Part shown: positions 1-64,000 of the stretch, one piece after another
Layout of the letters: each line of letters starts with the position of its first letter
Position numbering within the stretch: the stretch's first letter is position 1
Translations under genes and position numbers: made by a program
Source: Ceratorhiza oryzae-sativae
Lineage: Eukaryota > Basidiomycota > Agaricomycetes > Cantharellales > Ceratobasidiaceae
Reading direction: 5' to 3'
NCBI GenBank assembly: GCA_030998015.1
Contig: JARWMV010000013.1
Coordinates: 1-64,000, forward strand
DNA length: 64,000 nt
The notes under the pieces: generated by a model
Told to the model about the DNA's origin: nothing
Seen by the model: only the letters and a program-made list of their open reading frames with translations
Databases searched by the model: none

Positions 1-1821
1 TTGCTTGCAATTGTTAGGTCCTTAGAGCACTGGAGGTTATACCTAGAATGGACAGAGGAACCTATTGTGATATACACTGACCATAGGAACCTCCAGTACT
101 GGCAAAATGCCCAGATGTGGAATAGAAGGCATGCCAGATGGTATCTCACTCTGGCACCCTTCAATTTTCAGATTGTGTATAGACCAGGGAAACTCTCACA
201 GAAGCCAGATGCCCTTTCCAGAAGGAGCGACCATGGGGATACCCCTATGGAACCACAGATCATGATTCCAGAAGAAAGGTTCATAGGTTTCATGGCAGAA
301 GTACAGGGGAATTTCTGGGAAGAGCTTAAAGAAGCTCAGGAAGAAGACAAATCTATCAGATCCTTAAGGCTGAGTGTGGCAAATAAAGAACAACTACCGC
401 CCTCAGTACAGAAGGAATTTAGACAGTATGAAATGAAGGAGGGCCTATTAAGGTATGACGATAGGCTCTACATCCCGGATGACAAGGACTTGAGGTTGAG
501 TCTCCTTGAGGAGTGCCATGACGCCCCAGTGGCAGGTCATCAGGGACAAGCCTGAACACTAGAATTACTATCAAGGGATTACTATTGGCCAGGAATGAAG
601 GCCCAAGTAAACCGATATGTGGAATCTTGTGAAACATGTCAAAGAAGCAAAGGACACAAACAAGGCACTCCCCTGAAGTCCTTACCAATCCCATGGAAAC
701 CATGGGCAGATGTTGCATATGATTTCATTCTCAAATTACCTGTCTCAAAGGGGTACGACAGTATCTTGACAGTTGTAGATCACTTCTCCTGGCAGGCCCA
801 TTTTGTACCATGTCTGGAGAGCACCAATGCAGAAGAACTGGCAGAAATATTCATAAGGGAGGTATGGAGACATCACAGGACCCCAGAAACCACTGTCTCA
901 GACTGAGGGCCAACCTTTAACAGCCAATTCCTAAAAGCCCTATACAAAGGAATTGGGACAAAGCCCAGATTCTCCACTGCTTTCCATCCAGAAACAGATG
1001 GTCTGTCGGAAAGGACAAATCAATGGGTAGAAGGGTTCTTAAGAACCTTCTGCAATTATAGACAAGATGATTGGGTAAAATGGTTACCCATTGCCAAATT
1101 CTGCCATAACAACCATGTAATCACTACAACAGGACAAACCCTGTTTGAAACAGTATATGGAAAAAACCCAAGATGGGTTGTCCAAGAGGGAGAAGAACCA
1201 TCTGAGGCACCTGCTGCAGACAACATGCGTAATCAAATGGAAAAGGTATGGGATGAGGCAAGAGCCTCAATGGAATTACACCAACAAATGGAAAAAAAAG
1301 GGAGGGAATTCAAGGTAGGAGACAAGGTTTGGCTGCTCCTAACAAACCTCTTGTCCAAGAGACCCTCCAAGAAACTGGACAACCGAAAAGGGGGGCCTTT
1401 TGAAATCACAGAAAAGATCTCATCCCATGCATATTGCCTGGACCTACCTAAAACCATACGTGTACACAATGTATTCCATGTAAATCTCCTCTTGCCATTC
1501 ACAGAAGATAAAGACTTCTGAAGAAGGCAGGCCAAACCACCACCAATCATAACGGAAAAAGGAGAGGAGGAATACAAGGTGGACCACATTGCAAATTATG
1601 AATGGCAGAATGGCAAGCTGTTTTACCAAATCAGATGGAAGGGCTACGACCCAATAGAAGACACAATGGAACGTGCCAGCAAGTTTGCTGACATGAAAGA
1701 GGTTCTAAATGACTTGCAAAGGTGCTTACCAGATGCACCAATGCCAGTCAAGACAAGTCAGCACTCAGGTGACTTGAAAGGCAGGCCAAAGAGAACCAAA
1801 CGAGGATCTGGAAAGCTTTAA
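1..1821 (+). pseudogene. Element A pol, 3' part: RNase H, integrase, chromodomain (three in-frame stops)
   Basis: One reading frame runs to the stop at 1819-1821, broken by TGA at 553, 904 and 1519. It starts inside RNase H (motif around YTDHRNLQYW) and passes through the integrase zinc-binding module (paired His, then CETCQRSKG). The integrase core follows with Asp in AYDF, Asp just before the stop at 904 and Glu in NQWVEGF. A GPF/GPY-like module and a chromodomain (YQIRWKGYDP) end the protein. Copy F has CGA at the codons matching the stops at 904 and 1519, so those stops are C-to-T changes at CpG. RT and the earlier domains lie outside the window. The protein cannot be made in full from this copy. 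Confidence 0.9.
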
Positions 1822-1907
1822 AAAGAGCCATCCAGGATACCCAAGAAAGGCCAGAGCCCACTCTACCACCTCACTTGCACCACAACACACCTGCAAAACC
1901 CCAAAAC

Positions 1908-2766
1908 ATGCCTTTCATCACTCACCCAGTTGCACATCCCAACCATTACACACCACTTGCTGAAAATCAGGTGGCCCCACTTTGGCAGCCACCCACCACC
2001 AGGTGGCCAGCACCCTACCCTGGCAGGGAAAATTGTCCTAAACCAGGGATGTACTGCTCCAGTGTGGAAGACGCCCAGAGGTACGCCGAACAACTGTTGC
2101 CAGGGGCTAACCTAGTGTACATCCCAAAGAAGTTAAGGGATGAAAGGAACTGGATTGACAATGACAAGTACCTGGATCCCAGGTTAGGGGTCCTGACATG
2201 GCATGGAAGCCAGAAGCCAACAACAAGAAACACCTTGTTAAGAACACCGATGTATGTCGTCAACAATATTGTGGGACCAACAGTCGATGTATGTCGTCGA
2301 CAATATTGTGGGACCAACAGTCAATGTGGTGACCAAGGCAGCAAGACAACAGAGGAGGGCCACAGGCCAAATGGCAGACAGAGGGGACTGGGAGGTGGAG
2401 CGCCAGGCAAAGGCATTGCTGGAAGAATGGAAGTTGACACCAGCTGCACCGTATGTGGGACTGCTCGAAGCAACTACCACTGATGAGATGTTTACTGCTA
2501 TCAGGACAAAGCAGGCAAACATGAGCAACTTCCAAAATTGGGTGAAGGTGCACCCAAACAAAAACACCAATTACGACACTGATGTGACGAGCCTTACATC
2601 AAGCCTAGAATCACTCGTTGTGGCTGAGGAAGAAGCCAAGCCAGAAATAAAGGAACCCACCCTGGACCCAGCTGCAGAGGAAGCCAAACAGGACTGGGAC
2701 TGGTGGGAAAACAAGCTTGTCAAAGCTCTGGAGGAGGTGCCACTGTTGGAACCAACCCCCATATGA
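1908..2766 (+). pseudogene. Element A ORF-P: accessory protein of unknown function, frameshifted
   Basis: ORF-P starts about 87 bases after the pol stop, on the same strand. I chose the ATG at 1908 because it is shared by all three copies (MPFITHP in F). The product is about 285 aa: a Pro-rich N-terminus, a conserved middle (MYCSSVEDAQRYAEQLLPG and DPRLGVLTWHG), then a charged, helical, Glu-rich end. I recognise no known domain. In A a 37-bp tandem duplication (2251-2324) shifts the frame, so the second half reads from 2254 to 2766. The copy in D has a CAA-to-TAA stop, and the copy in F has frameshifts near its end. The conserved position, strand and length suggest a real element gene. Confidence 0.6.
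2251..2324 (+). repeat. 37-bp tandem duplication inside ORF-P
   Basis: Two 37-base units (2251-2287 and 2288-2324) differ at two positions, both G/A differences at a CG in one unit. The duplication is absent from copies D and F. A length of 37 is not a multiple of three, so it alone breaks ORF-P in element A. Confidence 0.85.
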
Positions 2767-2847
2767 CCACTTTGCCTCCCACAAATTGTTTCCCGAATGT
2801 ATAAGAGTTTTATTTTCTTTTACACACCAAACTTAATACATTTCCTT

Positions 2848-3389
2848 TTACTCTCTATTTTTACGTTTGCCCTTGAGGGGCCGGGTATAGGGCTTCTTGC
2901 CCCTTTTATCCTTCTTATTGGTCTGAACAACTGACTGGGTAGTGGGCTGCAGCCAAGGAGCCTCCCCCCCTGGGAAGTCAGCCATGTAGTTCTGGAAACA
3001 CCCAGAACCAGACGCTGCAAAGGGCGAAGCCTCATCAAACAAGGGAGCAGAGCCCTCCTCGAAGAATTCGGCAAGAGCAGCCTGGTGAGACCGCTCCTCA
3101 AAGGACTTGTAGTCCTGATCAACGAGCACCCAGACACACTCAAGGGTGGCCTCATGGGCCTGACCATCAAGGAGGATGCACTCTTCTACAGAACAAGTTA
3201 GCTACGTGAGAACAACGAAGAACGAACACACGTACCTGGCACCCCACAGAAGAACCAGTCCCCAACACCTCCATAGAAGTCTTCAAGGGAGGCGTTGCAC
3301 ACGGCATCACAGTAGGCGCAGTACTCCCCCTCAGGGAGAGACCAGCAGGTGCAGTCAAGGGGATTGTAGTTAAGGGAAATAACACGCAT
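2848..3389 (-). CDS. Element A gene Q: small spliced antisense protein (163 aa), intact
   Basis: The gene has two exons on the strand opposite to pol: 3389-3236 and 3185-2848, with a 50-bp GT-AG intron (3235-3186, acceptor TTCTGTAG). Joined length is 492 nt, one open frame. The N-terminal half is Cys-rich (CTCWS, then CAYCDAVC) and aromatic, which could bind a metal. The C-terminus is strongly basic (KKDKRGKKPYTRPLKGKRK). No known family was recognised. A capsid-like or DNA-binding role would fit its position opposite a Rep gene, but this is inference only. The same exon phase and intron position occur in D (also intact) and F (one frameshift). The start ATG is 419 bases from the start region of the N-terminal reading frame over the Rep gene, pointing away from it. 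Confidence 0.7.
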
Positions 3390-3548
3390 AGTAAAGACGG
3401 GATGAGGAAGGAAAACAACAAAACCACAAACATTAAAAAATCACAGTGCAACACAATAACTTGCACAAACATCAAAACAAGGTCTGGTCAGGTGACACCA
3501 ACAGACATGTGACCATCTGCCAGAAAACAAACAACAAAGCACAGGAAT

Positions 3549-3572
3549 CACATGACCTAGCCTAGTCATGTG
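3549..3572. repeat. Palindrome CACATGAC-8-GTCATGTG, possible Rep- or factor-binding site
   Basis: Perfect 8-bp arms flank an 8-base centre. F keeps the palindrome at 21244-21267 with one arm as CACGTGAC. D has lost one arm base pair. It lies 12 bases from the hairpin at 3585. Palindromic or repeated protein-binding sites beside a hairpin are usual at origins of CRESS-type replicons, but here this is inference. Confidence 0.5.
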
Positions 3573-3584
3573 AATATACACTAT

Positions 3585-3603
3585 CCCCTAACTACCGGAG
3601 GGG
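3585..3603. other. Conserved hairpin CCCCT / 9-nt loop / AGGGG, candidate origin-like site
   Basis: A perfect 5-bp stem encloses a 9-base loop, AACTACCGG. The same stem and loop occur in F, on the complementary strand, and in D with one CpG-type change in the loop (ACTACTGG). The loop is not the classical nonanucleotide of geminiviruses or circoviruses. Only its length, its stem and its place between Rep and an opposing gene resemble an origin. Confidence 0.4.
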
Positions 3604-3851
3604 TTGGAGAGGGGGCACCGACCAAAGTGGAGGAGCGGAGGCCCCAAGCGTAGCGAGGAGAAAGGCCAACGCAGGGGAACGCAGGAAGGGCACCCCTTGG
3701 AGATGCGTCATAACCAGCACAAGCCTACATCAGGAAACCACGTGACCACAACAACCAGAGAGGGTATATCTAGGGGACACCTTTGGGGGTAATGGGGGCC
3801 ATCATCTCATGCCCTCCCCACAAGACGCATCTACTTCTAAAAACACCAACA

Positions 3852-5137
3852 AGGCTAAGTGAAGATGGCTTGAACGTGGGAACACCCCAGCCAAATGAAT
3901 CAAGCGCAGGGCAGAGGTTGGCATCGCCATCGCTGGCACCCTCGGAATCAAGCTGAGCCCCCTCACCCGCTTCTATGCAGCTTACACTGATGGATTGCAG
4001 GTCCGAAGAGCTGACCGAAACCGCACAGGCCCCCTGATTCCGTGTCCAGACCAGGGCAGTGCTGCTGACCTGGTCGAAGCTACACAATCAGCCCTCAAGT
4101 GGGCTTGCTGCCTGATACGAGGCATTCTGCCGACACCGACCCAATCACTGGGCAACCTTAGCCGTGGTTGAACAGCACAACCTGGAGGAGCCGAACTACG
4201 ACCCAACCCAGCGCCTGCATGACCATGCCCTCTCCATCAGTCAGGAACGGAAGGGTGGGTGGAACACGCAGAATGCGGGGTTCTGGGACTTCGAGGGGCA
4301 ACACTCCAACATACAGCCCAAAGACCTCAAGGACGGACCAGGAGGCAACCCAGCAAGGGATGCCTTCAACTATCTCTGGAAGGACATTGGAGCTAATGGC
4401 GAGGAGATAGAGGACCTGATGGCGGGGGACCTGACCTTGGAAAGGTTGGAGGAGATTTTGGTGAAGGGAAAGGGTGGAAAACGGTCAAGGATGGAGGCAG
4501 ACTTGGAGGATGGGATGGAGATTGTTGCCTCAGCAACAAAACAGGAGTACTACCAGGTGTTCAAGCGCCTCCGCCCCCTCCAGATGGTGACAACGTGGAA
4601 CTCGGTACAAGCATATGCTGAGTACACATACAAGGAAGACCGGGGTTGCATGCCTGCAATCCCTGTGGAGTTAGAGGTCCCGGAAGACTGGGAGCACATC
4701 GACCGAGCAGACAGATGGTTTGCCAAGGAGGTGAGAAGAGGGGAAGAGGGGTGCGCCATTGCATCCTGGTGATAGAAGGAGAAACTGGAAAGGGGAAAAC
4801 GGCATATGCACGATCCAAGGGCTGGCACAGCCAGATGTGCAATGTGTGGAATATGGGCAACTTGTCAGAAGATGCTGACATTTGGATCCTGGATGACATG
4901 GTCCAGTCGAATGGGAAGTACTTGCTCAAGGCCCTGAGCCAGTACAAGGTGGACTTCACAGGCAGGTATGCGCATGTGAAATCGATGAAGGTACAGCCAA
5001 CAGTTATTCTGGGAAATAGCCAGTCGGCAATCATGAAATGTTGGTCGGATATAGAGGGGGAAGAAGGGGACTTATGGGTATCAAGAAATGTGGAATGGGT
5101 GTATGCAGGAGGAAAGCCATTCTTTGTATTCCCTTAG
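3852..5137 (+). pseudogene. Element A Rep-like gene (HUH nuclease plus SF3 helicase), decayed
   Basis: The protein resembles rolling-circle initiators of CRESS-DNA viruses. The N-terminal domain shows motif I in AVLLTWSK, motif II as LHDHAL (His-x-His), and motif III as AFNYLWKD (Tyr-x-x-Lys, nicking Tyr). The C-terminal SF3 helicase shows Walker A GETGKGKT, Walker B ADIWILDDM, and motif C ILGNSQSA. The 5' limit is set by alignment with the ATG of copies F and D. Here that codon is AGG. Stops lie near 3963, at 4038 (CGA to TGA) and near 4110, and a one-base loss near 4735 puts the helicase in another frame. The stop is TAG at 5135. The copy is not functional as it stands. Helicase and nuclease are linked by a charged, Leu/Glu-rich stretch. 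Confidence 0.85.
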
Positions 5138-5254
5138 AATAATTTACAGTATTGTACAACTTCTGCTATGCCCATCCAAACAGTTGGGGCATTCTGAGAA
5201 GAAGCAGACAAATCCTCACCCCTAAGTAACCTCCACAACAAAGAAAAGAAAAAC
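5138..5254 (+). other. Spacer after Rep (element A), no gene seen
   Basis: A/T-rich spacer between the Rep stop and the tRNA-like palindrome. AATAA-like stretches near 5139 could serve in polyadenylation of Rep. Nothing else was found. Confidence 0.4.
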
Positions 5255-5381
5255 AATCTCATGTAACGGAGAGGTTAAGGGGTCTAGCCTGACTCAGCCT
5301 GACCTCATCAAACAATACTGAATCAGCCGAAAGGTTGTTGGTTCGAGTCCAGCGCCCTTAACCTCCTTGGTGCATGAGATT
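5255..5381 (+). other. tRNA-like palindrome with a Pol III B box (element A)
   Basis: An outer inverted repeat (AATCTCATG 5255-5263, CATGAGATT 5373-5381) encloses an inner one (GAGGTTAAGGG 5271-5281, CCCTTAACCTC 5355-5365). Inside lies a perfect T-arm with 5-bp stem GTTGG/CCAGC and B box GGTTCGAGTCC (5340-5350). An A-box-like GAGAGGTTAAGG overlaps the inner left arm. It does not fold into a normal 7-bp acceptor stem, so it is a tRNA-derived or tRNA-mimicking unit rather than a working tRNA gene. Copies sit at the same place in F and, truncated, in D. Confidence 0.55.
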
Positions 5382-5405
5382 CCTTTTTGCATAAGGAACT
5401 AAACC

Positions 5406-5447
5406 ATGTCTCAAGGTCCCCCAAGACATGTCCAAAGGGGGGGATAA
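5406..5447 (+). promoter_or_regulatory. Polypurine tract and upstream hairpin (element A)
   Basis: The purine run AAAGGGGGGGATAA ends next to the LTR start and is the expected primer site for plus-strand synthesis. Just before it, CATGTCT and AGACATG form 7-bp arms of a hairpin. The hairpin is conserved in D; in F one arm has changed. Confidence 0.8.
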
Positions 5448-6116
5448 TGTTATGACCCGTCAAACGGACATAACAAAACAACCAAATATTTCTACAGATT
5501 TATGGCATTTTTCCTAAGCGGAACAAGCCATAAACAAGGTCACGTGACCTCGGCGCTTAGCCGGTGCTTACAGTGGTTACCCTGAACTCGCTCCAGCATT
5601 TCTCTCCATTGTTACTTGGAGTGAGGAGTGAGTTGTCACGTGATCTCAGTGCTTACAGCAGGATCACGTGACCTCAGTGCTTACGGTTGTTACCCTGAAC
5701 TCGCTCCAGCATTTCACTCCATTGTTACTTGGAGTGAGGAGCAAGTTGTCACGTGATCTTGGTGCTTACGGCAGGATCACGTGACCTCAGTGCCTACCCC
5801 TCAGACCTCGTGCAGCTCTATAAGATTTGGAGCCACACAAACTTAAGATGAACAATTACCTAACCCATAGTACTGTACATAACCTACACCTACTGCAGAG
5901 TGTGCTTAGATAATACGTCTGCAGCCACTGCAGCCACAGGTATATATAAGGAGGATAAAGCAAGACTGGACACCTCAGCTTGCTTTATCTTGTCAACCAC
6001 CATAGACCATAGCATACCCTGTAACTAGAACGCTCAATACATACTGCATAGCACCAAACCGTCAACGCAGCCACTACTTAAGTGCTCCACAAGGGAGCCT
6101 CCAGAGGGTCACAACA
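5448..6116 (+). repeat. Element A 3' LTR (669 bp)
   Basis: The LTR begins TGTTATGACCC after the polypurine tract and ends GGGTCACAACA, with terminal inverted bases TGTT/AACA. It contains about two copies of a roughly 100-bp repeat with CACGTG sites (about 5540-5790), a TATA box (TATATATAAGG near 5941) and the self-priming segment AGCTTGCTTTAT about 35 bases downstream. Homologues are the LTRs of F, G and D. Confidence 0.92.
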
Positions 6117-8930
6117 TATATAGTGTGGGTGTCAAGGAAGATGCAGAATTGCGCAAAACCTTGGACCGCCAACTGAAAGCAGGGCACATCAGACCCTCAA
6201 GGTCACCAATGGCATCCCCAGTCATATTTGTCAAAAAGAAGAATGGGAAATTGCGCATGTGCATTGACTACCAGCAATTAAACAAAATGACAATCTCTAA
6301 TGTGTACCCACTCCCACGCATCAACAATATTGTGGAAACTCTGCGTGGGGCAAGGATATTCACCAAGTTTGATCTAAAGTGGGGCTTCAACCTCATATGA
6401 ATTCGGGAAGGGGACAAATGGAAAGCAGCTTTTAAGACCAAATATGGGCTGTACAAGCCCTTAGTCATGCAATTTGGTCAAAAGAACACACGGGAACCTT
6501 CATGGCCATGATCCGGGAAGAGTTCCAAGACATCGAGGGCATTTATGTTGTGATCTATATGGATGACATATTAGTATTCTCCAAAAACCAAGAAGAACAT
6601 GATGAACATGTCAAAGAAGTCTTACGTCGCCTCCAAAAAGCTGGCCTATATTGCGCCCTGGAGAAATGTGTTTTTGATGTCACCAAGGTTGATTACCTGG
6701 GAATAGTAGTGACCCCCCAGGGAATTAAAGTAGACCTAGCCAAGGTCGAAAAGGCTGTGAATGGCCAACCCCTACCAACCCAACCGAAGTCCTGGAAGGG
6801 TTGGGGTTTGCAAATTGGTTGAGGCACTTCATAAAAGACTTTTCAAAAATTACAAGATGTCTTTATGAACTTGTCAAGAAGGACGTAAGATGGGAATGGA
6901 CAGAAGAAAGGGATCAGGCATGGAACCTGCTGAAACAGAAATTAAAGAAGCCCCCCTTCTAATTCAGCCAGAACCCAACAAACCATTCATTTTGGAAACA
7001 GATGCCTCATGCTACGCCACAGGCGCTGTATTATTGCAATATGGAGAGGATGGAATGCTCCACCCGATTTCCTATTACTCCAAGGCAATGGTCCCAGCAG
7101 AAAGGAATTATGATATCTACAACAAAGAAATGCTGGCAATTATAAAGGCCCTCAAACACTGGTGTCATCTCCTAGAAGGGACCGAACACCCAGTAAACAT
7201 TGTTTGTGACCACAAGAATTTGGAGTATTGGAAAACAAATCGGCCACTGAACGGCTGAGTCACACAATGGCACAAGTTCTTATCCAGGTTCGAATTCAAG
7301 ATTCTATATATCAAAGGGGCAAAGAATGGCCAGGCAGACATACTCTCTAGGCTGTCAAGACACATCCCTAAAGAGGGGGGTGAGAGCCAAGCTCTGCTTG
7401 TGCAAAACCAATTTTTGGAGCTGAAATCACTATGCCTGCAAGCAATCATGCCAGACAATGACCTGGAACAACTCATTAGGGATGCTATCCCAGGGGACGA
7501 ACACCTATCAAAAGTCCTAAAAGCCCTAGATGACAATGAGAAGGTCAAAGATTGGGAATGGGATGAAGGACTTTTACGACACAAGGGCAGAATCTATGTC
7601 CCAAACAACAAAGAACTTCGCAAACTGGTCATTGAAAGCTGTCACGACAGCCCAGCAGCAGGACACCCAGGACAGTTCAGAATATATGAATTGTTAAATC
7701 GCAAATACACATGGCTATCAATGAAAAAATCAGTCAACGAATACATCACACACTGCAAGTCATGCATCAGGAACAAGCACAGCAACCAAGTTCCCCCAGG
7801 GCTCCTAAACCAATACCTGCGCCAGAAAAACCTTGGGAGGAAATTACTTATGATCTGATCACCAGGCTACCCCTGTCAGAGGGGTTTGATGCCATATTTA
7901 CAGTTGTCGACGCCTGACAAAAATGGTCCACTTTATTCCATGTCAATTGGAAGCCAGCACTATGGATTGCGCCAACTTGTTCCTAACGTATGTATGGAAA
8001 CTTCATGGGTTACCATGGAAAACAATCTCAGACCGCGGCCCCAACTTTGCATCCAAATTCTTAAGGCACTTATACAAACGACTGGATATAAAACCCTCCT
8101 ACTCCACAGCATACCACCCTCAGACAGATGGCCAGTCCAAACAAGCCAACCAAGTAGTGGAAGGGTACATCAGACACTATGTATCAGACAGACAAGACGA
8201 CTGGGTCTTGCTCCTACCATTGGCTGAATTTGCCTACAATAATGGTGTCAATGCCTCAACTGGCAAATCACCATTCTTCGCAAACTACGGTTTTCATCCA
8301 AGACTAGCAGTTGGGGACAGGGAGGAACCAGAACTCCCTTTAGCGGACAACCATGCAGAATGGCTCCAAAAGGGCCATGACGAACTTAAGGCAGCCCTGG
8401 AAATAGCAAACCAGAGGATCAAGGAATACTACGACCAGAAGCATTGGACTCCTGAAGCTATCAAAATTGGAGACAAAGGCTGGCTTGATACCAAAAACAT
8501 ACAGACACAGCAGGCCTCCAGGAAACTGGCCCACAAAAGAGTTGGACCATTCAGGGTGGTAGCACAACATGGCACATATGCCTACAAACTGGACCTACCA
8601 ATAACCATGAAAATACACCCAGTATTTCATGTCTCACTCCTGACCAAATATAAAGACGACCCCTATGGCCGTCAGGTTCCCCCACCACCACCTGTGGTAA
8701 CTCCTGAAGGGGAAGAAGAATTCAAAGTAGAACAGATCATAAAGTCACGATACAACAAAAGATCTAATGTCTTTGAATACTACGTCAAGTGGCTCGGCTA
8801 CAACGAGCAACAATGGTTAACCTATGATGACCTGGTGAACGCACCAGAACTCATTGCCGACTATGTCAAGTCGCACCCAAAGGCACCCCAGGACCCCTGT
8901 GCCTTGAAGGGGGGAAGTGTCACAAACTGA
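6117..8930 (+). pseudogene. Element B pol: RT, RNase H, integrase, chromodomain (stops and frameshifts)
   Basis: RT motifs are present: SPVIFVKKKNGKLRMCIDY and the catalytic YMDD at about 6557. RNase H begins near ETDASCYATGAVL, and the integrase has its zinc-binding part ([14 protein letters not shown]) and the DDE core in the 7923-8930 frame (ISDRGPNFAS, NQVVEGYIRHY). A chromodomain (YYVKWLGYNEQQW) ends the protein, and the stop TGA at 8928 lies inside the LTR. A TGA at 6398, frameshifts near 6485 and 6790, a TGA at 7256 and further shifts near 7850-7920 break the gene. The RT has YMDD intact, but the frame as a whole is dead. Closest relative in the window is J, also in LTR termini. Confidence 0.88.
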
Positions 8931-9293
8931 CACACATATATCCACTCTATAATATTTTCTCAATTTAATACATTTTATGAGATCATCTTCAAAACATACT
9001 TGCCTTTTATGGTATATCTGTGTCATGTGACTCATGGTATGTTCTGGACCGGTAACCAAGATGTATTTCAACTCCAGTGTGAAATTCCACAGTTCCACAG
9101 TCGCTTCTACTGCTTCTATCTCTTATCTGTCGTGACTCACTGTACGGACTTGTTTGTTATGATGTGGCTTGTACGATGTATATAAACCAGGTCAAGTTTG
9201 CAGAGGACTCCTCAAGAACTTGACCTCTCGTCGAATACAAGTTCTTTTATTTTCTTACTATTTTCCTTGTTGCCTGACTTGTTGTCGTCGACA
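8918..9293 (+). repeat. Element B 3' LTR (376 bp)
   Basis: It starts TGTCACAAAC right after GAAGGGGGGAAG (polypurine tract 8907-8917) and ends GTCGTCGACA. A TATA box (GTATATAAACC) lies near 9178. The last codons and stop of pol overlap its first 13 bases. Confidence 0.85.
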
Positions 9294-12200
9294 CTTTAAC
9301 TCCCTATAGGCCAAGTGAAGAAGCTAAGGCTGCTATAGACAAGCAAATAGATGATTGGTTGTGCTTAGGTGTAATTGAGGAATCTAAGAGCCCTTGGGGC
9401 TTCCCAGTGCTTGTAGTATGGCGGAATAATAAGCCTTGCTTGTGCATTGATTACAGGAAGCTTAATGCAGTAGCTATACCAGATGAATACCCTCTACCTA
9501 GGCAACAAGACATCCTTCATTCGCTTGAAGGAGCCCAATATCTCAGTACTCTAGATGCTCTAGCAGGCTTTACTCAACTCCAGATAAAGGATGAGGATAG
9601 GCCTAAGACAGCATTTAGATGTCACAGAGGACACTTTCAATTCAGAAGAATGCCTTTTGGATGGAGAAATGGACCTCCAGTATTCCAAAGGGTTATGACT
9701 GATGTTTTGGCCCCATTCTTATGGATATTTGCTCTAGTATATATAGATGACATTGTGATATACAGCAAGTCATTTGAAGACCACTGTGAGCATCTAGACA
9801 AAGTATTAAAGGCCATTGCAGACTCTGGATTGACTCTTTCTCCTGGTAAATGCCACCTTGGATATCAATCTTTACTCCTTTTAGGACAAAAAGTATCCAG
9901 ACTTGGCATGTCTACACATAAGGAGAAAGTGGAAGGCATTCTACAATTAGAGGAACCTAAGGATATACCTACATTACAAACATTCTTAGGAATGATGACC
10001 TACTTTTCAAGTTATATTCCATATTATACTTGGATAGTAGCCCCATTATTTAATCTCTTAAAGAAGAGTGTCAAGTGGAAATGGGATAAATTGGAATCCC
10101 ATGCTTTCAAACTAGCTAAGCTAGTCCTAGCCAATGCACCAGTTCTCTCTTACCCAATACCAGGGATGCCCTATAGGCTTTATACTGATGCATGTGACTT
10201 TGGAATAGCTGCTATCTTACAGCAAATTCAAACCATGAAACTTAAGGACCTGAAAGGAACTAGAGTTTATGATCAATGTAAGAAAGCTCACCAAGAAGGG
10301 TTACCTGTCCCCAGGTTTATTACACCTGACTCCAAAGGAAAGGTCATCCTGACTGGGGGGGCTGATGGTACTGAAGCTTTTGACTATGAAGATACTTGGA
10401 AGGAAGACTTTGAAGAAACTGAAGTACACATAGAGCAAGTCATTGCCTATTGGTCAAGACTTCTCAAATCAGCTGAGACAAGGTACTCAGCCACTGAGAG
10501 AGAAGCTCTAGGTGTAAGAGATGGTCTAGTGAAATTCCACATGTATCTTGAAGGTGCTAAAGTTGTAGTAGTGTCAGATCATGCTGCCCTTAAATGGAGT
10601 AAGACTTACCAAACTGTGAACAGAAGACTATCTGGTTATGGCATAGTAATAGCTGCCTTCCCAGACCTAGTAATAGTTCATAGAGCAGGCAAAGTCCATA
10701 CTAATGTTGACCCAATCTCTAGATTAAGAAGAAGGATCCCTAGACAAGATGGACCTTTAGCAGACTTATCAACCCCTCTTACCTTCAACAATGACACTGA
10801 AGACGCCCTGAAGAATCTGTACCAAGAAATAGGTGTAGACTTTGAGAAGGATTTGTTAGTCCAGTCGACTATGCATGCTTTAGCCAATGAAGAAAAGCCT
10901 TCCAAAGGTTTTAGGACAAGGTTTAAGGTAAGAAACAAAGTATGTAAAGCTAATGTCTCTCTTGCTACATCAGGTTTGAATGAGCTACACATCAGTATTA
11001 ATGAATCTGAAGTTAATCGCTTTTATGAAGCATACACTAATGATCCCCATTTTGCTGATGTACTCAAGAAGCTGCAAGGTGAGTATGATCATCTAAATCC
11101 ACCCTACAAACAATACAGGATTGGAGAAAATGGTCTTATTTACTTTTGCAGAGATGACAATTACAAGCTGTGTGTCCCTAAAGACTTACAAAAGGAAGTA
11201 GTAGCTGAAATACATGACTCTCTTCAAGAAGGAGCTCATGCTGGCTACCATAGGACTTACTATAAAGTAGCTTCCACCTACTACTGGCCTAAGATGGTAC
11301 AAGTCATTAAGGAATATGTGCGCACTTGTGATATTTGTCAAAAGGCTAAGCCTAAAAGACATGGACAAAGAGGTTTTCTTCAATCTATTCCAATTCCTAG
11401 TCAGCCTTTTGAAGTAGTAACCATGGATTTTATAATGGATCTTCCTCCTAGCAATGGATTTAATGCCATACTAACTATAGTTGATAAATTGACTAAGTAT
11501 GCGCACTTTATCCCTTGCAATACTTCTATCAATGAGGAAGAGACTGCCAAACTATTCCATGCACATATATGGACCAAGTATGGTCTTCCAAGACAGGTTA
11601 TTACTGACAGAGACTCTAGATGGACAGGAGCCTTTTGGGAACACTTAACCTCTTGGGTTGGCATTCAGAGATCGCTTACTACAGCTTATCACCCACAAGC
11701 TGATGGACAGAGTGAGATTATGAACCAAACCTTAGAGATTGCCTTAAGAGCTTTTGTCTTTCCTTCAATGGACAATTGGAGTGACCTCCTAAATGATTTT
11801 AGCTTTGCTTACAACACCATGGAGCATACATCTACAGGATTTACACCTTCTTATCTTCTTTTAGGATTTGAACCACTTCGACCCTCAGATTTACTCACTT
11901 CTACTGGTAAAGCTTTAGCCAGACCCTCTGTAGAAGATCCTAAAGCTGTGAACTTCAATGAGATGATGAAAGCTATTCGCTCTCAAGCTCAGGATGCCTT
12001 GAAATTGGCTCAGGTTCACATGGAGGATCAATACAACAAGAACCATAGTTATCTTGATCTACAGGAAGGAGATTTGGTCATGCTGAATCCACATTCCCTG
12101 AACCTGCTGAGAAATCAGAAGGGAAAAGGAAGGAAGCTCCAGATGAAGTATGATGGTCCCTTTGAAGTCCTAGAGAAGCTTTCAGATGTAACTTATCACA

Positions 12201-12529
12201 TCAAGATTCCAGCCAGCTACAAGATTCACCCTGTGATTAATGTAGCTCATCTGGAACCTTATCATAGAGATAAAGATGGTACAGACTGTCCCAAGAAACA
12301 TCTGAATAGATCTGACTTTGACAAGGAACCTGAATGGGAAGTGGAAGAGATTCTGGATGAAAAGATGATCAAGAAAGGACAGAGAAAACAGTGTTGATAT
12401 CTTACAAGATTTGTGGGTTATCCACCTGAATGGGATGAATGGTTATCCAGGCAGCAGTTGACAAATGCTCCCAGGATACTCAAGGAATGGGAACTTAAGC
12501 AACACCTCAAGACATCTAAGAAGTCTTAA
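9294..12529 (+). pseudogene. Element C pol: RT, RNase H, integrase, chromodomain (one late stop)
   Basis: A single frame is open from 9294 to the TGA at 12395 and continues in the same frame to TAA at 12527, so only one stop breaks it. RT has LCIDYRKLN and the catalytic YIDD (near 9740). RNase H starts at YTDACDFGIAAIL and carries an insertion of about 90 aa before VIAYWSR, unlike the RNase H of A, B and J. The integrase has CDICQKAKPKRHG, Asp in MDFIMDLP, Asp in ITDRDSRW and Glu in EIMNQTLE. The end resembles a chromodomain (FVGYPPEWDEW), which the stop removes. RT upstream of 9294 is cut off by insertion B. Apart from the stop this is the best preserved pol in the window. Confidence 0.88.
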
Positions 12530-12648
12530 CCCTTTCCTGAAAATCATTCCAAGAACAACACGTGATTTCTCTGTTGTTTGTTTACTGACAAAGTCATTTT
12601 GTAGATATAAATCGGCTAGCATTTACCACTGGAAACACCACACCAACC

Positions 12649-12987
12649 ATGGCCAACCTCATTATCATCATTGCTGTCTCTCCCCATCCTCATGGTCTTT
12701 GCCCCTTACTACCTCTACAGTCTGGAGAAGACTTTATATGGGTCGCACCTGGACAAAAGGTAGTGGAGTACTCCAACCTGGAGCGCACCATAACTGTCAC
12801 TGGCAGGGTGGTGATTTCCCTGCCCTACAAGCTGGTATACCTCAGCAGGCAAGGACCCTCTGGACTGTAAGCCTGCTAACATCCTCTCCATTGCCTTGGT
12901 GAGGAATCGCAGGCAGTATAGCCCTTACAGGGGTCCAGGAAACAGAGGCATGCCCTCTGAGCTTTCATCTGCCAGACCACCCATACT
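12649..12987 (+). CDS. Element C accessory gene 0 (putative, spliced, partial model)
   Basis: An ATG at 12649 opens a 73-codon frame with a hydrophobic start (MANLIIIIAVS). A GT donor at 12867 and an AG acceptor before 12913 join it to 12913-12987 in phase. A further GTAAGT donor follows at 12988 and another near 13110, so more exons are likely but I could not place them. No domain was recognised. The hydrophobic N-terminus could be a signal or anchor. It follows pol by about 120 bases, on the same strand. Confidence 0.35.
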
Positions 12988-13553
12988 GTAAGTCCAAAAT
13001 CTATTTACTGGTTTAATGCTTATGGTACTGGACAGATCAAATGCAAGGGATGGAGCGACAGCAATACTTAGGATCTTTTCTACAGCTGTAGATAAGATTA
13101 ACCAAGCTTGGTAAGTCAGATCTTTCCTGATCATCTTATCAAGTCCACTGATCTATTTGGATCGATCACATCTAGTCCCCATCAAGAAACTTTTTCCCCT
13201 TAACTCCCCTTTAAGTCTTGTACCAGAACTTTCTGTATATAGATTTAAAGTATAAAGTTGTCTGATCCCCTAAGCAATCATCAGAATGAGTCACTGCAAA
13301 GTAATCTCAGTTGACTGCTTGGACTGATCACCAACTGTGAGGTTTAAGGACTAGATAAGAAAGATCTGGAAGGATCAGCATGTGATAACTGTACAGATAA
13401 CAGCAGAGCGCACTCTATTTGGCCAGTTACAAGCTTCTTTTGCTTGGAGTAAGCTTCCTATTGGCAACTGGATGTGAAATACATGCAGTATAAGATTTTT
13501 GTGTCGTCTCTAAGGTACTACAGCTGTATACTGCACAGTTTTACCCTCTAAAC
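12988..13553 (+). other. Interval between accessory genes 0 and 1 of element C
   Basis: No long reading frame. There are scattered GTAAGT motifs and repeated GATC-rich words. A TATA-like TATAAGAT near 13489 lies about 65 bases upstream of the ATG of gene 1. This is probably the end of gene 0 plus the promoter of gene 1. Confidence 0.35.
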
Positions 13554-14389
13554 ATGTCTGACTACTCAATTGAACGTCCCCAGACTCCCAGCACTCATCT
13601 GGACTTTCTGGAGTGTCGCTTTATGGGCCTCAGATGGGAACGCACTAGGGTGCAATCTCAAAACAGGCAGAATAGGCGACAATCTAGAAGGGAGGGCATT
13701 GAGCCTGCCCCAGATGTGCCACTTCCAGTATACCCCAATCCAGCTCCCTCTGCCCTTTATCCTCCACTTCCAACCTATCCATTGGAAGCTCCCAGTCAAG
13801 GCCCTCATTTCAAGATTGGATGGCCGACTCCTCCCTCTCCAGGGTTGGAGCCAACCCCATTTGATCTGGTTTTGATGCATGGATGGGGCAGGAGGGATGA
13901 AAGGGCTGTGCCTCCCCCAAGGAGCATAAGCCCAGTCGATTATGAGGAGTTCCTGGAGAGAATGGACTGGTAAGTTCTTGACTTCGACTGAGTCAAGATC
14001 TAAAGCTGATCTGTCTAGGGATTATGCACATTGGCCCCATGAGGCTTCCAGAGAGCCTTCCATACTCTCTGAAGCACCTACTGATGGGGAATATGAGTCA
14101 GGAGGAGAGCTTCCTGAATATCAGTGAGTTTGCTTCTCTTGAATCAAGATCTAAAGTTGACTTGTTTAGACTTGCTTATCCTCCTTCCCCTTCTCCTGAA
14201 TACCAGCCAGAATCACCATCTGACTCATTTTCTGATGGAACTGAGTCATCTGGTGACCTTCTGGTGACGGAGTTGGCCTTAGAAAGTAGGGTACAGGAGT
14301 TGAATAGGGAACTAGTGGAAGAAGTAGGGAACCTCAGAGCTGCACAAAGACATCTGAGGGATATCATGGAGACTCATGACATGTACTAG
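13554..14389 (+). CDS. Element C accessory gene 1: Pro/Ser-rich protein with C-terminal coiled coil (246 aa), intact
   Basis: Three exons, 13554-13969, 14019-14123 and 14170-14389, join into one open frame of 741 nt. The introns are 49 and 46 bp, with GTAAGT/CTAG and GTGAGT/TTAG borders. The protein has a basic Arg/Gln-rich segment (about residues 30-55), a Pro-rich middle (PLPVYPNPAPSALYPPLPTYP), an acidic Ser/Pro/Glu region with PEYQPESPSDSFSD, and a heptad-like helix at the end (LALESRVQELNRELVEEVGNL). It resembles in style fungal retrotransposon-borne regulators, but I recognise no family. Each intron holds a similar sequence around TCAAGATCTAAAG, so one exon-intron unit may be a duplication of the other. 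Confidence 0.65.
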
Positions 14390-14596
14390 TTTAGTCTGCT
14401 TGGAATTTATGCTATTGTCCCCCAATTCCACTGGTGTGAACCTAAGGGACAATCCTATAATTACAAAGAGCAAAGGCTGGACGTCTCTAGGCTATAAAAA
14501 CAGCCTTGGAGAGCCCTCTCTCCTCAGCAGTTCAACACCCTCTAGTTCTACAGCTCTACTTCTCTCTCATCTTCATATTATCATCTCCTTTCCACC

Positions 14597-15649
14597 ATGC
14601 AGACTCCTCCCTTCATGTTGAATGATGTCCAGATTATGGCCAGCATCAACTCGATCCTGTCCTGCAAGCACTTCCATGTGTTTGCTAGTGTCATGCGTCA
14701 AGGGGAGAGTAAGTTTTTCAGTAGCCCATCCATCCTTGAGTGCAAGTTCAGGGAGGGCATTGAAGTACAGCACAGTGTGGGTCAGAGCTGGTATAAGGAT
14801 GGCTGGTACCTAAGTGACCAAACCATTCATGCTCTTACTGATGCTCTATTGCAAGTGCGCGACTGTGTTGCCACTTTCTGCAATGATGGAGGCCTTAAGA
14901 AGGCTGAGGTTTTGAACAGCTTTGGAGTGGACTCACCTCTGTATGCGCAATTTAGGGTGGCAAATATTGCATACCCTCTAGAGCCAGAAAAGGGTTTCCA
15001 CATCCAGGACTGGCATGAGCCTTTTGATTCCTTCTCTGACCTGATCTACATGGTAGTTCGTCTCCAAATCTGGGGCAATCACATGCTGAGTGCCTTGAAC
15101 CATCTGGCTCACTCTAAAGGGCTTGTTCCAGATGAAGGACACTTGCTGGAGCTTCCTCCTGTGCCCTGTGGGATTCTAGCTTTTGCCCAGTGCACCTGGG
15201 ACAAGTATTTGCTTGAACACCCTTATGGGAGCTGGGAGTTGCCTGCAGATGATGGAGTCCCTGCTGTTTGGGGAAACAATGTAGTAAGCATCTCCTAGTT
15301 CATGCTTTCTGCATTTATTGACTCTTAATTAGCGCTACTTGGTGGCCCTATCAGAGGAATATTCTCATAGGACAGCTAAGGCTAAATATGAAGAATGGTG
15401 GGCAGGGCAGAAGGATAAGAAGCTTAATGCTCGCCTTAGAATTTTCTTTGGGATAAAGCCTCTGAGGCTGCAGAACCTTCTATGAGCCCTGAGCCTTCTT
15501 TTGGAGATGAAGATTCAGATTCTGAGACTCTCAGTGGCTCCTGCCCTCCTTCACCTCCCAGTACTCCTGAACCTTGTCCTAGTAACAAAGGAAAGGAAAG
15601 GGAGCACATTTACATCAGCTCTGATGATGAGGGATATGATTCTCTCTAA
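14597..15649 (+). pseudogene. Element C accessory gene 2: about 330 aa, spliced, one frameshift
   Basis: The ATG at 14597 follows a TATA box (GCTATAAAAACAG near 14490) by about 100 bases. Exon 1 runs to about 15283 (donor GTAAGC), and exon 2 starts at 15333 after TTAATTAG, in phase. Near 15442 one base appears to be missing. With that change the frame would continue through an acidic Ser/Pro-rich tail (PSMSPEPSFGDEDSD and ISSDDEGYDSL) to TAA at 15647. Exon 1 encodes a compact, probably folded domain (FASVMRQGESKFFSSPSILE, HIQDWHEPFDSFSDLIYM, ILAFAQCTWDKYLLE) that I cannot assign. An acidic tail after a folded domain would suit a nuclear or chromatin-linked role, which is inference. Confidence 0.55.
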
Positions 15650-15670
15650 TGTGAGTTGACATACCAGACT

Positions 15671-15677
15671 GGGGGGG
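15671..15677 (+). promoter_or_regulatory. Polypurine tract of element C
   Basis: A run of seven G lies three bases before the LTR start at 15681 and marks the 3' end of the internal region. Confidence 0.7.
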
Positions 15678-15680
15678 CTA

Positions 15681-16988
15681 TGTTATGGATCACTAACATT
15701 TTCTATTATTTTAGTCTGCTCTGCCAACCTCAAGCGATGCCTCTGTAATTAAATTGTGAAATACTTGAATTTGTATGCACTCTGAATTGTACTATTTTCC
15801 GTTCCATTAAATAGTACAAATTTCCCGCTCTCCAACGCATATTTTATTAAGTTTTTACGATAAGATCTCAGAGAGATACAGAGGTTGCGATATTTCCTCT
15901 TATCAGGAGATATTGATTACAACATCGCACCGCTCATATCTCGGCAACCGCTTACGCTATCAAAGCGATCTTGTGCTCTATCGATAGCCAATCTTCGGCG
16001 GTATCTGCTGCCCGAAGATCGTCGCGATCCACCGGATCCTCGCGCCGGAATGGCCCGAAGATCATTAGAATCTTACTGGACCATCAATCAAGATCTAATG
16101 ACTCCAGTGAGTCAGGAGAGCTTCCCAAATTGATCCAGAAGCTTCTCTGACTCACTTTATGACTCACTGAGATGTAGCCTCCATTCATTACATGTATATA
16201 CTATGATAATATGATCTACAAGCCAATAGCAGGTCTCAGATGCATCAATGCCTTCGATCCACACCCTGTCTTTACTCTTTTATCCTATACTGGGCTAGGG
16301 TGTACCCCAAGTATAGCAGTACCCTCTTTTGATGATCGCACTGGCATGCATGTATCTATTTGGCTCTGGAATGCCCTCCTTAGGGTATAAAAGGACCTCC
16401 TCTGAGGCCCTTCCAGACCACCTTCCCTTCACTACTCAACCCAGACCAGTTATTGGTTTCTTTTCTCTTTCTATTTCTCTTGTCTGTGTGTGATTTCTTA
16501 TATAACTAGTACTGAGGAATAAAGTACCATATTAGTTATATACTGTCTGATTCATTGTATCTTATATACAGAGATATATAAGGATACAATATTGCCTGAT
16601 TGAGCATGACATTAAGTACCAGCTATTAGAGGAAATCTAAGTACCTGTAGCTGAGGAAGTACATGCATTAGGCAGCCCACCATCTATCCTATAAGCTATC
16701 GCTTAAGACTAGTATTAAGATTAGTATCAGTTAGTCCAAGCGACTAGGGCTGAACTGCATTTAAGATATTTAAGGGAACCTGACCTTAGTAGTCTTGCTC
16801 TTTATACCTATAAATTAGTCAGTTTACACTGTGAAAGATTAAGACTACCTTGAGTGTTACTTGATTGCATTGCAACTACTTTGAGCCTTCTTACTCTAGT
16901 CTAAGAAGTATTGAGTACAATTAGTGTATACTAACATATCTACCTTTGCTTAAGCTCTAGATATTCAAGTGTACCCTGACCTGTAACA
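15681..16988 (+). repeat. Element C 3' LTR (1308 bp; LTR family E)
   Basis: It starts TGTTATGGATCACTAACA and ends ACCTGTAACA. Two more LTRs of this family stand alone at 24059-25363 (minus) and 33536-34836 (plus). Inside lie a block unusually rich in CpG (about 15930-16075), a TATA box (GGTATAAAAGG near 16385) and A/T-rich palindromes near 16505-16590. Confidence 0.9.
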
Positions 16989-18248
16989 CTGGGTTGTTAA
17001 AAGCATCCAGGAATCCCTTCCTGAAATCCTTCCAGGATGCAAGAATACCTGTGTGTTCACCTGCTAGTAGTTTCCGGCAGTAAGGTTGTACCCAGTTTGC
17101 CACTTCCTGTCCTCCATGTTCATTAACACAGCCAATATCTTTTTTCGGTCATCAAAGGCTGATTCGTCATAGTCAGCAAAGAAAAGTTCCATGCCAATTA
17201 TGAAGTTCTCTGCTTCCTTCCCTTTTTTCCCATTAAATTTGCTGGGTCTCCCTAGTCATGCCTCCTTAGGAGTGTGGTTTGCAGCAAGGGTAGGTTGGTT
17301 TGCTTGGGATGGAGGTTCTGTTCGGGGTCTTATTGTGGACTCAGCCTGGAAGGTTCTTCCCAGAAAGGGTGTTTGTACTGGGGAGGCTGAGGGGGATTGT
17401 GAGGGGCTTCCTATGACCACCCTAGTTCTTCACCTGGTCTCATCTGTCCTTCCCCTTGGCCTTCCTGCTTCAGTTGTTTTCTGGAGCTTGTTTCCTAGAT
17501 TGGTTACCGGTTGTTCTAGTGTGATTAGGATCTCCCCTGTGTTTTCAGTTTTCTTCTCTAAGCTTTCAAGCTTTTGCTCTTGCATTCCCAGTACCTGGTT
17601 TATTTCCATGGAGATGTCCTTTAATTCTTTTATCAGGTTCCCCATTTCTGCTTTTAGGCTGTCCTGGTTCTTTGCCACAAAGAGGACATTTTTGTTGGAT
17701 GTTTCCATTGACCTTACCATCCAGTCCACATTTCCTTCTTGTCAGGTTAGTGATATTTGACACTGATTTATACCTGTGATTGCCTTTTCTAGTTCCCTAT
17801 GGTTATTGTCTCTAAGTTCCTTGAGCCCTGCCCTGATGGCAGTGGCAATGGTGTGAATAGGGTTGGCAGTGGCTATGGTTCCGGGACCTGGCTGGGGTTG
17901 TGTCCTTGCCTCTTCCGCCAAGGCTGTGCCTTGTTCATATATGGTTCGGGTCATATCTTCTACCTCATCCCTCTCTGGATTTGAGATATCTTCTGGGTCT
18001 GGATTTATCAGGTGAATTGGCGGTTGAGGGCTGTGGAGCAGTATTCCCCCTATTTCCCCTCCCAGGATGGGGGCCCAAGTGGGGTTAGGTTGAGCCACTG
18101 GTCATGGGTTTTGTGGCAACCCCCCTGGCATTCCTTGGAGGGTCTCATCTGGGTTACCTTCAGCCTCTGGGGAAGCAATGGGTTTGGGTGATTGTGGCCT
18201 ACTATTTGCCACTCTGCTTTGAGATCGAGTTTGTGGTCTCTGTGACAT
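16989..18248 (-). pseudogene. Element G gag, 5' part (truncated by element C, with stops)
   Basis: Reads on the minus strand from the ATG at 18248 and matches the intact gag of element F. It is cut at 16989 by the insertion of C, so the capsid end, zinc knuckle, protease and all of pol are displaced left of the window. An in-frame TGA stands near 17745 where F has CGA. The N-terminal third is Pro/Gln-rich, then a coiled coil (METSNKNVLFVAKNQDSLKAE region), then the start of the capsid-like domain. The leader 18249-18368 also matches F and includes the primer-binding segment (18355-18366). Confidence 0.85.
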
Positions 18249-18368
18249 AGTTTCTTTGTGTTCTCTTATGTATCACAGGAGTTAGCTGGTTTCTTGTGTA
18301 CTCAGCCCTTAGTATCTGTGTAGTATACTTATGTTTGCCACTAGTTAACTTAAGAGCTTGCTTTATAA

Positions 18369-18377
18369 TGTTGTGAC
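18369..18377 (-). repeat. Element G 5' LTR, first fragment (split by F)
   Basis: Nine bases, TGTTGTGAC, equal the LTR terminus. The rest of this LTR lies at 28560-29209. The last five (GTGAC) are the target duplication of element F. Confidence 0.75.
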
Positions 18378-19366
18378 TGTCGTGACCCTCTGGAGGCTCC
18401 CTTGTGGAGCACTTAAGTAGTGGCTGCGTTGACGGTTTGGTGCTATGCAGTATGTATTGAGCGTTCTAGTTACAGTGTTTTGCTATGGTCTATGGTGGTT
18501 GACGAGATAAAGCAAGCTGAGGCATCCAGTCTTGCTTTATCCTCCTTATATATACCTGTGGCTGTGGTGGCTGCGGACGTATTATCTAAGCACACTCCGC
18601 AGTAGGTGTAGGTTATGTACAGTACTATGGGTTAGGTAATTGTTTGTCTTAAGTTTGTGCGGCTCCGAATCTTATAGAGCCGTGCGAGTGTCGTGACCCT
18701 CTGGAGGCTCCCTTGTGGAGCACTTAAGTAGTGGCTGCATTGACGGTTTTGGTACTATGCAGTATGTATTTTGTGTTCTAGTTACAGTGTTTGCTATGGT
18801 CTATGGTGGTTGACGAGATAAAGCAAGCTGAGGCATCCAGTCTTGCTTTATCCTCCTTATATATTCCTGTGGCTGCGGTGGCTGCGGACGTATTATCTAA
18901 GCACACTCCGCAGTAGGTGTAGGTTATGTACAGTACTATGGGTTAGGTAATTGTTTGTCTTAAGTTTGTGTGGCTCCAAATCTTATAGAGCTGTGCAAGG
19001 TCCAAGGGTCATGTGACCTTTTTGGACTTAAGCACCCGGCGCTTAATCGCTGATTAAGCGCCGAGATCACGTGACAACTCGCTCCTCGCTCCAGGTAACA
19101 TGGGAGAGAAACGCTGGAGTGAGTTCAGGGTAACCACCAGCGCTTAATCGTTGGTAAGCGCCGAGATCACGTGACAACTCGCTCCTCGCTCCAGGTAACA
19201 TGGGAGAGAAACGCTGGAGCGAGTTCAGGGTAACCACCAGCGCTTAATCATTGGTAAGCGCCGAGATCACGTGATCCTGTTTATGGTTTGTTCCGCTTCG
19301 GGAAAAATGCCATAAATCTGTACAATATTTGGTTGTTAGGTTATGTCTGCTAGGCGGGTCATAACA
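18378..19366 (-). repeat. Element F 3' LTR (989 bp) with an internal 311-bp duplication
   Basis: On the plus strand it starts TGTCGTGACCC and ends GGGTCATAACA. The first 311 bases are repeated from 18689 (TGTCGTGACCC again). Each copy has a TATA box and the AGCTTGCTTTAT segment on the minus strand. Two copies of the roughly 100-bp CACGTG repeat lie at 19020-19270, against four in the 5' LTR. Confidence 0.88.
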
Positions 19367-19400
19367 TTATCCCCCCCTTTGGACATGTCTTGGGGGATCT
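19367..19400 (-). promoter_or_regulatory. Polypurine tract of element F
   Basis: On the minus strand the run CAAAGGGGGGG ends just before the 3' LTR, preceded by the sequence CCCCCAAGACATGTC seen at the same place in A. Confidence 0.8.
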
Positions 19401-19441
19401 TGAGGCATGTTTCTTTTCTGGGTTCTAAAAGTTTCTAGAAG

Positions 19442-19569
19442 GTATCTCATATATCGAGGAGGTTAAGGGCGCTGGACTCGAACCAACGACCTTCCGTTCA
19501 ATGTGTAATTGATTAGCTAGGAGATGATGAGTCAGGCTAGACCCCTTAACCTCTACGCTACATGAGATT
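19442..19569 (-). other. tRNA-like palindrome with A and B boxes (element F)
   Basis: On the minus strand an A box TAGCGTAGAGG (19560-19550) and a B box GGTTCGAGTCC (19484-19474) lie 66 bases apart, both matching Pol III consensus. They sit inside the same nested inverted repeats as in A. The T-arm is perfect, but an acceptor stem and a 7-base anticodon loop cannot be formed, so this is tRNA-like, not a clear tRNA gene. Confidence 0.55.
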
Positions 19570-19664
19570 ACTTTCTCCTTGCTTATTTCCTTGTTTAAGC
19601 TTACTTCTCGACACATGGTCTGTGAATAAAACAAGCTTATACAAAGATAATTTATTTTTATTTT

Positions 19665-20945
19665 TTAAGGAAAAATAAAAAATGGCTTCCCTCCTGAGTA
19701 TACCCAGTCTACGTTTTTGGATACCCATAAGTCCCCTTCTTCCCCCTCTATGTCCGTCCAACACTTCATTATGGCCGACCGGCTATTCCCCAGGATGTCG
19801 GCCGTACCTTCATTGACTTCACATGAGCATATCTGCCTGTGAAGTCTGCTTCGTACTGGCTCAGGGCTTTGAGCGAGTACTTCCCGTTTGACTGGACCAT
19901 GTCATCCAGGATCCAGATGTCGGCGTCCTCCGACAGATTCCCCACGTTCCAGACATTGCACATCCGGCTATGGGAGCCCTTGGATCGTGCATACGCCGTC
20001 TTCCCAGTTCCTGTTTCGCCTTCGATCACCAGGATGCGATGGCGCACGCCCCTCCCTCTCTTCTCAGCCTCTTCCGCAAACCATCGGTCCGCCCTGTCGA
20101 TGTGCGCCCGGTCTTCTGGGACTTCCAACTCCACCGGGATTGCAGGCATGCATCCCCGGTCCTCCTTATACGTGTACTCAGCATATGCTCGTACCGAGTT
20201 CCACGTCGTCACCATCTGGAGGGGGCGCAGGCGCTTGAATGCCTGGTAGTATTCTTTTTTTGTCGCTGAGGCAACAATCTCCGCCCCATCCTCCAGGTCG
20301 CCTCCGCCCTTGACCTTTTCCTGCCCTTCCCTTCACCAGGATTTCCTCTAACCTTTCCAAGGTCAGGTCCCCCGCCATCAGCTCCTCTACCTCCTCGCCG
20401 TTAGCTCCAACATCCTTCCAGAGGTAGTTGAAAGCCTCCCTTGCAGGGTTGCCTCCTGGTCCGTCCTTGAGGTCCTTCGGCAGGATGTTGGGGTGTTGCC
20501 CCTCGAAGTCCCAGAACCGGGTGTTCTGGGTGTTCCAGCCGCCCTTCCGCTCCTGACTGATGGAGAGGGCGTGGACATGGAGGGGCCGGGCCGGGTCGTA
20601 GTTTGGTTCCTCGGGGTTGTGGCGTTCCACCACCGCCAAAGTCGCCCAATGATTTGGCCGTTGGCGGCAGAACGCCTCGTATCGGGCGACGAGCCCACTT
20701 GAGGGCTGATCGCGTAGCTTCGACCAGGTCAGCAGCACCGCCCTGGTCTGGACGCGGAACCGAGGGGCCGGCGCGGTTTCGGTCAGCTCTTCGGACCCTC
20801 GATCCGTCGGCGTAGGCCGCATAGAAGCGGGTGAGGGGGCTCGGCTTGATACCGAGGGCGCTGGTGATGGCGACGCCGACCTCCGCCCTTCGCTTGATCC
20901 GCTTGGCTGGGGTGTTGCCGCGTTCGATCCATTTCCGCTTAGCAT
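19665..20945 (-). pseudogene. Element F Rep-like gene (HUH nuclease plus SF3 helicase), best preserved copy
   Basis: The ATG at 20945 begins a Ser/Pro-rich N-terminus of about 75 aa. The HUH domain follows with motif I TRAVLLTWSK, motif II PLHVHALS and motif III AFNYLWKD, all catalytic residues present. A charged linker leads to the SF3 helicase with Walker A GETGTGKT and Walker B ADIWILDDM. The stop TAA is at 19665. Compared with copy A, one frame change lies near 20325, between the two domains, and another near 19795 just before motif C. The nuclease domain is thus still open while the helicase needs two frame changes. The family is that of CRESS-DNA virus Rep proteins and their endogenous relatives. 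The role inside a retrotransposon is unknown. Confidence 0.85.
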
Positions 20946-20988
20946 CGTTTACAGTTTTAGAGGTATTTGGGGACTGGGAAGAGAGCAT
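20401..20988 (-). other. Overlapping frame over the Rep N-terminus (element F)
   Basis: From the ATG at 20988 a second frame stays open for 195 codons across the Rep N-terminus and HUH region. Its start is conserved in D (32945, 65 codons) and A (3809, stopped after 17 codons at a former CGA). The first 45 residues carry a basic patch (KRIKRRAE) like a nuclear signal. It may be a separate short protein, or an alternative first exon of Rep. Openness could also follow from high GC content. Confidence 0.3.
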
Positions 20989-21426
20989 GAGAGTGCAGGT
21001 TATCTCGGGCCTTGTGCTTGTCTATATAAGCTGCAAGGTCCGTTTTAATTGTCACATGACTCCGTCTTGCATTTGTTGTGATCACATGACCTTGTTTTGA
21101 TGATGACGCATCTCCGAGGGGTGCCCTCCCATCCGTTCCTCCGCGTCGGCCTTGATCCTCGCTACGCTCGGGGCCTCCGCTCCCCCACTTCGGTCGGTGC
21201 CCCCTCTCCGACCCCTCCGGTAGTTAGGGGATAGCGTATATTCACGTGACTAGGCTAGGTCATGTGATTCCTGTGCTTTGTTGTTTGTTTTCTGGCAGAT
21301 GGTCACGTGTCTGTTGGTGTCACCTGACCAGACCTTGTTTTGATGTTTGTGCAAGTTATTGTGTTGCACTGTGATTTTTTAATGTTTGTGGTTTTGTTGT
21401 TTTCCTTCCTCATCCCGTTCTTTACT
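20989..21426. promoter_or_regulatory. Divergent intergenic region between Rep and Q (element F)
   Basis: It contains the same palindrome (21244-21267) and hairpin (CCCCT/AACTACCGG/AGGGG on the minus strand, near 21213-21231) as element A. The preserved arrangement over three copies supports a functional bidirectional region. Confidence 0.55.
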
Positions 21427-21958
21427 ATGCGCGTTATTTCCCTTAACTACAATCCCCTTGACTGCACCTGCTGGTCTCTCCCTGAGGGGGAGTACTGCGC
21501 CTACTGTGATGCTGTGTGCGACGCCTCCCTTGAAGACTTCTATCGAGGTGTTGGGGACTGGTTCTTCTGTGGGGTGCCTGGTATGTGTGTTCGTTCTTCG
21601 TCATTCTCACGTAGCTAACTCGTTCTGTAGAAGAGCGCATCCTCCTTGATGGTCGGGCCCATGAGGCCACCCTTGAGCGTGTCTGGGGCTTGTTGATCAG
21701 GACTACAAGTCCTTTGAGGAGCGGTCCACCAGGCCGCTCTTGCCAATTTTGAGGAGGGCTCTGCCCTTGTTTGATGAGGCTGCCCTTTGCAGCTTCTGGT
21801 TCTGGGTGTTTCCAGAACTATATGGCCGATTCCCAGGGGGGGAGGCCCCCTGGCTGTTGCCTGAGAACCGGGCCGGTGGTTCTGCGGCCCGTACTACTAG
21901 GAAGGATAAGAAGGCAAAAAAACCCTATACCCGGCCCCTCAAGGGCAAGAAAAAATAG
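21427..21958 (+). pseudogene. Element F gene Q: spliced antisense gene, one frameshift
   Basis: Exon 1 is 21427-21580 and exon 2 begins at 21631 after a 50-bp GT-AG intron (acceptor CTGTAG), exactly as in A and D. In exon 2 one base is missing near 21690 (WG in place of WVL), moving the rest to another frame that ends at 21958 with the usual basic tail (KDKKAKKPYTRPLKGKKK). Exon 1 keeps the Cys-rich part. No function is assigned. Confidence 0.7.
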
Positions 21959-22038
21959 AAACATTTTGAAATGTATTATTATATGATTATGAAAATTATT
22001 CTTAAGACATTCCAAAAAACGTGTGATAGGCCCGATAA

Positions 22039-22855
22039 TCACAGGGGCTCCAGGGCCAGCAGGGGCACTTCCTCCAGGCGCGCCGCAGCTCATCCTCCCA
22101 TTTGGCCCAATCCGTTTGGACTCCCTCTTGGGGGTCGGGTCCGGGGTTGGTTCCTTTATGTTACTCTCGGCTCCTCCTCCTTCACCACCAGGGACTCCAG
22201 GCTTGCGTGAGGCTCGACATATCTGTGTCGTAACGTGCAGGTTTGGGCGTACCTTCACCCAGTTACGGAAGTCGGCCAAGTTTGCTTCCTTCAACCTGAT
22301 GGCAGTAAACATTTCATCAGTGGTAGTGGCCTCAAGCAGTCCCACATACGGTGCCGCCAGTGCCAGCTTCCACTGCTCCAACAGTGCCTTTGCCCGGCGC
22401 TCCACCTCCCAGTCCCCTCTGTCTGCCATTTGGCCTGTGGCCCTCCTCTGTTGCCTTGCTGCCTTGGTCACCACGTCGACTGTTGGTCCCACGATATTGT
22501 CAACGACATACATCGGTGTTCTTAACAAGGCGTTTCTCGTCGTTGGCTTCCGGCTTCCATGCCATGTCAGGACCCCTAACCTGGGATCCAGGTACTTGTC
22601 ATCGTCGATCCAGTTCCTTTCATCCCTTAACTTCTTTGGGATGTACACTAGGTTAGCCCCTGGCAACAGTTGTTCGGCATACCTCTGGGCGTCTTCCACA
22701 CTGGAGCAGTACATCCCTGGTTTAGGACGATTTTCCCTGCCAGGGTAGGGTGCTGGTCGCCTGGTGGTGGGTGGCTGCCGAAGTGGGGCCACCTGATTTT
22801 CAGCAAGTGGGGTGTAACGGTTGGGATGTGCAACTGGGTGAGTGATGAAAGGCAT
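22039..22855 (-). pseudogene. Element F ORF-P, frameshifted near the C-terminus
   Basis: From the ATG at 22855 the frame is open through the conserved middle (YCSSVEDAQRYAEQLLPG, LDPRLGVLTWHGSRKP, MYVVDNIVGPTVDVV) and the helical part (ALLEQWKLALAAPYVGLLEATT). Near 22225 the frame departs from that of A and D, so the Glu-rich end is lost. By alignment the original stop was near 22039. Function unknown. Confidence 0.6.
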
Positions 22856-22941
22856 GTTTTGGGGTTTCGCAGGTGTGTTGTGGTGCAAGTGAGGTGGTAG
22901 AGCAGGCTCTGGCCTTTCTTGGGTATCCTGGATGGCTCCTT

Positions 22942-24058
22942 TTAAAGCTTTCCAGATCCTTGTTTGGTTCTCTTTGGCCTGCCTTTCGAGTCACTTGAGT
23001 GCTGACTTGTCTTGACTGGCATTGGTGCGTCTGGTAAGCACCTTTGCAAGTCATTTAGAACCTCTTTCATGTCAGCAAACTTGCTGGCACGTTCCATTGT
23101 GTCTTCTATTGGGTCGTAGCCCTTCCATCTGATTTGGTAAAACAGCTTGCCATTCCGCCATTCATAATTTGCAATGTGGTCCACCTTGTATTCCTCCTCT
23201 CCTTTTTCCGTTATGATTGGTGGTGGTTTGGCCTGCCTTCTTCGGAAGTCTTTATCTTCTGTGAATGGCGAGAGGAGATTTACATGGACATGGAATACAT
23301 TGTGTACACGTATGGTTTTAGGTAGGTCCAGGCGATATGCATGGGATGAGATCTTTTCTGTGATTTCAAAGGGCCCCCCTTTTGGTTGTCCAGTTTCTTG
23401 GAGGGTCTCTTGGACGAGAGGTTTGTTAGGAGCAGCCAAACCTTGTCTCCTACCTTGAATTCCCTCCCTTTCTTTTCCATTTGTTGGTGTAATTCCATTG
23501 AGGCTCTTGCCTCATCCCATACCTTTTCCATTTGATTACGCATGTTGTCTGCAGCGGGTGCCTCAGATGGTTCTTCTCCCTCTCGGACAACCCATCTTGG
23601 GTTTTTTCCATATACTGTTTCAAATGGGGTTTGTCCTGTTGTAGCATTTACGTGGTTGTTATGGCAGAATTCGGCAATGGGTAACCATTTTACCCAATCA
23701 TCTTGTCTATAATTGCAGAAGGTTCTTAAGAACCCTTCTACCCATTGATTTGTCCTTTCTGACAGACCATCTGTTTCTGGATGGAAAGCAGTGGAGAATC
23801 TGGGCTTTGTCCCAATTCCTTTGTATAGGGCTTTTAGGAATTGGCTGTTAAAGGTTGGCCCTCGGTCTGAGACAGTGGTTTCTGGGGTCCCGTGATGTCT
23901 CCATACTTCCCTTATGAATATTTCTGCCAGTTCTTCTGCATTGGTGCTCTCCAGACATGGTACAAAATGGGCCTGCCGGGAGAAGCGATCTACAACTGTC
24001 AAGATACTGTCATACCCCTTTGAGACAGGTAATTTGACAATGAAATCATATGTGACAT
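22942..24058 (-). pseudogene. Element F integrase (partial) and chromodomain
   Basis: Begins at the integrase core (VTYDFIVKLPVSKGYDSILTVVD), where the solo LTR E2 joins it at 24059, so the zinc-binding domain is missing. The Asp of SDRGPTFNSQF and the Glu of NQWVEGFLR are present. A one-base loss in a C run near 23377 shifts the frame before the GPY-like part. The chromodomain (YQIRWKGYDPIEDTM) ends at 22942. A six-base repeat adds His-Val to VFHVHVN. The start of the open frame at 24083 lies in LTR sequence and is not a natural start. Confidence 0.85.
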
Positions 24059-25363
24059 TGTTACAGGTTAGGGTACACTTCAATATCTAGAGCTTAAGCA
24101 AATGTAGATATGTTAGTATACACTAATCGTACTCAATACTTCTTAGACTAGAGTCAGAAGGCTCAAAGTAGTTGCAATGCAATCAAGTAACGCTCAAGGT
24201 AGTCTTAATCTTTCACAGTGTAAACTGACTAATTTATAGGTATAAAGAGCAAGACTACTATGGTCAGGTTCCCTTAGATATCTAAAAGGTAGTTCAGCCC
24301 TAGTCGCTTGGACTAACTGATACTAATCTTAATACTAGGCTTAAGCGATAGCTTATAGGATAGATGGTGGGCTGCCTAATGCGTGTACTTCCTCAGCTAC
24401 AGGTACTTAGATTTCCTCTAATAGCTGGTACTTAATGTCATGCTCAATCAGGCAATATTGTATCCTTATATATCTCTGTATATAAGATACAATGAATCAG
24501 ACAGTATATAACTAATATGGTACTTTATTCCTCAGTACTAGTTATATAAGAAATCACACACAGACAAGAGAAATAGAAAGAGAAAAGAAACCAATAACTG
24601 GTCTGGGTTGAGTAGTGAAGGGAAGGTGGTCTGGAAGGGCCTCAGAGGAGGTCCTTTTATACCCTGAGGAGGGCATTCCAGAGCCAAATAGATACATGCA
24701 TGCCAGTGCGATCATCAAAAGAGGGTACTGCTATACTTGGGGTACACCCTAGCCCAGTATAGGATAAAAGAGTAAAGACAGGGTGTGGATCAAAGGCATT
24801 GATGCATCTGAGACCTGCTATTGGCTTGTAGATCATATTATCATAGTATATACATGTAATGAATGGAGGCTACATCTCAGTGAGTCATAAAGTGAGTCAG
24901 AGAAGCTTCTGGATCAATTTGGGAAGCTCTCCTGACTCACTGGAGTCATTAGATCTTGATTGATGGTCCAGTAAGATTCTAATGATCTTCGGGCCATTCC
25001 GGCGCGAGGATCCGGTGGATCGCGACGATCTTCGGGCAGCAGATACCGCCGAAGATTGGCTATCGATAGAGCACAGGATCGCTTTGATAGCGTAAGCGGT
25101 TGCCGAGATATGAGCGGTGCGAAGTTGTAATCAATATCTCCTGATAAGAGGAATTATCGCAACCTCTGTATCTCTCTGAGATCTTATCGTAAAAACTTAA
25201 TAAAATATGCGTTGGAGAGTGGGAATTTTGTACTATTTAATGAAACAGAAAATAGTACAATTCAGAGCGCATACAAATTCGAGTATTTCACAATTTAATT
25301 ACAGAGGCATCGCTTGTTGGCAGAGCAGACTAAAATAATAGAAAATGTTAGTGATCCATAACA
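24059..25363 (-). repeat. Solo LTR E2 (1305 bp), no target duplication
   Basis: Reverse copy of the LTR of element C, with terminal TGTTA and TAACA. The flanks are GACAT on the left and CCCTA on the right, so there is no target duplication. On its right lies the protease of F and on its left mid-integrase, so RT, RNase H and the start of integrase of F are gone. Confidence 0.9.
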
Positions 25364-25705
25364 CCCTAGGACCATGTCTGTGTCACCTAGGGTCATTACA
25401 TAAAGGGAGCATTTTAGTGTCTTCCCTTCCACTTCGATGTTTAGTTCTGCCCTTTCTTCTATGGCATCCTTGATTTCATTTCCATCAATGGCCACAATTG
25501 ACTTCTTGTGTTTGAGGGGAGTGGTTGGAATCCCTTTTTCCCTTGAATAGGCCTTATCGATGAAGTTGGTTGAAGATCCTGAGTCAATCAGCGTCTTAGC
25601 TGGTTCCATGATTCCCTCTACCGTAGTGTATATTATTGATTGATTACTAGACTTCTTGAGGTAACATACATCTGCGGTAGGGGTTATATTGGGGTCCTCC
25701 AACAT
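25364..25705 (-). pseudogene. Element F protease, start of pol (truncated by E2)
   Basis: Starts at an ATG (25705) 18 bases downstream of the gag stop, in another frame, which suggests re-initiation or frameshifting between gag and pol. It holds the aspartic protease active site LIDSGSSTNFID and a second conserved block (TDMVLG) at which the LTR E2 cuts in. The 22 codons after that are LTR sequence. RT is absent from this copy, so F is not autonomous now. Confidence 0.85.
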
Positions 25706-25722
25706 GGAAGTGGTAGGACCAA

Positions 25723-27558
25723 TTAGTTTTCCGACTCAGAGCTGCTTTCTTCCTCAACTTGTCTGCTGGCCTTCCCTTGTATCTTAGCTTTGTCGTAGGT
25801 CCACTGGCCTCGGCACTCCTTCAGGACATGCCCTGATTTACTGCATTTGATACAGAGTCCTTCTTTCCTTCGCCTGTCCTTTTCGCTGTTTGGTATCCTT
25901 ACCATGTTGTTGGTTTGGGTATTCCCCTGTTTGCTGCTGGTCCCTAAAGGCTTGTTCCCTCCTTGTTTGTATTTCGCTGGTGCCCAGGTTGAATTTGATG
26001 AGTTGCTGGTCCTTGTATTCATTTTCTGGTTTGCAAACTGCATGTCATCCATTTTGCAGGCAAAGTCGATTAATTGATCTAAGGTATATGATGGACCTTC
26101 AGCCTCATTTGCCAGTACTTCAATCCTTAAGATCTCTTGTCGTACTTCAGGTTTTAACCCTTCCCTGAATTGGTCCTTGACGGCTTCCTGGTTCCAGTCT
26201 ACCTCTTGGATCAGGATCCGGAATTGGGTAGCATAATCCAATGCACTCTTGGTCTGTGTTAATTTCCTTAGTTTCCGGATGGTCTTTTCCTTTATGACTG
26301 GGTCATTAAAAGCATCCAGGAATCCCTTCCTGAAATCCTTCCAGGGTGCAAGAATACCTGTGTGTTCGCCTGCTAATAGTTTCCGGCGGTAAGGTTGTGC
26401 CCAGTTTGCTGCTTCCCCATCTTCCATGTTCATTAGCACAGCAGATATCTTTTTTCGGTCATCAAAGGCTGATTCGTCATAGTCAGCAAAGAAAAGTTCC
26501 ATGCTGATTATGAAGTTCTCTGCTTCCTTCCCCTTTTTCCCATTAAATTTGCTGGGTCTCCCTAGTCTTGCCTCCTTAGGAGTGTGGTTTGCAGCAAGGG
26601 TAGGTTGGTTTGCTTGGGATGGAGGTTCTGTTCGGGGTCTTATTGTGGACTCAGCCTGGAAGGTTCTTCCCAGAAAGGGTGTTCGTACTGGGGAGGCTGA
26701 GGGGGATCGTGAGGGGCTTCCTATGACCACCCTAGTTCTTCCCCTGGTTTCTTCTGTCCCTTCCCTTGGCCTTCCTGCTTCAGTGTTTTTCCGGAGCTCA
26801 TTTCCTAGATCGGTTACCCGTTGTTCTAGTGCGATTAGGATCTCCCCTGTGTTTTCGGTTTTCTTCTCTAAGCTTTCAAGCTTTCGCTCTTGCATTCCCA
26901 GTACCCGGTTTATTTCCATGGAGATGTCCTTTAATTCTTTTATCAGGTTTCCCATTTCTGCTTTTAGGTCGTCCTGGTTCTTTGCCACATAGAGGACATT
27001 TTTGTTGGATGTTTCCATAGACCTTACCATCCAGTCCACATTTCCTTCTTGTCGGGTTAGTGATATTTGACACTGATTTATACCTGTGATTGCCTTTTCT
27101 AGTTCCCTATGATTATTGTCTCTAAGTTCCTTGAGCCCTGCCCTGATGGCTGTGGCAATGGTGTGAATAGGGTTGGCAGTGGCTATGGTTCCGGGACCTG
27201 GCTGGGGTTGTGTCCTTGCCTCTTCCGCCAAGGCTGTGCCTTGTTCGTATATGGTTCGGGTCATATCTTCTACCTCATCCCTCTCTGGGTTTGAGATATC
27301 TTCTGGGTCTGGATTTGTCAGGTGAATTGGCGGTTGAGGGCTGCGGAGTGGTATTCCCCCTATTTCCCCTCCCAGGATGGGGGCCCGAGTGGGGTTGGGT
27401 TGAGCCACTGGTCGTGGGTTTTGTTGCAACCCCCCTGGCATTCCTTGGAGGGTCTCATCTGGGTTACCTTCAGCCTCTGGGGAAGCAATGGGTTTGGGTG
27501 ATTGTGGCCTACTATTTGCCACTCTGCTTTGAGATCGAGTTTGTGGTCTCTGTGACAT
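25723..27558 (-). CDS. Element F Gag polyprotein (611 aa), intact
   Basis: Single open frame from the ATG at 27558 to TAA at 25723. A Pro/Gln-rich N-terminus (about 1-90), a coiled coil around residues 170-260 (DLKAEMGNLIKELKDISMEINRV), an Arg/Ser-rich linker, and then a retrotransposon capsid domain (about 330-500) with GRPSKFNGKKGKEAENFI and FADYDESAFDDRKK. Near the C-terminus a CCHC zinc knuckle (CIKCSKSGHVLKEC) is followed by an acidic Ser/Glu tail. Gag coats the RNA in virus-like particles. The N-terminal extension with coiled coil is long compared with the Gag of Tf1. This is the only intact structural gene among the family A copies here. Confidence 0.9.
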   Translation of the reverse strand: MSQRPQTRSQSRVANSRPQSPKPIASPEAEGNPDETLQGMPGGLQQNPRPVAQPNPTRAPILGGEIGGIPLRSPQPPIHLTNPDPEDISNPERDEVEDMTRTIYEQGTALAEEARTQPQPGPGTIATANPIHTIATAIRAGLKELRDNNHRELEKAITGINQCQISLTRQEGNVDWMVRSMETSNKNVLYVAKNQDDLKAEMGNLIKELKDISMEINRVLGMQERKLESLEKKTENTGEILIALEQRVTDLGNELRKNTEAGRPREGTEETRGRTRVVIGSPSRSPSASPVRTPFLGRTFQAESTIRPRTEPPSQANQPTLAANHTPKEARLGRPSKFNGKKGKEAENFIISMELFFADYDESAFDDRKKISAVLMNMEDGEAANWAQPYRRKLLAGEHTGILAPWKDFRKGFLDAFNDPVIKEKTIRKLRKLTQTKSALDYATQFRILIQEVDWNQEAVKDQFREGLKPEVRQEILRIEVLANEAEGPSYTLDQLIDFACKMDDMQFANQKMNTRTSNSSNSTWAPAKYKQGGNKPLGTSSKQGNTQTNNMVRIPNSEKDRRRKEGLCIKCSKSGHVLKECRGQWTYDKAKIQGKASRQVEEESSSESEN

Positions 27559-27665
27559 AGTTTCCTTATGTTCTCTTATGTATCACAGGAGTTAGCTGGT
27601 TTTCTCGTGTACTCAGCCCTTAGTATCTGTGTAGTATACTTATGTTCGCCACTAGTTAAGTTAAG

Positions 27666-27679
27666 AGCTTGCTTTATAA
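27666..27679 (-). promoter_or_regulatory. Self-priming primer-binding site of element F
   Basis: On the minus strand the 12 bases ATAAAGCAAGCT (27677-27666) lie just inside the 5' LTR and are the exact complement of AGCTTGCTTTAT within that LTR (27820-27809), about 30 bases after its TATA box. This is the arrangement known from Tf1, where the RNA 5' end primes reverse transcription. Confidence 0.7.
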
Positions 27680-28559
27680 TGTTGTGACCCTCTGGAGGCT
27701 CCCTTGTGGAGCACTTAAGTAGTGGCTGCGTTGACGGTTTGGTGCTATGCAGTATGTATTGAGCGTTCTAGTTACAGTGTTTTGCTATGGTCTATGGTGG
27801 TTGACGAGATAAAGCAAGCTGAGGCATCCAGTCTTGCTTTATCCTCCTTATATATACCTGTGGCTGCGGTGGCTGCGGATGTATTATCTAAGCACACTCC
27901 GCAGTAGGTGTAGGTTATGTACAGTACTATGGGTTAGGTAATTGTTTGTCTTAAGTTTGTGTGGCTCCAAATCTTATAGAGCCGCGCAAGGTCCGAGGGT
28001 CATGTGACCTTTTTGGACTTAAGCACCCGGCGCTTAATCGCTGATTAAGCGCCGAGATCACGTGACAACTCGCTCCTCGCTCCAGGTAACATGGGAGAGA
28101 AACGCTGGAGCGAGTTCAGGGTAACCACTGGCGCTTAATCGTTGGTAAGCGCCGAGATCACGTGACAACTTGCTCCTTGCTCCAGGTAACATGGGAGAGA
28201 AACGCTGGAGCGAGTTCAGGGTAACCACCAGCGCTTAATTGTTAGGTAAGCGCCGAGATCACATGACAACTCGCTCCTTGCTCCAGGTAACATGGGAGAG
28301 AAACGCTGGAGCGAGTTCAGGGTAACCACCGGCGCTTAATTGTTAGGTAAGCGCCGAGATCACGTGACAACTCGCTCCTCGCTCCAGGTAACATGGGAGA
28401 GAAACGCTGGAGCAAGTTCAGGGTAACCACCGGCGCTTAATCATTGGTAAGCGCCGAGATCACGTGATCCTGTTTATGGTTTGTTCCGCTTCGGGAAAAA
28501 TGCCATAAATCTGTACAATATTTGGTTGTTAGGTTATGTCTGCTAGGCGGGTCATAACA
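27680..28559 (-). repeat. Element F 5' LTR (880 bp)
   Basis: Plus-strand borders are TGTTGTGACCC and GGGTCATAACA. It has a TATA box (TATATATAAGG on the minus strand, near 27855), the self-priming segment, a perfect palindrome GGCGCTTAATC-3-GATTAAGCGCC (28029-28053), and four units of a roughly 100-bp repeat with CACGTG (about 28055-28460). Confidence 0.9.
28055..28460 (-). repeat. Tandem repeat of about 100 bp, four units, in the 5' LTR of F
   Basis: Units start at GATCACGTGACAACTCGCTCC or a close variant (28057, 28157, 28258, 28357). Each has CTCGCTCC and GGAGCGAG arms around a short centre, and a TCACGTGA-type E-box. The 3' LTR of F, the LTR of A and the LTR of G have two units; the LTR of D has one. 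Confidence 0.85.
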
Positions 28560-29209
28560 GTGACCCTCTGGAGGCTTCCTTGTGAAGCACTTAAGTAGTG
28601 GCTGCATTGACAGTTTAGTGCTATGCAATATGTATTGAGTGTTCTAGTTACAGTGTTTGCTATGGTCTATGGTGGTTGACAAGATAAAGCAAGCTGAGGT
28701 GTCCAGTCTTGCTTTATCCTCCTTATATATGCCTGTGGCTGCAGTTGCTGCAGATGTATTATTTAAGCACAATCCACAGTAGGTAGGGGTTATATATAGT
28801 TCCATGGGTTAGGTAATTGTTTATCTTAAGTTTGTGCAGCTCCAAATCTTATAGAGCTGTGCAAGGTCCAAGGGGTAAGCACTGAGGTCAGGTGATCCTG
28901 CCTGGAGCACTGAGATCATGTGACAACTTGCTCCTTGCTCCAAGTCACAATGCAGAGAAATGCAGGAGCAAGTTCAGGGTAACCACTGTAAGTGCCAGTT
29001 TAAGCACCAAGATCATGTGACAACTCACTCCTTGCTCCAAGTAACAATGGAGAGAAATGCTGGAGCAAGTTCAAGGTAACCACCATAAGCACCAGTTAAG
29101 TGCCAAGATCACATGACCTTGTTTATGGCTTGTTCTGCTTAGGAAAAAATGCTGTAAATTCATAAACATATTCAGTTACTCTGTTATGTCTATTTGATGG
29201 GTCATAACA
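28560..29209 (-). repeat. Element G 5' LTR, main fragment
   Basis: Continues the LTR that starts at 18369-18377; its first five bases (GTGAC) are the duplicated target of F. It ends GGGTCATAACA at 29209, next to the interrupted pol of D. Most CpG sites are changed to CA or TG compared with F. Two repeat units are present. Confidence 0.85.
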
Positions 29210-31002
29210 ACTGGAGGCTATACCTAGAAGGGACAGAAGATCCTATTGTGATATACACCAACCATAGGAACCTCCAGTACTGGAAAAATGCCCAGATGTG
29301 GAATAGAAGGCATGCCAGATGGTATCTCACTCTGGCACCCTTCAATTTTCAGATTGTGTATAGACCAGGGAAACTCTCACAGAAGCCAGATGCCCTTTCC
29401 AGGAGGAGTGACCATGGGGACACCCCTATGGAACCACAGATCATGATTCTAGAAGAAAGGTTCATAGGTTTCAAGGCAGAGGTACAGGGAAACTTCTGGG
29501 AGGAGCTTAAAGAAGCTCAGGAAGAAGACAAATCTATCAGATCCTTAAGGCTGAGTGTGGCAAATAAAGAACAACTACCACCCTCAGTACAGAAGGAATT
29601 TAGATAGTACAAAATGAAGGAGGGCCTATTAAGGTATGACAATAGGCTCCACATCCCAGATGACAAGGATTTGAGGTTGAGCCTCCTTGAGGAGTGCCAT
29701 GATGCACCTGTGGCAGGTCATCAGGGACAAGCCCAAACACCAGAATTACTATCAAGGGATTACTACTGGCCAGGAATGAAGGCCCAAGTAAACCAATATG
29801 TGGAATCTTGTGAAATGTGTCAAAGGAGCAAAGGACACAAACAAGGTGCTACCCTGAAGCCCTTACCAATCCTGTGGAAACCATGGGCAGATGTCACATA
29901 CAATTTCATTCTCAAATTACCTGTCTCAAAAGGCTACAACAGCATCTTGACAGTTGTAGATTGCTTCTCCTGGCAGGCCCATTTTGTACCATGTCTGGAG
30001 AGTACCAATGCAGAAGAACTGGCAGAAATATACATAAGGGAGGTATGGAGACATCACAGGACACCAGAAACCACTGTCTCAGACCAAGGGCCAACCTTTA
30101 ACAGCCAATTCCTAAAGGCCCTATACAAGGGAATTGGGATAAAACCCAGATTCTCAACTGCCTTCCATCCAGAAACCAATGGATTGTCAGAAAGATCAAA
30201 TCAATGGGTAGAAGGATTCTTAAGAACCTTCTGCAATAATAGACAAGATGATCAGGTAAAATGGTTACCCATTGCCAAATTCTGCCATAACAACCATGTA
30301 ATCACTACAACAGGACAAACCCTGTTTGAAACAGTATATGGAAAAAACCTGAGATGGGTTGTCCAAGAGGGAGAAGAACTGTCTGAGGCACCTGCTGCAG
30401 ACAGCATGTGTAATCAAATGGAAAAGGTATGGGATGAGGCAAGAGCCTCCATGGAATTACACCAACCAATGGAAAAGAAAGGGAAAGAATTCAAGGTAGG
30501 AGACAAGGTTTGGCTGCTCCTAACAAACCTCTTGTCCAAGAGACCCTCCAAGAAATTGGATAACCAAAAAGGGGGTCCTTTTGAAATCACGGAGAAGATC
30601 TTGTCCCATGCATATTGCCTGGACCTACCTAAAACCATACATGTACACAATGTATTCCATGTGAATCTCCTCTTTCCATTCACAGAAGATAAAGACTTCC
30701 AAAGAAGGCAGGCCAAACCACCACCAATCATAACAGAAGAAGGAGAGGAGGAGTATGAGGTGGTCCACATTGCAAATTATGAACGGCAGAATGGTGAGCT
30801 GTTTTACCAAATCAGATGGAAGGGCTACAACCCAATAGAAGACACAATGGAACGTGCCAGCAAGTTTGCTGACATGAAAGAGGTTCTAAATGACTTGCAA
30901 AGGTGCTTACCAGATGCACTAATGCCAGTCAAGATGAGTCAATCCTCAGGTGACTTGAAAGGCAGGCCAAAGAGAACCAAACAACAATCTAGAAAGCTTT
31001 AA
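29210..31002 (+). pseudogene. Element D pol: RNase H end, integrase, chromodomain (one stop)
   Basis: Frame is open except for TAG at 29605 (CAG to TAG). From 29614 to the stop at 31000 it is continuous: zinc-binding module (HQGQAQTPELLS, CEMCQRSKG), integrase core, GPY-like part, and chromodomain (YQIRWKGYNPIEDTM). The first catalytic Asp is changed: VTYNFI here against AYDFI in A, a G-to-A change. The codon that is CGA in F and TGA in A (DKDFRRR) is CAA here, the other product of CpG decay. The enzyme would be inactive. Confidence 0.87.
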
Positions 31003-31088
31003 AATGAGCCATCCAGGATACCCAAGAAAGGCCAGAGCCCACTCTACCACCACACTTGCACCATGATACAGCTGCAAAGTCTCAAAAC

Positions 31089-31910
31089 ATGCCTTTCATC
31101 ACTTGCCTGGTTGCACATCCCAACCATTACATACCACTTGTTGAAAATCAGGTGGCCCCACTTTGGCAGCCACCCACCACTAGGTGGTCAGCACCCTACC
31201 CTGGCAGGGAAAATTGTCCTAAACTAGGGATGTATTGCTCTAGTGTGGAAGATGCCCAGAGGTATGCCAAGCAACTGTTGCCAGGGGCTAACCTAGTGTA
31301 CATACCAATGAAGTTAAGGGATGAAAAGAACTGGATCAACAATGACAAGTACCTGGATCCCAGGTTAGGGGTCCTGATATGGCATGGAAGCTGGAAGCCA
31401 ACAACAAGAAAAGCCTTGCTAAGAACACCAATGTACATTGTTGACAATATTGTGGGACCAACAGTTGACGTGGTGGCTGCAGCAGCAAGACAACAGAGGA
31501 GGGCCTCAGGCCAAATGGCAGACAGGGGGGATTGGGAGGTGGAGTGCCAGGCCAAGGCATTGCTGGAAGAGTGGAAGTTGACACTGGCCGCACTGTATGT
31601 GGGACTGCTTGAGGCAACTACCACTGGTGAAATGTTTACTGCTATCAGGACAAAGCAGGCAAACATGAGCAACTTCTAAAATTGGGTGAAGGTGCACCCA
31701 AACAAAAACACCAATTACAGCACAGACATGACAAGCCTTATGTCAAGCCTAGAATCACTGGTTGTTGCTGAGGAAGAAGCAAAGCCAGCAATAAAGGAAC
31801 CCACCCTGGACCCAGCTGTTGAGGGAGCCAAACAGGACTGGGACCAGTGGGAAAATGAGTTTGTTGAAACTCTGGAGGAGGTACCACTGTTGAAACCAGC
31901 CCCCATATGA
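31089..31910 (+). pseudogene. Element D ORF-P, one stop
   Basis: From the ATG at 31089, open to TAA at 31677 (CAA to TAA), then open in the same frame to 31910. Apart from this stop it is full length (about 273 aa). It serves as the reference for the end of ORF-P: an acidic, helical tail (EEEAKPAIKEPTLDP, DWDQWENEFVETLEE). No known domain. Confidence 0.6.
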
Positions 31911-31992
31911 CCACTTTGCCTCTCATGGACCCTTTTCTCAAATGTATAAGAGCCTTTATTTTTACATGTCAAACCTAATGCATTTTTACTCT

Positions 31993-32525
31993 CTATTTAC
32001 ATTTGCCCTTGAGGGGCCAGGTATAGGGCTTCTTGCCCTTTTTATCCTTCTTATTGGTCTGAACAACCAACTGAGTGGTGGGGTGCAGCCAAGGGGCCTC
32101 CCCCCCTGGGACATCAGCCATGTAGTACTGGAAACACCCAGAACCAGATGCTGCAAAGGGCAAAGCCTCATCAAACAAGGGGGCAGAGCCCTCCTTGAAG
32201 AATTTGGCAAGAGCAGCCTGGTGAGACCACTCCTCAGAGGACTTGTAGTCCTGATCAATGAGCACCCAGATGCACTCAAGGGTGGCCTCATGGGCCTGAC
32301 CATCAAGGGGTATGGGCTCTTCTACAGAGCAAGTAAGTAATGTGAGACCAACAAAGAAGAGGCATATGTACCTGGCACCCCAAGGAAGAACCAGTCCCCA
32401 ATGCCTCCATAGAAGTCTTCAAGGGAGGCGTTGCACACAGTGTCACAGTAGGCACAGTACTCCCCCTCAGGGAGAGACCAGCAGGTGCAGTCAAGGGGAT
32501 TGTAGTTGAGGGTAGTAACATGCAT
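31993..32525 (-). CDS. Element D gene Q: spliced antisense protein (160 aa), intact
   Basis: Exon 1 is 32525-32372 and exon 2 is 32321-31993, with an intron of 49 bp (donor GTACAT, acceptor TTCTACAG read on the minus strand as CTGTAG). The joined 483 nt are one open frame, though the pol, ORF-P and Rep of this copy are all broken. Exon 1 has the Cys-rich block (CTCWS, CAYCDTVC). Exon 2 ends in a basic tail (KKDKKGKKPYTWPLKGKCK). It differs from the copy in A by a few residues, many of them from CG-to-TG or CA changes. Function unknown. Confidence 0.68.
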
Positions 32526-32944
32526 AGTAAAGACAGCATGAGGAAGGGAAACAACAAAACCACAGGCATTAAAAGATCACAGTGCAACATGATAACTTGC
32601 ACAAACATCAAAACAAAGTCTGGTCAGGTGACAGAAACAGACATGTGACCATCTGCCAGAAAACAAACAACAAAGCATGGGAATCACATGACCTAGCCTA
32701 GTCAAATGAATATACACTATCCCCTAACTACTGGAGGGGTTGGAGAGCAGACACTGACCAAAGTGGAGGAGCAGAGGCCCCAAGTGTAGTGAGGAATAGG
32801 GCCAATGCAGGGGAACACAAGAACAGCACCCCTCAGAGATGTGTCATAACCAGCACAAGCCTACATCAGGAAACCACATGACCACAACAACCAGAGAAGG
32901 TATATCTAGGGGACACCCTTGGGGGTGAAAGGGGCTATCATCTC
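32526..32944. promoter_or_regulatory. Divergent intergenic region between Q and Rep (element D)
   Basis: Same length as in A (419 bases). The hairpin is kept with one loop change (CCCCT/AACTACTGG/AGGGG near 32721-32739), and the palindrome beside it has lost one arm base pair. Confidence 0.5.
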
Positions 32945-32987
32945 ATGCCCTCCCCACAAGATGCATCTACCTCTAAAAACACCAATG

Positions 32988-35100
32988 ATGCTGAGCAAAG
33001 ATGGCTTGAACATGGGAACACTCCATCCAAACAAATCAAGCACATGGTGGAGGTTGCCATCACCATTACTACCACCCTTGGGATCAAGCCAAGCCCCATC
33101 ACCTGCTTCTACACAACCTATGCCAACAGATTGCAGGTCTGAAGAGCCAACTGAAACTGCACCAGCCCCCCAATTCTGTGTCCAGACCAGGGCAGTGCTG
33201 CTGACCTGGTTGAAGCTATGCAATCAGCCCTCAAGTGGGCTTGTTGCCCAATACAAGGTTTTCTGCTGCCACTGGCCCAATCACTGGGCAACTTTAGCCA
33301 TGGTCAAACAGCACAGCCCAGAGGAGCCGAACAACAACCCAACCCAGCCCCTGCATGCCCATGCCCTCTCCATTAGTCAGGAACAGAAGGGCAGATGGAA
33401 CACCCAGAATGTGGGGTTCTGGGACTTCAAGGGGCAACACCCCAACATATGGCCCAAAGACCTCAAGGACAGGCCAGGAGGCAACCTGGCAAGGGACACT
33501 TTCAACTATCTCTGGAAGGACGTTGGAGCTAATGGTGTTATGGATCACTAACATTTTCTATTATTTTAGTCTGCTCTGCCAACAAGCGATGCCTCTGTAA
33601 TTAAATTGTGAAATACTCGAATTTGTATGCGCTCTGAATTGTACTATTTTCTATTTCATTAAATAGTACAAAATTCCCGCTCTCCAACGCATATTTTATT
33701 AAGTTTTTACGATAAGATCTCAGAGAGATACAGAGGTTGCGATATTTCCTCTCATCAGGAGATATTGATTACAACATCGCACCGCTCATATCTCGGCAAC
33801 CGCTTACGCTATCAAAGCGATCTTGTGCTCTATCGATAGCCAATCTTCGGCGGTATCTGCTGCCCGAAGATCGTCGCGATCCACCGGATCCTCGCGCCGG
33901 AATGGCCCGAAGATCATTAGAATCTTACTGGACCATCAATCAAGATCTAATGACTCCAGTGAGTCAGGAGAGCTTCCCAAATTGATCCAGAAGCTTCTCT
34001 GACTCACTTTATGACTCACTGAGATGTAGCCTCCATTCATTACATGTATATACTATGATAATATGATCTACAAGCCAATAGCAGGTCTCAGATGCATCAA
34101 TGCCTTTGATCCACACCCTGTCTTTACTCTTTTATCCTATACTGGGCTAGGGTGTACCCCAAGTATAGCAGTACCCTCTTTTGATGATTGCACTGGCATG
34201 CATGTATTTATTTGGCTCTGGAATGCCCTCCTCAGGGTATAAAAGGACCTCCTCTGAGGCCCATCCAGACCACCTCCCTCTACTCAACCCAGACCAGTTA
34301 TTGGTTTCTTTTCTCTTTCTATTTCTCTTGTCTGTGTGTGATTTCTTATATAACTAGTACTGAGGAATAAAGTACCATATTAGTTATATACTGTCTGATT
34401 CATTGTATCTTATATACAGAGATATATAAGGATACAATATTGCCTGATTGAGCGTGACATTAAGTACCAGCTATTAGAGGAAATCTAAGTACCTGTAGCT
34501 GAGGAAGTACATGCATTAGGCAGCCCACCATCTATCCTATAAGCTATCGCTTAAGACTAGTATTAAGATTAGTATCAGTTAGTCCAAGCGACTAGGGCTG
34601 AACTACCTTTTAGATATCTAAGGGAACCTGACCATAGTAGTCTTGCTCTTTATACCTATAAATTAGTCAGTTTACACTGTGAAAGATTAAGACTACCTTG
34701 AGCGTTACTTGATCGCATTGCAACTACTTTGAGCCTTCTTACTCTAGTCTAAGAAGTATTGAGTACGATTAGTGTATACTAACATATCTACATTTGCTTA
34801 AGCTCTAGATATTGAAGTGTACCCTAACCCGTAACAAATGGTGAGGAGATAGAGGATTTGATGGCAGGGGACCTGACCTTGGAAAGGTTGGAGGAGATTT
34901 TGGTGAAGGGAAAGGGCAGAAAACAGTCAAGGATGGAGGCAGACTTGGAGGACAGGACAGAGATTGTTGCCTCAGCAACAAAACAGGAGTACTACCAGGT
35001 GTTCAAGCACCTCCACCCCCTCCAGATGGTGACAACATGGAACTCAGTATGAGCGTATGCCAAGTACATGTACAAGGAAGACCAGGGTTGCATGCCTCAC
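32988..35100 (+). pseudogene. Element D Rep-like gene, split by solo LTR E3, helicase deleted
   Basis: The ATG at 32988 (MLSKDG) corresponds to the Rep start of F. The HUH domain is open: AVLLTWLK, PLHAHALS and the motif III region TFNYLWKD, where LTR E3 (33536-34836) interrupts. The gene resumes at 34842 with the linker (LTLERLEEILVKG) and stops at a TGA (35050). At about 35097 the sequence jumps to the tRNA-like unit, so about 650 bp with the whole SF3 helicase are missing compared with A. Nonfunctional. Confidence 0.85.
33536..34836 (+). repeat. Solo LTR E3 (1301 bp) with TSD AATGG
   Basis: Family E LTR with TGTTATGG and GTAACA ends, flanked by AATGG at 33531-33535 and 34837-34841. The perfect 5-bp duplication shows normal integration followed by LTR-LTR recombination. 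It retains the CpG-rich block seen in the LTR of C. Confidence 0.95.
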
Positions 35101-35185
35101 CTCATTGAACAATACCAAATCAGCTGAAAGGTTGTTGGTTCAAGTCCAGCACCCTTAACCTCCTTGTTGCATGAGATTCCTTTTG
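35098..35185 (+). other. Truncated tRNA-like unit (element D)
   Basis: Only the right half remains: B box as GGTTCAAGTCC (CpG lost), then ACCCTTAACCTCC and GCATGAGATT. The left half went with the helicase deletion. Confidence 0.5.
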
Positions 35186-35230
35186 CATAAAGGATCTAAA
35201 TCATGTCTCAAGGTCCCCCAAGACATGTCC

Positions 35231-35240
35231 AAAGGGGGGG
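35231..35240 (+). promoter_or_regulatory. Polypurine tract of element D
   Basis: AAAGGGGGGG, five bases before the LTR start at 35245, with the CATGTCT/AGACATG hairpin upstream. Confidence 0.75.
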
Positions 35241-35244
35241 ATAA

Positions 35245-35783
35245 TGTTATGACCCATCAAACAGACATAACAGAGTAACCAAATATTTTATGGATTTATG
35301 GCATTTTTTCCTAAGTGGAACGAGCCATTAACAAGGTCATGTGATCTTGGCACTTAACTGGCACTCATGGTGGTTACCCTGAACTTGCTCCAGCATTTCT
35401 CTCCCTTGTTACTTGGAGCAAGGAGCAAGTTGTCACGTGATCTTGGTGCTTATGGCAGGATCACATGACCTCAGTGCTTACCCCTCAGACCTTGCACAGC
35501 TCTATAAGATTCAGAGCTGCACAAACTTAAGATAAACAATTACCTAACCCATAGTACTGTATATAACCTGTACCTACTGCAGATTGTGCTTAAATAATAT
35601 GTCTGCAGCCACTGCAGCCACAGGGGGTATATAAGAAGGATAAAGCAAGACTGGACACCTCAGCTTACTTTATCTTGTCAACCACCATAGACCATAGCAA
35701 ACACTGTAACTAGAACACTCAATACATACTGCATAACACCAAACCGTCAATGCAGCCACTACTTAAGTGCTTCGCAAGGAAAC
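35245..35783 (+). repeat. Element D 3' LTR, left part (interrupted by J)
   Basis: Starts TGTTATGACCC. One unit of the roughly 100-bp repeat remains. The LTR is cut at 35784 by J and resumes at 42056-42078 (after the duplicated target). Total about 557 bp. Confidence 0.88.
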
Positions 35784-36309
35784 TGTCATGGCCAAGATCA
35801 TGACACAGATTTTATTATGATTTTCCTATATTTTATACATCTCTCTTTCTCATATTTTTGGACAAGTCTTGTTTAATCAGATATATGCATAGAATTACTT
35901 ACATGATCACATGACCTTGTTGTTGTTTACATTCTGTTTGTACCTTCTGGAATATTCTGTTATGTGGCACCATTCTTACATTGTACAATAGTCATCTTGC
36001 ACCATATGTGTATTTGATATAACTCATCATATGAATATATAAGGGAGAGTCTGAGAGCCTTAAGCCTCAGAACTCAACCTCCTGTTGTATCCCCTCTACT
36101 ACCTGTGTGACTTATAGTCCATAGTTCCTGCCCAGTCCTCTTAAGGACAAGTGCAAATACTTCCACATCCTTGTGTCTTATCACACCCTTACTCTCTGTC
36201 ACATGTCTCCCCCTTGATGGCATGACTTAGACCTCTGGCACTGTTGCCTATAGGTCTCCCATTGTCCACTTAGACGTTTGGGTCATCCCTTCTGGTTGTA
36301 GCTCTGACA
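35784..36309 (+). repeat. Element J 5' LTR (526 bp)
   Basis: Ends are TGTCA and TGACA. TATA box TATATAA at 36036-36042. The segment AGAACTCAACCT (36069-36080) about 30 bases later is the probable RNA 5' end and self-primer. Confidence 0.92.
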
Positions 36310-36675
36310 TTAGGTTGAGTTCTTCCTTATCACTCAGGATTGAGATGTACCCCTGTACTACCTACTGTGAAATGGAGAAAGGCTTGGACTGCATAATAAT
36401 CAAAAGCGGAAAGAGACTATCCAGTAACAGGTGTCTACAAGGCAGACAGTACCTATCACCCAACCCTAGGACTCTTGTCCATCACCACATGTGTTGCAGA
36501 CAGCAATCTACCTGCTTGCAAAAAAGACACTCTATATCATGCCTGTCAAAGGCTTGTTGATTAGTTGTAGTCATTGTCCAATGCTAGGTAGCAGAGCAGC
36601 CACAGTGTTTGAGAGTGAAAATCCTGGCTTCAAGAGCACCCACCATATTTGTCTATCCCACTTCCTTTTTTAGCC
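36310..36675 (+). other. Leader of element J
   Basis: 366 bases between the 5' LTR and the gag ATG. Apart from the primer-binding site no gene or clear structure is seen; presumably it holds the packaging signal. Confidence 0.4.
36312..36323 (+). promoter_or_regulatory. Self-priming primer-binding site of element J
   Basis: AGGTTGAGTTCT, two bases inside the 5' LTR, is the exact 12-base complement of AGAACTCAACCT at 36069-36080 in the LTR. This matches the Tf1 scheme of self-primed reverse transcription and replaces a tRNA-binding site. Confidence 0.72.
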
Positions 36676-37992
36676 ATGTCCACACCAAACCCTGCCCCTG
36701 CATGGATTCAGTTCAATGCCACCCAGATCCAAGTACCCACTGATCCAGCTGATCTTATAGCATTTACCCACACAATCAAAGACATGCTGATTGCTATAAA
36801 CAACAATCTGGCAGTATTCATCAACCAACAGTTGGCTCAACTCTCCACCATCAATACCACCCTCCAGAACCACAATACAGGTGTATCCAACCTCAAAACA
36901 AATGTAGTAGCGCTCCAGGCTGCAGTCAAGGCACCTGGTACAAGTACCTCAATTGTGCATACTTGAGCACCTAAGCTATCTGCACCTGCCAAATTTGATG
37001 GTTTGGATAAAAACAAGGTGGTATCCTTCAGGGTTGTGGTGGCCCATTATTTGCAGACTTGTTATCCCTCTGTGACTGCTGATGAGCAGATTGCCTACAT
37101 CATCTCCTGCCTGGATGGCAAAGCCCACAAGTGGCTGGAACCCTATTTGGAATACAACATTATTAATGGCAATCCAGTCACTTGGCTTCATAATGTCAAT
37201 GATTTCTGGACCCAATTTAACACTTGCTGGAATGTTGCCAACAAGACTGAAAATTTCAGGGCAAAATTCAAATTGCTCAAATAAAAGAATTCAGTCCAAG
37301 AATACTTCAAGGACTTCCAAACATATTCCCAGGGTCTTGGCTACAACAATGCATCTCTTCACAATCATTTCTACAATGGTCTCATGGTCAAAATCAAGGA
37401 GTTCCTTGTGGCCCAAGACTACAACCACATGGCCACCAATGTCACTTTGCAAACTCTTGCAGACAAGGCGCTCAGAATTGATCAGCATATTGAGTTGTTC
37501 CAGGCCCAAAACCCATCCTCCAAATCCTCTTCCTCTTCCAATGTGGCTAACACCTCCACCAAAGCTTCCACCTTGATGTCAACAGCTCCTCCCAAAGGCC
37601 AGGCCAGGGAAAAGATGTCTGTTGGGGAAAAGGTGTACATGCTTGGTCTGGATGGTAAGGCTCACAAAGGAACAATTTTGGCTATAAACTGCAATGCCAA
37701 AGGGCAGTTGATTCCCATGATCAAATGGAATGACAGATCTTCTGAAGAAACCATGTTTAAACAGATCCAAAAAGATTCACATCCAATCATTGTTGCTCCC
37801 TTGGCTCCTACCCTGGCTAAAGGTTCTGGTCCTGGACCCATGGATCTAGATTCAGCTGGGAAAGGAAAAAAGCCTGTCATATGCAGCACTTGCAGTGGTC
37901 GTGGCCATTATTCCAGTGCTTGTCCCTCCAAACCCTATTCTGGGCAAGCCGCTTCCCTTTCTGGTGATGAGTTGGAAAACAAGGATGCTTGA
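36676..37992 (+). pseudogene. Element J gag (two in-frame stops)
   Basis: From the ATG at 36676 (MSTPNPAPAW) one frame runs to TGA at 37990, broken by TGA at 36964 and TAA at 37282. It has a Thr/Asn-rich N-terminal coiled region, a capsid-like domain (LSAPAKFDGLDKNKV, ISCLDGKAHKWLEPYLE), a Ser-rich linker and a CCHC zinc knuckle (CSTCSGRGHYSSAC). About 438 codons in all, a usual length for this type. Confidence 0.87.
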
Positions 37993-40900
37993 ACATTGAT
38001 GGAGCAAATGTATCAAGTGAAACCTGTATGGACTTTGAGATATATGCTGTAGACAACATGTCCCCTTTGAATATATATTTTGTTGCATCTCAAGCCCTGT
38101 CTGCTCCAGAAAATAAAAGCATCAACTGTATGCAAACCATGCACAGTTGGGCAATGATTGACTCAGGCACATCCTCATGCTTTATACACCCATGCCTAGT
38201 CAAACAATATTGAATACCCACTTGTAAAAAGAAAAATCCAAAAAGATTAAAAGTTATTGATGGTTGTGAAATCTCTTCTGGTATTGTTGATCCAGAATGT
38301 GTTTTTATTTTAGAAATAGGTAGTCATAAAGAACAATTGGTTTGTAATGTAGCAGACATAGGTAGACACACTTTAGTACTAGGAATGTCATGGCTCAAAT
38401 TACATAATCCAAATATTGACTGGCCAAATAAACATGTTACCTTTGACTCAAACTTTTGTATGAAAAATTGTGTTCCTGCTTCTAATGTAGTTCTTGGCAA
38501 TGTTGGTGGTGTCTTTGACCCATTTGACAAAAACCTAGGAGGTGTCAAGGCTTACCAACCTCTTGAAGGCATCCCTAGGGACCCTGGAGGTGTTGTGGTG
38601 TCAAAACCACTGGAAGGCATCCCAGAGGAACTCCAAGACTATGTGGACATATTTTCAGAGGACAAAGTGACAGAGTTACCTCCTCACCATCCATATGACC
38701 TTGAGATAGTCCTCAAGGATCAAAATGCACCAGTAAAAGGACCAGTATACCCCCTTCGCCCTTTGGATGACAAGGAATTAAGGAGAATACTCAAAGAACA
38801 GCTGGACAAAGGGTTGATCAGGCCCTCCAAATTGCAGTACAGCTCTCCAGTAATCTTTGTTCCTAAAAAGAATGGCAAAGGAAGGATGTGTGTCGATTAT
38901 TGCTCACTTAATTCCAATACAGTACAAAACATGTATCCCATACCTCTCATTTCCACTCTGGTAGAGAAATTGAGAGGAGCACATGTATTCACAACTCTGG
39001 ACCTTAAATCTGGCTATAATCTGGTCAGAATTAAAGAAGGAGATGAATGGAAAACAGTGTTTAAAACAAAATACAGTCTATTCTAATACTTGGTCATGCC
39101 TTTTGGTCTTTGTAATGCTCCAGCTGCATTCCAGAACTTCATGAACAAGATCTTCAGGGATCTACTAGATGTGTCAGTTATAGTATACCTTGACAACATA
39201 CTTATATTTTCCAAAAACCCTGCAGATCACACAAAGCACATTCAGGAGGTGTTATCCTGACTCAGGAAACACCAGCTATATTGCAACCTAGAAAAATGTG
39301 TCTTCAACGCTTCTGAAGTGGAATACCTAGGCATAATTGCCAACAGCAATGGAGTCAAGACAGACCCTAAAAAGGTCACAGAAGCAGTTAATTGGGAAAC
39401 ACTGCATACTGTAAAGGAAGTGCAGGAAGCACTAGGGTTTTTCAACTACTATTGCTGCTTCATAGAGGACTTTGCAGGACGAGCTTGGCCTATGTACCAG
39501 CTCTTGCATAAAGATGTCCCTTGGCAATGGGGTAAGAATGAGGAAGCATCTTTCCAAATTCTGAAAAAAGCACTAGTCAAATCTCCTGTCTTAATCCAAC
39601 CAGACATCACATAGGAATTTATACTGGAATGTGATGCATCCAACTTTGCCACTGGAGCTATTCTTAACCAGTATGGCAAAGATGGTAAATTACATCCAGT
39701 AGCCTTCTACTCTAAAACTCTATCACCAGCCAAACAAAACTATGATATACATGATAAAGAGTTACTGGCTATGATACAAGCATTCAAAGAGTGGTGTCAC
39801 TTGCTCAAAGGATCTGAAATCCCTGTCTTGGTACTCTCAGATCACAAAAATCTAGAGTTCTTCCAGACAAAAAGGGACTTAAACCAGAGACAAGCAAGGT
39901 GGATGGGCTTCCTGGCTGACTACAATTACAGAATCAAGTACAGAAAAGGGGCACAAAATGGAAAAGCTGATATACTATCTTGATGTGAATCACTTCAGAG
40001 AGAGGCAGCTAAAGAGGGGGTGAAACCCTGCCACTTATCAGCCCCAAGCTTTTCATTTTGGCAATTCTCACTGACCATTCCCTCAATGATCTAATCAGGG
40101 ATGCATTACCAGATGATAAGACCATATCAAAGATTCTAAAGTCCCTCAAGGAGAACATTCTGGTTAAAGGCTGGCATCTAGAAGATGACTTGTTGTACTA
40201 CCACAACCGCATATATGTACCAAACAAGTCAGAAATCAGACAAGTAGTCATAGAAAGCTGGCATGACAATCCTGCAGCAGGGCATCCAGGGCATTTCAGG
40301 ACACCATATCTCCTATCTCAAGATTACTATTGGTCTGGAATGAAAAAATCTGTTGTTAATTATATTCAGGCATGCAACTCTTGTATCTGGAACAAGCATT
40401 CAAATCAAGCCCCTCCTGGTCTCCTACAACCCATAGACTTACCAAATAAACCCTGGGAGGAAATCACTTACAACTTGATCACTGGATTACCAATGTCAGA
40501 AGGATACAATGCAATACTCACAGTGGTGGACCAATTATCAAAAATGGTACACTTTATCCCCACACACTTGGGAGCCACTGCAGTAGACACTGTGAATCTA
40601 TTTGTAAACTTTGTCTGGAAACTACACGGATTACCCTGGAAAACCATATCTGACTAAGGCCCCAACTTCAATGCCAAATTCCTTTGCCAACTGTACAAAC
40701 GTCTAAACATTGAACCACATTACTCTACAGTGTACAGACCACAGGTTGACAGGCAAAGCAAAAGACTTAACCAATTTGTCAAAATATATCTTTGTCACTA
40801 CATAAATCATAGACAGACAGATTGGGTAGCAGCATTGCCTATGGCAGAATTTGCATATAATAATGGGAAGCACTCAGGATCAAGCTACTTGCTGTTCTTT

Positions 40901-41519
40901 GCCTGCTATGGTTACAACCCAGATTTCACTGTGGGTAATACCAAAGAAAGCCAGGTACCTGCTGCTGATCAATATGCTGAACACCTCAAGGAAATCCAAG
41001 AAGAGGCCAAGGCTGCTCTAACAATTGCCAACTGAACATACTCCAAATATTATAATTGGAAGCATTGTGAAGCACCAAAGATCAAAGTTGGATCAAAGGT
41101 TTTCCTAGATGGCTCAAATATCAAAACCATATGCCCTTCTAAGAAATTGGATAACAGGTGTTTTGGACCATACAAAGTACTGGAACAAATCAGAAAACAT
41201 ACTTTCAAACTGGAATTACCCAAATCCATGAAGGTTCATCCAGTATTCCACACTTCACTCCTGTTCCCAAAACCAGTAGATGACTATAACCAGCAACCTG
41301 CACCCATCCCACTGGTGGTCACTCCTGATGGTGAAGAAGAATTTGAAGTTGAAGAAATCCTGGACTCTTGAAAGGTTGGAAGAAGATTGGAGTATTACAT
41401 CAAGTGGAAAGGCTATGGACCAGAAGAAAACCTATGGTTACCCAAAGCTGAACTCAAGAATGCACCTGAACAAGTAAAAGAATTCCACCAACTCCATCCC
41501 AATGCACTTGGACCTTGAT
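37989..41519 (+). pseudogene. Element J pol: protease, RT, RNase H, integrase, chromodomain (many stops)
   Basis: Pol overlaps the gag stop in another frame. Protease active site MIDSGTSSCFI, RT with SPVIFVPKKNGKGRMCVDY, RNase H (ECDASNFATGAIL), integrase zinc-binding and core, and chromodomain (YYIKWKGYGPEENLW). Stops lie at 38212, 39084, 39258, 39612, 39981, 40655, 41033 and 41369, with a frameshift near 40020. The RT catalytic motif is YLDN instead of Y-x-D-D (near 39189), and the first integrase Asp is Asn (ITYNLITG), both G-to-A changes. The gene is dead in several independent ways. The stop TGA (41517) is followed directly by the polypurine tract. Confidence 0.9.
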
Positions 41520-41529
41520 GGGGGGGAAG

Positions 41530-42055
41530 TGTCATGGCTGAGACCATGACACAGATTTTATTATGATTTTCCTATATTTTATACATCTCTCTTTCTCATA
41601 TTTTTGGACAAGTCCTGTTTAATTGGATATATGCATAGAATTACTTACATGATCACATGACCTTGTTGTTGTTTATGTTCTGTTTGTACCTTCTGGAATA
41701 TTCTGTTATGTGGCACCATTCTTACATTGTATGATAGTTGTCTTGCACCATATGTGTATTTGATATAACTCATCATATGAATATATAAGGGAGAGTCTGA
41801 GAGCCTTAAGCCTCAGAACTCAACCTCCTGTTGTATCCCCTCTACTACCTGTGTGACTTATAGTCCATAGTTCCTGCCCAGTCCTCTTAAGGACAAGTGC
41901 AAATACTTCCACATCCTTGCATCTTATCACACCCTTACTCTCTGTCACACGTCTCCCCCTTGACATTGTGACTTAGACCTCCAGCACTGTTGCCTATAGG
42001 TCTCCCATCATCCCCTTAGACGTTTGGGTCATCCCTTCTGGTTGTAGCTCTGACA
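41530..42055 (+). repeat. Element J 3' LTR (526 bp)
   Basis: Same length as the 5' LTR. Differences between the two are mostly CA in one and TG in the other at the same dinucleotide, as expected for independent decay of the same CpG. Confidence 0.92.
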
Positions 42056-42078
42056 GAAGCATCCAGAGGGTCATGACA
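42056..42078 (+). repeat. Element D 3' LTR, last 23 bases
   Basis: Ends CCAGAGGGTCATGACA, like the end of the LTR of A. The first five bases (GAAGC) are the target duplication of J. Host sequence begins at 42079. Confidence 0.85.
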
Positions 42079-42248
42079 GCTCATGCCTAAAAAGTGGGTT
42101 GTATGGACCATTACTTCTCATATACTCTAGCCTCCATGGCAGAAACTTGGTTTCAGATTCTCATGAGAGTTGTCTACAAGGCCATATTTATGCCATATTT
42201 TTAAATCATCATGGTTTTGCAGAAACCTCAAGTTGGCCAGAAATGGGC

Positions 42249-42791
42249 TCAAAATCGGACCGGCCAGAAGCCGGTCTCCCCTGGTATCACGTCTTGTGAC
42301 CGTACGGCCTCCTCGGCGGGTGGTAGCATAGCAATGAATGAGTTCCTGAGCTGATCTTTATCGTTGAGAGCCGGGTCCGAGGTCCGCATATCATACCATC
42401 CTGTCTCCAAACCAGTATGAGATGTTACAATGCACAGACAGTCGATCAGCAACTTGATCCAAACAACTGGGTTGATCCAGGATTTTTTTCCAGTTCGGAA
42501 TGATGTCTTCGCAGCAGCTCAGCTCTTCAACGTGAATGCAGTAGACCTAAACCCTCGTAGAGGCCATCTTCCGGTTTGTACATTGATCAAATAACCGCTA
42601 AGAGTATGAACAATCTGTGAGTACTTCATCTGGAATGTACGCTTCACGTCAATAAAGAAACCGGCGCTTTCTGGGGGAGTTCGCTCTCCCCAGTTAAAAG
42701 ATATCCGGTGACATTGGGGCTCCGTACCCCCCTCCCCCAAGATGTCCTTGCTGTCTACAACTTTCGCCCTTATGAGATCATGTCCCGGCAC
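42249..42791 (-). CDS. Possible host gene fragment, unknown function
   Basis: Two frames in the same phase on the minus strand, 42791-42519 and about 42500-42249, are separated only by one TGA (near 42519) that may lie in a short intron or be a mutation. The joined reading would be about 180 aa, with blocks such as HRISFNWGERTPPESAGFFIDVKRTFQMKY and SGYLINVQTG. No family was recognised. Further exons may lie upstream to 43200. Element D ends 170 bases past its 3' end and could have cut the gene. Weak call. Confidence 0.25.
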
Positions 42792-43333
42792 TCGGTACGG
42801 AAAGTAGTGAAAAGGTTGATGGGATAATTTGAGAATCAGAAGAACAGAGCTTGGCCATCTAATTCTGCAAGAAGTTGACAGTTGCCTATGACGAGAGGAT
42901 TAATATCTTAGAGGATCGTTGGGACGAATGTTAGTCGTACCTGGTGGGTCCAGATCGCGCTTGATAGCTATCGAGCCCTCGTTGAAATGCACAACATGGC
43001 AACGGAAATCGGCTGGCCCAGTACTCTTTATATTGTTGGACATTGGGTTTCGGTATGGGGCTTGACTGCGGCAACGATGCCACTCGGTTTGGGTCAATTG
43101 TGTTTACCAATATTTGCGACAAACCTTGCTGACTCAGCTTCCCCAAGTCGCAACGACGCCGATTCCAATCCCTCCCAACGTCACGCGGGACGAGCACAAC
43201 CCCCTCCCCGGACGAGTCGTTTCAAAACCTGGGCACTGAATAAAATAAAGTGGAAAACCACACTACTTTAATTGTCTCTGCGCTGGAATCGCCACACGCT
43301 GTCTTTCGCCGGCCCCCACCCAGACAACCCGTC
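42792..43333. other. Region upstream of UNC50, no firm gene
   Basis: Short frames on both strands without recognisable content. The last 100-200 bases before 43334 must hold the UNC50 promoter; the AATAAAATAAAG near 43240 is A-rich but not a clear TATA box. Confidence 0.35.
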
Positions 43334-44614
43334 ATGTCCGTCCTTCCGACCGTCGCCCCTCATACACCCACCGGACTCCGAATAACATCTCCTCGAACAC
43401 CTCGTACGATGAGAACGTTTAACCCGAGACATACCTCGGGAGAGTGGGATGATCAAACGAGGTTTGGTGGGACAGCCAAGGTGCCAGTGATGTTCAAGAG
43501 GTTGTTCAAATTTTCGCAAATGGCGAGTGTGATTAGCAAAGTTTGCTCTATAAGGCTCACTAAGATGGTTTAATCCTCAGGATTTTGAACTAGCAGCGTG
43601 GCAGCTGACTTACCTGTGCGTTGCGCCTCGGCGAGTGTGAGTACGTCTTAGCAAGTTAGTGTGTTACCTTGGTTTCTTACGTGGCTTGCTCTTAGATACA
43701 AGAATGTTTACTTTCACAAACGTATGTCTATCCATTCCTGTTTTTCTGTTGATGTCGCTCGAGCTAACCGAACCGCATTTCCAGAAACGAAGAATACTTG
43801 GGCGCGGGACGATCCGGCGATACTATGGCTTATATCTGCGGCCTTGTGTGGTAAGAACCTTCATCCGGCGGCTTCAATCCGTGGCTGATTATCTCAATTC
43901 CTTACGCGCCACATATAGTGTCAGCAACGGCATGGGGTCTTGTGTATTCCATGTCCCCATTAGAAATCGTCAAGCTAGCAGTCTTGATGATCTTGAGAGA
44001 CTTTCTCTTGGTTGGTGCTGTGGTAGCTACGCTCGTCTGGTATGTCCATCCCACCCGCCTGCAACAGCGATTTGTAATCCGAGTGATTATATCGATAGGT
44101 TATTCGCAAACACCCTACTCCTCTCGAATCCGACACCGTTGTCTCTCACATCCTCCCAGTCATCCATTTCAACAGCTCCAGCCCAACGAGTAGAATGGGC
44201 ATACGCATTCGACGTACACTGCAACGCGCTCTTTCCACTCATTTTGGTGCTGCATGGCGCCCAACTGGTACTCTTGCCAGTAGTGAGTCGAGATGGATGG
44301 GTCTGGATGTGGTTGGGAAACTCGGTTTGGGTTGGCGGGTAAGTTTAGGCCATTGACCCAAACGTGAAACTTGGAATGCTGAATCCACATGACAGACTCA
44401 CACAGTACATTTACATTACGTATTTGGGCCTGAACGGTGAGTTTCACATTAGAGCACAGGTCTTGGAGTTGATGGTGTCCATCCAGCTCTTCCGTTCTTG
44501 GTTCGAACTGAGCTTCTATTATTCCCGCTTTTGCCTCTCTTTGCTGCATATGCGGTTTCACTTCTCGGCTTCAACGTCGCGCGATGGGCGCTGCAGCTAT
44601 ACTTTGGTTCATAG
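43334..44614 (+). CDS. UNC50: UNC-50 / Gmh1 family Golgi membrane protein (288 aa)
   Basis: Eight exons, 43334-43522, 43581-43636, 43696-43721, 43785-43850, 43919-44039, 44099-44338, 44396-44436 and 44487-44614, sum to 867 nt in one frame, start ATG and stop TAG. Family hallmarks are read across exon joints: DFELAAWQLTYLCVAPRR, NTWARDDPAI, AWGLVYS, DFLLVGAVVATLVW, VEWAYAFDVHCNALFPL, YIYITYLGLN and a C-terminal VARWALQLYFG. Five or so hydrophobic segments fit the known multi-pass topology. Family members act at the inner nuclear membrane and Golgi and, in yeast, bind the Arf GEF Gea1/2. The first intron begins with GC rather than GT (TGGCGAGT). The 3' end lies 83 bases from the stop of the converging TPR-CHAT gene. 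All other introns are 50-70 bp GT-AG. Confidence 0.93.
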
Positions 44615-44697
44615 CAGTGTGAGCTCATGACGTCCACGCAACCCTAGGATGAAAACAATGTACGTTTGAAAGAAGTACGGTAATACATTGACTCCCA

Positions 44698-47600
44698 TTA
44701 CAATCCTATGTGAATAAACGGAATCCAAGCCGCAAACCGTTCTTCTCCAATCGTATCGCGCAGGTTCTGGACCGCAACATGCAGGGCTCTAGCCGCGCGA
44801 GTGTAGTCAGGTACACCATTTTCGAACAAGCCGTTGTACACCTTGTCTGCGACGAGAGGGGCATGATTGTCATTAATTGCCCACATCGTTGCAATCACCG
44901 TTCGATACCCAGCCATCAACATACCCGCCGCAAGATGAACCGACTCATCGGGGAGATCGTCGTGGCCCGAAGCGGTCTGACATGCCGACAGAAATGCAAA
45001 TTCTGCATATTCGAGCGGCTCTTCGGCAATCGTTGACAAGTCCAGCGTTCCGCCGTGAAGATGGAAGCAACTCTTGGTCGGATCGCCCTCGTTTTGTTCG
45101 GCGTGGCAAGCTAGGTGGACCCAGCTATGAGACCTCATAGCTTCAAGTACGGCATTGGGCGTGGCCTGGTTTTCGTCGAGTCGTGTAAACCCGAGAGGGT
45201 TTGCATAGCCTGAAATCACGTCAAGTTCTTTGACAGTCGCGGGAAGGGCCTTGAGTGTACCGAGGCTTGCCTGGCCGACGCCCAGGATGCCCTGAAAGTG
45301 GGGTGTGGGGTTGCGCGGCGTAAGGAGAGCCGTGAGGGTTGGTGTGTAGGACGATATTACATAATTGAATGCCCTTGACGTTGGGTGACCTTTGTCGTAT
45401 AGCCCCGCTGCATGTAGTGGCAGAAATGCGAGCGGCCCTGTTGTGCACCAGGTGATTCGGGGCAATTTTTGAATGTCTGATTGAGGCTATAATGACGGGT
45501 AAGCCAAAGCACAGTTGTCTATAAAGGAGCGAGCCTACCTGATAACCCAAGTAGCTCAAGATTGGATGTACAATGTCAGTCCACAAAAGCGCCAATACCT
45601 CTTTATAAGGATTTTCCGAGTTCTCGGAGGGATGAAATACCGGGCCCCTGTGCTGGCGCGAGTGCACTCCCGATAAATCCAGCGCTTTTCGAAGTTTCAG
45701 ACTGGCAGCCGAGACCTTATCAGGTGAAACGGAAGGAAGTGGCAAGTGTTCGAGGTGGCTCGAATTCGGTCGGATAATCAGAACATCGCATTCGCCTTCG
45801 GTGAGATTAATCATGGCGACAACCCCCGAGTGAGCCGCTTCCAATAGCTCCGATATTGCTTTGGGGCGATATGGGTTCTCTTCCCCGAGCGTGCTATCAA
45901 TTTTCTTCATCAAGTCTTCCCATTCGAATGCTAACCTGCGTCGCAAACGCGCCGACTGCTCGCCAGAGTGTAAGGTCAAACTAGTATCTTCTCCTGAAGA
46001 CCCCCGTTTGGCCGCTCGGGCGAGAGATTCCGCGGTCCTTTTCAGATCAGCGGCCAAATCAGAATCGATTGCCCCAGTACTTGTTGGGGAGATTTCAGTT
46101 GCAAGTCTTGCTTCCAAACGATCGAACGCCCTCGCTCAAACCACTCCAATGCAAGGCCGAGCTTCCCGAGATATATCGCGGCTCGAACGGCAGTAGCGAC
46201 GGCATCACCTAATTCAGTCACTTCATGATAACGCTGAGAGACTGAGGCCCCTAGCCATACTACCGATGGTAAAAGTTCCATAAGTCGCTTCTGAGCATCA
46301 ATTGAGGGAGCTTCCCCATGTACTTCCGATAGAGTAGCCCATTGCCGAGAAGCTTCAAATCGAGTGTTTGGGTGACCAGTCGAAAGTAATGCGGCAGTAG
46401 AAAATGTTTTTATGGCCTCATCCATGTCATCCATATTTTTATCATGCAAGTACCGAGCCTTGTACGCGTAACCGAGGTTCATAAGCTCCTGCAGTCGGTC
46501 GGCATGGTCATTCGGCAAAAGCTCAACTGCTTGCGTGGCACAGGCGATAGCCTTGGTGATGTCGGCCACTTCGTTAGACTTCGTATACCGGAAGAGGTAC
46601 GAGGAGCAGAGATTGTTGAGAACTATTGGATTCAATATGGCATGTCTCCCTTGAAGCTTCACTGCTTCGACTTGACTCAAGATTGCCTTATTGAGGTCTG
46701 TGATATCTTGGGTGCCCTCAAAAAGGTGCATATATGCCCGGCCTAGGTCGTAGAGGCAACTGGGTTTATGTGGATGATCGTCTGGAGTCATATCGGTTGC
46801 TTTTTGATACAACTGAATCGCCTTCTTGATGTTGCTATAATCGCCAAATCGATCGAAGAGAAAGAAATGGGATGAAGCCAATTCGCATAAGCGCGATGGA
46901 AATTGTGGGTGGTCGTCCGGGATAAGTTCTACCGCCGTTGAACGATGGGCGAGCGATTGATCGAGGTCTGAGACTACACCCAAGCGCTTGAAACGCAATT
47001 CGTACGCATCACCAAGCCCGGATGCGAGTAGATTCACTCGCTCCACCTGATTTCCAATCTCTAAATTCGACGCCTCAAGTAGGATTTCGATACAATCGTC
47101 AATATCCTTGATATTCTCGAAGAATACGAACTTTTCTTTCAGCGCCTCGGCGAGCTTTTGTGAGGTGATCAGTCGGAATGGATGTCGTTCTGTTAGGAGG
47201 GATAGTGCTGCCTGGTGACATGCGATAGACTTTTCGATATCAACGAGTCGATTGGTTCGCTTAAAGCGCGCACAATAGGCCGCGCCAAGGCTCCCCAAGC
47301 ACATTGGTCGGTCACTGAGAGCACCAGTCTCCCATTCCAAGGCCTGCTCAGCGTATTTGATCGATTCTGTGACCTCATGGATGGAATCAAAACGATCAAG
47401 CCGGAAGAGATGACAGGCACTCAAGTCAGTCAAAAAACTAGCCTCCTGTTTGTCCAGCTGTTGTGCGATTGTGACAGCGTGCTGCAGGTTTTCTGATGCG
47501 GTTTCAAGGTCGGACAGGCTACCCGTCCGCTCGTAGCGCGCAATATAGGCATTCCCGAGACTATTGAAAAATTCAGGGTGCTCCGCTGCAGCTGGGATCG

Positions 47601-48374
47601 TCTGTAACAAGCAATCAATTGCCTCGTTCGCATTATTGAGATTTCCAAATCGTGCAAAACGAGCACCGTGTATGGTTCCTAAAGCTAGATAATATTGTGC
47701 GTTGAGAACGGGGTCATCAGAAGTATTGCACTGGATGGCTTGGAGTTGGTTTGTAAATGCGTCATTGAGATCCCGGATTTCACCCATGCGCTGGAAGCGC
47801 AGGAGCTGCACTTGAGCGAGGTTGTGATAGAACCAGGATCTCATCACATTTTGGGGAGCACACAATGAGAGAGCGCGGCGAAGGAAAGTCTCCGCCTTGT
47901 CGAGTGCTGGTACACTATCCCGCATTCCGTAGGATTTTATCATCTCCGTTGCTGAAGAATTCAGCCAATCAAGTGCGCCTTGATAATTCTCGAGATTTAG
48001 CGCCGTACATCCACTAGATGTTTCACCGAATGTTCGAACTAGCTCTGAGTTAGTGAGTGAATGTAAATCTCTGGCGCGAGGCATGCAGCAAGCAAGATAT
48101 TTTTGGCTGATCCAATCCTTCAAATCTTGTTCTTCAGCAATAGAAAGAAATCAGCGAGCGTCAACTTCAGTTCTTCTCTGTCGGTTTGTTCCGAGATTCG
48201 TTGAAAGAACTCCATTATTCGAGGGTTGATCTCATTCTGTTCACTTGTCGCTTCGTCCCCTGAACTCGATCGGGTGGGACTATTCATAGTGTCGTCCGGG
48301 TTCATCTCAGCACTATTCGTATCCTGTAGTGGAGAGACGAAGTTGTTAGCGAGAAATATGCTGTATGGATTCAT
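44698..48374 (-). pseudogene. TPR-CHAT protein (caspase-like), with two frameshifts
   Basis: Minus strand from the ATG at 48374 to the stop at 44698, about 1200 codons. A hydrophilic N-terminus of about 80 aa precedes more than ten TPR-like repeats (spacing about 50 aa, e.g. LGNAYIARYERTGSLSDLETA). The linker GLALEWFERGRSIVW leads to a C-terminal CHAT domain with catalytic His in HLACHAEQ and Cys in AFLSACQTA. An intron of 52 bp (45538-45487, GTAGGC...TTATAG) keeps the frame. Two frame changes without splice sites lie near 48125 and in a G run near 46065, so the gene is a pseudogene or the assembly has errors there. CHAT domains are caspase-superfamily peptidases; in many fungi such TPR-CHAT genes are numerous and are suspected to act in cell death or self/non-self response. 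Confidence 0.82.
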
Positions 48375-50042
48375 GACCTGTCAATTGACAAATGAGATAT
48401 TTAATTAATATTTTATCCCGAGTGTTCCCTACCTCACAAGAACTTCGTATTCTGGAAAGTTGGACGAGGATGCCAGTGTTTCAAAACTGGCAGCCATTGT
48501 GGCAAATTGGCCGAGCGCAGGGAACTGGGCCATTGATTGCTGGAGTACCCACAGATTTTTATATCATGTAGATCTGTGCACCTTTTTTACTGTGATATGA
48601 TCACTCATCACAACACGTGTCTCCAAATACCATCGATGTGATGGGGCCGAACATTGTAGGTAGACTAGGATGCATTTAGCAGGCGCGAAAATTTGCCTCT
48701 GACGTCGATAGACGCTGGAGGTTTAAGTCTAGACGGGTTCCCTAAGTGAAGTATAGTGTGAGGAGCATAGCCAGGGCCATCAGGGCGGCAAGCACAGGAA
48801 CGTTGGTGTCATGACACTCCTGGGCGGCCGGTGAAATCTGGCGGCGGCTTACAACCCTTGAAGACACCCGTGGTTCAATGCCGGGCGCAAGCTACCATCA
48901 CTCTTCCAGCTTCGAGGATGTCAATTCTTCGCCTGATGAAATATGACCTTCATAGATTTCACCGGGAGCGGCGAAAGACGTTAGTGGGGTTGGGGTTGTT
49001 GCAGTCATCCCGAGCTCGTCCGTCCATCGTGCCTGATTAAGCCTCCACTTTCAAGTTCTGCAACCTTAATCCTCAATGACGATGAGCTTGTGCGGTCCGT
49101 ATCTCGCCTAACGAAGCTCCACCGTGTGGAGCGCAAGGTAGACCGTGATTGAATAAGATGTACCAGCCGAAGCGAGGTCGACTGCACGGATGATACTTAA
49201 GTTTTTATGCTTGATAATGAAGTCTGAGGCAACAGCCCTTGGTGATCGGACATAAGTCGCATGTATCGCATTTGACCAGACTGCCTCGATAGTTAACTCT
49301 ACAGAATCCGATGAGTTCATTTGAAGACAGTCGGCCACGTTTCCGATTCAAGCCATGGCACCTGGGGATCTCGGCCGTTCATAATATGGGATTAGGATCT
49401 TGGGATAAGCATATCGACATGATCTCATCTGAGTTGGATCTATATGCCGGCTTTTTATCTCAGCCGCCAATAACCTGAATTTGCGGGCCGTGTAATGTTA
49501 AGATGCGATTAGTGTATCTTAGACTCTAGCCCGTCCTGTATATCGACTGACGGATCTCGCGAGGTTACGTGAGACTGAAACTGGAGGAGATGAACCCGCA
49601 TAGTAATGTCCTGATTTGGACGAAGTCTGTGTTTCATTTCGAGTATATGAGCAAAATTTCGACGCGTGCTCGAATAGTGACGACGCCCCAATACTGATAC
49701 CGGCCGGTCATTGAGCCAAATTCGGCTGAGGCGATTTCCACGCCACCATGTGGTCACGTGTTGAGTTTGCCGACTTCACACATGCATCGTGGAATGCAAT
49801 CCTCACTGGACTACCACTCCGTTATCAACTTCCGCCTTTGATTAAATGTTCAGGATTGTCTAGGAGCATCTATCATATAAGGCTCGCGCAAATCTCGTTT
49901 GTTGTGCATCAATCTATGCGGCTGGTTTCGGGTTAGCCCGCTGTTTACTTAGTATAAAACGGACAGCATGCCGAGTTTTCAAGAAGGTCACATGTTGTGT
50001 TTCTGCCGCCACTCGCTAAGCCAACGCGGCCTTATGCTTCAC
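48375..50042. other. Region between the TPR-CHAT gene and the DNA transposon, nothing identified
   Basis: Only short frames without recognisable domains or convincing splice structure. The first 200-300 bases should hold the TPR-CHAT promoter. Confidence 0.4.
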
Positions 50043-50047
50043 TCCAA

Positions 50048-53000
50048 GTGGGGACCGGCAGCCGAAGGCTGCCGAGTGTCCAGGTGGCGGGATGGACCAA
50101 ACAACTACACATACTGTTTTAGTCGAAAAGCGTGGGGTCATGTAGAAAATACAAGTTAATTTGAAGTTGTTAAGAGACATACTGTGTTTCATTCAATGTG
50201 TTTAATAATCCCATTCTGGATCCAAATCCATATGCTCATCTGGATAATGCTCGGACTCACTGATATGCCCATCGTGCATCTCAGTATCACTACAGCCCTC
50301 CTCATTTTCTCTACTTTCTGCTCCTTTCTCGGCCATTTCAACTCTACGTCGACATAGAGCCTTCAAAATCTCCTCTATTTTCGCTTGTTTGTTCTTTATT
50401 TTACTTTTTGCAGGAATTGTTCTGTCCCCGAGCTCGCGAAGCTTGTCGATTTGGGCATCTAGTTGAAGAACCTTGAGTTTTGAGAGCTCGTCAACGCTGG
50501 CATAATCATTGATTTTGACCTGTGCAAGTCTGTCTTTGGTCGCTGCTTTTCGTTGGCTTGTTCTTGCTACGTTAACTAGATTACTCTCCACCCTTTTCTC
50601 CCACACTTCGTTCTGTTCAAAACGCGCCTCCTTTGAGGCACCGCTAGCGTTGATTATACGGGCCTCCTTGCGTGTAAATTTCTGGTCTTTTTTGCTTAGT
50701 ATATTACGGGAGAATTCGATAGTATTGTTTTGTTTTCACATGACTCGAGCATTTCGTTGATTATCTGTGATGAATGGCGCCGGTCGCAGCATCTGGCGAC
50801 ACTGGCCAAGTGCCCCCTCGCTAGCGTCATTTGTAGTGCTGCTCCATACGCTTTGCCGCTGTGTGGGAGTAGCTTGGCTAATGGGACCACCTGGAGTGAA
50901 TTCAGCCGTGAACTGCTCCCAAGTATCTAGAGCACCCTGAAAAAAAGCAACTAGAGCTTCGCGTAGGTGCGGCAAGGTGCTACCTGTTCGTGCGACATGA
51001 TACATAAAGTCCGGATGATCCCAGATGTCGCCTTCAAGTGCTCCAGTTTTGGCAGACGTGTCAGATGCAAGTAGTAAGTCTGGGTTTGCAATAATCGCAG
51101 GGCAATGAGCCTTGACCCGTTCATGGAAGTCTCCAAGGGCGAGAGCGTTCTCCAGCAAGCTTCGAACATGCGACATATAAGGACGACTAATGGCCTGCGC
51201 ATATAGCCCAAGAACAGTTAGTTCAGTGAGCGTTGGTACATCTTGTAGGCCGTTGAAGACATTAAGCTTGATATTTGTGAAACCTGGAGCGTTTTTGGCA
51301 TTGTGAACTCGCTGAAAAAAGCGCAGATACATCTTGCGGTTGATTACAAGCTCTACTGCAGCGTCAAAGTGTGACCCGTACCGTGTATTGCTTGTATTGG
51401 GGAAACTTAGCCGGAAACCAAATTGTTTCTTGGATGTACGTCAACCGATGCAAAGCAAATGAATTCTATGCGCATACCTCAAAATAGTGTTTGTAAGTAT
51501 CTTGCTGTCCAACTTTGTCATTCTTGTTGTTGATGATAGCACCTGCTAGACTCGTAAGCTTGACACTGCCTTGTGAGCTTTCTTGCTTTCGCTTTTGGGA
51601 GGCTGGTATACTGTCTCCCAGGGAAGCGTTCGTCCTTCCTGTCTTGAACTTGTTGTGTAAGGTAATTGGGGGAGAGAGTTTGTTTGCTGCCCATACAACT
51701 GCCATCGCATTCGCACCTCCTTTGACTGCATTTAGCTCTTTATGCATGCAGCATCCTGTCCAGACGACAAAAGATGCATTGCTCTGCTCCTCCTTGGACA
51801 GCGCCCGAAATGACTCCTCGCCAGTTGTAAGAGCTAGAGCTAGCCATGCGTCATGCGTTATAGCACTCTGTTGATCAGGATTCAGATGCTCCCAGTTGCC
51901 CGCTGCGCAATAGGCAATATCTAGATGCGTAGAGAGTGCCTGTATGCGCTCTTCTTCGCTCATCGCGGCTATGACTTTCTGTCTGCGAAGCTCACAGTTG
52001 CAGTCAACCATCCAGCCTCCCAAGATCTTGAAAAGAAGTTTTTGATCGGAAGCATGATCTGTGAGAACAGCTCGCGTTTTTAGAGCAAAATGCTGCACAG
52101 TTGTGGAATTATTTTCTCCTAATGGACTTCTGCTCAATATATTGCAGCAAGTGCTGATAAATTTCTTCCAGCCTTCAAATTGCAACTTCGCAGTATGATT
52201 TGCCGCTTTTTGAACCCCCAGAGAGCGCAACGGAGGAGCCTCTGGAGGTGCGCATTTTGTCTCTTCATGGGGCACTTTGTCTGTGTAATTAGGCACTGGC
52301 ATTCGGATTAGTCTGGCTTCGTGCTGCTGGTTCTTGATCCCTGTGCCATCGCCACAGATGGACAAGTCTGCTGAGGGCAATAAACTATATTATACGGCTA
52401 CAAGACAATATGCTGACAGGTAGTTTTACTGATTTCATAGGCAATCTGCATCTGCGCTTGCACTAACCCTTCAAGCACAATTCGGGAGACGCTTCGTGCA
52501 CTGATAGAGTCTACAACTGCTAGACCAAAGGTTCAAGTTATACAGCAGATTACCAGCATTATTTTCTCCGTAGACACTTGTAAACCAGCTAACTCTCGTA
52601 GCATATCGCGAATGTCTGGGAGAATTATACCATGGTTATCTTTAAGCGATCGACTACCATCTGTGCAAGCTTTTGATTCGGCAAGCTTGGCAGCATTACA
52701 AGCCTTTTGTGCTGGTGCACGTACGATTCGCTTGCGCAAAGCGTCACTGCTGCGCTTGAGTCTGCACATGCATTTTCGAAGCTGTTGTATGATTGCTTGG
52801 TCTTTTTGAATAATCTGCGATGTTTTCGCTGCCGCTACCGTATGATTTTGAGACTCCGTCAGTAGAGTGGCAATGCTACTATCTAGTGTAGTAGTTCTAG
52901 TACTAGCACAAGTAATTTTTTTGTCCAAAAGACGATTCGAGATTTCCGCCTTTGAGAGCGCACTACTCCTAGCTTCTAGTTCGCCTAGCGCCCAGTTTAA

Positions 53001-53800
53001 CTTAGCATGCGTTCTTTGGCACTCAGCACGCATTGTCTCAGCCAAGACTTGTAGTTTTGAGCAAAGTATTTTGATTGTACGATTTGCTCGTTGTACTCGT
53101 CTTGTTGTGTTCAATAAAGCCGTGCATGTATGCGCCTTGTAAGACGTTTTATTAGAGTGTCTATCAGGGGGTATCAACTTTGGGCTGCTCCCACTATCCC
53201 TCGTAGCGTCAGGAAACTGTTGCTGATGCGAATGAGTTGAAAGCGCGGCCAATTGAGCGTCCTGCGCGCCTGAACGACGTTTCCTCCTAATCGAATAGCT
53301 GGATCTGGGCATCGCGAGAAGCAGATAAGTGCTGTGATGGAAGGGCAAGGCAATCAAAGGCTTGGAGATATCGATTACATCACCGGTTCTGATCTTGAGA
53401 TCACCTTTTTTGGCCAGTATTTTTCGCTGAATTGATTGTTCCTTTTAAGCCGACTGGCTCATCCGATAAGCACGAACGGAAGTTCGATAGTAATATATTG
53501 CTTATGGTAAGAGATTCTCCATTCAATATGTATGATTTATCGCTATATTAGCCTTATTCGACAGCCTCTAGGACTTTTTTTAGCCTGAAAGTTGGGATTT
53601 TGAATGAACAATTCCTTCGTATTCAAGTAGATTGTATATTACACCATGATACTAGACATAAAACCAACGCATTCTGTCCATAAACCTCGAACCACAAATT
53701 CATGCCTGCTTTTGGTAAGTGGGTGTGCGGAGGAAGAATTCCGACTCCATCAGCGTGGACACCGGCAACTGCCATTCTCTATGTGGTTGCCGGTCCCCAC
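50048..53800 (-). mobile_element. DNA transposon with 16-bp TIRs, subterminal hairpins and TSD TCCAA
   Basis: The left end GTGGGGACCGGCAGCC (50048-50063) and the inverted right end (53800-53785) match at 15 of 16 bases. TCCAA stands on both sides (50043-50047 and 53801-53805), a perfect 5-bp target duplication. Near each end lies a hairpin with 8-bp arms: CGGCAGCC-GAA-GGCTGCCG (50056-50074) and CCGGCAAC...GTTGCCGG (53762-53793). One spliced gene fills the interior on the minus strand. Confidence 0.8.
50202..53313 (-). pseudogene. Transposon gene: agaricomycete multicopy protein with RNase-H-like motifs, one stop
   Basis: The ATG at 53313 (MPRSSYS) opens a basic, coiled-coil region of about 250 aa (RRVQRANRTIKILCSKLQVL). 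The join to the next exon near 52535 is unresolved. A GT-AG intron (52429-52371) leads to the central domain with SICGDGTG, CCMHKELNAVKGG and GGWMVDCNCELRRQ; a further intron follows at about 51481, after YKHYFE. The last part holds NTSNTRYGSHFDAA, PTLTELTVLGLYAQAI and NDASEGALGQCRQ, and ends with a Lys/Glu-rich tail at 50202. One TGA (near 50736) breaks an otherwise continuous last exon. Relatives seem common in mushroom-forming fungi, as far as I recall. The Asp of GDGT and the Glu of NDASEGALG could be DDE residues, which would make it a transposase; this is inference. Confidence 0.6.
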
Positions 53801-53805
53801 TCCAA

Positions 53806-54088
53806 GCCGAATCCGACTGTCAAGCTACGGTTCTAGTTCCTGTGACATTACCTTGATTTTGACTCTTCTTTTGCACTGTCAGCTGAGAACTTCTGTCCCA
53901 GGCGCAAGCGGATGAGAATGAGCCAGCTGATCGAGTGCTTTAGGTGGCACACTTACCAATCCCAGTGCCTATGTAGCGAAACGGATATCAAGTTTCGCTA
54001 AACCTCGAGCTATCGCTTTCCTCCTGATCAGGTGCTCGTAGATAAAGGCTCACTCTCACGTCTGAGTTGTACATATCTCATTTTCGAT
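53806..54088. other. Interval before C2H2 gene 1, no gene seen
   Basis: Contains no supported coding frame. Presumed promoter of the C2H2 gene at 54089; no clear TATA box. Confidence 0.35.
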
Positions 54089-55417
54089 ATGTCTAGCCCA
54101 GTTGAAGCACCCCATTCAGCGCTAAGCTGCTCATGTCAACGGAGCGGTTATGATTATAAAGAGTCCTACCAAAATCAAAATACACCAGATTCATCCTCCC
54201 CTGCCCTTAGTGCTCGACTACCCGACATGCGAGAGTCTAACGTGAGTCTTATGGGCTCGTGAATGGGTACCGATTGGTCATAATTGAAGCATCAATAATT
54301 TTACCGCAACAGGATGAGACATATTATCAAGCAAACCTTTTAGAACTCCTTGACTTATGGAAACAGAGAACTCGAGATTTGTGGTTTCGGCGAAACGGGA
54401 TCAACGCTCCACCTACTGAGGCTGGATATGACCACATGATTCCGGAGTTGCACAGGGCTAGCAATGCACAGAACCATTTTCGCGAGATTATCGCAAACAG
54501 GCACTCCAGTCAGAGGTAAGCTTCAGCCGTTGAATTTTCCCATCTGACACTAGACGTTCAGGGACAGCGGGGCCCTCAGGATAATCAACCTGAACAGTTT
54601 TCCGGACACCCCAAGCCGAACTTCGCATACCCCATTCGATGTAACTGTTATTAATGGTGGGGTTATTGAGCCCGTGCAGGATGACGGGCATCTTTCTACA
54701 AATATCCTTCAGGGTTCGTCCGATGGCAGTGGAAACGGGGAATTTCCTCTTATCCAGGGCACCCCTCTCGTACATGTCCGTGAAAGAACGACACAGCAGG
54801 CCATTTCGATCTCCGGAAAGATCGAGCCCGTGGCAGAAGTGCTGGCTGTGACGACACCAGAAGAGGGCGACCCTCGGCCGCTGACCTTACTTCGCAACGA
54901 GTTGCCTTCAAGCCATTGGGGGGGCGCATATCGAGGAATCATCCGTATTCAACGACCGGTAGGAGTAAGGTGGAATGAGCCGATTTGGTGAGCCTGAGCG
55001 CTCAACGTGGCATCGGCTAATCATCTTGAAGTAGCTGCACCTATATTAGCCCGATCACGGGAGATCAATGTCGCACGAGGGTCAAGCGTGGCCCCGACCT
55101 CGAACGACATTTGTATGTCAATCATTGGAATCATTAACTTACTTAACTAATTGTCGTCCCGAGTTCAGGCGGACAGTTCATGTGAGGCAGGAGGTACGGC
55201 CTACTCTAGATTACATCCCGATCACACCTGACCAGGCTTGCCCCATTCGTGTTAGGCACAAGCTGTATCAGACGGTGTGATTCCACGAGGCTCCGCCAAA
55301 CTGCTGCCGTCAGAATGGAAAGCCGGTAATAGATTGGATTTCGACTGCCCGTACTGCTCGATACGATTCACACGCGATGATGCCCGGAACAGACATGTTA
55401 AGGCGAAGCACTGCTAG
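54089..55417 (+). CDS. C2H2 zinc-finger protein, tandem copy 1 (348 aa)
   Basis: Six exons, 54089-54241, 54313-54515, 54562-54987, 55035-55112, 55169-55193 and 55256-55417, give 1047 nt in one frame. Introns are 46-71 bp, GT-AG. The first half has a conserved block (DLWFRRNGINAPP, MIPELHRASNAQNHFREII). The middle has RPLTLLRNELPSSHWGGAYRGII and RPVGVRWNEPI. Near the end come two zinc fingers: an irregular one split over three exons (CTYISPITGDQC...ERHLRTVH) and a standard one (CPYCSIRFTRDDARNRHVKAKH). It may bind DNA in the nucleus. No orthologue was recognised. A close paralogue with the same exon structure lies 1.7 kb downstream. Confidence 0.75.
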
Positions 55418-57141
55418 CTTGGATATTTGAGGCTGGATTTGGCTTCGCCAAAAAGTAATTAGCGACGGTGTTGTTTTATTTCGAATCAGCATCTCGCGCT
55501 GCGGGACTGCGACGCGTGGGTGAGGCTTCGTCGAAACGTGATACTTCTGCCCGGTATATTTACATATGGCCCGGTGGACATATGTAGTGAGCCGGATTTA
55601 TGTGCAGATGGCAGCTTACAATGCGAAGCTGTTATACTGCCTAGATTCGTTGCATGCATGCGTACGTTTGGTTAGACCTATATTACAATAGCCAGATAGC
55701 TCTCGGAACCTGTTTGGGCAGGCTTCTCGGTGGTTAATGACAGTTCGGTATTTTTGACTTGTTAGCCAAGCTCAGTTGAGTGGAGGGATTCGATCAACCA
55801 GCGCACGCATATTCAATGTTCCGCCGCTGCTCCAGCGGCCGTTGAACCCTCGTATCGGAAGTACCATCGCTTCTCGTTGGCTCGTGTCCACTTTGCCTTG
55901 AGATATGTAAAATTTCAGACGGCACGCATTAACCCGATTCATCAATCTCTTCTTGAGGCACAGCCATTGAACGAGAGTGCAATTCGGCGTTGTGCCTGAT
56001 TGGGCACGTGAGTAATGGGTGGATGCAGTGATGTAACATCGCTACGGTGGCAATGCCTCAGAAAGGCCTTATGGATCAAACACCCGTTTTGGAGGCAGAG
56101 CGGTGATTCAGCATCCCTAAACCTCCCCAGGGTTGCGAACCGATCGTCTCCTGGTTTATGCGCAATACAGTCGTTTCCTGTTCCTAATAGCGTCGGTCCC
56201 CCCGATTCCGATGCGGTAACCTCGGCAGAACACCTTGTGTGGTTATCGGTTTCTTAGGTCGTTATCTCCATGCTGGCAGCCTAATAGCAAATACTGATCT
56301 TGCCTCCAGCGAAACGCAGCCCAGTTGAACAAAACCAAACATGATCTTATTGTTCAAGGGATGGTGGAGTACTATACTCAGAGAATCGCATGCCGCGGCA
56401 ACTGAAATCAAAGCCATAAGGTTGCTATGTTAAACCGACAGGAGGAAAGCTGCTTAGCACTTGAAGAAGTGGTTGCTTAGTTAAACTATCGTTTCACGGG
56501 ACTGAGTGAGAATATGTTGAAGATGCTGTAATTGCTGTGCTATTACGATGTAGATAAAGCAGCTTGTGTACACCAATTCAGGCGTACACGCGAGAAACAT
56601 CCGGCATGTGAATATATGCGAGCTACAGGTGCTGGAATATCGGCGGCCCGTGACCTCGTTCAGCATGCTAACTAGGCTTCGACGAAGGAGTGGTCACCTT
56701 TAAACGCCAAACTTGTCATAAACTATTCTGAAAACGTTTTCACGCAATGATTTTAACCTAGATGCATTTGGTCTTGGAGAGCCCTCATTAGCGCAATATT
56801 GTGGGAGGGCGTGGCACACTCTTGAGTGCATGAAATAATCATCCAAACCATTATGGGATAGACCCAGAATTCACTCAGAATAGTCCAAGATAGCTCTAGC
56901 GCTCCCGGGAAGCCGCCCCAATCAGCCCTCGTGCACACCCCAAGCCTGGATCGAGATCCATCATCAACTAGAGAGGAGAAATGTAGCCGAACGACAGTCG
57001 ATGAGTGATTCCTTATCGTATCGGTTTCGGTTCCCATTTAGTAAAATGACTTTTTGTCAAACCTCAGACTTGATGGGCCATTAGCCGACGGTGCATAAAG
57101 ACTCATCACCATAATTGAACCCCTTGTCTTCACTTTCCGCC
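55418..57141. other. Spacer between the C2H2 paralogues, no gene seen
   Basis: Short frames only, no recognisable protein or RNA. It holds the promoter of copy 2. Confidence 0.4.
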
Positions 57142-58469
57142 ATGGCTTCCCACTGTGAACAGCCTAATTCACGCGTAAACCACGTCTCTAAAGCGTTTGC
57201 TCCTTACAGTTACGGATACGTGGACTTTGATTCACACCAGTATACATTGCCATCGAGTTTTACTCATCACACTGCTCATTCACTCAACGCAGCGGGATCT
57301 AACGTGAGTTTAACTTCTTGGGGTGTATATGGCTGCTTGAAATATGTAAAGTGTTAATCCTCGCACCCTTACAGGATGAGATATATGCGAAAGCGAATCC
57401 TTCAGAGCCCTCTGGATTCGGGAAACAGCAAGCCTGCGACTTGCGGCTTGGACACAATGGAATTTACGTTCCATCTACCGAGCCAGGGTATCCACATGTG
57501 ATCCCGGGCTTAGGTACAGTTAACAACGCGCAAAACCATCTTTGTGAGATTATTGAGAACCGTTATCCCGGTCCGAGGTAGGTTCGATGCTCGAAATATT
57601 CTTTCCCACCTGACCGAGGGTCTACAGAAAGAGCACCACCGTCAGCAGCTCGAACGGTTCCCCTTACTTCTTGAGGCCGCATTCTGCAAGTCCATTCCAG
57701 GGAACCCCCGGTGGTAGTCAGGATATTGGACAAATATCACATGAGCAACCTTCGAATATCGTGCCCCAGGACTCACCCGAGCACAATAAGAGTGATGAGT
57801 ATCCTCTTGATCGAGCTACGCCTTTAGTGTCTATACAAGGAAGAAAGACCCACCAGGGTACATCAATCTCTCGGAGGAACGAGCCCGCGGCAGAAGTGCT
57901 GGCCGTCACGATATCGGGAGAGCAGGGCCCGCGGCCGCTTACCTTACTTCGGAACAGGTCTCCGCCAAGGTATTGGGGAGGATCATACCGAGGAATCATC
58001 CGCGTTCAACGACCAGAAGGAGTCAAGTGGAATGAGCCGATTTGGTAAGTTTAAGCACTCAATGCGGCTTCGGCTAATCAACTTTGAGGTAGCTGCACCT
58101 ATGTTAGTCCCATAACGGGAATTCAATGTCGCACGAAGGTTAATCGTGGCCCCGACCTCGAACGACATTTGTATGTAGATCATTGCAACCACTAGCTTGT
58201 GTAACTAATTCGCGTTCCGAATTCAGGCGGACAGTTCATGTGAGACAGGAGGTATGGCCAAGGCTTGGTTGCAGTTTGAAATCTGATGCAGAGTGTCTCG
58301 TATGTGTTAGGCACAAGCTGTATCGGACGGTGTGATTCCAAGATGCTTCGCCAGACTGCTGCCGCCCGAGTGGAGGGTCGGTGATAGAGTAGATTTCAAC
58401 TGCCCGTACTGCTCGATACGATTCACACGCGATGATGCGAGGGACAGGCATGTCAAGAAGAAGCACTAA
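57142..58469 (+). CDS. C2H2 zinc-finger protein, tandem copy 2 (347 aa)
   Basis: Exons 57142-57303, 57375-57577, 57628-58044, 58093-58170, 58227-58251 and 58311-58469 sum to 1044 nt in one frame. Exons 2, 4 and 5 have exactly the lengths of copy 1 (203, 78 and 25 nt), and phases match throughout. The zinc-finger exons are most conserved (ERHLRTVHVRQE, FNCPYCSIRFTRDDARDRHVKKKH), while exon 1 has diverged almost completely. Both copies being open over six exons argues that both are, or were until lately, in use. Confidence 0.75.
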
Positions 58470-60187
58470 GTGCCATCGTTTGATATTTAGGGATGAATCT
58501 AGTTGCGCGAGAGCTAATTAGTGACCAGGCTGCTGTAGCCCTGACTTGTACCGCTAGACGACGACATATTGGCTGTCTTCCCGCAAGCGAGCAAGCCTGG
58601 CATGGAATTTCGGCTCTGTACCCGGCCAGATGTAAATCCTGTGTCTGTAGATCTGTGTTATTGGCCGAATGCTCATTAATCAATCCTAAGAGTATGAGAG
58701 ATTGCCGATAGACAGGAACTCTAACACTGCCCCACCCTCTCCTGGTAGCAACGGTGAAACGATTACCCAAGATTTCAGTTCAGGCAATGAATATGATCTC
58801 CGATTTAGCAGGGTCTTGCCGATACACAGCAAGCATTGACGAACTATTCCTATCGTACGTTTAGACCTAAAAGGTCTGTAGATGTTACAACGATGGATTG
58901 TGATTCCGAGCAAGGTGAACTGATAACAAATGTGAGAGACGGTCCGTTCGGGGGGGCTGCATGCCCCTCACACGCATTCAGCCTCCTCTGAGACATCGGC
59001 GGCTATGTTTTAGATAGACATTCCCGAGAGTGACGAATCGAGACATGAGAGGCCCGATAAATTGAATCTAAATTGGAAATTCGAGCGGGCCCGACTCACA
59101 TGTGTATGTGGTCAGATCGGCTGAACCTGAGCTTCCTTCACCAGGCGTATCATGCAAAGGGCGCAATGTCTCGTTGAGCTTGGAGAAAGTTCGGATCAAG
59201 TCGGCTCATTACTCTGTCTTGACCATAGCGAGACCCATCGCATTCTCGGTTCGCAATCTAGCGGCGGTTAGGAACGTTCCCGGCCTCAAGCCGCCAAACA
59301 GCTCAGACAGCACCCGTCAGCTTCACGAGTCCTTTTGACGCGTAATCATCCTGACGTCAGGCTAACGCCGAAAGGGATTAAGGTTCATGGGGGGATTGCC
59401 TGTGATGAGCACGCTGCTCCTAGCCCGGCATGCAATTCTACATGCAGCCGTGAGCCTCTAGGCCTAGATCGAGGGGAGGGAGTTTATCCTGCATTTATCC
59501 GGTGTGTTGATGACGTCCCTCGGACCATATGCGAAGCGCAATTCCCTGTGGTAACGTCTGAGGGTCATATCCATTCCTTAAAGAGGAGGTTAAGATCGGC
59601 TGTCTGGTACAAGTCGGCCCGGCTGTGTATTTAGCACGTTGAACTTGTTTAAAAGACTCATCAAGCTTCCGCTAACACTATTTGCACTCGAAAACCTTGA
59701 ATACGCGAACAAATGCTCTTTGCAGACCTAGGGCAGGCACATCTTACAGCCCTTCGACTCGTCTCAACCCTTTCAATACTGCAAAGGGAAAGTGCAAGAA
59801 GGTGATTACTGGAATGGACGAATTCGGTTGGGTCGGCAACCAATACTTTACGCCAATTATGATTAGTCTTTTTCAGGTCCACATGTATCGCACCAGAAGT
59901 TGTCCAGAGAATGCCATCCAACACGGAGCTTTGCCATCTGTTTAATCTGCCTCTATGCGCGCCCCTGGGGAGGGATGTAAGATCTTAGTCATAGCGCCTG
60001 ATTGGTCCATTTTGGGTCGACTCCGTGCTGGGAAACGGCTATTTTAGGGCGTGAGCCAAGATCTCTTCAACCAAACCGCCTCGATTCGGCCAATTAGAAT
60101 ACTCCTTGGAATCACGCATTACGCAACTAAAAATCAAAAGAAGATCCTATACTTTTCTATTTACGTTCCAAATTTTGGCTTTCCAAT
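58470..60187. other. Region between C2H2 copy 2 and SEC31, nothing identified
   Basis: No supported frame. The 3' untranslated part of SEC31 should lie just left of 60188. Confidence 0.4.
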
Positions 60188-63100
60188 CTACATCCGAATA
60201 ATCAACTGCTTCAGGCCCGACATCCACAGTCCGATATCGTCTGTGCGAGAACCACGGGTAAGAAGATCGACGTGGATGGCCGTTGCACCTGGTCCATCGC
60301 GGGCTTGCATGGCTATGGTCGTCTTGGTGTTAGTATCAAATCAGAAAATACAACCAGAGCGGACGAACCTTCAACGAGCGTAATCAGTTGATCAACAACT
60401 GGCCTCGACAACGTCTCGCAATTAAGCGCGTCGAACAAAGCGTTTAGTCGGCGCTCGATATCATCCACCATGCGTTTTTGTTGCGGCTAGCCCCGAAGGC
60501 ACTGCTCAACATCGGATCTCGTATCACAGAATACCAAAACTCACAGGCGTGTTCTCCCTCAACCGCGCGAGATGCTCACTCAACACCTCGAAAATGATCC
60601 GATCAGACTGCGGGATATGTTCTCGGTCGCCAGCGGCTATCAACCCGCGGGCGTCAGTTTACGTCCACACACAAGCGGTGGAACCACTCACGGTACTTGG
60701 GCGCCTTGGTAGTAGCTTTCGCGGGTGGCGCAGTCGGTGTTCCGGTCCGTGGTGCCCCGCCTGGTGGTGGCGGAGGGTGTCCCGCCTGCGGCGTCCAATT
60801 TGCACCCTGTCCTGGAGGAGGTGGTGGTGCCTGTTGACCAGTCGGAGGGGCATACGCACCTCCAGCGGCAGGCGGTGGCGGAGGAGCATTCCCGTGGCCG
60901 GGCGGAGGCGCGTACGGCCCACTTGCCGGGGGTGGAGGGGGAGCGGCAGCGTGCGGCGGAGGAGCAAACCCACTTCCAGCTGGGGGAGGGGGCGGCACAA
61001 ACCCGCTCCCTTGCTGAGGCGGAGGAGGCGGAGGCGCATAACCCCCGCTGAGTGGCCTCGGCGGCGGCGGAGCGACAAACGCACGCGGGGGACCCTGCCC
61101 ATGAGCCTGGGGGGGACTCATCGCGCGCTGAGGAGTGCCCGACCCGGCCCTGGGTGGGGGTGGAAGGAACGACTTGTCTCCGTAGCCAGCGGGCGATCCG
61201 GGCACGGACGAATTTGGAAACGGAGACGTGATCGCCGTCGCTGGGGGGCCAGCCGGTGCGGGCGTTCGACGTTGCGGAACTGTCACGTTTGGAGCGTCAT
61301 TCCAGCCAGGGATATCACGTCGCTTGGAAGCGGGCAGGATGGGAGGAGCCGTCGTCGGCGATTGGCCGTCGATTGGCGCTGGCGGAGGCGGGACTGCGAC
61401 CATCGGGGGGCGGAAGCCGGGTTGAGTCGATTGGTATGGGCCTTGAGGCGCACCATACGGGCCTGGATGACTTGGCGGGTTGTATCCTGGCGCAGGGTAA
61501 CCGGGTTGTTGGTTGGGAGCACCGTACGACCCTGGTTGATTCGGAGCAGTGTATCCCTGTTGACCTGGTGCGCCATACGGCTTGGGAGCAGTGTTGTTCA
61601 CCGAAGGTGGAGGAGCATATGGGCCAGTCGAGATTTGAGGTGGTGGCGCATACGGTCCACTGGAGGGCTGAGTGGGCGGGAGGCCATATGGCCTGGTCGG
61701 AGGAGGTGGGTAAGGGCCAGTCGTAGGAGCAGGAGCACCATACGGCCCACTCGGGGCAGCAGGGGCGCCATATGGTCCACTGGCACCTGCATAAGCCGGA
61801 GCACCATACCCACCAGTAGCCGCGCCCGTAGTCTTCGCAGCACCCACACTTTTTGGAGCACTTTCCTCCTCCAACGCACCCCTCAACCACCCTCCCTCTC
61901 CCACACCCTTGGGCACACGCGCGACATACGTCCTCGCCTCGTTAATCAAGCCTTGACTCGCCAGGATCTCGGCATACTCCAAATACCGATCGTACAATCC
62001 CTGGAGTGTGTACTCTTCTCCGTTTTCCTTGGTCACCGACAGGTCGGAATCGGCAAACGACGTGGCCGAGGTAAACGCGATGGCTTTTTCGACAAAATGC
62101 TGCACGGCCTCGGCTCGGACCGAGTAGAGTTCGCCCTTTTCTTGTTCCTCCTTGAGCTCCTCTTCCCAGATCTTGACGAGCTTGTCGAGGCGCTTCCCAG
62201 CGACAAAGCACACGCGCGCGGCGTCCCGCTTGCCTTCTGCCCCCTCTGCCAGAACACGTTCTCCAAGTTCACCCACGAGCGAGCCAAAGACGTCTTCTTC
62301 CGCCCATCGGCAAAGCACCACCAACACCTCTTTCCACTCGCCCACGTCCGCGCCGCGCACCAACTCGGTCAAGCCCTTGCGTCCCTGAACGACACCCTTG
62401 AAGACGCGGAGATACCCACCCTCGGCCTGAGCCTGGTGCTCAAAGTACGCCATCCGGGTTTTCATCACCAGACCCTCGCCCTGGGCGAGCAAGAGCGCGT
62501 CGGCCCATCGACCGGCCTGGATGCACAGTTCGACCGCGGTGTCCAGGTTCCGGGTGATCAGAGCGCGAGTGACGAGCGCAGACGTCGCGTCCTCTTTCTT
62601 TGGGTGGAGTCGGAACGATTTGGGCGCGATGGACGGGGTGGTGGGCATGTCGCCCGCCACGCTCGACGAGCGGGATCCGATCGTCGCGGCCGCGCTCGAT
62701 TCGCCGGTATAGGACAAGTGCGGGACCAGACCCGCTCGGGGTCGGATCGTGCTCGCGTCATGATGACCTACAACCTCGATCAACATGAAATCAAACAATC
62801 TATTCAGAACACCCACCAGTTCCCAGTGTGTCGAAGAAATCTCCAACCGCGCCTCCGGCGGCAGCCTGCACAGGCTCGTCTCCAAACAGACTCGGCTCCG
62901 TCGCAGTGGAAGCAGCATCGACCGGTTTGGCGTCCGAGCTAAACGCCGAGACCTCGGATGGAGCAGCTCCAGGCACGTCCGTTCCAGCCTCGGAATCTTC
63001 CTCCTCTTCGCCTTCTTTCTTGTCTTCACCTTCGGCTTCAGCGACGGGCGAATGGGGGACGTGAACAGCTTCGGCCGCAAATGACACGACAGGCTCGTAG

Positions 63101-64000
63101 GTCTTGGCTCGGACGGCAGCAAGCGCTTCGTCCAACGCGGCGGGAGAAGTATCGTACCCAACAAGTTTGACAAGCGCCGCTTTCGGATCAGGATCAAACA
63201 GCGCAAGCAGAGCAGGCCACGCTTGGTCCTCGGACGTAGACTGAACCCGGGCTTCGACAAACGCTTTCATTCCGCCATCCTTTTCTGCCTCGACAAGTTC
63301 CTTGGCACGCTTCACGACCCCTTCCTCTCCAACAACCTTTCGGATCGTGACCTTGCGTTCTTTCTTGTCGCCTTCTTCTAGACCCGGAGCTGGGTTAATT
63401 TGCGCCCGTACCTCAAATGGGGTACAGGAAGACTCACCAGTATTCCTAACCTCTACAACCCGTCCACCAAACCCGAACCTGGCTCCGACTGGAACACGTA
63501 GCCACTTGGGTGCCCTCTCCAGGCTCAAACTCGCACCGACATTTTGATCATTGGTCGTGTCGGCAAAATTAGCAGGGTCAAATACGTCATTGGGGTTGAC
63601 AGGGCCGCGGGCTGAAGGTGTCGAGGGTACGGGCGAGGATGTGGACTGGATGGAATGGATGTCAATCGAGCCGTCATAGTTGGCCGTCGCGAACATCGAG
63701 GGGTTCTTGAGGTTCCAAGACGTTTGGAATGACCAGTTGCTTGATGGAGGTAGCTATCGCCACTCAGGGTTAGCCATAATCCGAAATGAACGAAAAGGAT
63801 AAACGACGCACCTGCCCAACAATCTCGCCGTTCGTTGGATTCCAGCATATCGTGCGGTTGTCCTTGCCGCAACTGAGCAACAAGTCTGGATCGGCCGTGT
63901 TCCATGAGAGGGAGAGGATTCCGCGTTCGTGTCCAGAGAGAATCTTTTCGGGTGCACGGGCATTTCGGAGGTCCCAAAGTGTGAGGACGGGGGACGAGTC
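60188..64000 (-). CDS. SEC31: SEC31, COPII outer-coat subunit (3' part; N-terminus off the window)
   Basis: Minus strand, exons 64000-63812 (partial), 63753-62817, 62767-60692, 60636-60545, 60486-60369 and 60312-60188, with introns of 49-58 bp, all GT-AG. The first exons encode the end of the WD40 propeller ([31 protein letters not shown]). The alpha-solenoid follows ([37 protein letters not shown]). A long Pro/Gly/Tyr-rich region with repeats of GPYGAP-type and PPPP runs lies at about 61850-60700. It is the part that in yeast activates Sar1 and contacts Sec23. The C-terminal helical domain is conserved ([33 protein letters not shown]). With Sec13 the protein forms the COPII cage on ER exit sites. 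It is single copy and essential in yeast. Confidence 0.95.

Follow-up and report, generated by a model that had tools for sequence, protein, structure and literature searches.

A Ty3/gypsy chromodomain retrotransposon family of Ceratorhiza oryzae-sativae that carries a CRESS-type Rep gene

A family of Ty3/gypsy retrotransposons in Ceratorhiza oryzae-sativae, a soil fungus of the Ceratobasidium group, very probably gained a cassette of three genes (X, antisense Y and a CRESS-type Rep) between pol and the polypurine tract (PPT) long ago, and has been selected to keep it. Four lines of evidence make Rep a selected part of an LTR retrotransposon: a census of its genomic copies, purifying selection, the footprint of an intron within Rep, and a conserved non-coding block beside it. 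The analysis began from three Rep-like copies (A, F, and D) in a stretch of 64 kb, hereafter the window, and was extended to the assembly that contains it (GCA_030998015.1; 48.8 Mb in 253 contigs).

The carrier of Rep is a Ty3/gypsy chromodomain LTR retrotransposon family. Its pol has protease, RT, integrase, SH3, and chromodomain regions recognized by Pfam, and its copies have paired TG..CA LTRs, a PPT, and 5-bp target duplications (GTCAC for copy F, CTCAC for L032); in L032 the two 882-bp LTRs are 96.5% identical and CTCAC flanks both. This element (1187-8001 in its locus) has an internal deletion that removed most of pol, and it retains the X-Y-Rep cassette, both LTRs, and the target duplication. 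The gene order of the family is pol, X (sense), Y (antisense and spliced), Rep (sense), PPT, and LTR, so that Rep, which had been noted earlier, is the third of three genes in the interval between the end of pol and the PPT. X is about 270 aa long counted from its first Met. Neither X nor Y matched a Pfam family above cut-off, and a homologue search with X returned only Ceratobasidium AG-Ba relatives. The intron of Y, about 50 nt long, is present in all 33 rows located by an exact exon-1 word (29 copies after removal of duplicate names); its donor reads GTATGT in most rows (elsewhere GTACGT or GTACAT), its branch-like sequence is CTAAC (CTTAC in D and L034), and its acceptor is TGTAG (CGTAG in L023). 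Because Y is antisense, this intron should stay unspliced in genomic RNA.

The claim of the sequence-only reading that Rep occupies the same place in A, F, and D was borne out by a search of the genome with F's own N-terminal frame (20178-20948, minus strand) and by reading of the junctions: Rep-like sequence was confirmed at all three places, each time between the chromodomain/integrase end and the PPT-LTR junction AAAGGGGGGGATAA|TGTTATGACC. In copy A (plus strand throughout, except for Y), the end of pol (907-1821; Pfam SH3_Tf2-1, 9e-19, and Chromo, 3.1e-06), whose integrase is 90% identical to that of D, is followed by the frames of X, measured stop to stop (1773-2766), with a frame shift near 2240-2290 at a short tandem duplication; X in this copy, too, is without a Pfam family above cut-off. 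Antisense Y follows on the minus strand (2848-3389, ends placed by eye; exon 1 3389-3236, GT-AG intron 3235-3186, exon 2 3185-2848), then the non-coding block (3548-3715), the broken Rep-like gene (3852-5137), which has three in-frame TGA codons in its N-terminal half and a frame change near 4700-4770, a tRNA-like hairpin segment (5271-5365), the PPT (5434-5447), and a 3' LTR (TGTTATGACCC...GGGTCACAACA; 5448-6116). The match to the query in A (3849-4484, plus) is 79% identical (E 1e-109).

Copy F is defective. It has retained both LTRs, shows a GTCAC target duplication, and sits inside an LTR of another copy. On the minus strand it consists of the 5' LTR (27680-28559, target duplication at 28560-28564), gag (25723-27558; Pfam Retrotrans_gag and Ty3_capsid), the remaining integrase and chromodomain (22942-24059), the X frame (21818-22990), the Rep-like gene (19665-20948), which is split across three overlapping frames, and the 3' LTR (18378-19366), with the PPT just upstream (junction match 19357-19382) and the second target duplication at 18373-18377; Y lies on the plus strand at 21427-21958 (approximate ends; intron at about 21581-21630), and its exon 2 frame is damaged. 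RT was looked for in the pol of F and not found, and a solo-LTR-like insert lies there at 24059-25363. Copy D (29210-35258, plus) is truncated at its 5' end and comprises integrase/chromodomain (29608-31002), X from 31008, Y exon 2 (32337-31990, minus), an interrupted Rep that has lost its helicase end (32988-35100), and the PPT and start of the 3' LTR at 35245. Its match to the query (32988-33536, plus) is 69% identical (E 5e-79), and its Rep is split by a solo-LTR-like insert of about 1.3 kb (33536-34836) with a 5-bp duplication, AATGG. Sequences of this solo-LTR-like type (TGTTATGGATC...GTAACA) were seen at three places in the window: within the Rep of D, within the pol of F, and at 15681-16988. 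Also in the window, on the minus strand, are two probable host genes, for a TPR-rich protein (46042-48123; TPR-S, TPR_12) and a Sec16-like protein (60654-63260; TPR_Sec16). Rep is thus broken in all three window copies, and open Rep frames of 429 aa are found at other loci of the genome.

With the N-terminal half of F as query, Rep was found at 149 or more places in the genome (148 of 360 candidates scored), many with open 429-aa frames and many with TGA stops. The neighborhoods of all 149 Rep, 91 integrase, and 150 Y places listed were compared. Y lies divergent from Rep within 3 kb at 132 of the 149 Rep places, and 80 of them are preceded on their own strand by one of the 91 integrase places listed, at a distance of up to 12 kb (up to 3 kb for 72 of the 80). 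Approached from the other side (91 of 1113 integrase candidates scored), 87 of 91 integrase places have Rep or Y downstream, within 12 kb and 6 kb respectively; inspection of the other four found X and Y in each, and Rep as well in L041 and L042, so that the cassette is at least partly present downstream of every integrase place scored. These four had been candidates for cassette-free sister elements and were rejected as such. The PPT-LTR junction follows Rep (with at most four errors) in all of the 30 best Rep loci and occurs 164 times in the genome with at most three mismatches (control, 0). When the first 100 of these junctions were compared with the 105 of 149 Rep places on the same contigs, 88 had Rep upstream within 4 kb, with 936-953 bp from the end of the Rep N-terminal half to the junction in 68 of them, and 12 had none. 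Rep is therefore supported as a standing part of this family, and the outcome is the opposite of a family whose elements generally lack it. Three distant Ty3 families in the window, with integrases 31-50% identical, had no Rep, X, or Y among the matches listed; in one of them the integrase ends at 41515 and an LTR repeat starts at 41524.

An independent Rep-carrying DNA transposon that sits by chance in the retrotransposon has a precedent in the geminivirus-like elements of Tuber, described in the available text of PMC3198968 as bearing 37-bp terminal inverted repeats (TIRs). Such nesting is barely credible here: most of the 88 copies have Rep in the same orientation at nearly the same place, Rep has been under selection alongside X and Y, and a sense intron differs precisely between subfamilies. 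Matching inverted repeats, proposed earlier as a sign of such a transposon, were not found at the two ends of Rep; L031 alone has a weak 22-nt inverted pair (73%) around its entire cassette, and L041 shows nothing equivalent. A single acquisition of the gene, as proposed, is consistent with the occurrence of all three cassette genes in the deepest subfamily detected (L041 and L042); a close cassette-free sister that could root the event was not found.

CRESS Reps are defined by three HUH motifs (FLTxxx, HxH, and YxxK) and by Walker A, Walker B, and motif C of an SF3 helicase. The Rep of this family has all of these and a GRS-like motif. In the alignment of genomic Reps, conservation at the first HUH motif is 61 of 63 for L73 and T74 and 63 of 65 for W75; at the second, H124 is kept in 87/87 and H126 in 85/87; at the third, Y175 in 87/91 and K178 in 86/93. 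The helicase residues K317 (Walker A, 91/92), D349 (Walker B, 94/96), and N390 (motif C, 85/86) are almost invariant too. Between the second and third HUH motifs lies RFWDFEGxHPNI, a candidate GRS motif, which is conserved (for example F145 89/91, G150 94/94, N154 91/94). We predict that Rep is catalytically active, combining an HUH nickase with an SF3 helicase. The motifs claimed earlier for each window copy need one correction: all three have Rep-like sequence, but D reads LLTWLKL rather than LTWSK.

Profile and database searches place Rep less sharply. The best Pfam score (Gemini_AL1/Gemini_AL1_M) was 19.5 bits against a curated cut-off of 24, and a scan of the genome with the PF00799 profile gave no match, its controls being silent as well. 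In fold searches the Reps of geminiviruses and genomoviruses ranked highest or nearly so, with a low-confidence predicted model as query; Foldseek against PDB and a PHROGs search gave nothing informative, and neither did PDB sequence searches, one of which listed a replication-associated protein chain at no better than E 0.54. In IMG/VR, the Rep alignment gave 19 pattern matches, none of them confirmed, and a GRS DNA pattern gave five raw matches; no CRESS Reps at all were obtained from that collection, which makes it a weak test. The relatives of Rep that bear a name come from Ceratobasidium sp. (AG-Ba, 395, 428, 394, 414, and UAMH 11750) and are annotated as hypothetical proteins. In the homologue searches with Rep and X, every match with an organism name is Ceratobasidium, and the rest are nameless or are "hypothetical protein" entries from other sources.

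Selection on Rep is purifying. Between element copies, a comparison that the sequence-only reading had called for, dN/dS is well under 1, with a median of 0.21 and a range of 0.07-0.57 over 78 pairs of the 13 open frames among 31 loci (the other 18 loci, and with them decayed copies, being excluded), and with values of 0.07-0.31 for pairs that include L034 or have dS above 0.12. X and Y were assessed on 6 stretches of X, 11 of Y exon 2, and 34 of Y exon 1, some copies appearing twice under two locus names. Pairs with dS above 0.15 have median dN/dS values of 0.22-0.23 (the two exons of Y) and 0.25 (X; 10 of 15 pairs); for X, the pooled pN/pS of 0.48 indicates weaker purifying selection than on Rep and Y. 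Between L041 and the main family, Rep is 70% identical over residues 87-429 (46% over part of the N-terminus), integrase 66%, X 40%, and exon 2 of Y 35%. Rep is thus, for the greater part of its length, as constrained as integrase. In the Rep tree, for which midpoint rooting serves drawing only, L041 groups weakly (86/80) with Ceratobasidium AG-Ba, 395, and 428 and not with the copies of its own genome, so Rep lineages may predate these species.

That Rep is a functionless passenger or fossil could be argued from the broken state of all three window copies and the TGA stops in many genomic ones, but it is very unlikely given the low dN/dS of the more diverged pairs, the retention of catalytic residues, and a conservation in L041 like that of integrase. 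The stops would also be explained by CpG-directed C-to-T change. Differences between copies, both of the L032 LTRs and of the F-subfamily Reps, are mostly of this kind and point to methylation-driven or RIP-like mutation: it accounts for 27 of 31 substitutions between the L032 LTRs and for 1244 of 1628 transitions over 45 pairs of Rep copies, which also have 99 transversions.

A sense intron provides a footprint of passage through RNA. In L041 and L042, Rep contains a GT...AG intron (61 nt in L041, 3585-3645), located, with codons read by eye, between TG and G TAC of SGLVA-W-Y-K-A-F-C; in the main family, which is intronless, the sequence reads SGLVARYEAFC. That the Rep of the main family lacks the sense intron exactly is the footprint expected of copying from spliced RNA. 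Several metagenome proteins (P0029, P0030, P0046, and P0062) have, at the protein level, an insertion at this site whose residues fit the unspliced intron. Two proteins (P0013 and P0033) have 18-residue in-frame insertions between the HUH and helicase halves that look like a second unspliced intron. Introns of mastrevirus and genomovirus Reps lie roughly between the same two halves.

The non-coding block between Y and Rep is about 160 nt long. In comparisons of L041 with A or F over windows of 40 columns, identity is 69-84% within the block and mostly 36-61% in the flanks (the exceptions being the coding start of Y, at 75-79%, and one 11-column window). It contains TCAC[AG]TGA words and a hairpin, CCCCT-AACTACCGG-AGGGG, with a 5-bp stem and a 9-nt loop, that is complete in 8 of 10 rows; a larger structure is unsupported, double changes having been found at 1 of 28 pairs. 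A second copy of a 61-nt repeat lies beside the block in 7 of 12 aligned copies and in L031. In L012 the block is partly duplicated in diverged form within the one copy. The block could serve as a bidirectional promoter, as a site for Rep, or as both. Between Rep and the PPT, a further hairpin (A 5271-5365, L031 2959-3095, L041 4772-4897) is conserved to the deepest subfamily, with arms of 36-41 nt (75-76% complementary), a loop of 54-55 nt, and a tRNA-like B box (GGTTCGAGTCC in A); ARAGORN and Rfam did not recognize this segment.

Divergent genes across an intergenic block are the layout of geminiviruses and genomoviruses. The arrangement of Y and Rep over the conserved block, and the GRS-like motif, are what would be expected had a CRESS-type virus or a DNA plasmid been captured in its entirety (Rep, Y, an intergenic origin, and perhaps X), the cassette still being able to leave as a small circle with the retrotransposon as its carrier; the related SsHADV-1 does infect a fungus, according to the available text of PMC3198968. 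We consider this improbable, for X and Y are without a Pfam family and X matches only the Ceratobasidium AG-Ba relatives, the canonical nonanucleotide TANTATTAC does not occur in the 64-kb window (in the elements checked it occurs once, inside the integrase region of L041), the cassette is without convincing repeats at its borders, and a free form was not found in IMG/VR, for what that collection can tell. A captured-virus origin and replication of LTR circles, both suggested in the sequence-only reading, are kept here as hypotheses.

As to what a retained Rep does for its element, the leading mechanism, put forward tentatively, is initiation of rolling-circle replication. Rep would be made from its own promoter within the block and would nick a site there when the element is present in the nucleus as DNA, in circles with one or two LTRs or in tandem copies; rolling-circle replication started in this way would yield more DNA templates for transcription, recombination, or reinsertion. 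The element might then have two replication modes, one through RNA and reverse transcription and one through Rep-driven rolling-circle replication of circular DNA from the site between Y and Rep, a suggestion we regard as about as tentative as the mechanism itself.

Next in order, and rather doubtful, is a role for Rep (with Y) in counter-defense or regulation: by analogy with geminivirus Rep it may act on host silencing or transcription, blocking cytosine methylation or host repression, or it may repress its own promoter, with nicking secondary. The CpG-directed mutation of copies makes silencing pressure on the element likely; in plants, the maintenance methyltransferases are lowered by the Rep and C4 of geminiviruses (PMC6338049, as far as its available text goes), and the antisense extra genes of plant retrotransposons have been suggested to be regulatory (PMC7264820, likewise). 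A purely regulatory protein would not, however, need the almost invariant HxH, tyrosine, and Walker residues.

Elements copied through RNA are usually treated apart from DNA replicons of the rolling-circle kind, and a retrotransposon family that keeps a Rep under selection across deep splits links the two; it offers a testable example of exaptation, by a retrotransposon, of a gene of DNA-virus type. The literature searched, whose coverage leaves out bioRxiv and most subscription journals, listed no LTR retrotransposon that carries a CRESS-type Rep. A comparison of Rhizoctonia genomes (PMC7884421), whose strain names JN and LY match the RhiJN and RhiLY protein names met here, describes LTR retrotransposons; in its main text, as available, the terms "virus", "gypsy", and "replication initiat" do not occur.

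The Reps of Geminiviridae and Genomoviridae resemble that of the element in HUH motifs 1-3, the GRS-like RFWDFEGxHPNI, SF3 Walker A/B/C, and a divergent gene across an intergenic hairpin block; the element Rep differs in falling under Pfam cut-offs and in lying within an LTR retrotransposon, with no recognized capsid gene and no canonical nonanucleotide in the window. Chromoviruses share gag, a protease-RT-integrase-chromodomain pol, TG..CA LTRs, a PPT, and 5-bp target duplications, but have no counterpart to the three extra genes, one of them Rep, between pol and PPT. The geminivirus-like transposon of Tuber melanosporum, whose Reps are closest to SsHADV-1, likewise places a multi-copy Rep in a fungal mobile element; in the available text it is a TIR element with transposase-like ORFs and is not described as RNA-copied (PMC3198968). 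Insect retrotransposons have also taken up a viral replication domain, in their case an SF1 RNA helicase from RNA viruses that is partly fused to the polyprotein, as against an HUH initiator with a gene of its own (PMC6338049, available portion). Similar in layout, as described in the accessible part of PMC7264820, are the plant LTR retrotransposons Grande, RIRE2, and Retand, which have sense and antisense extra genes in the interval from pol to the 3' LTR and keep them in most copies; their antisense proteins have no recognized relatives there, whereas in the Ceratorhiza family one extra gene between pol and the 3' LTR is of a recognizable type, a Rep.
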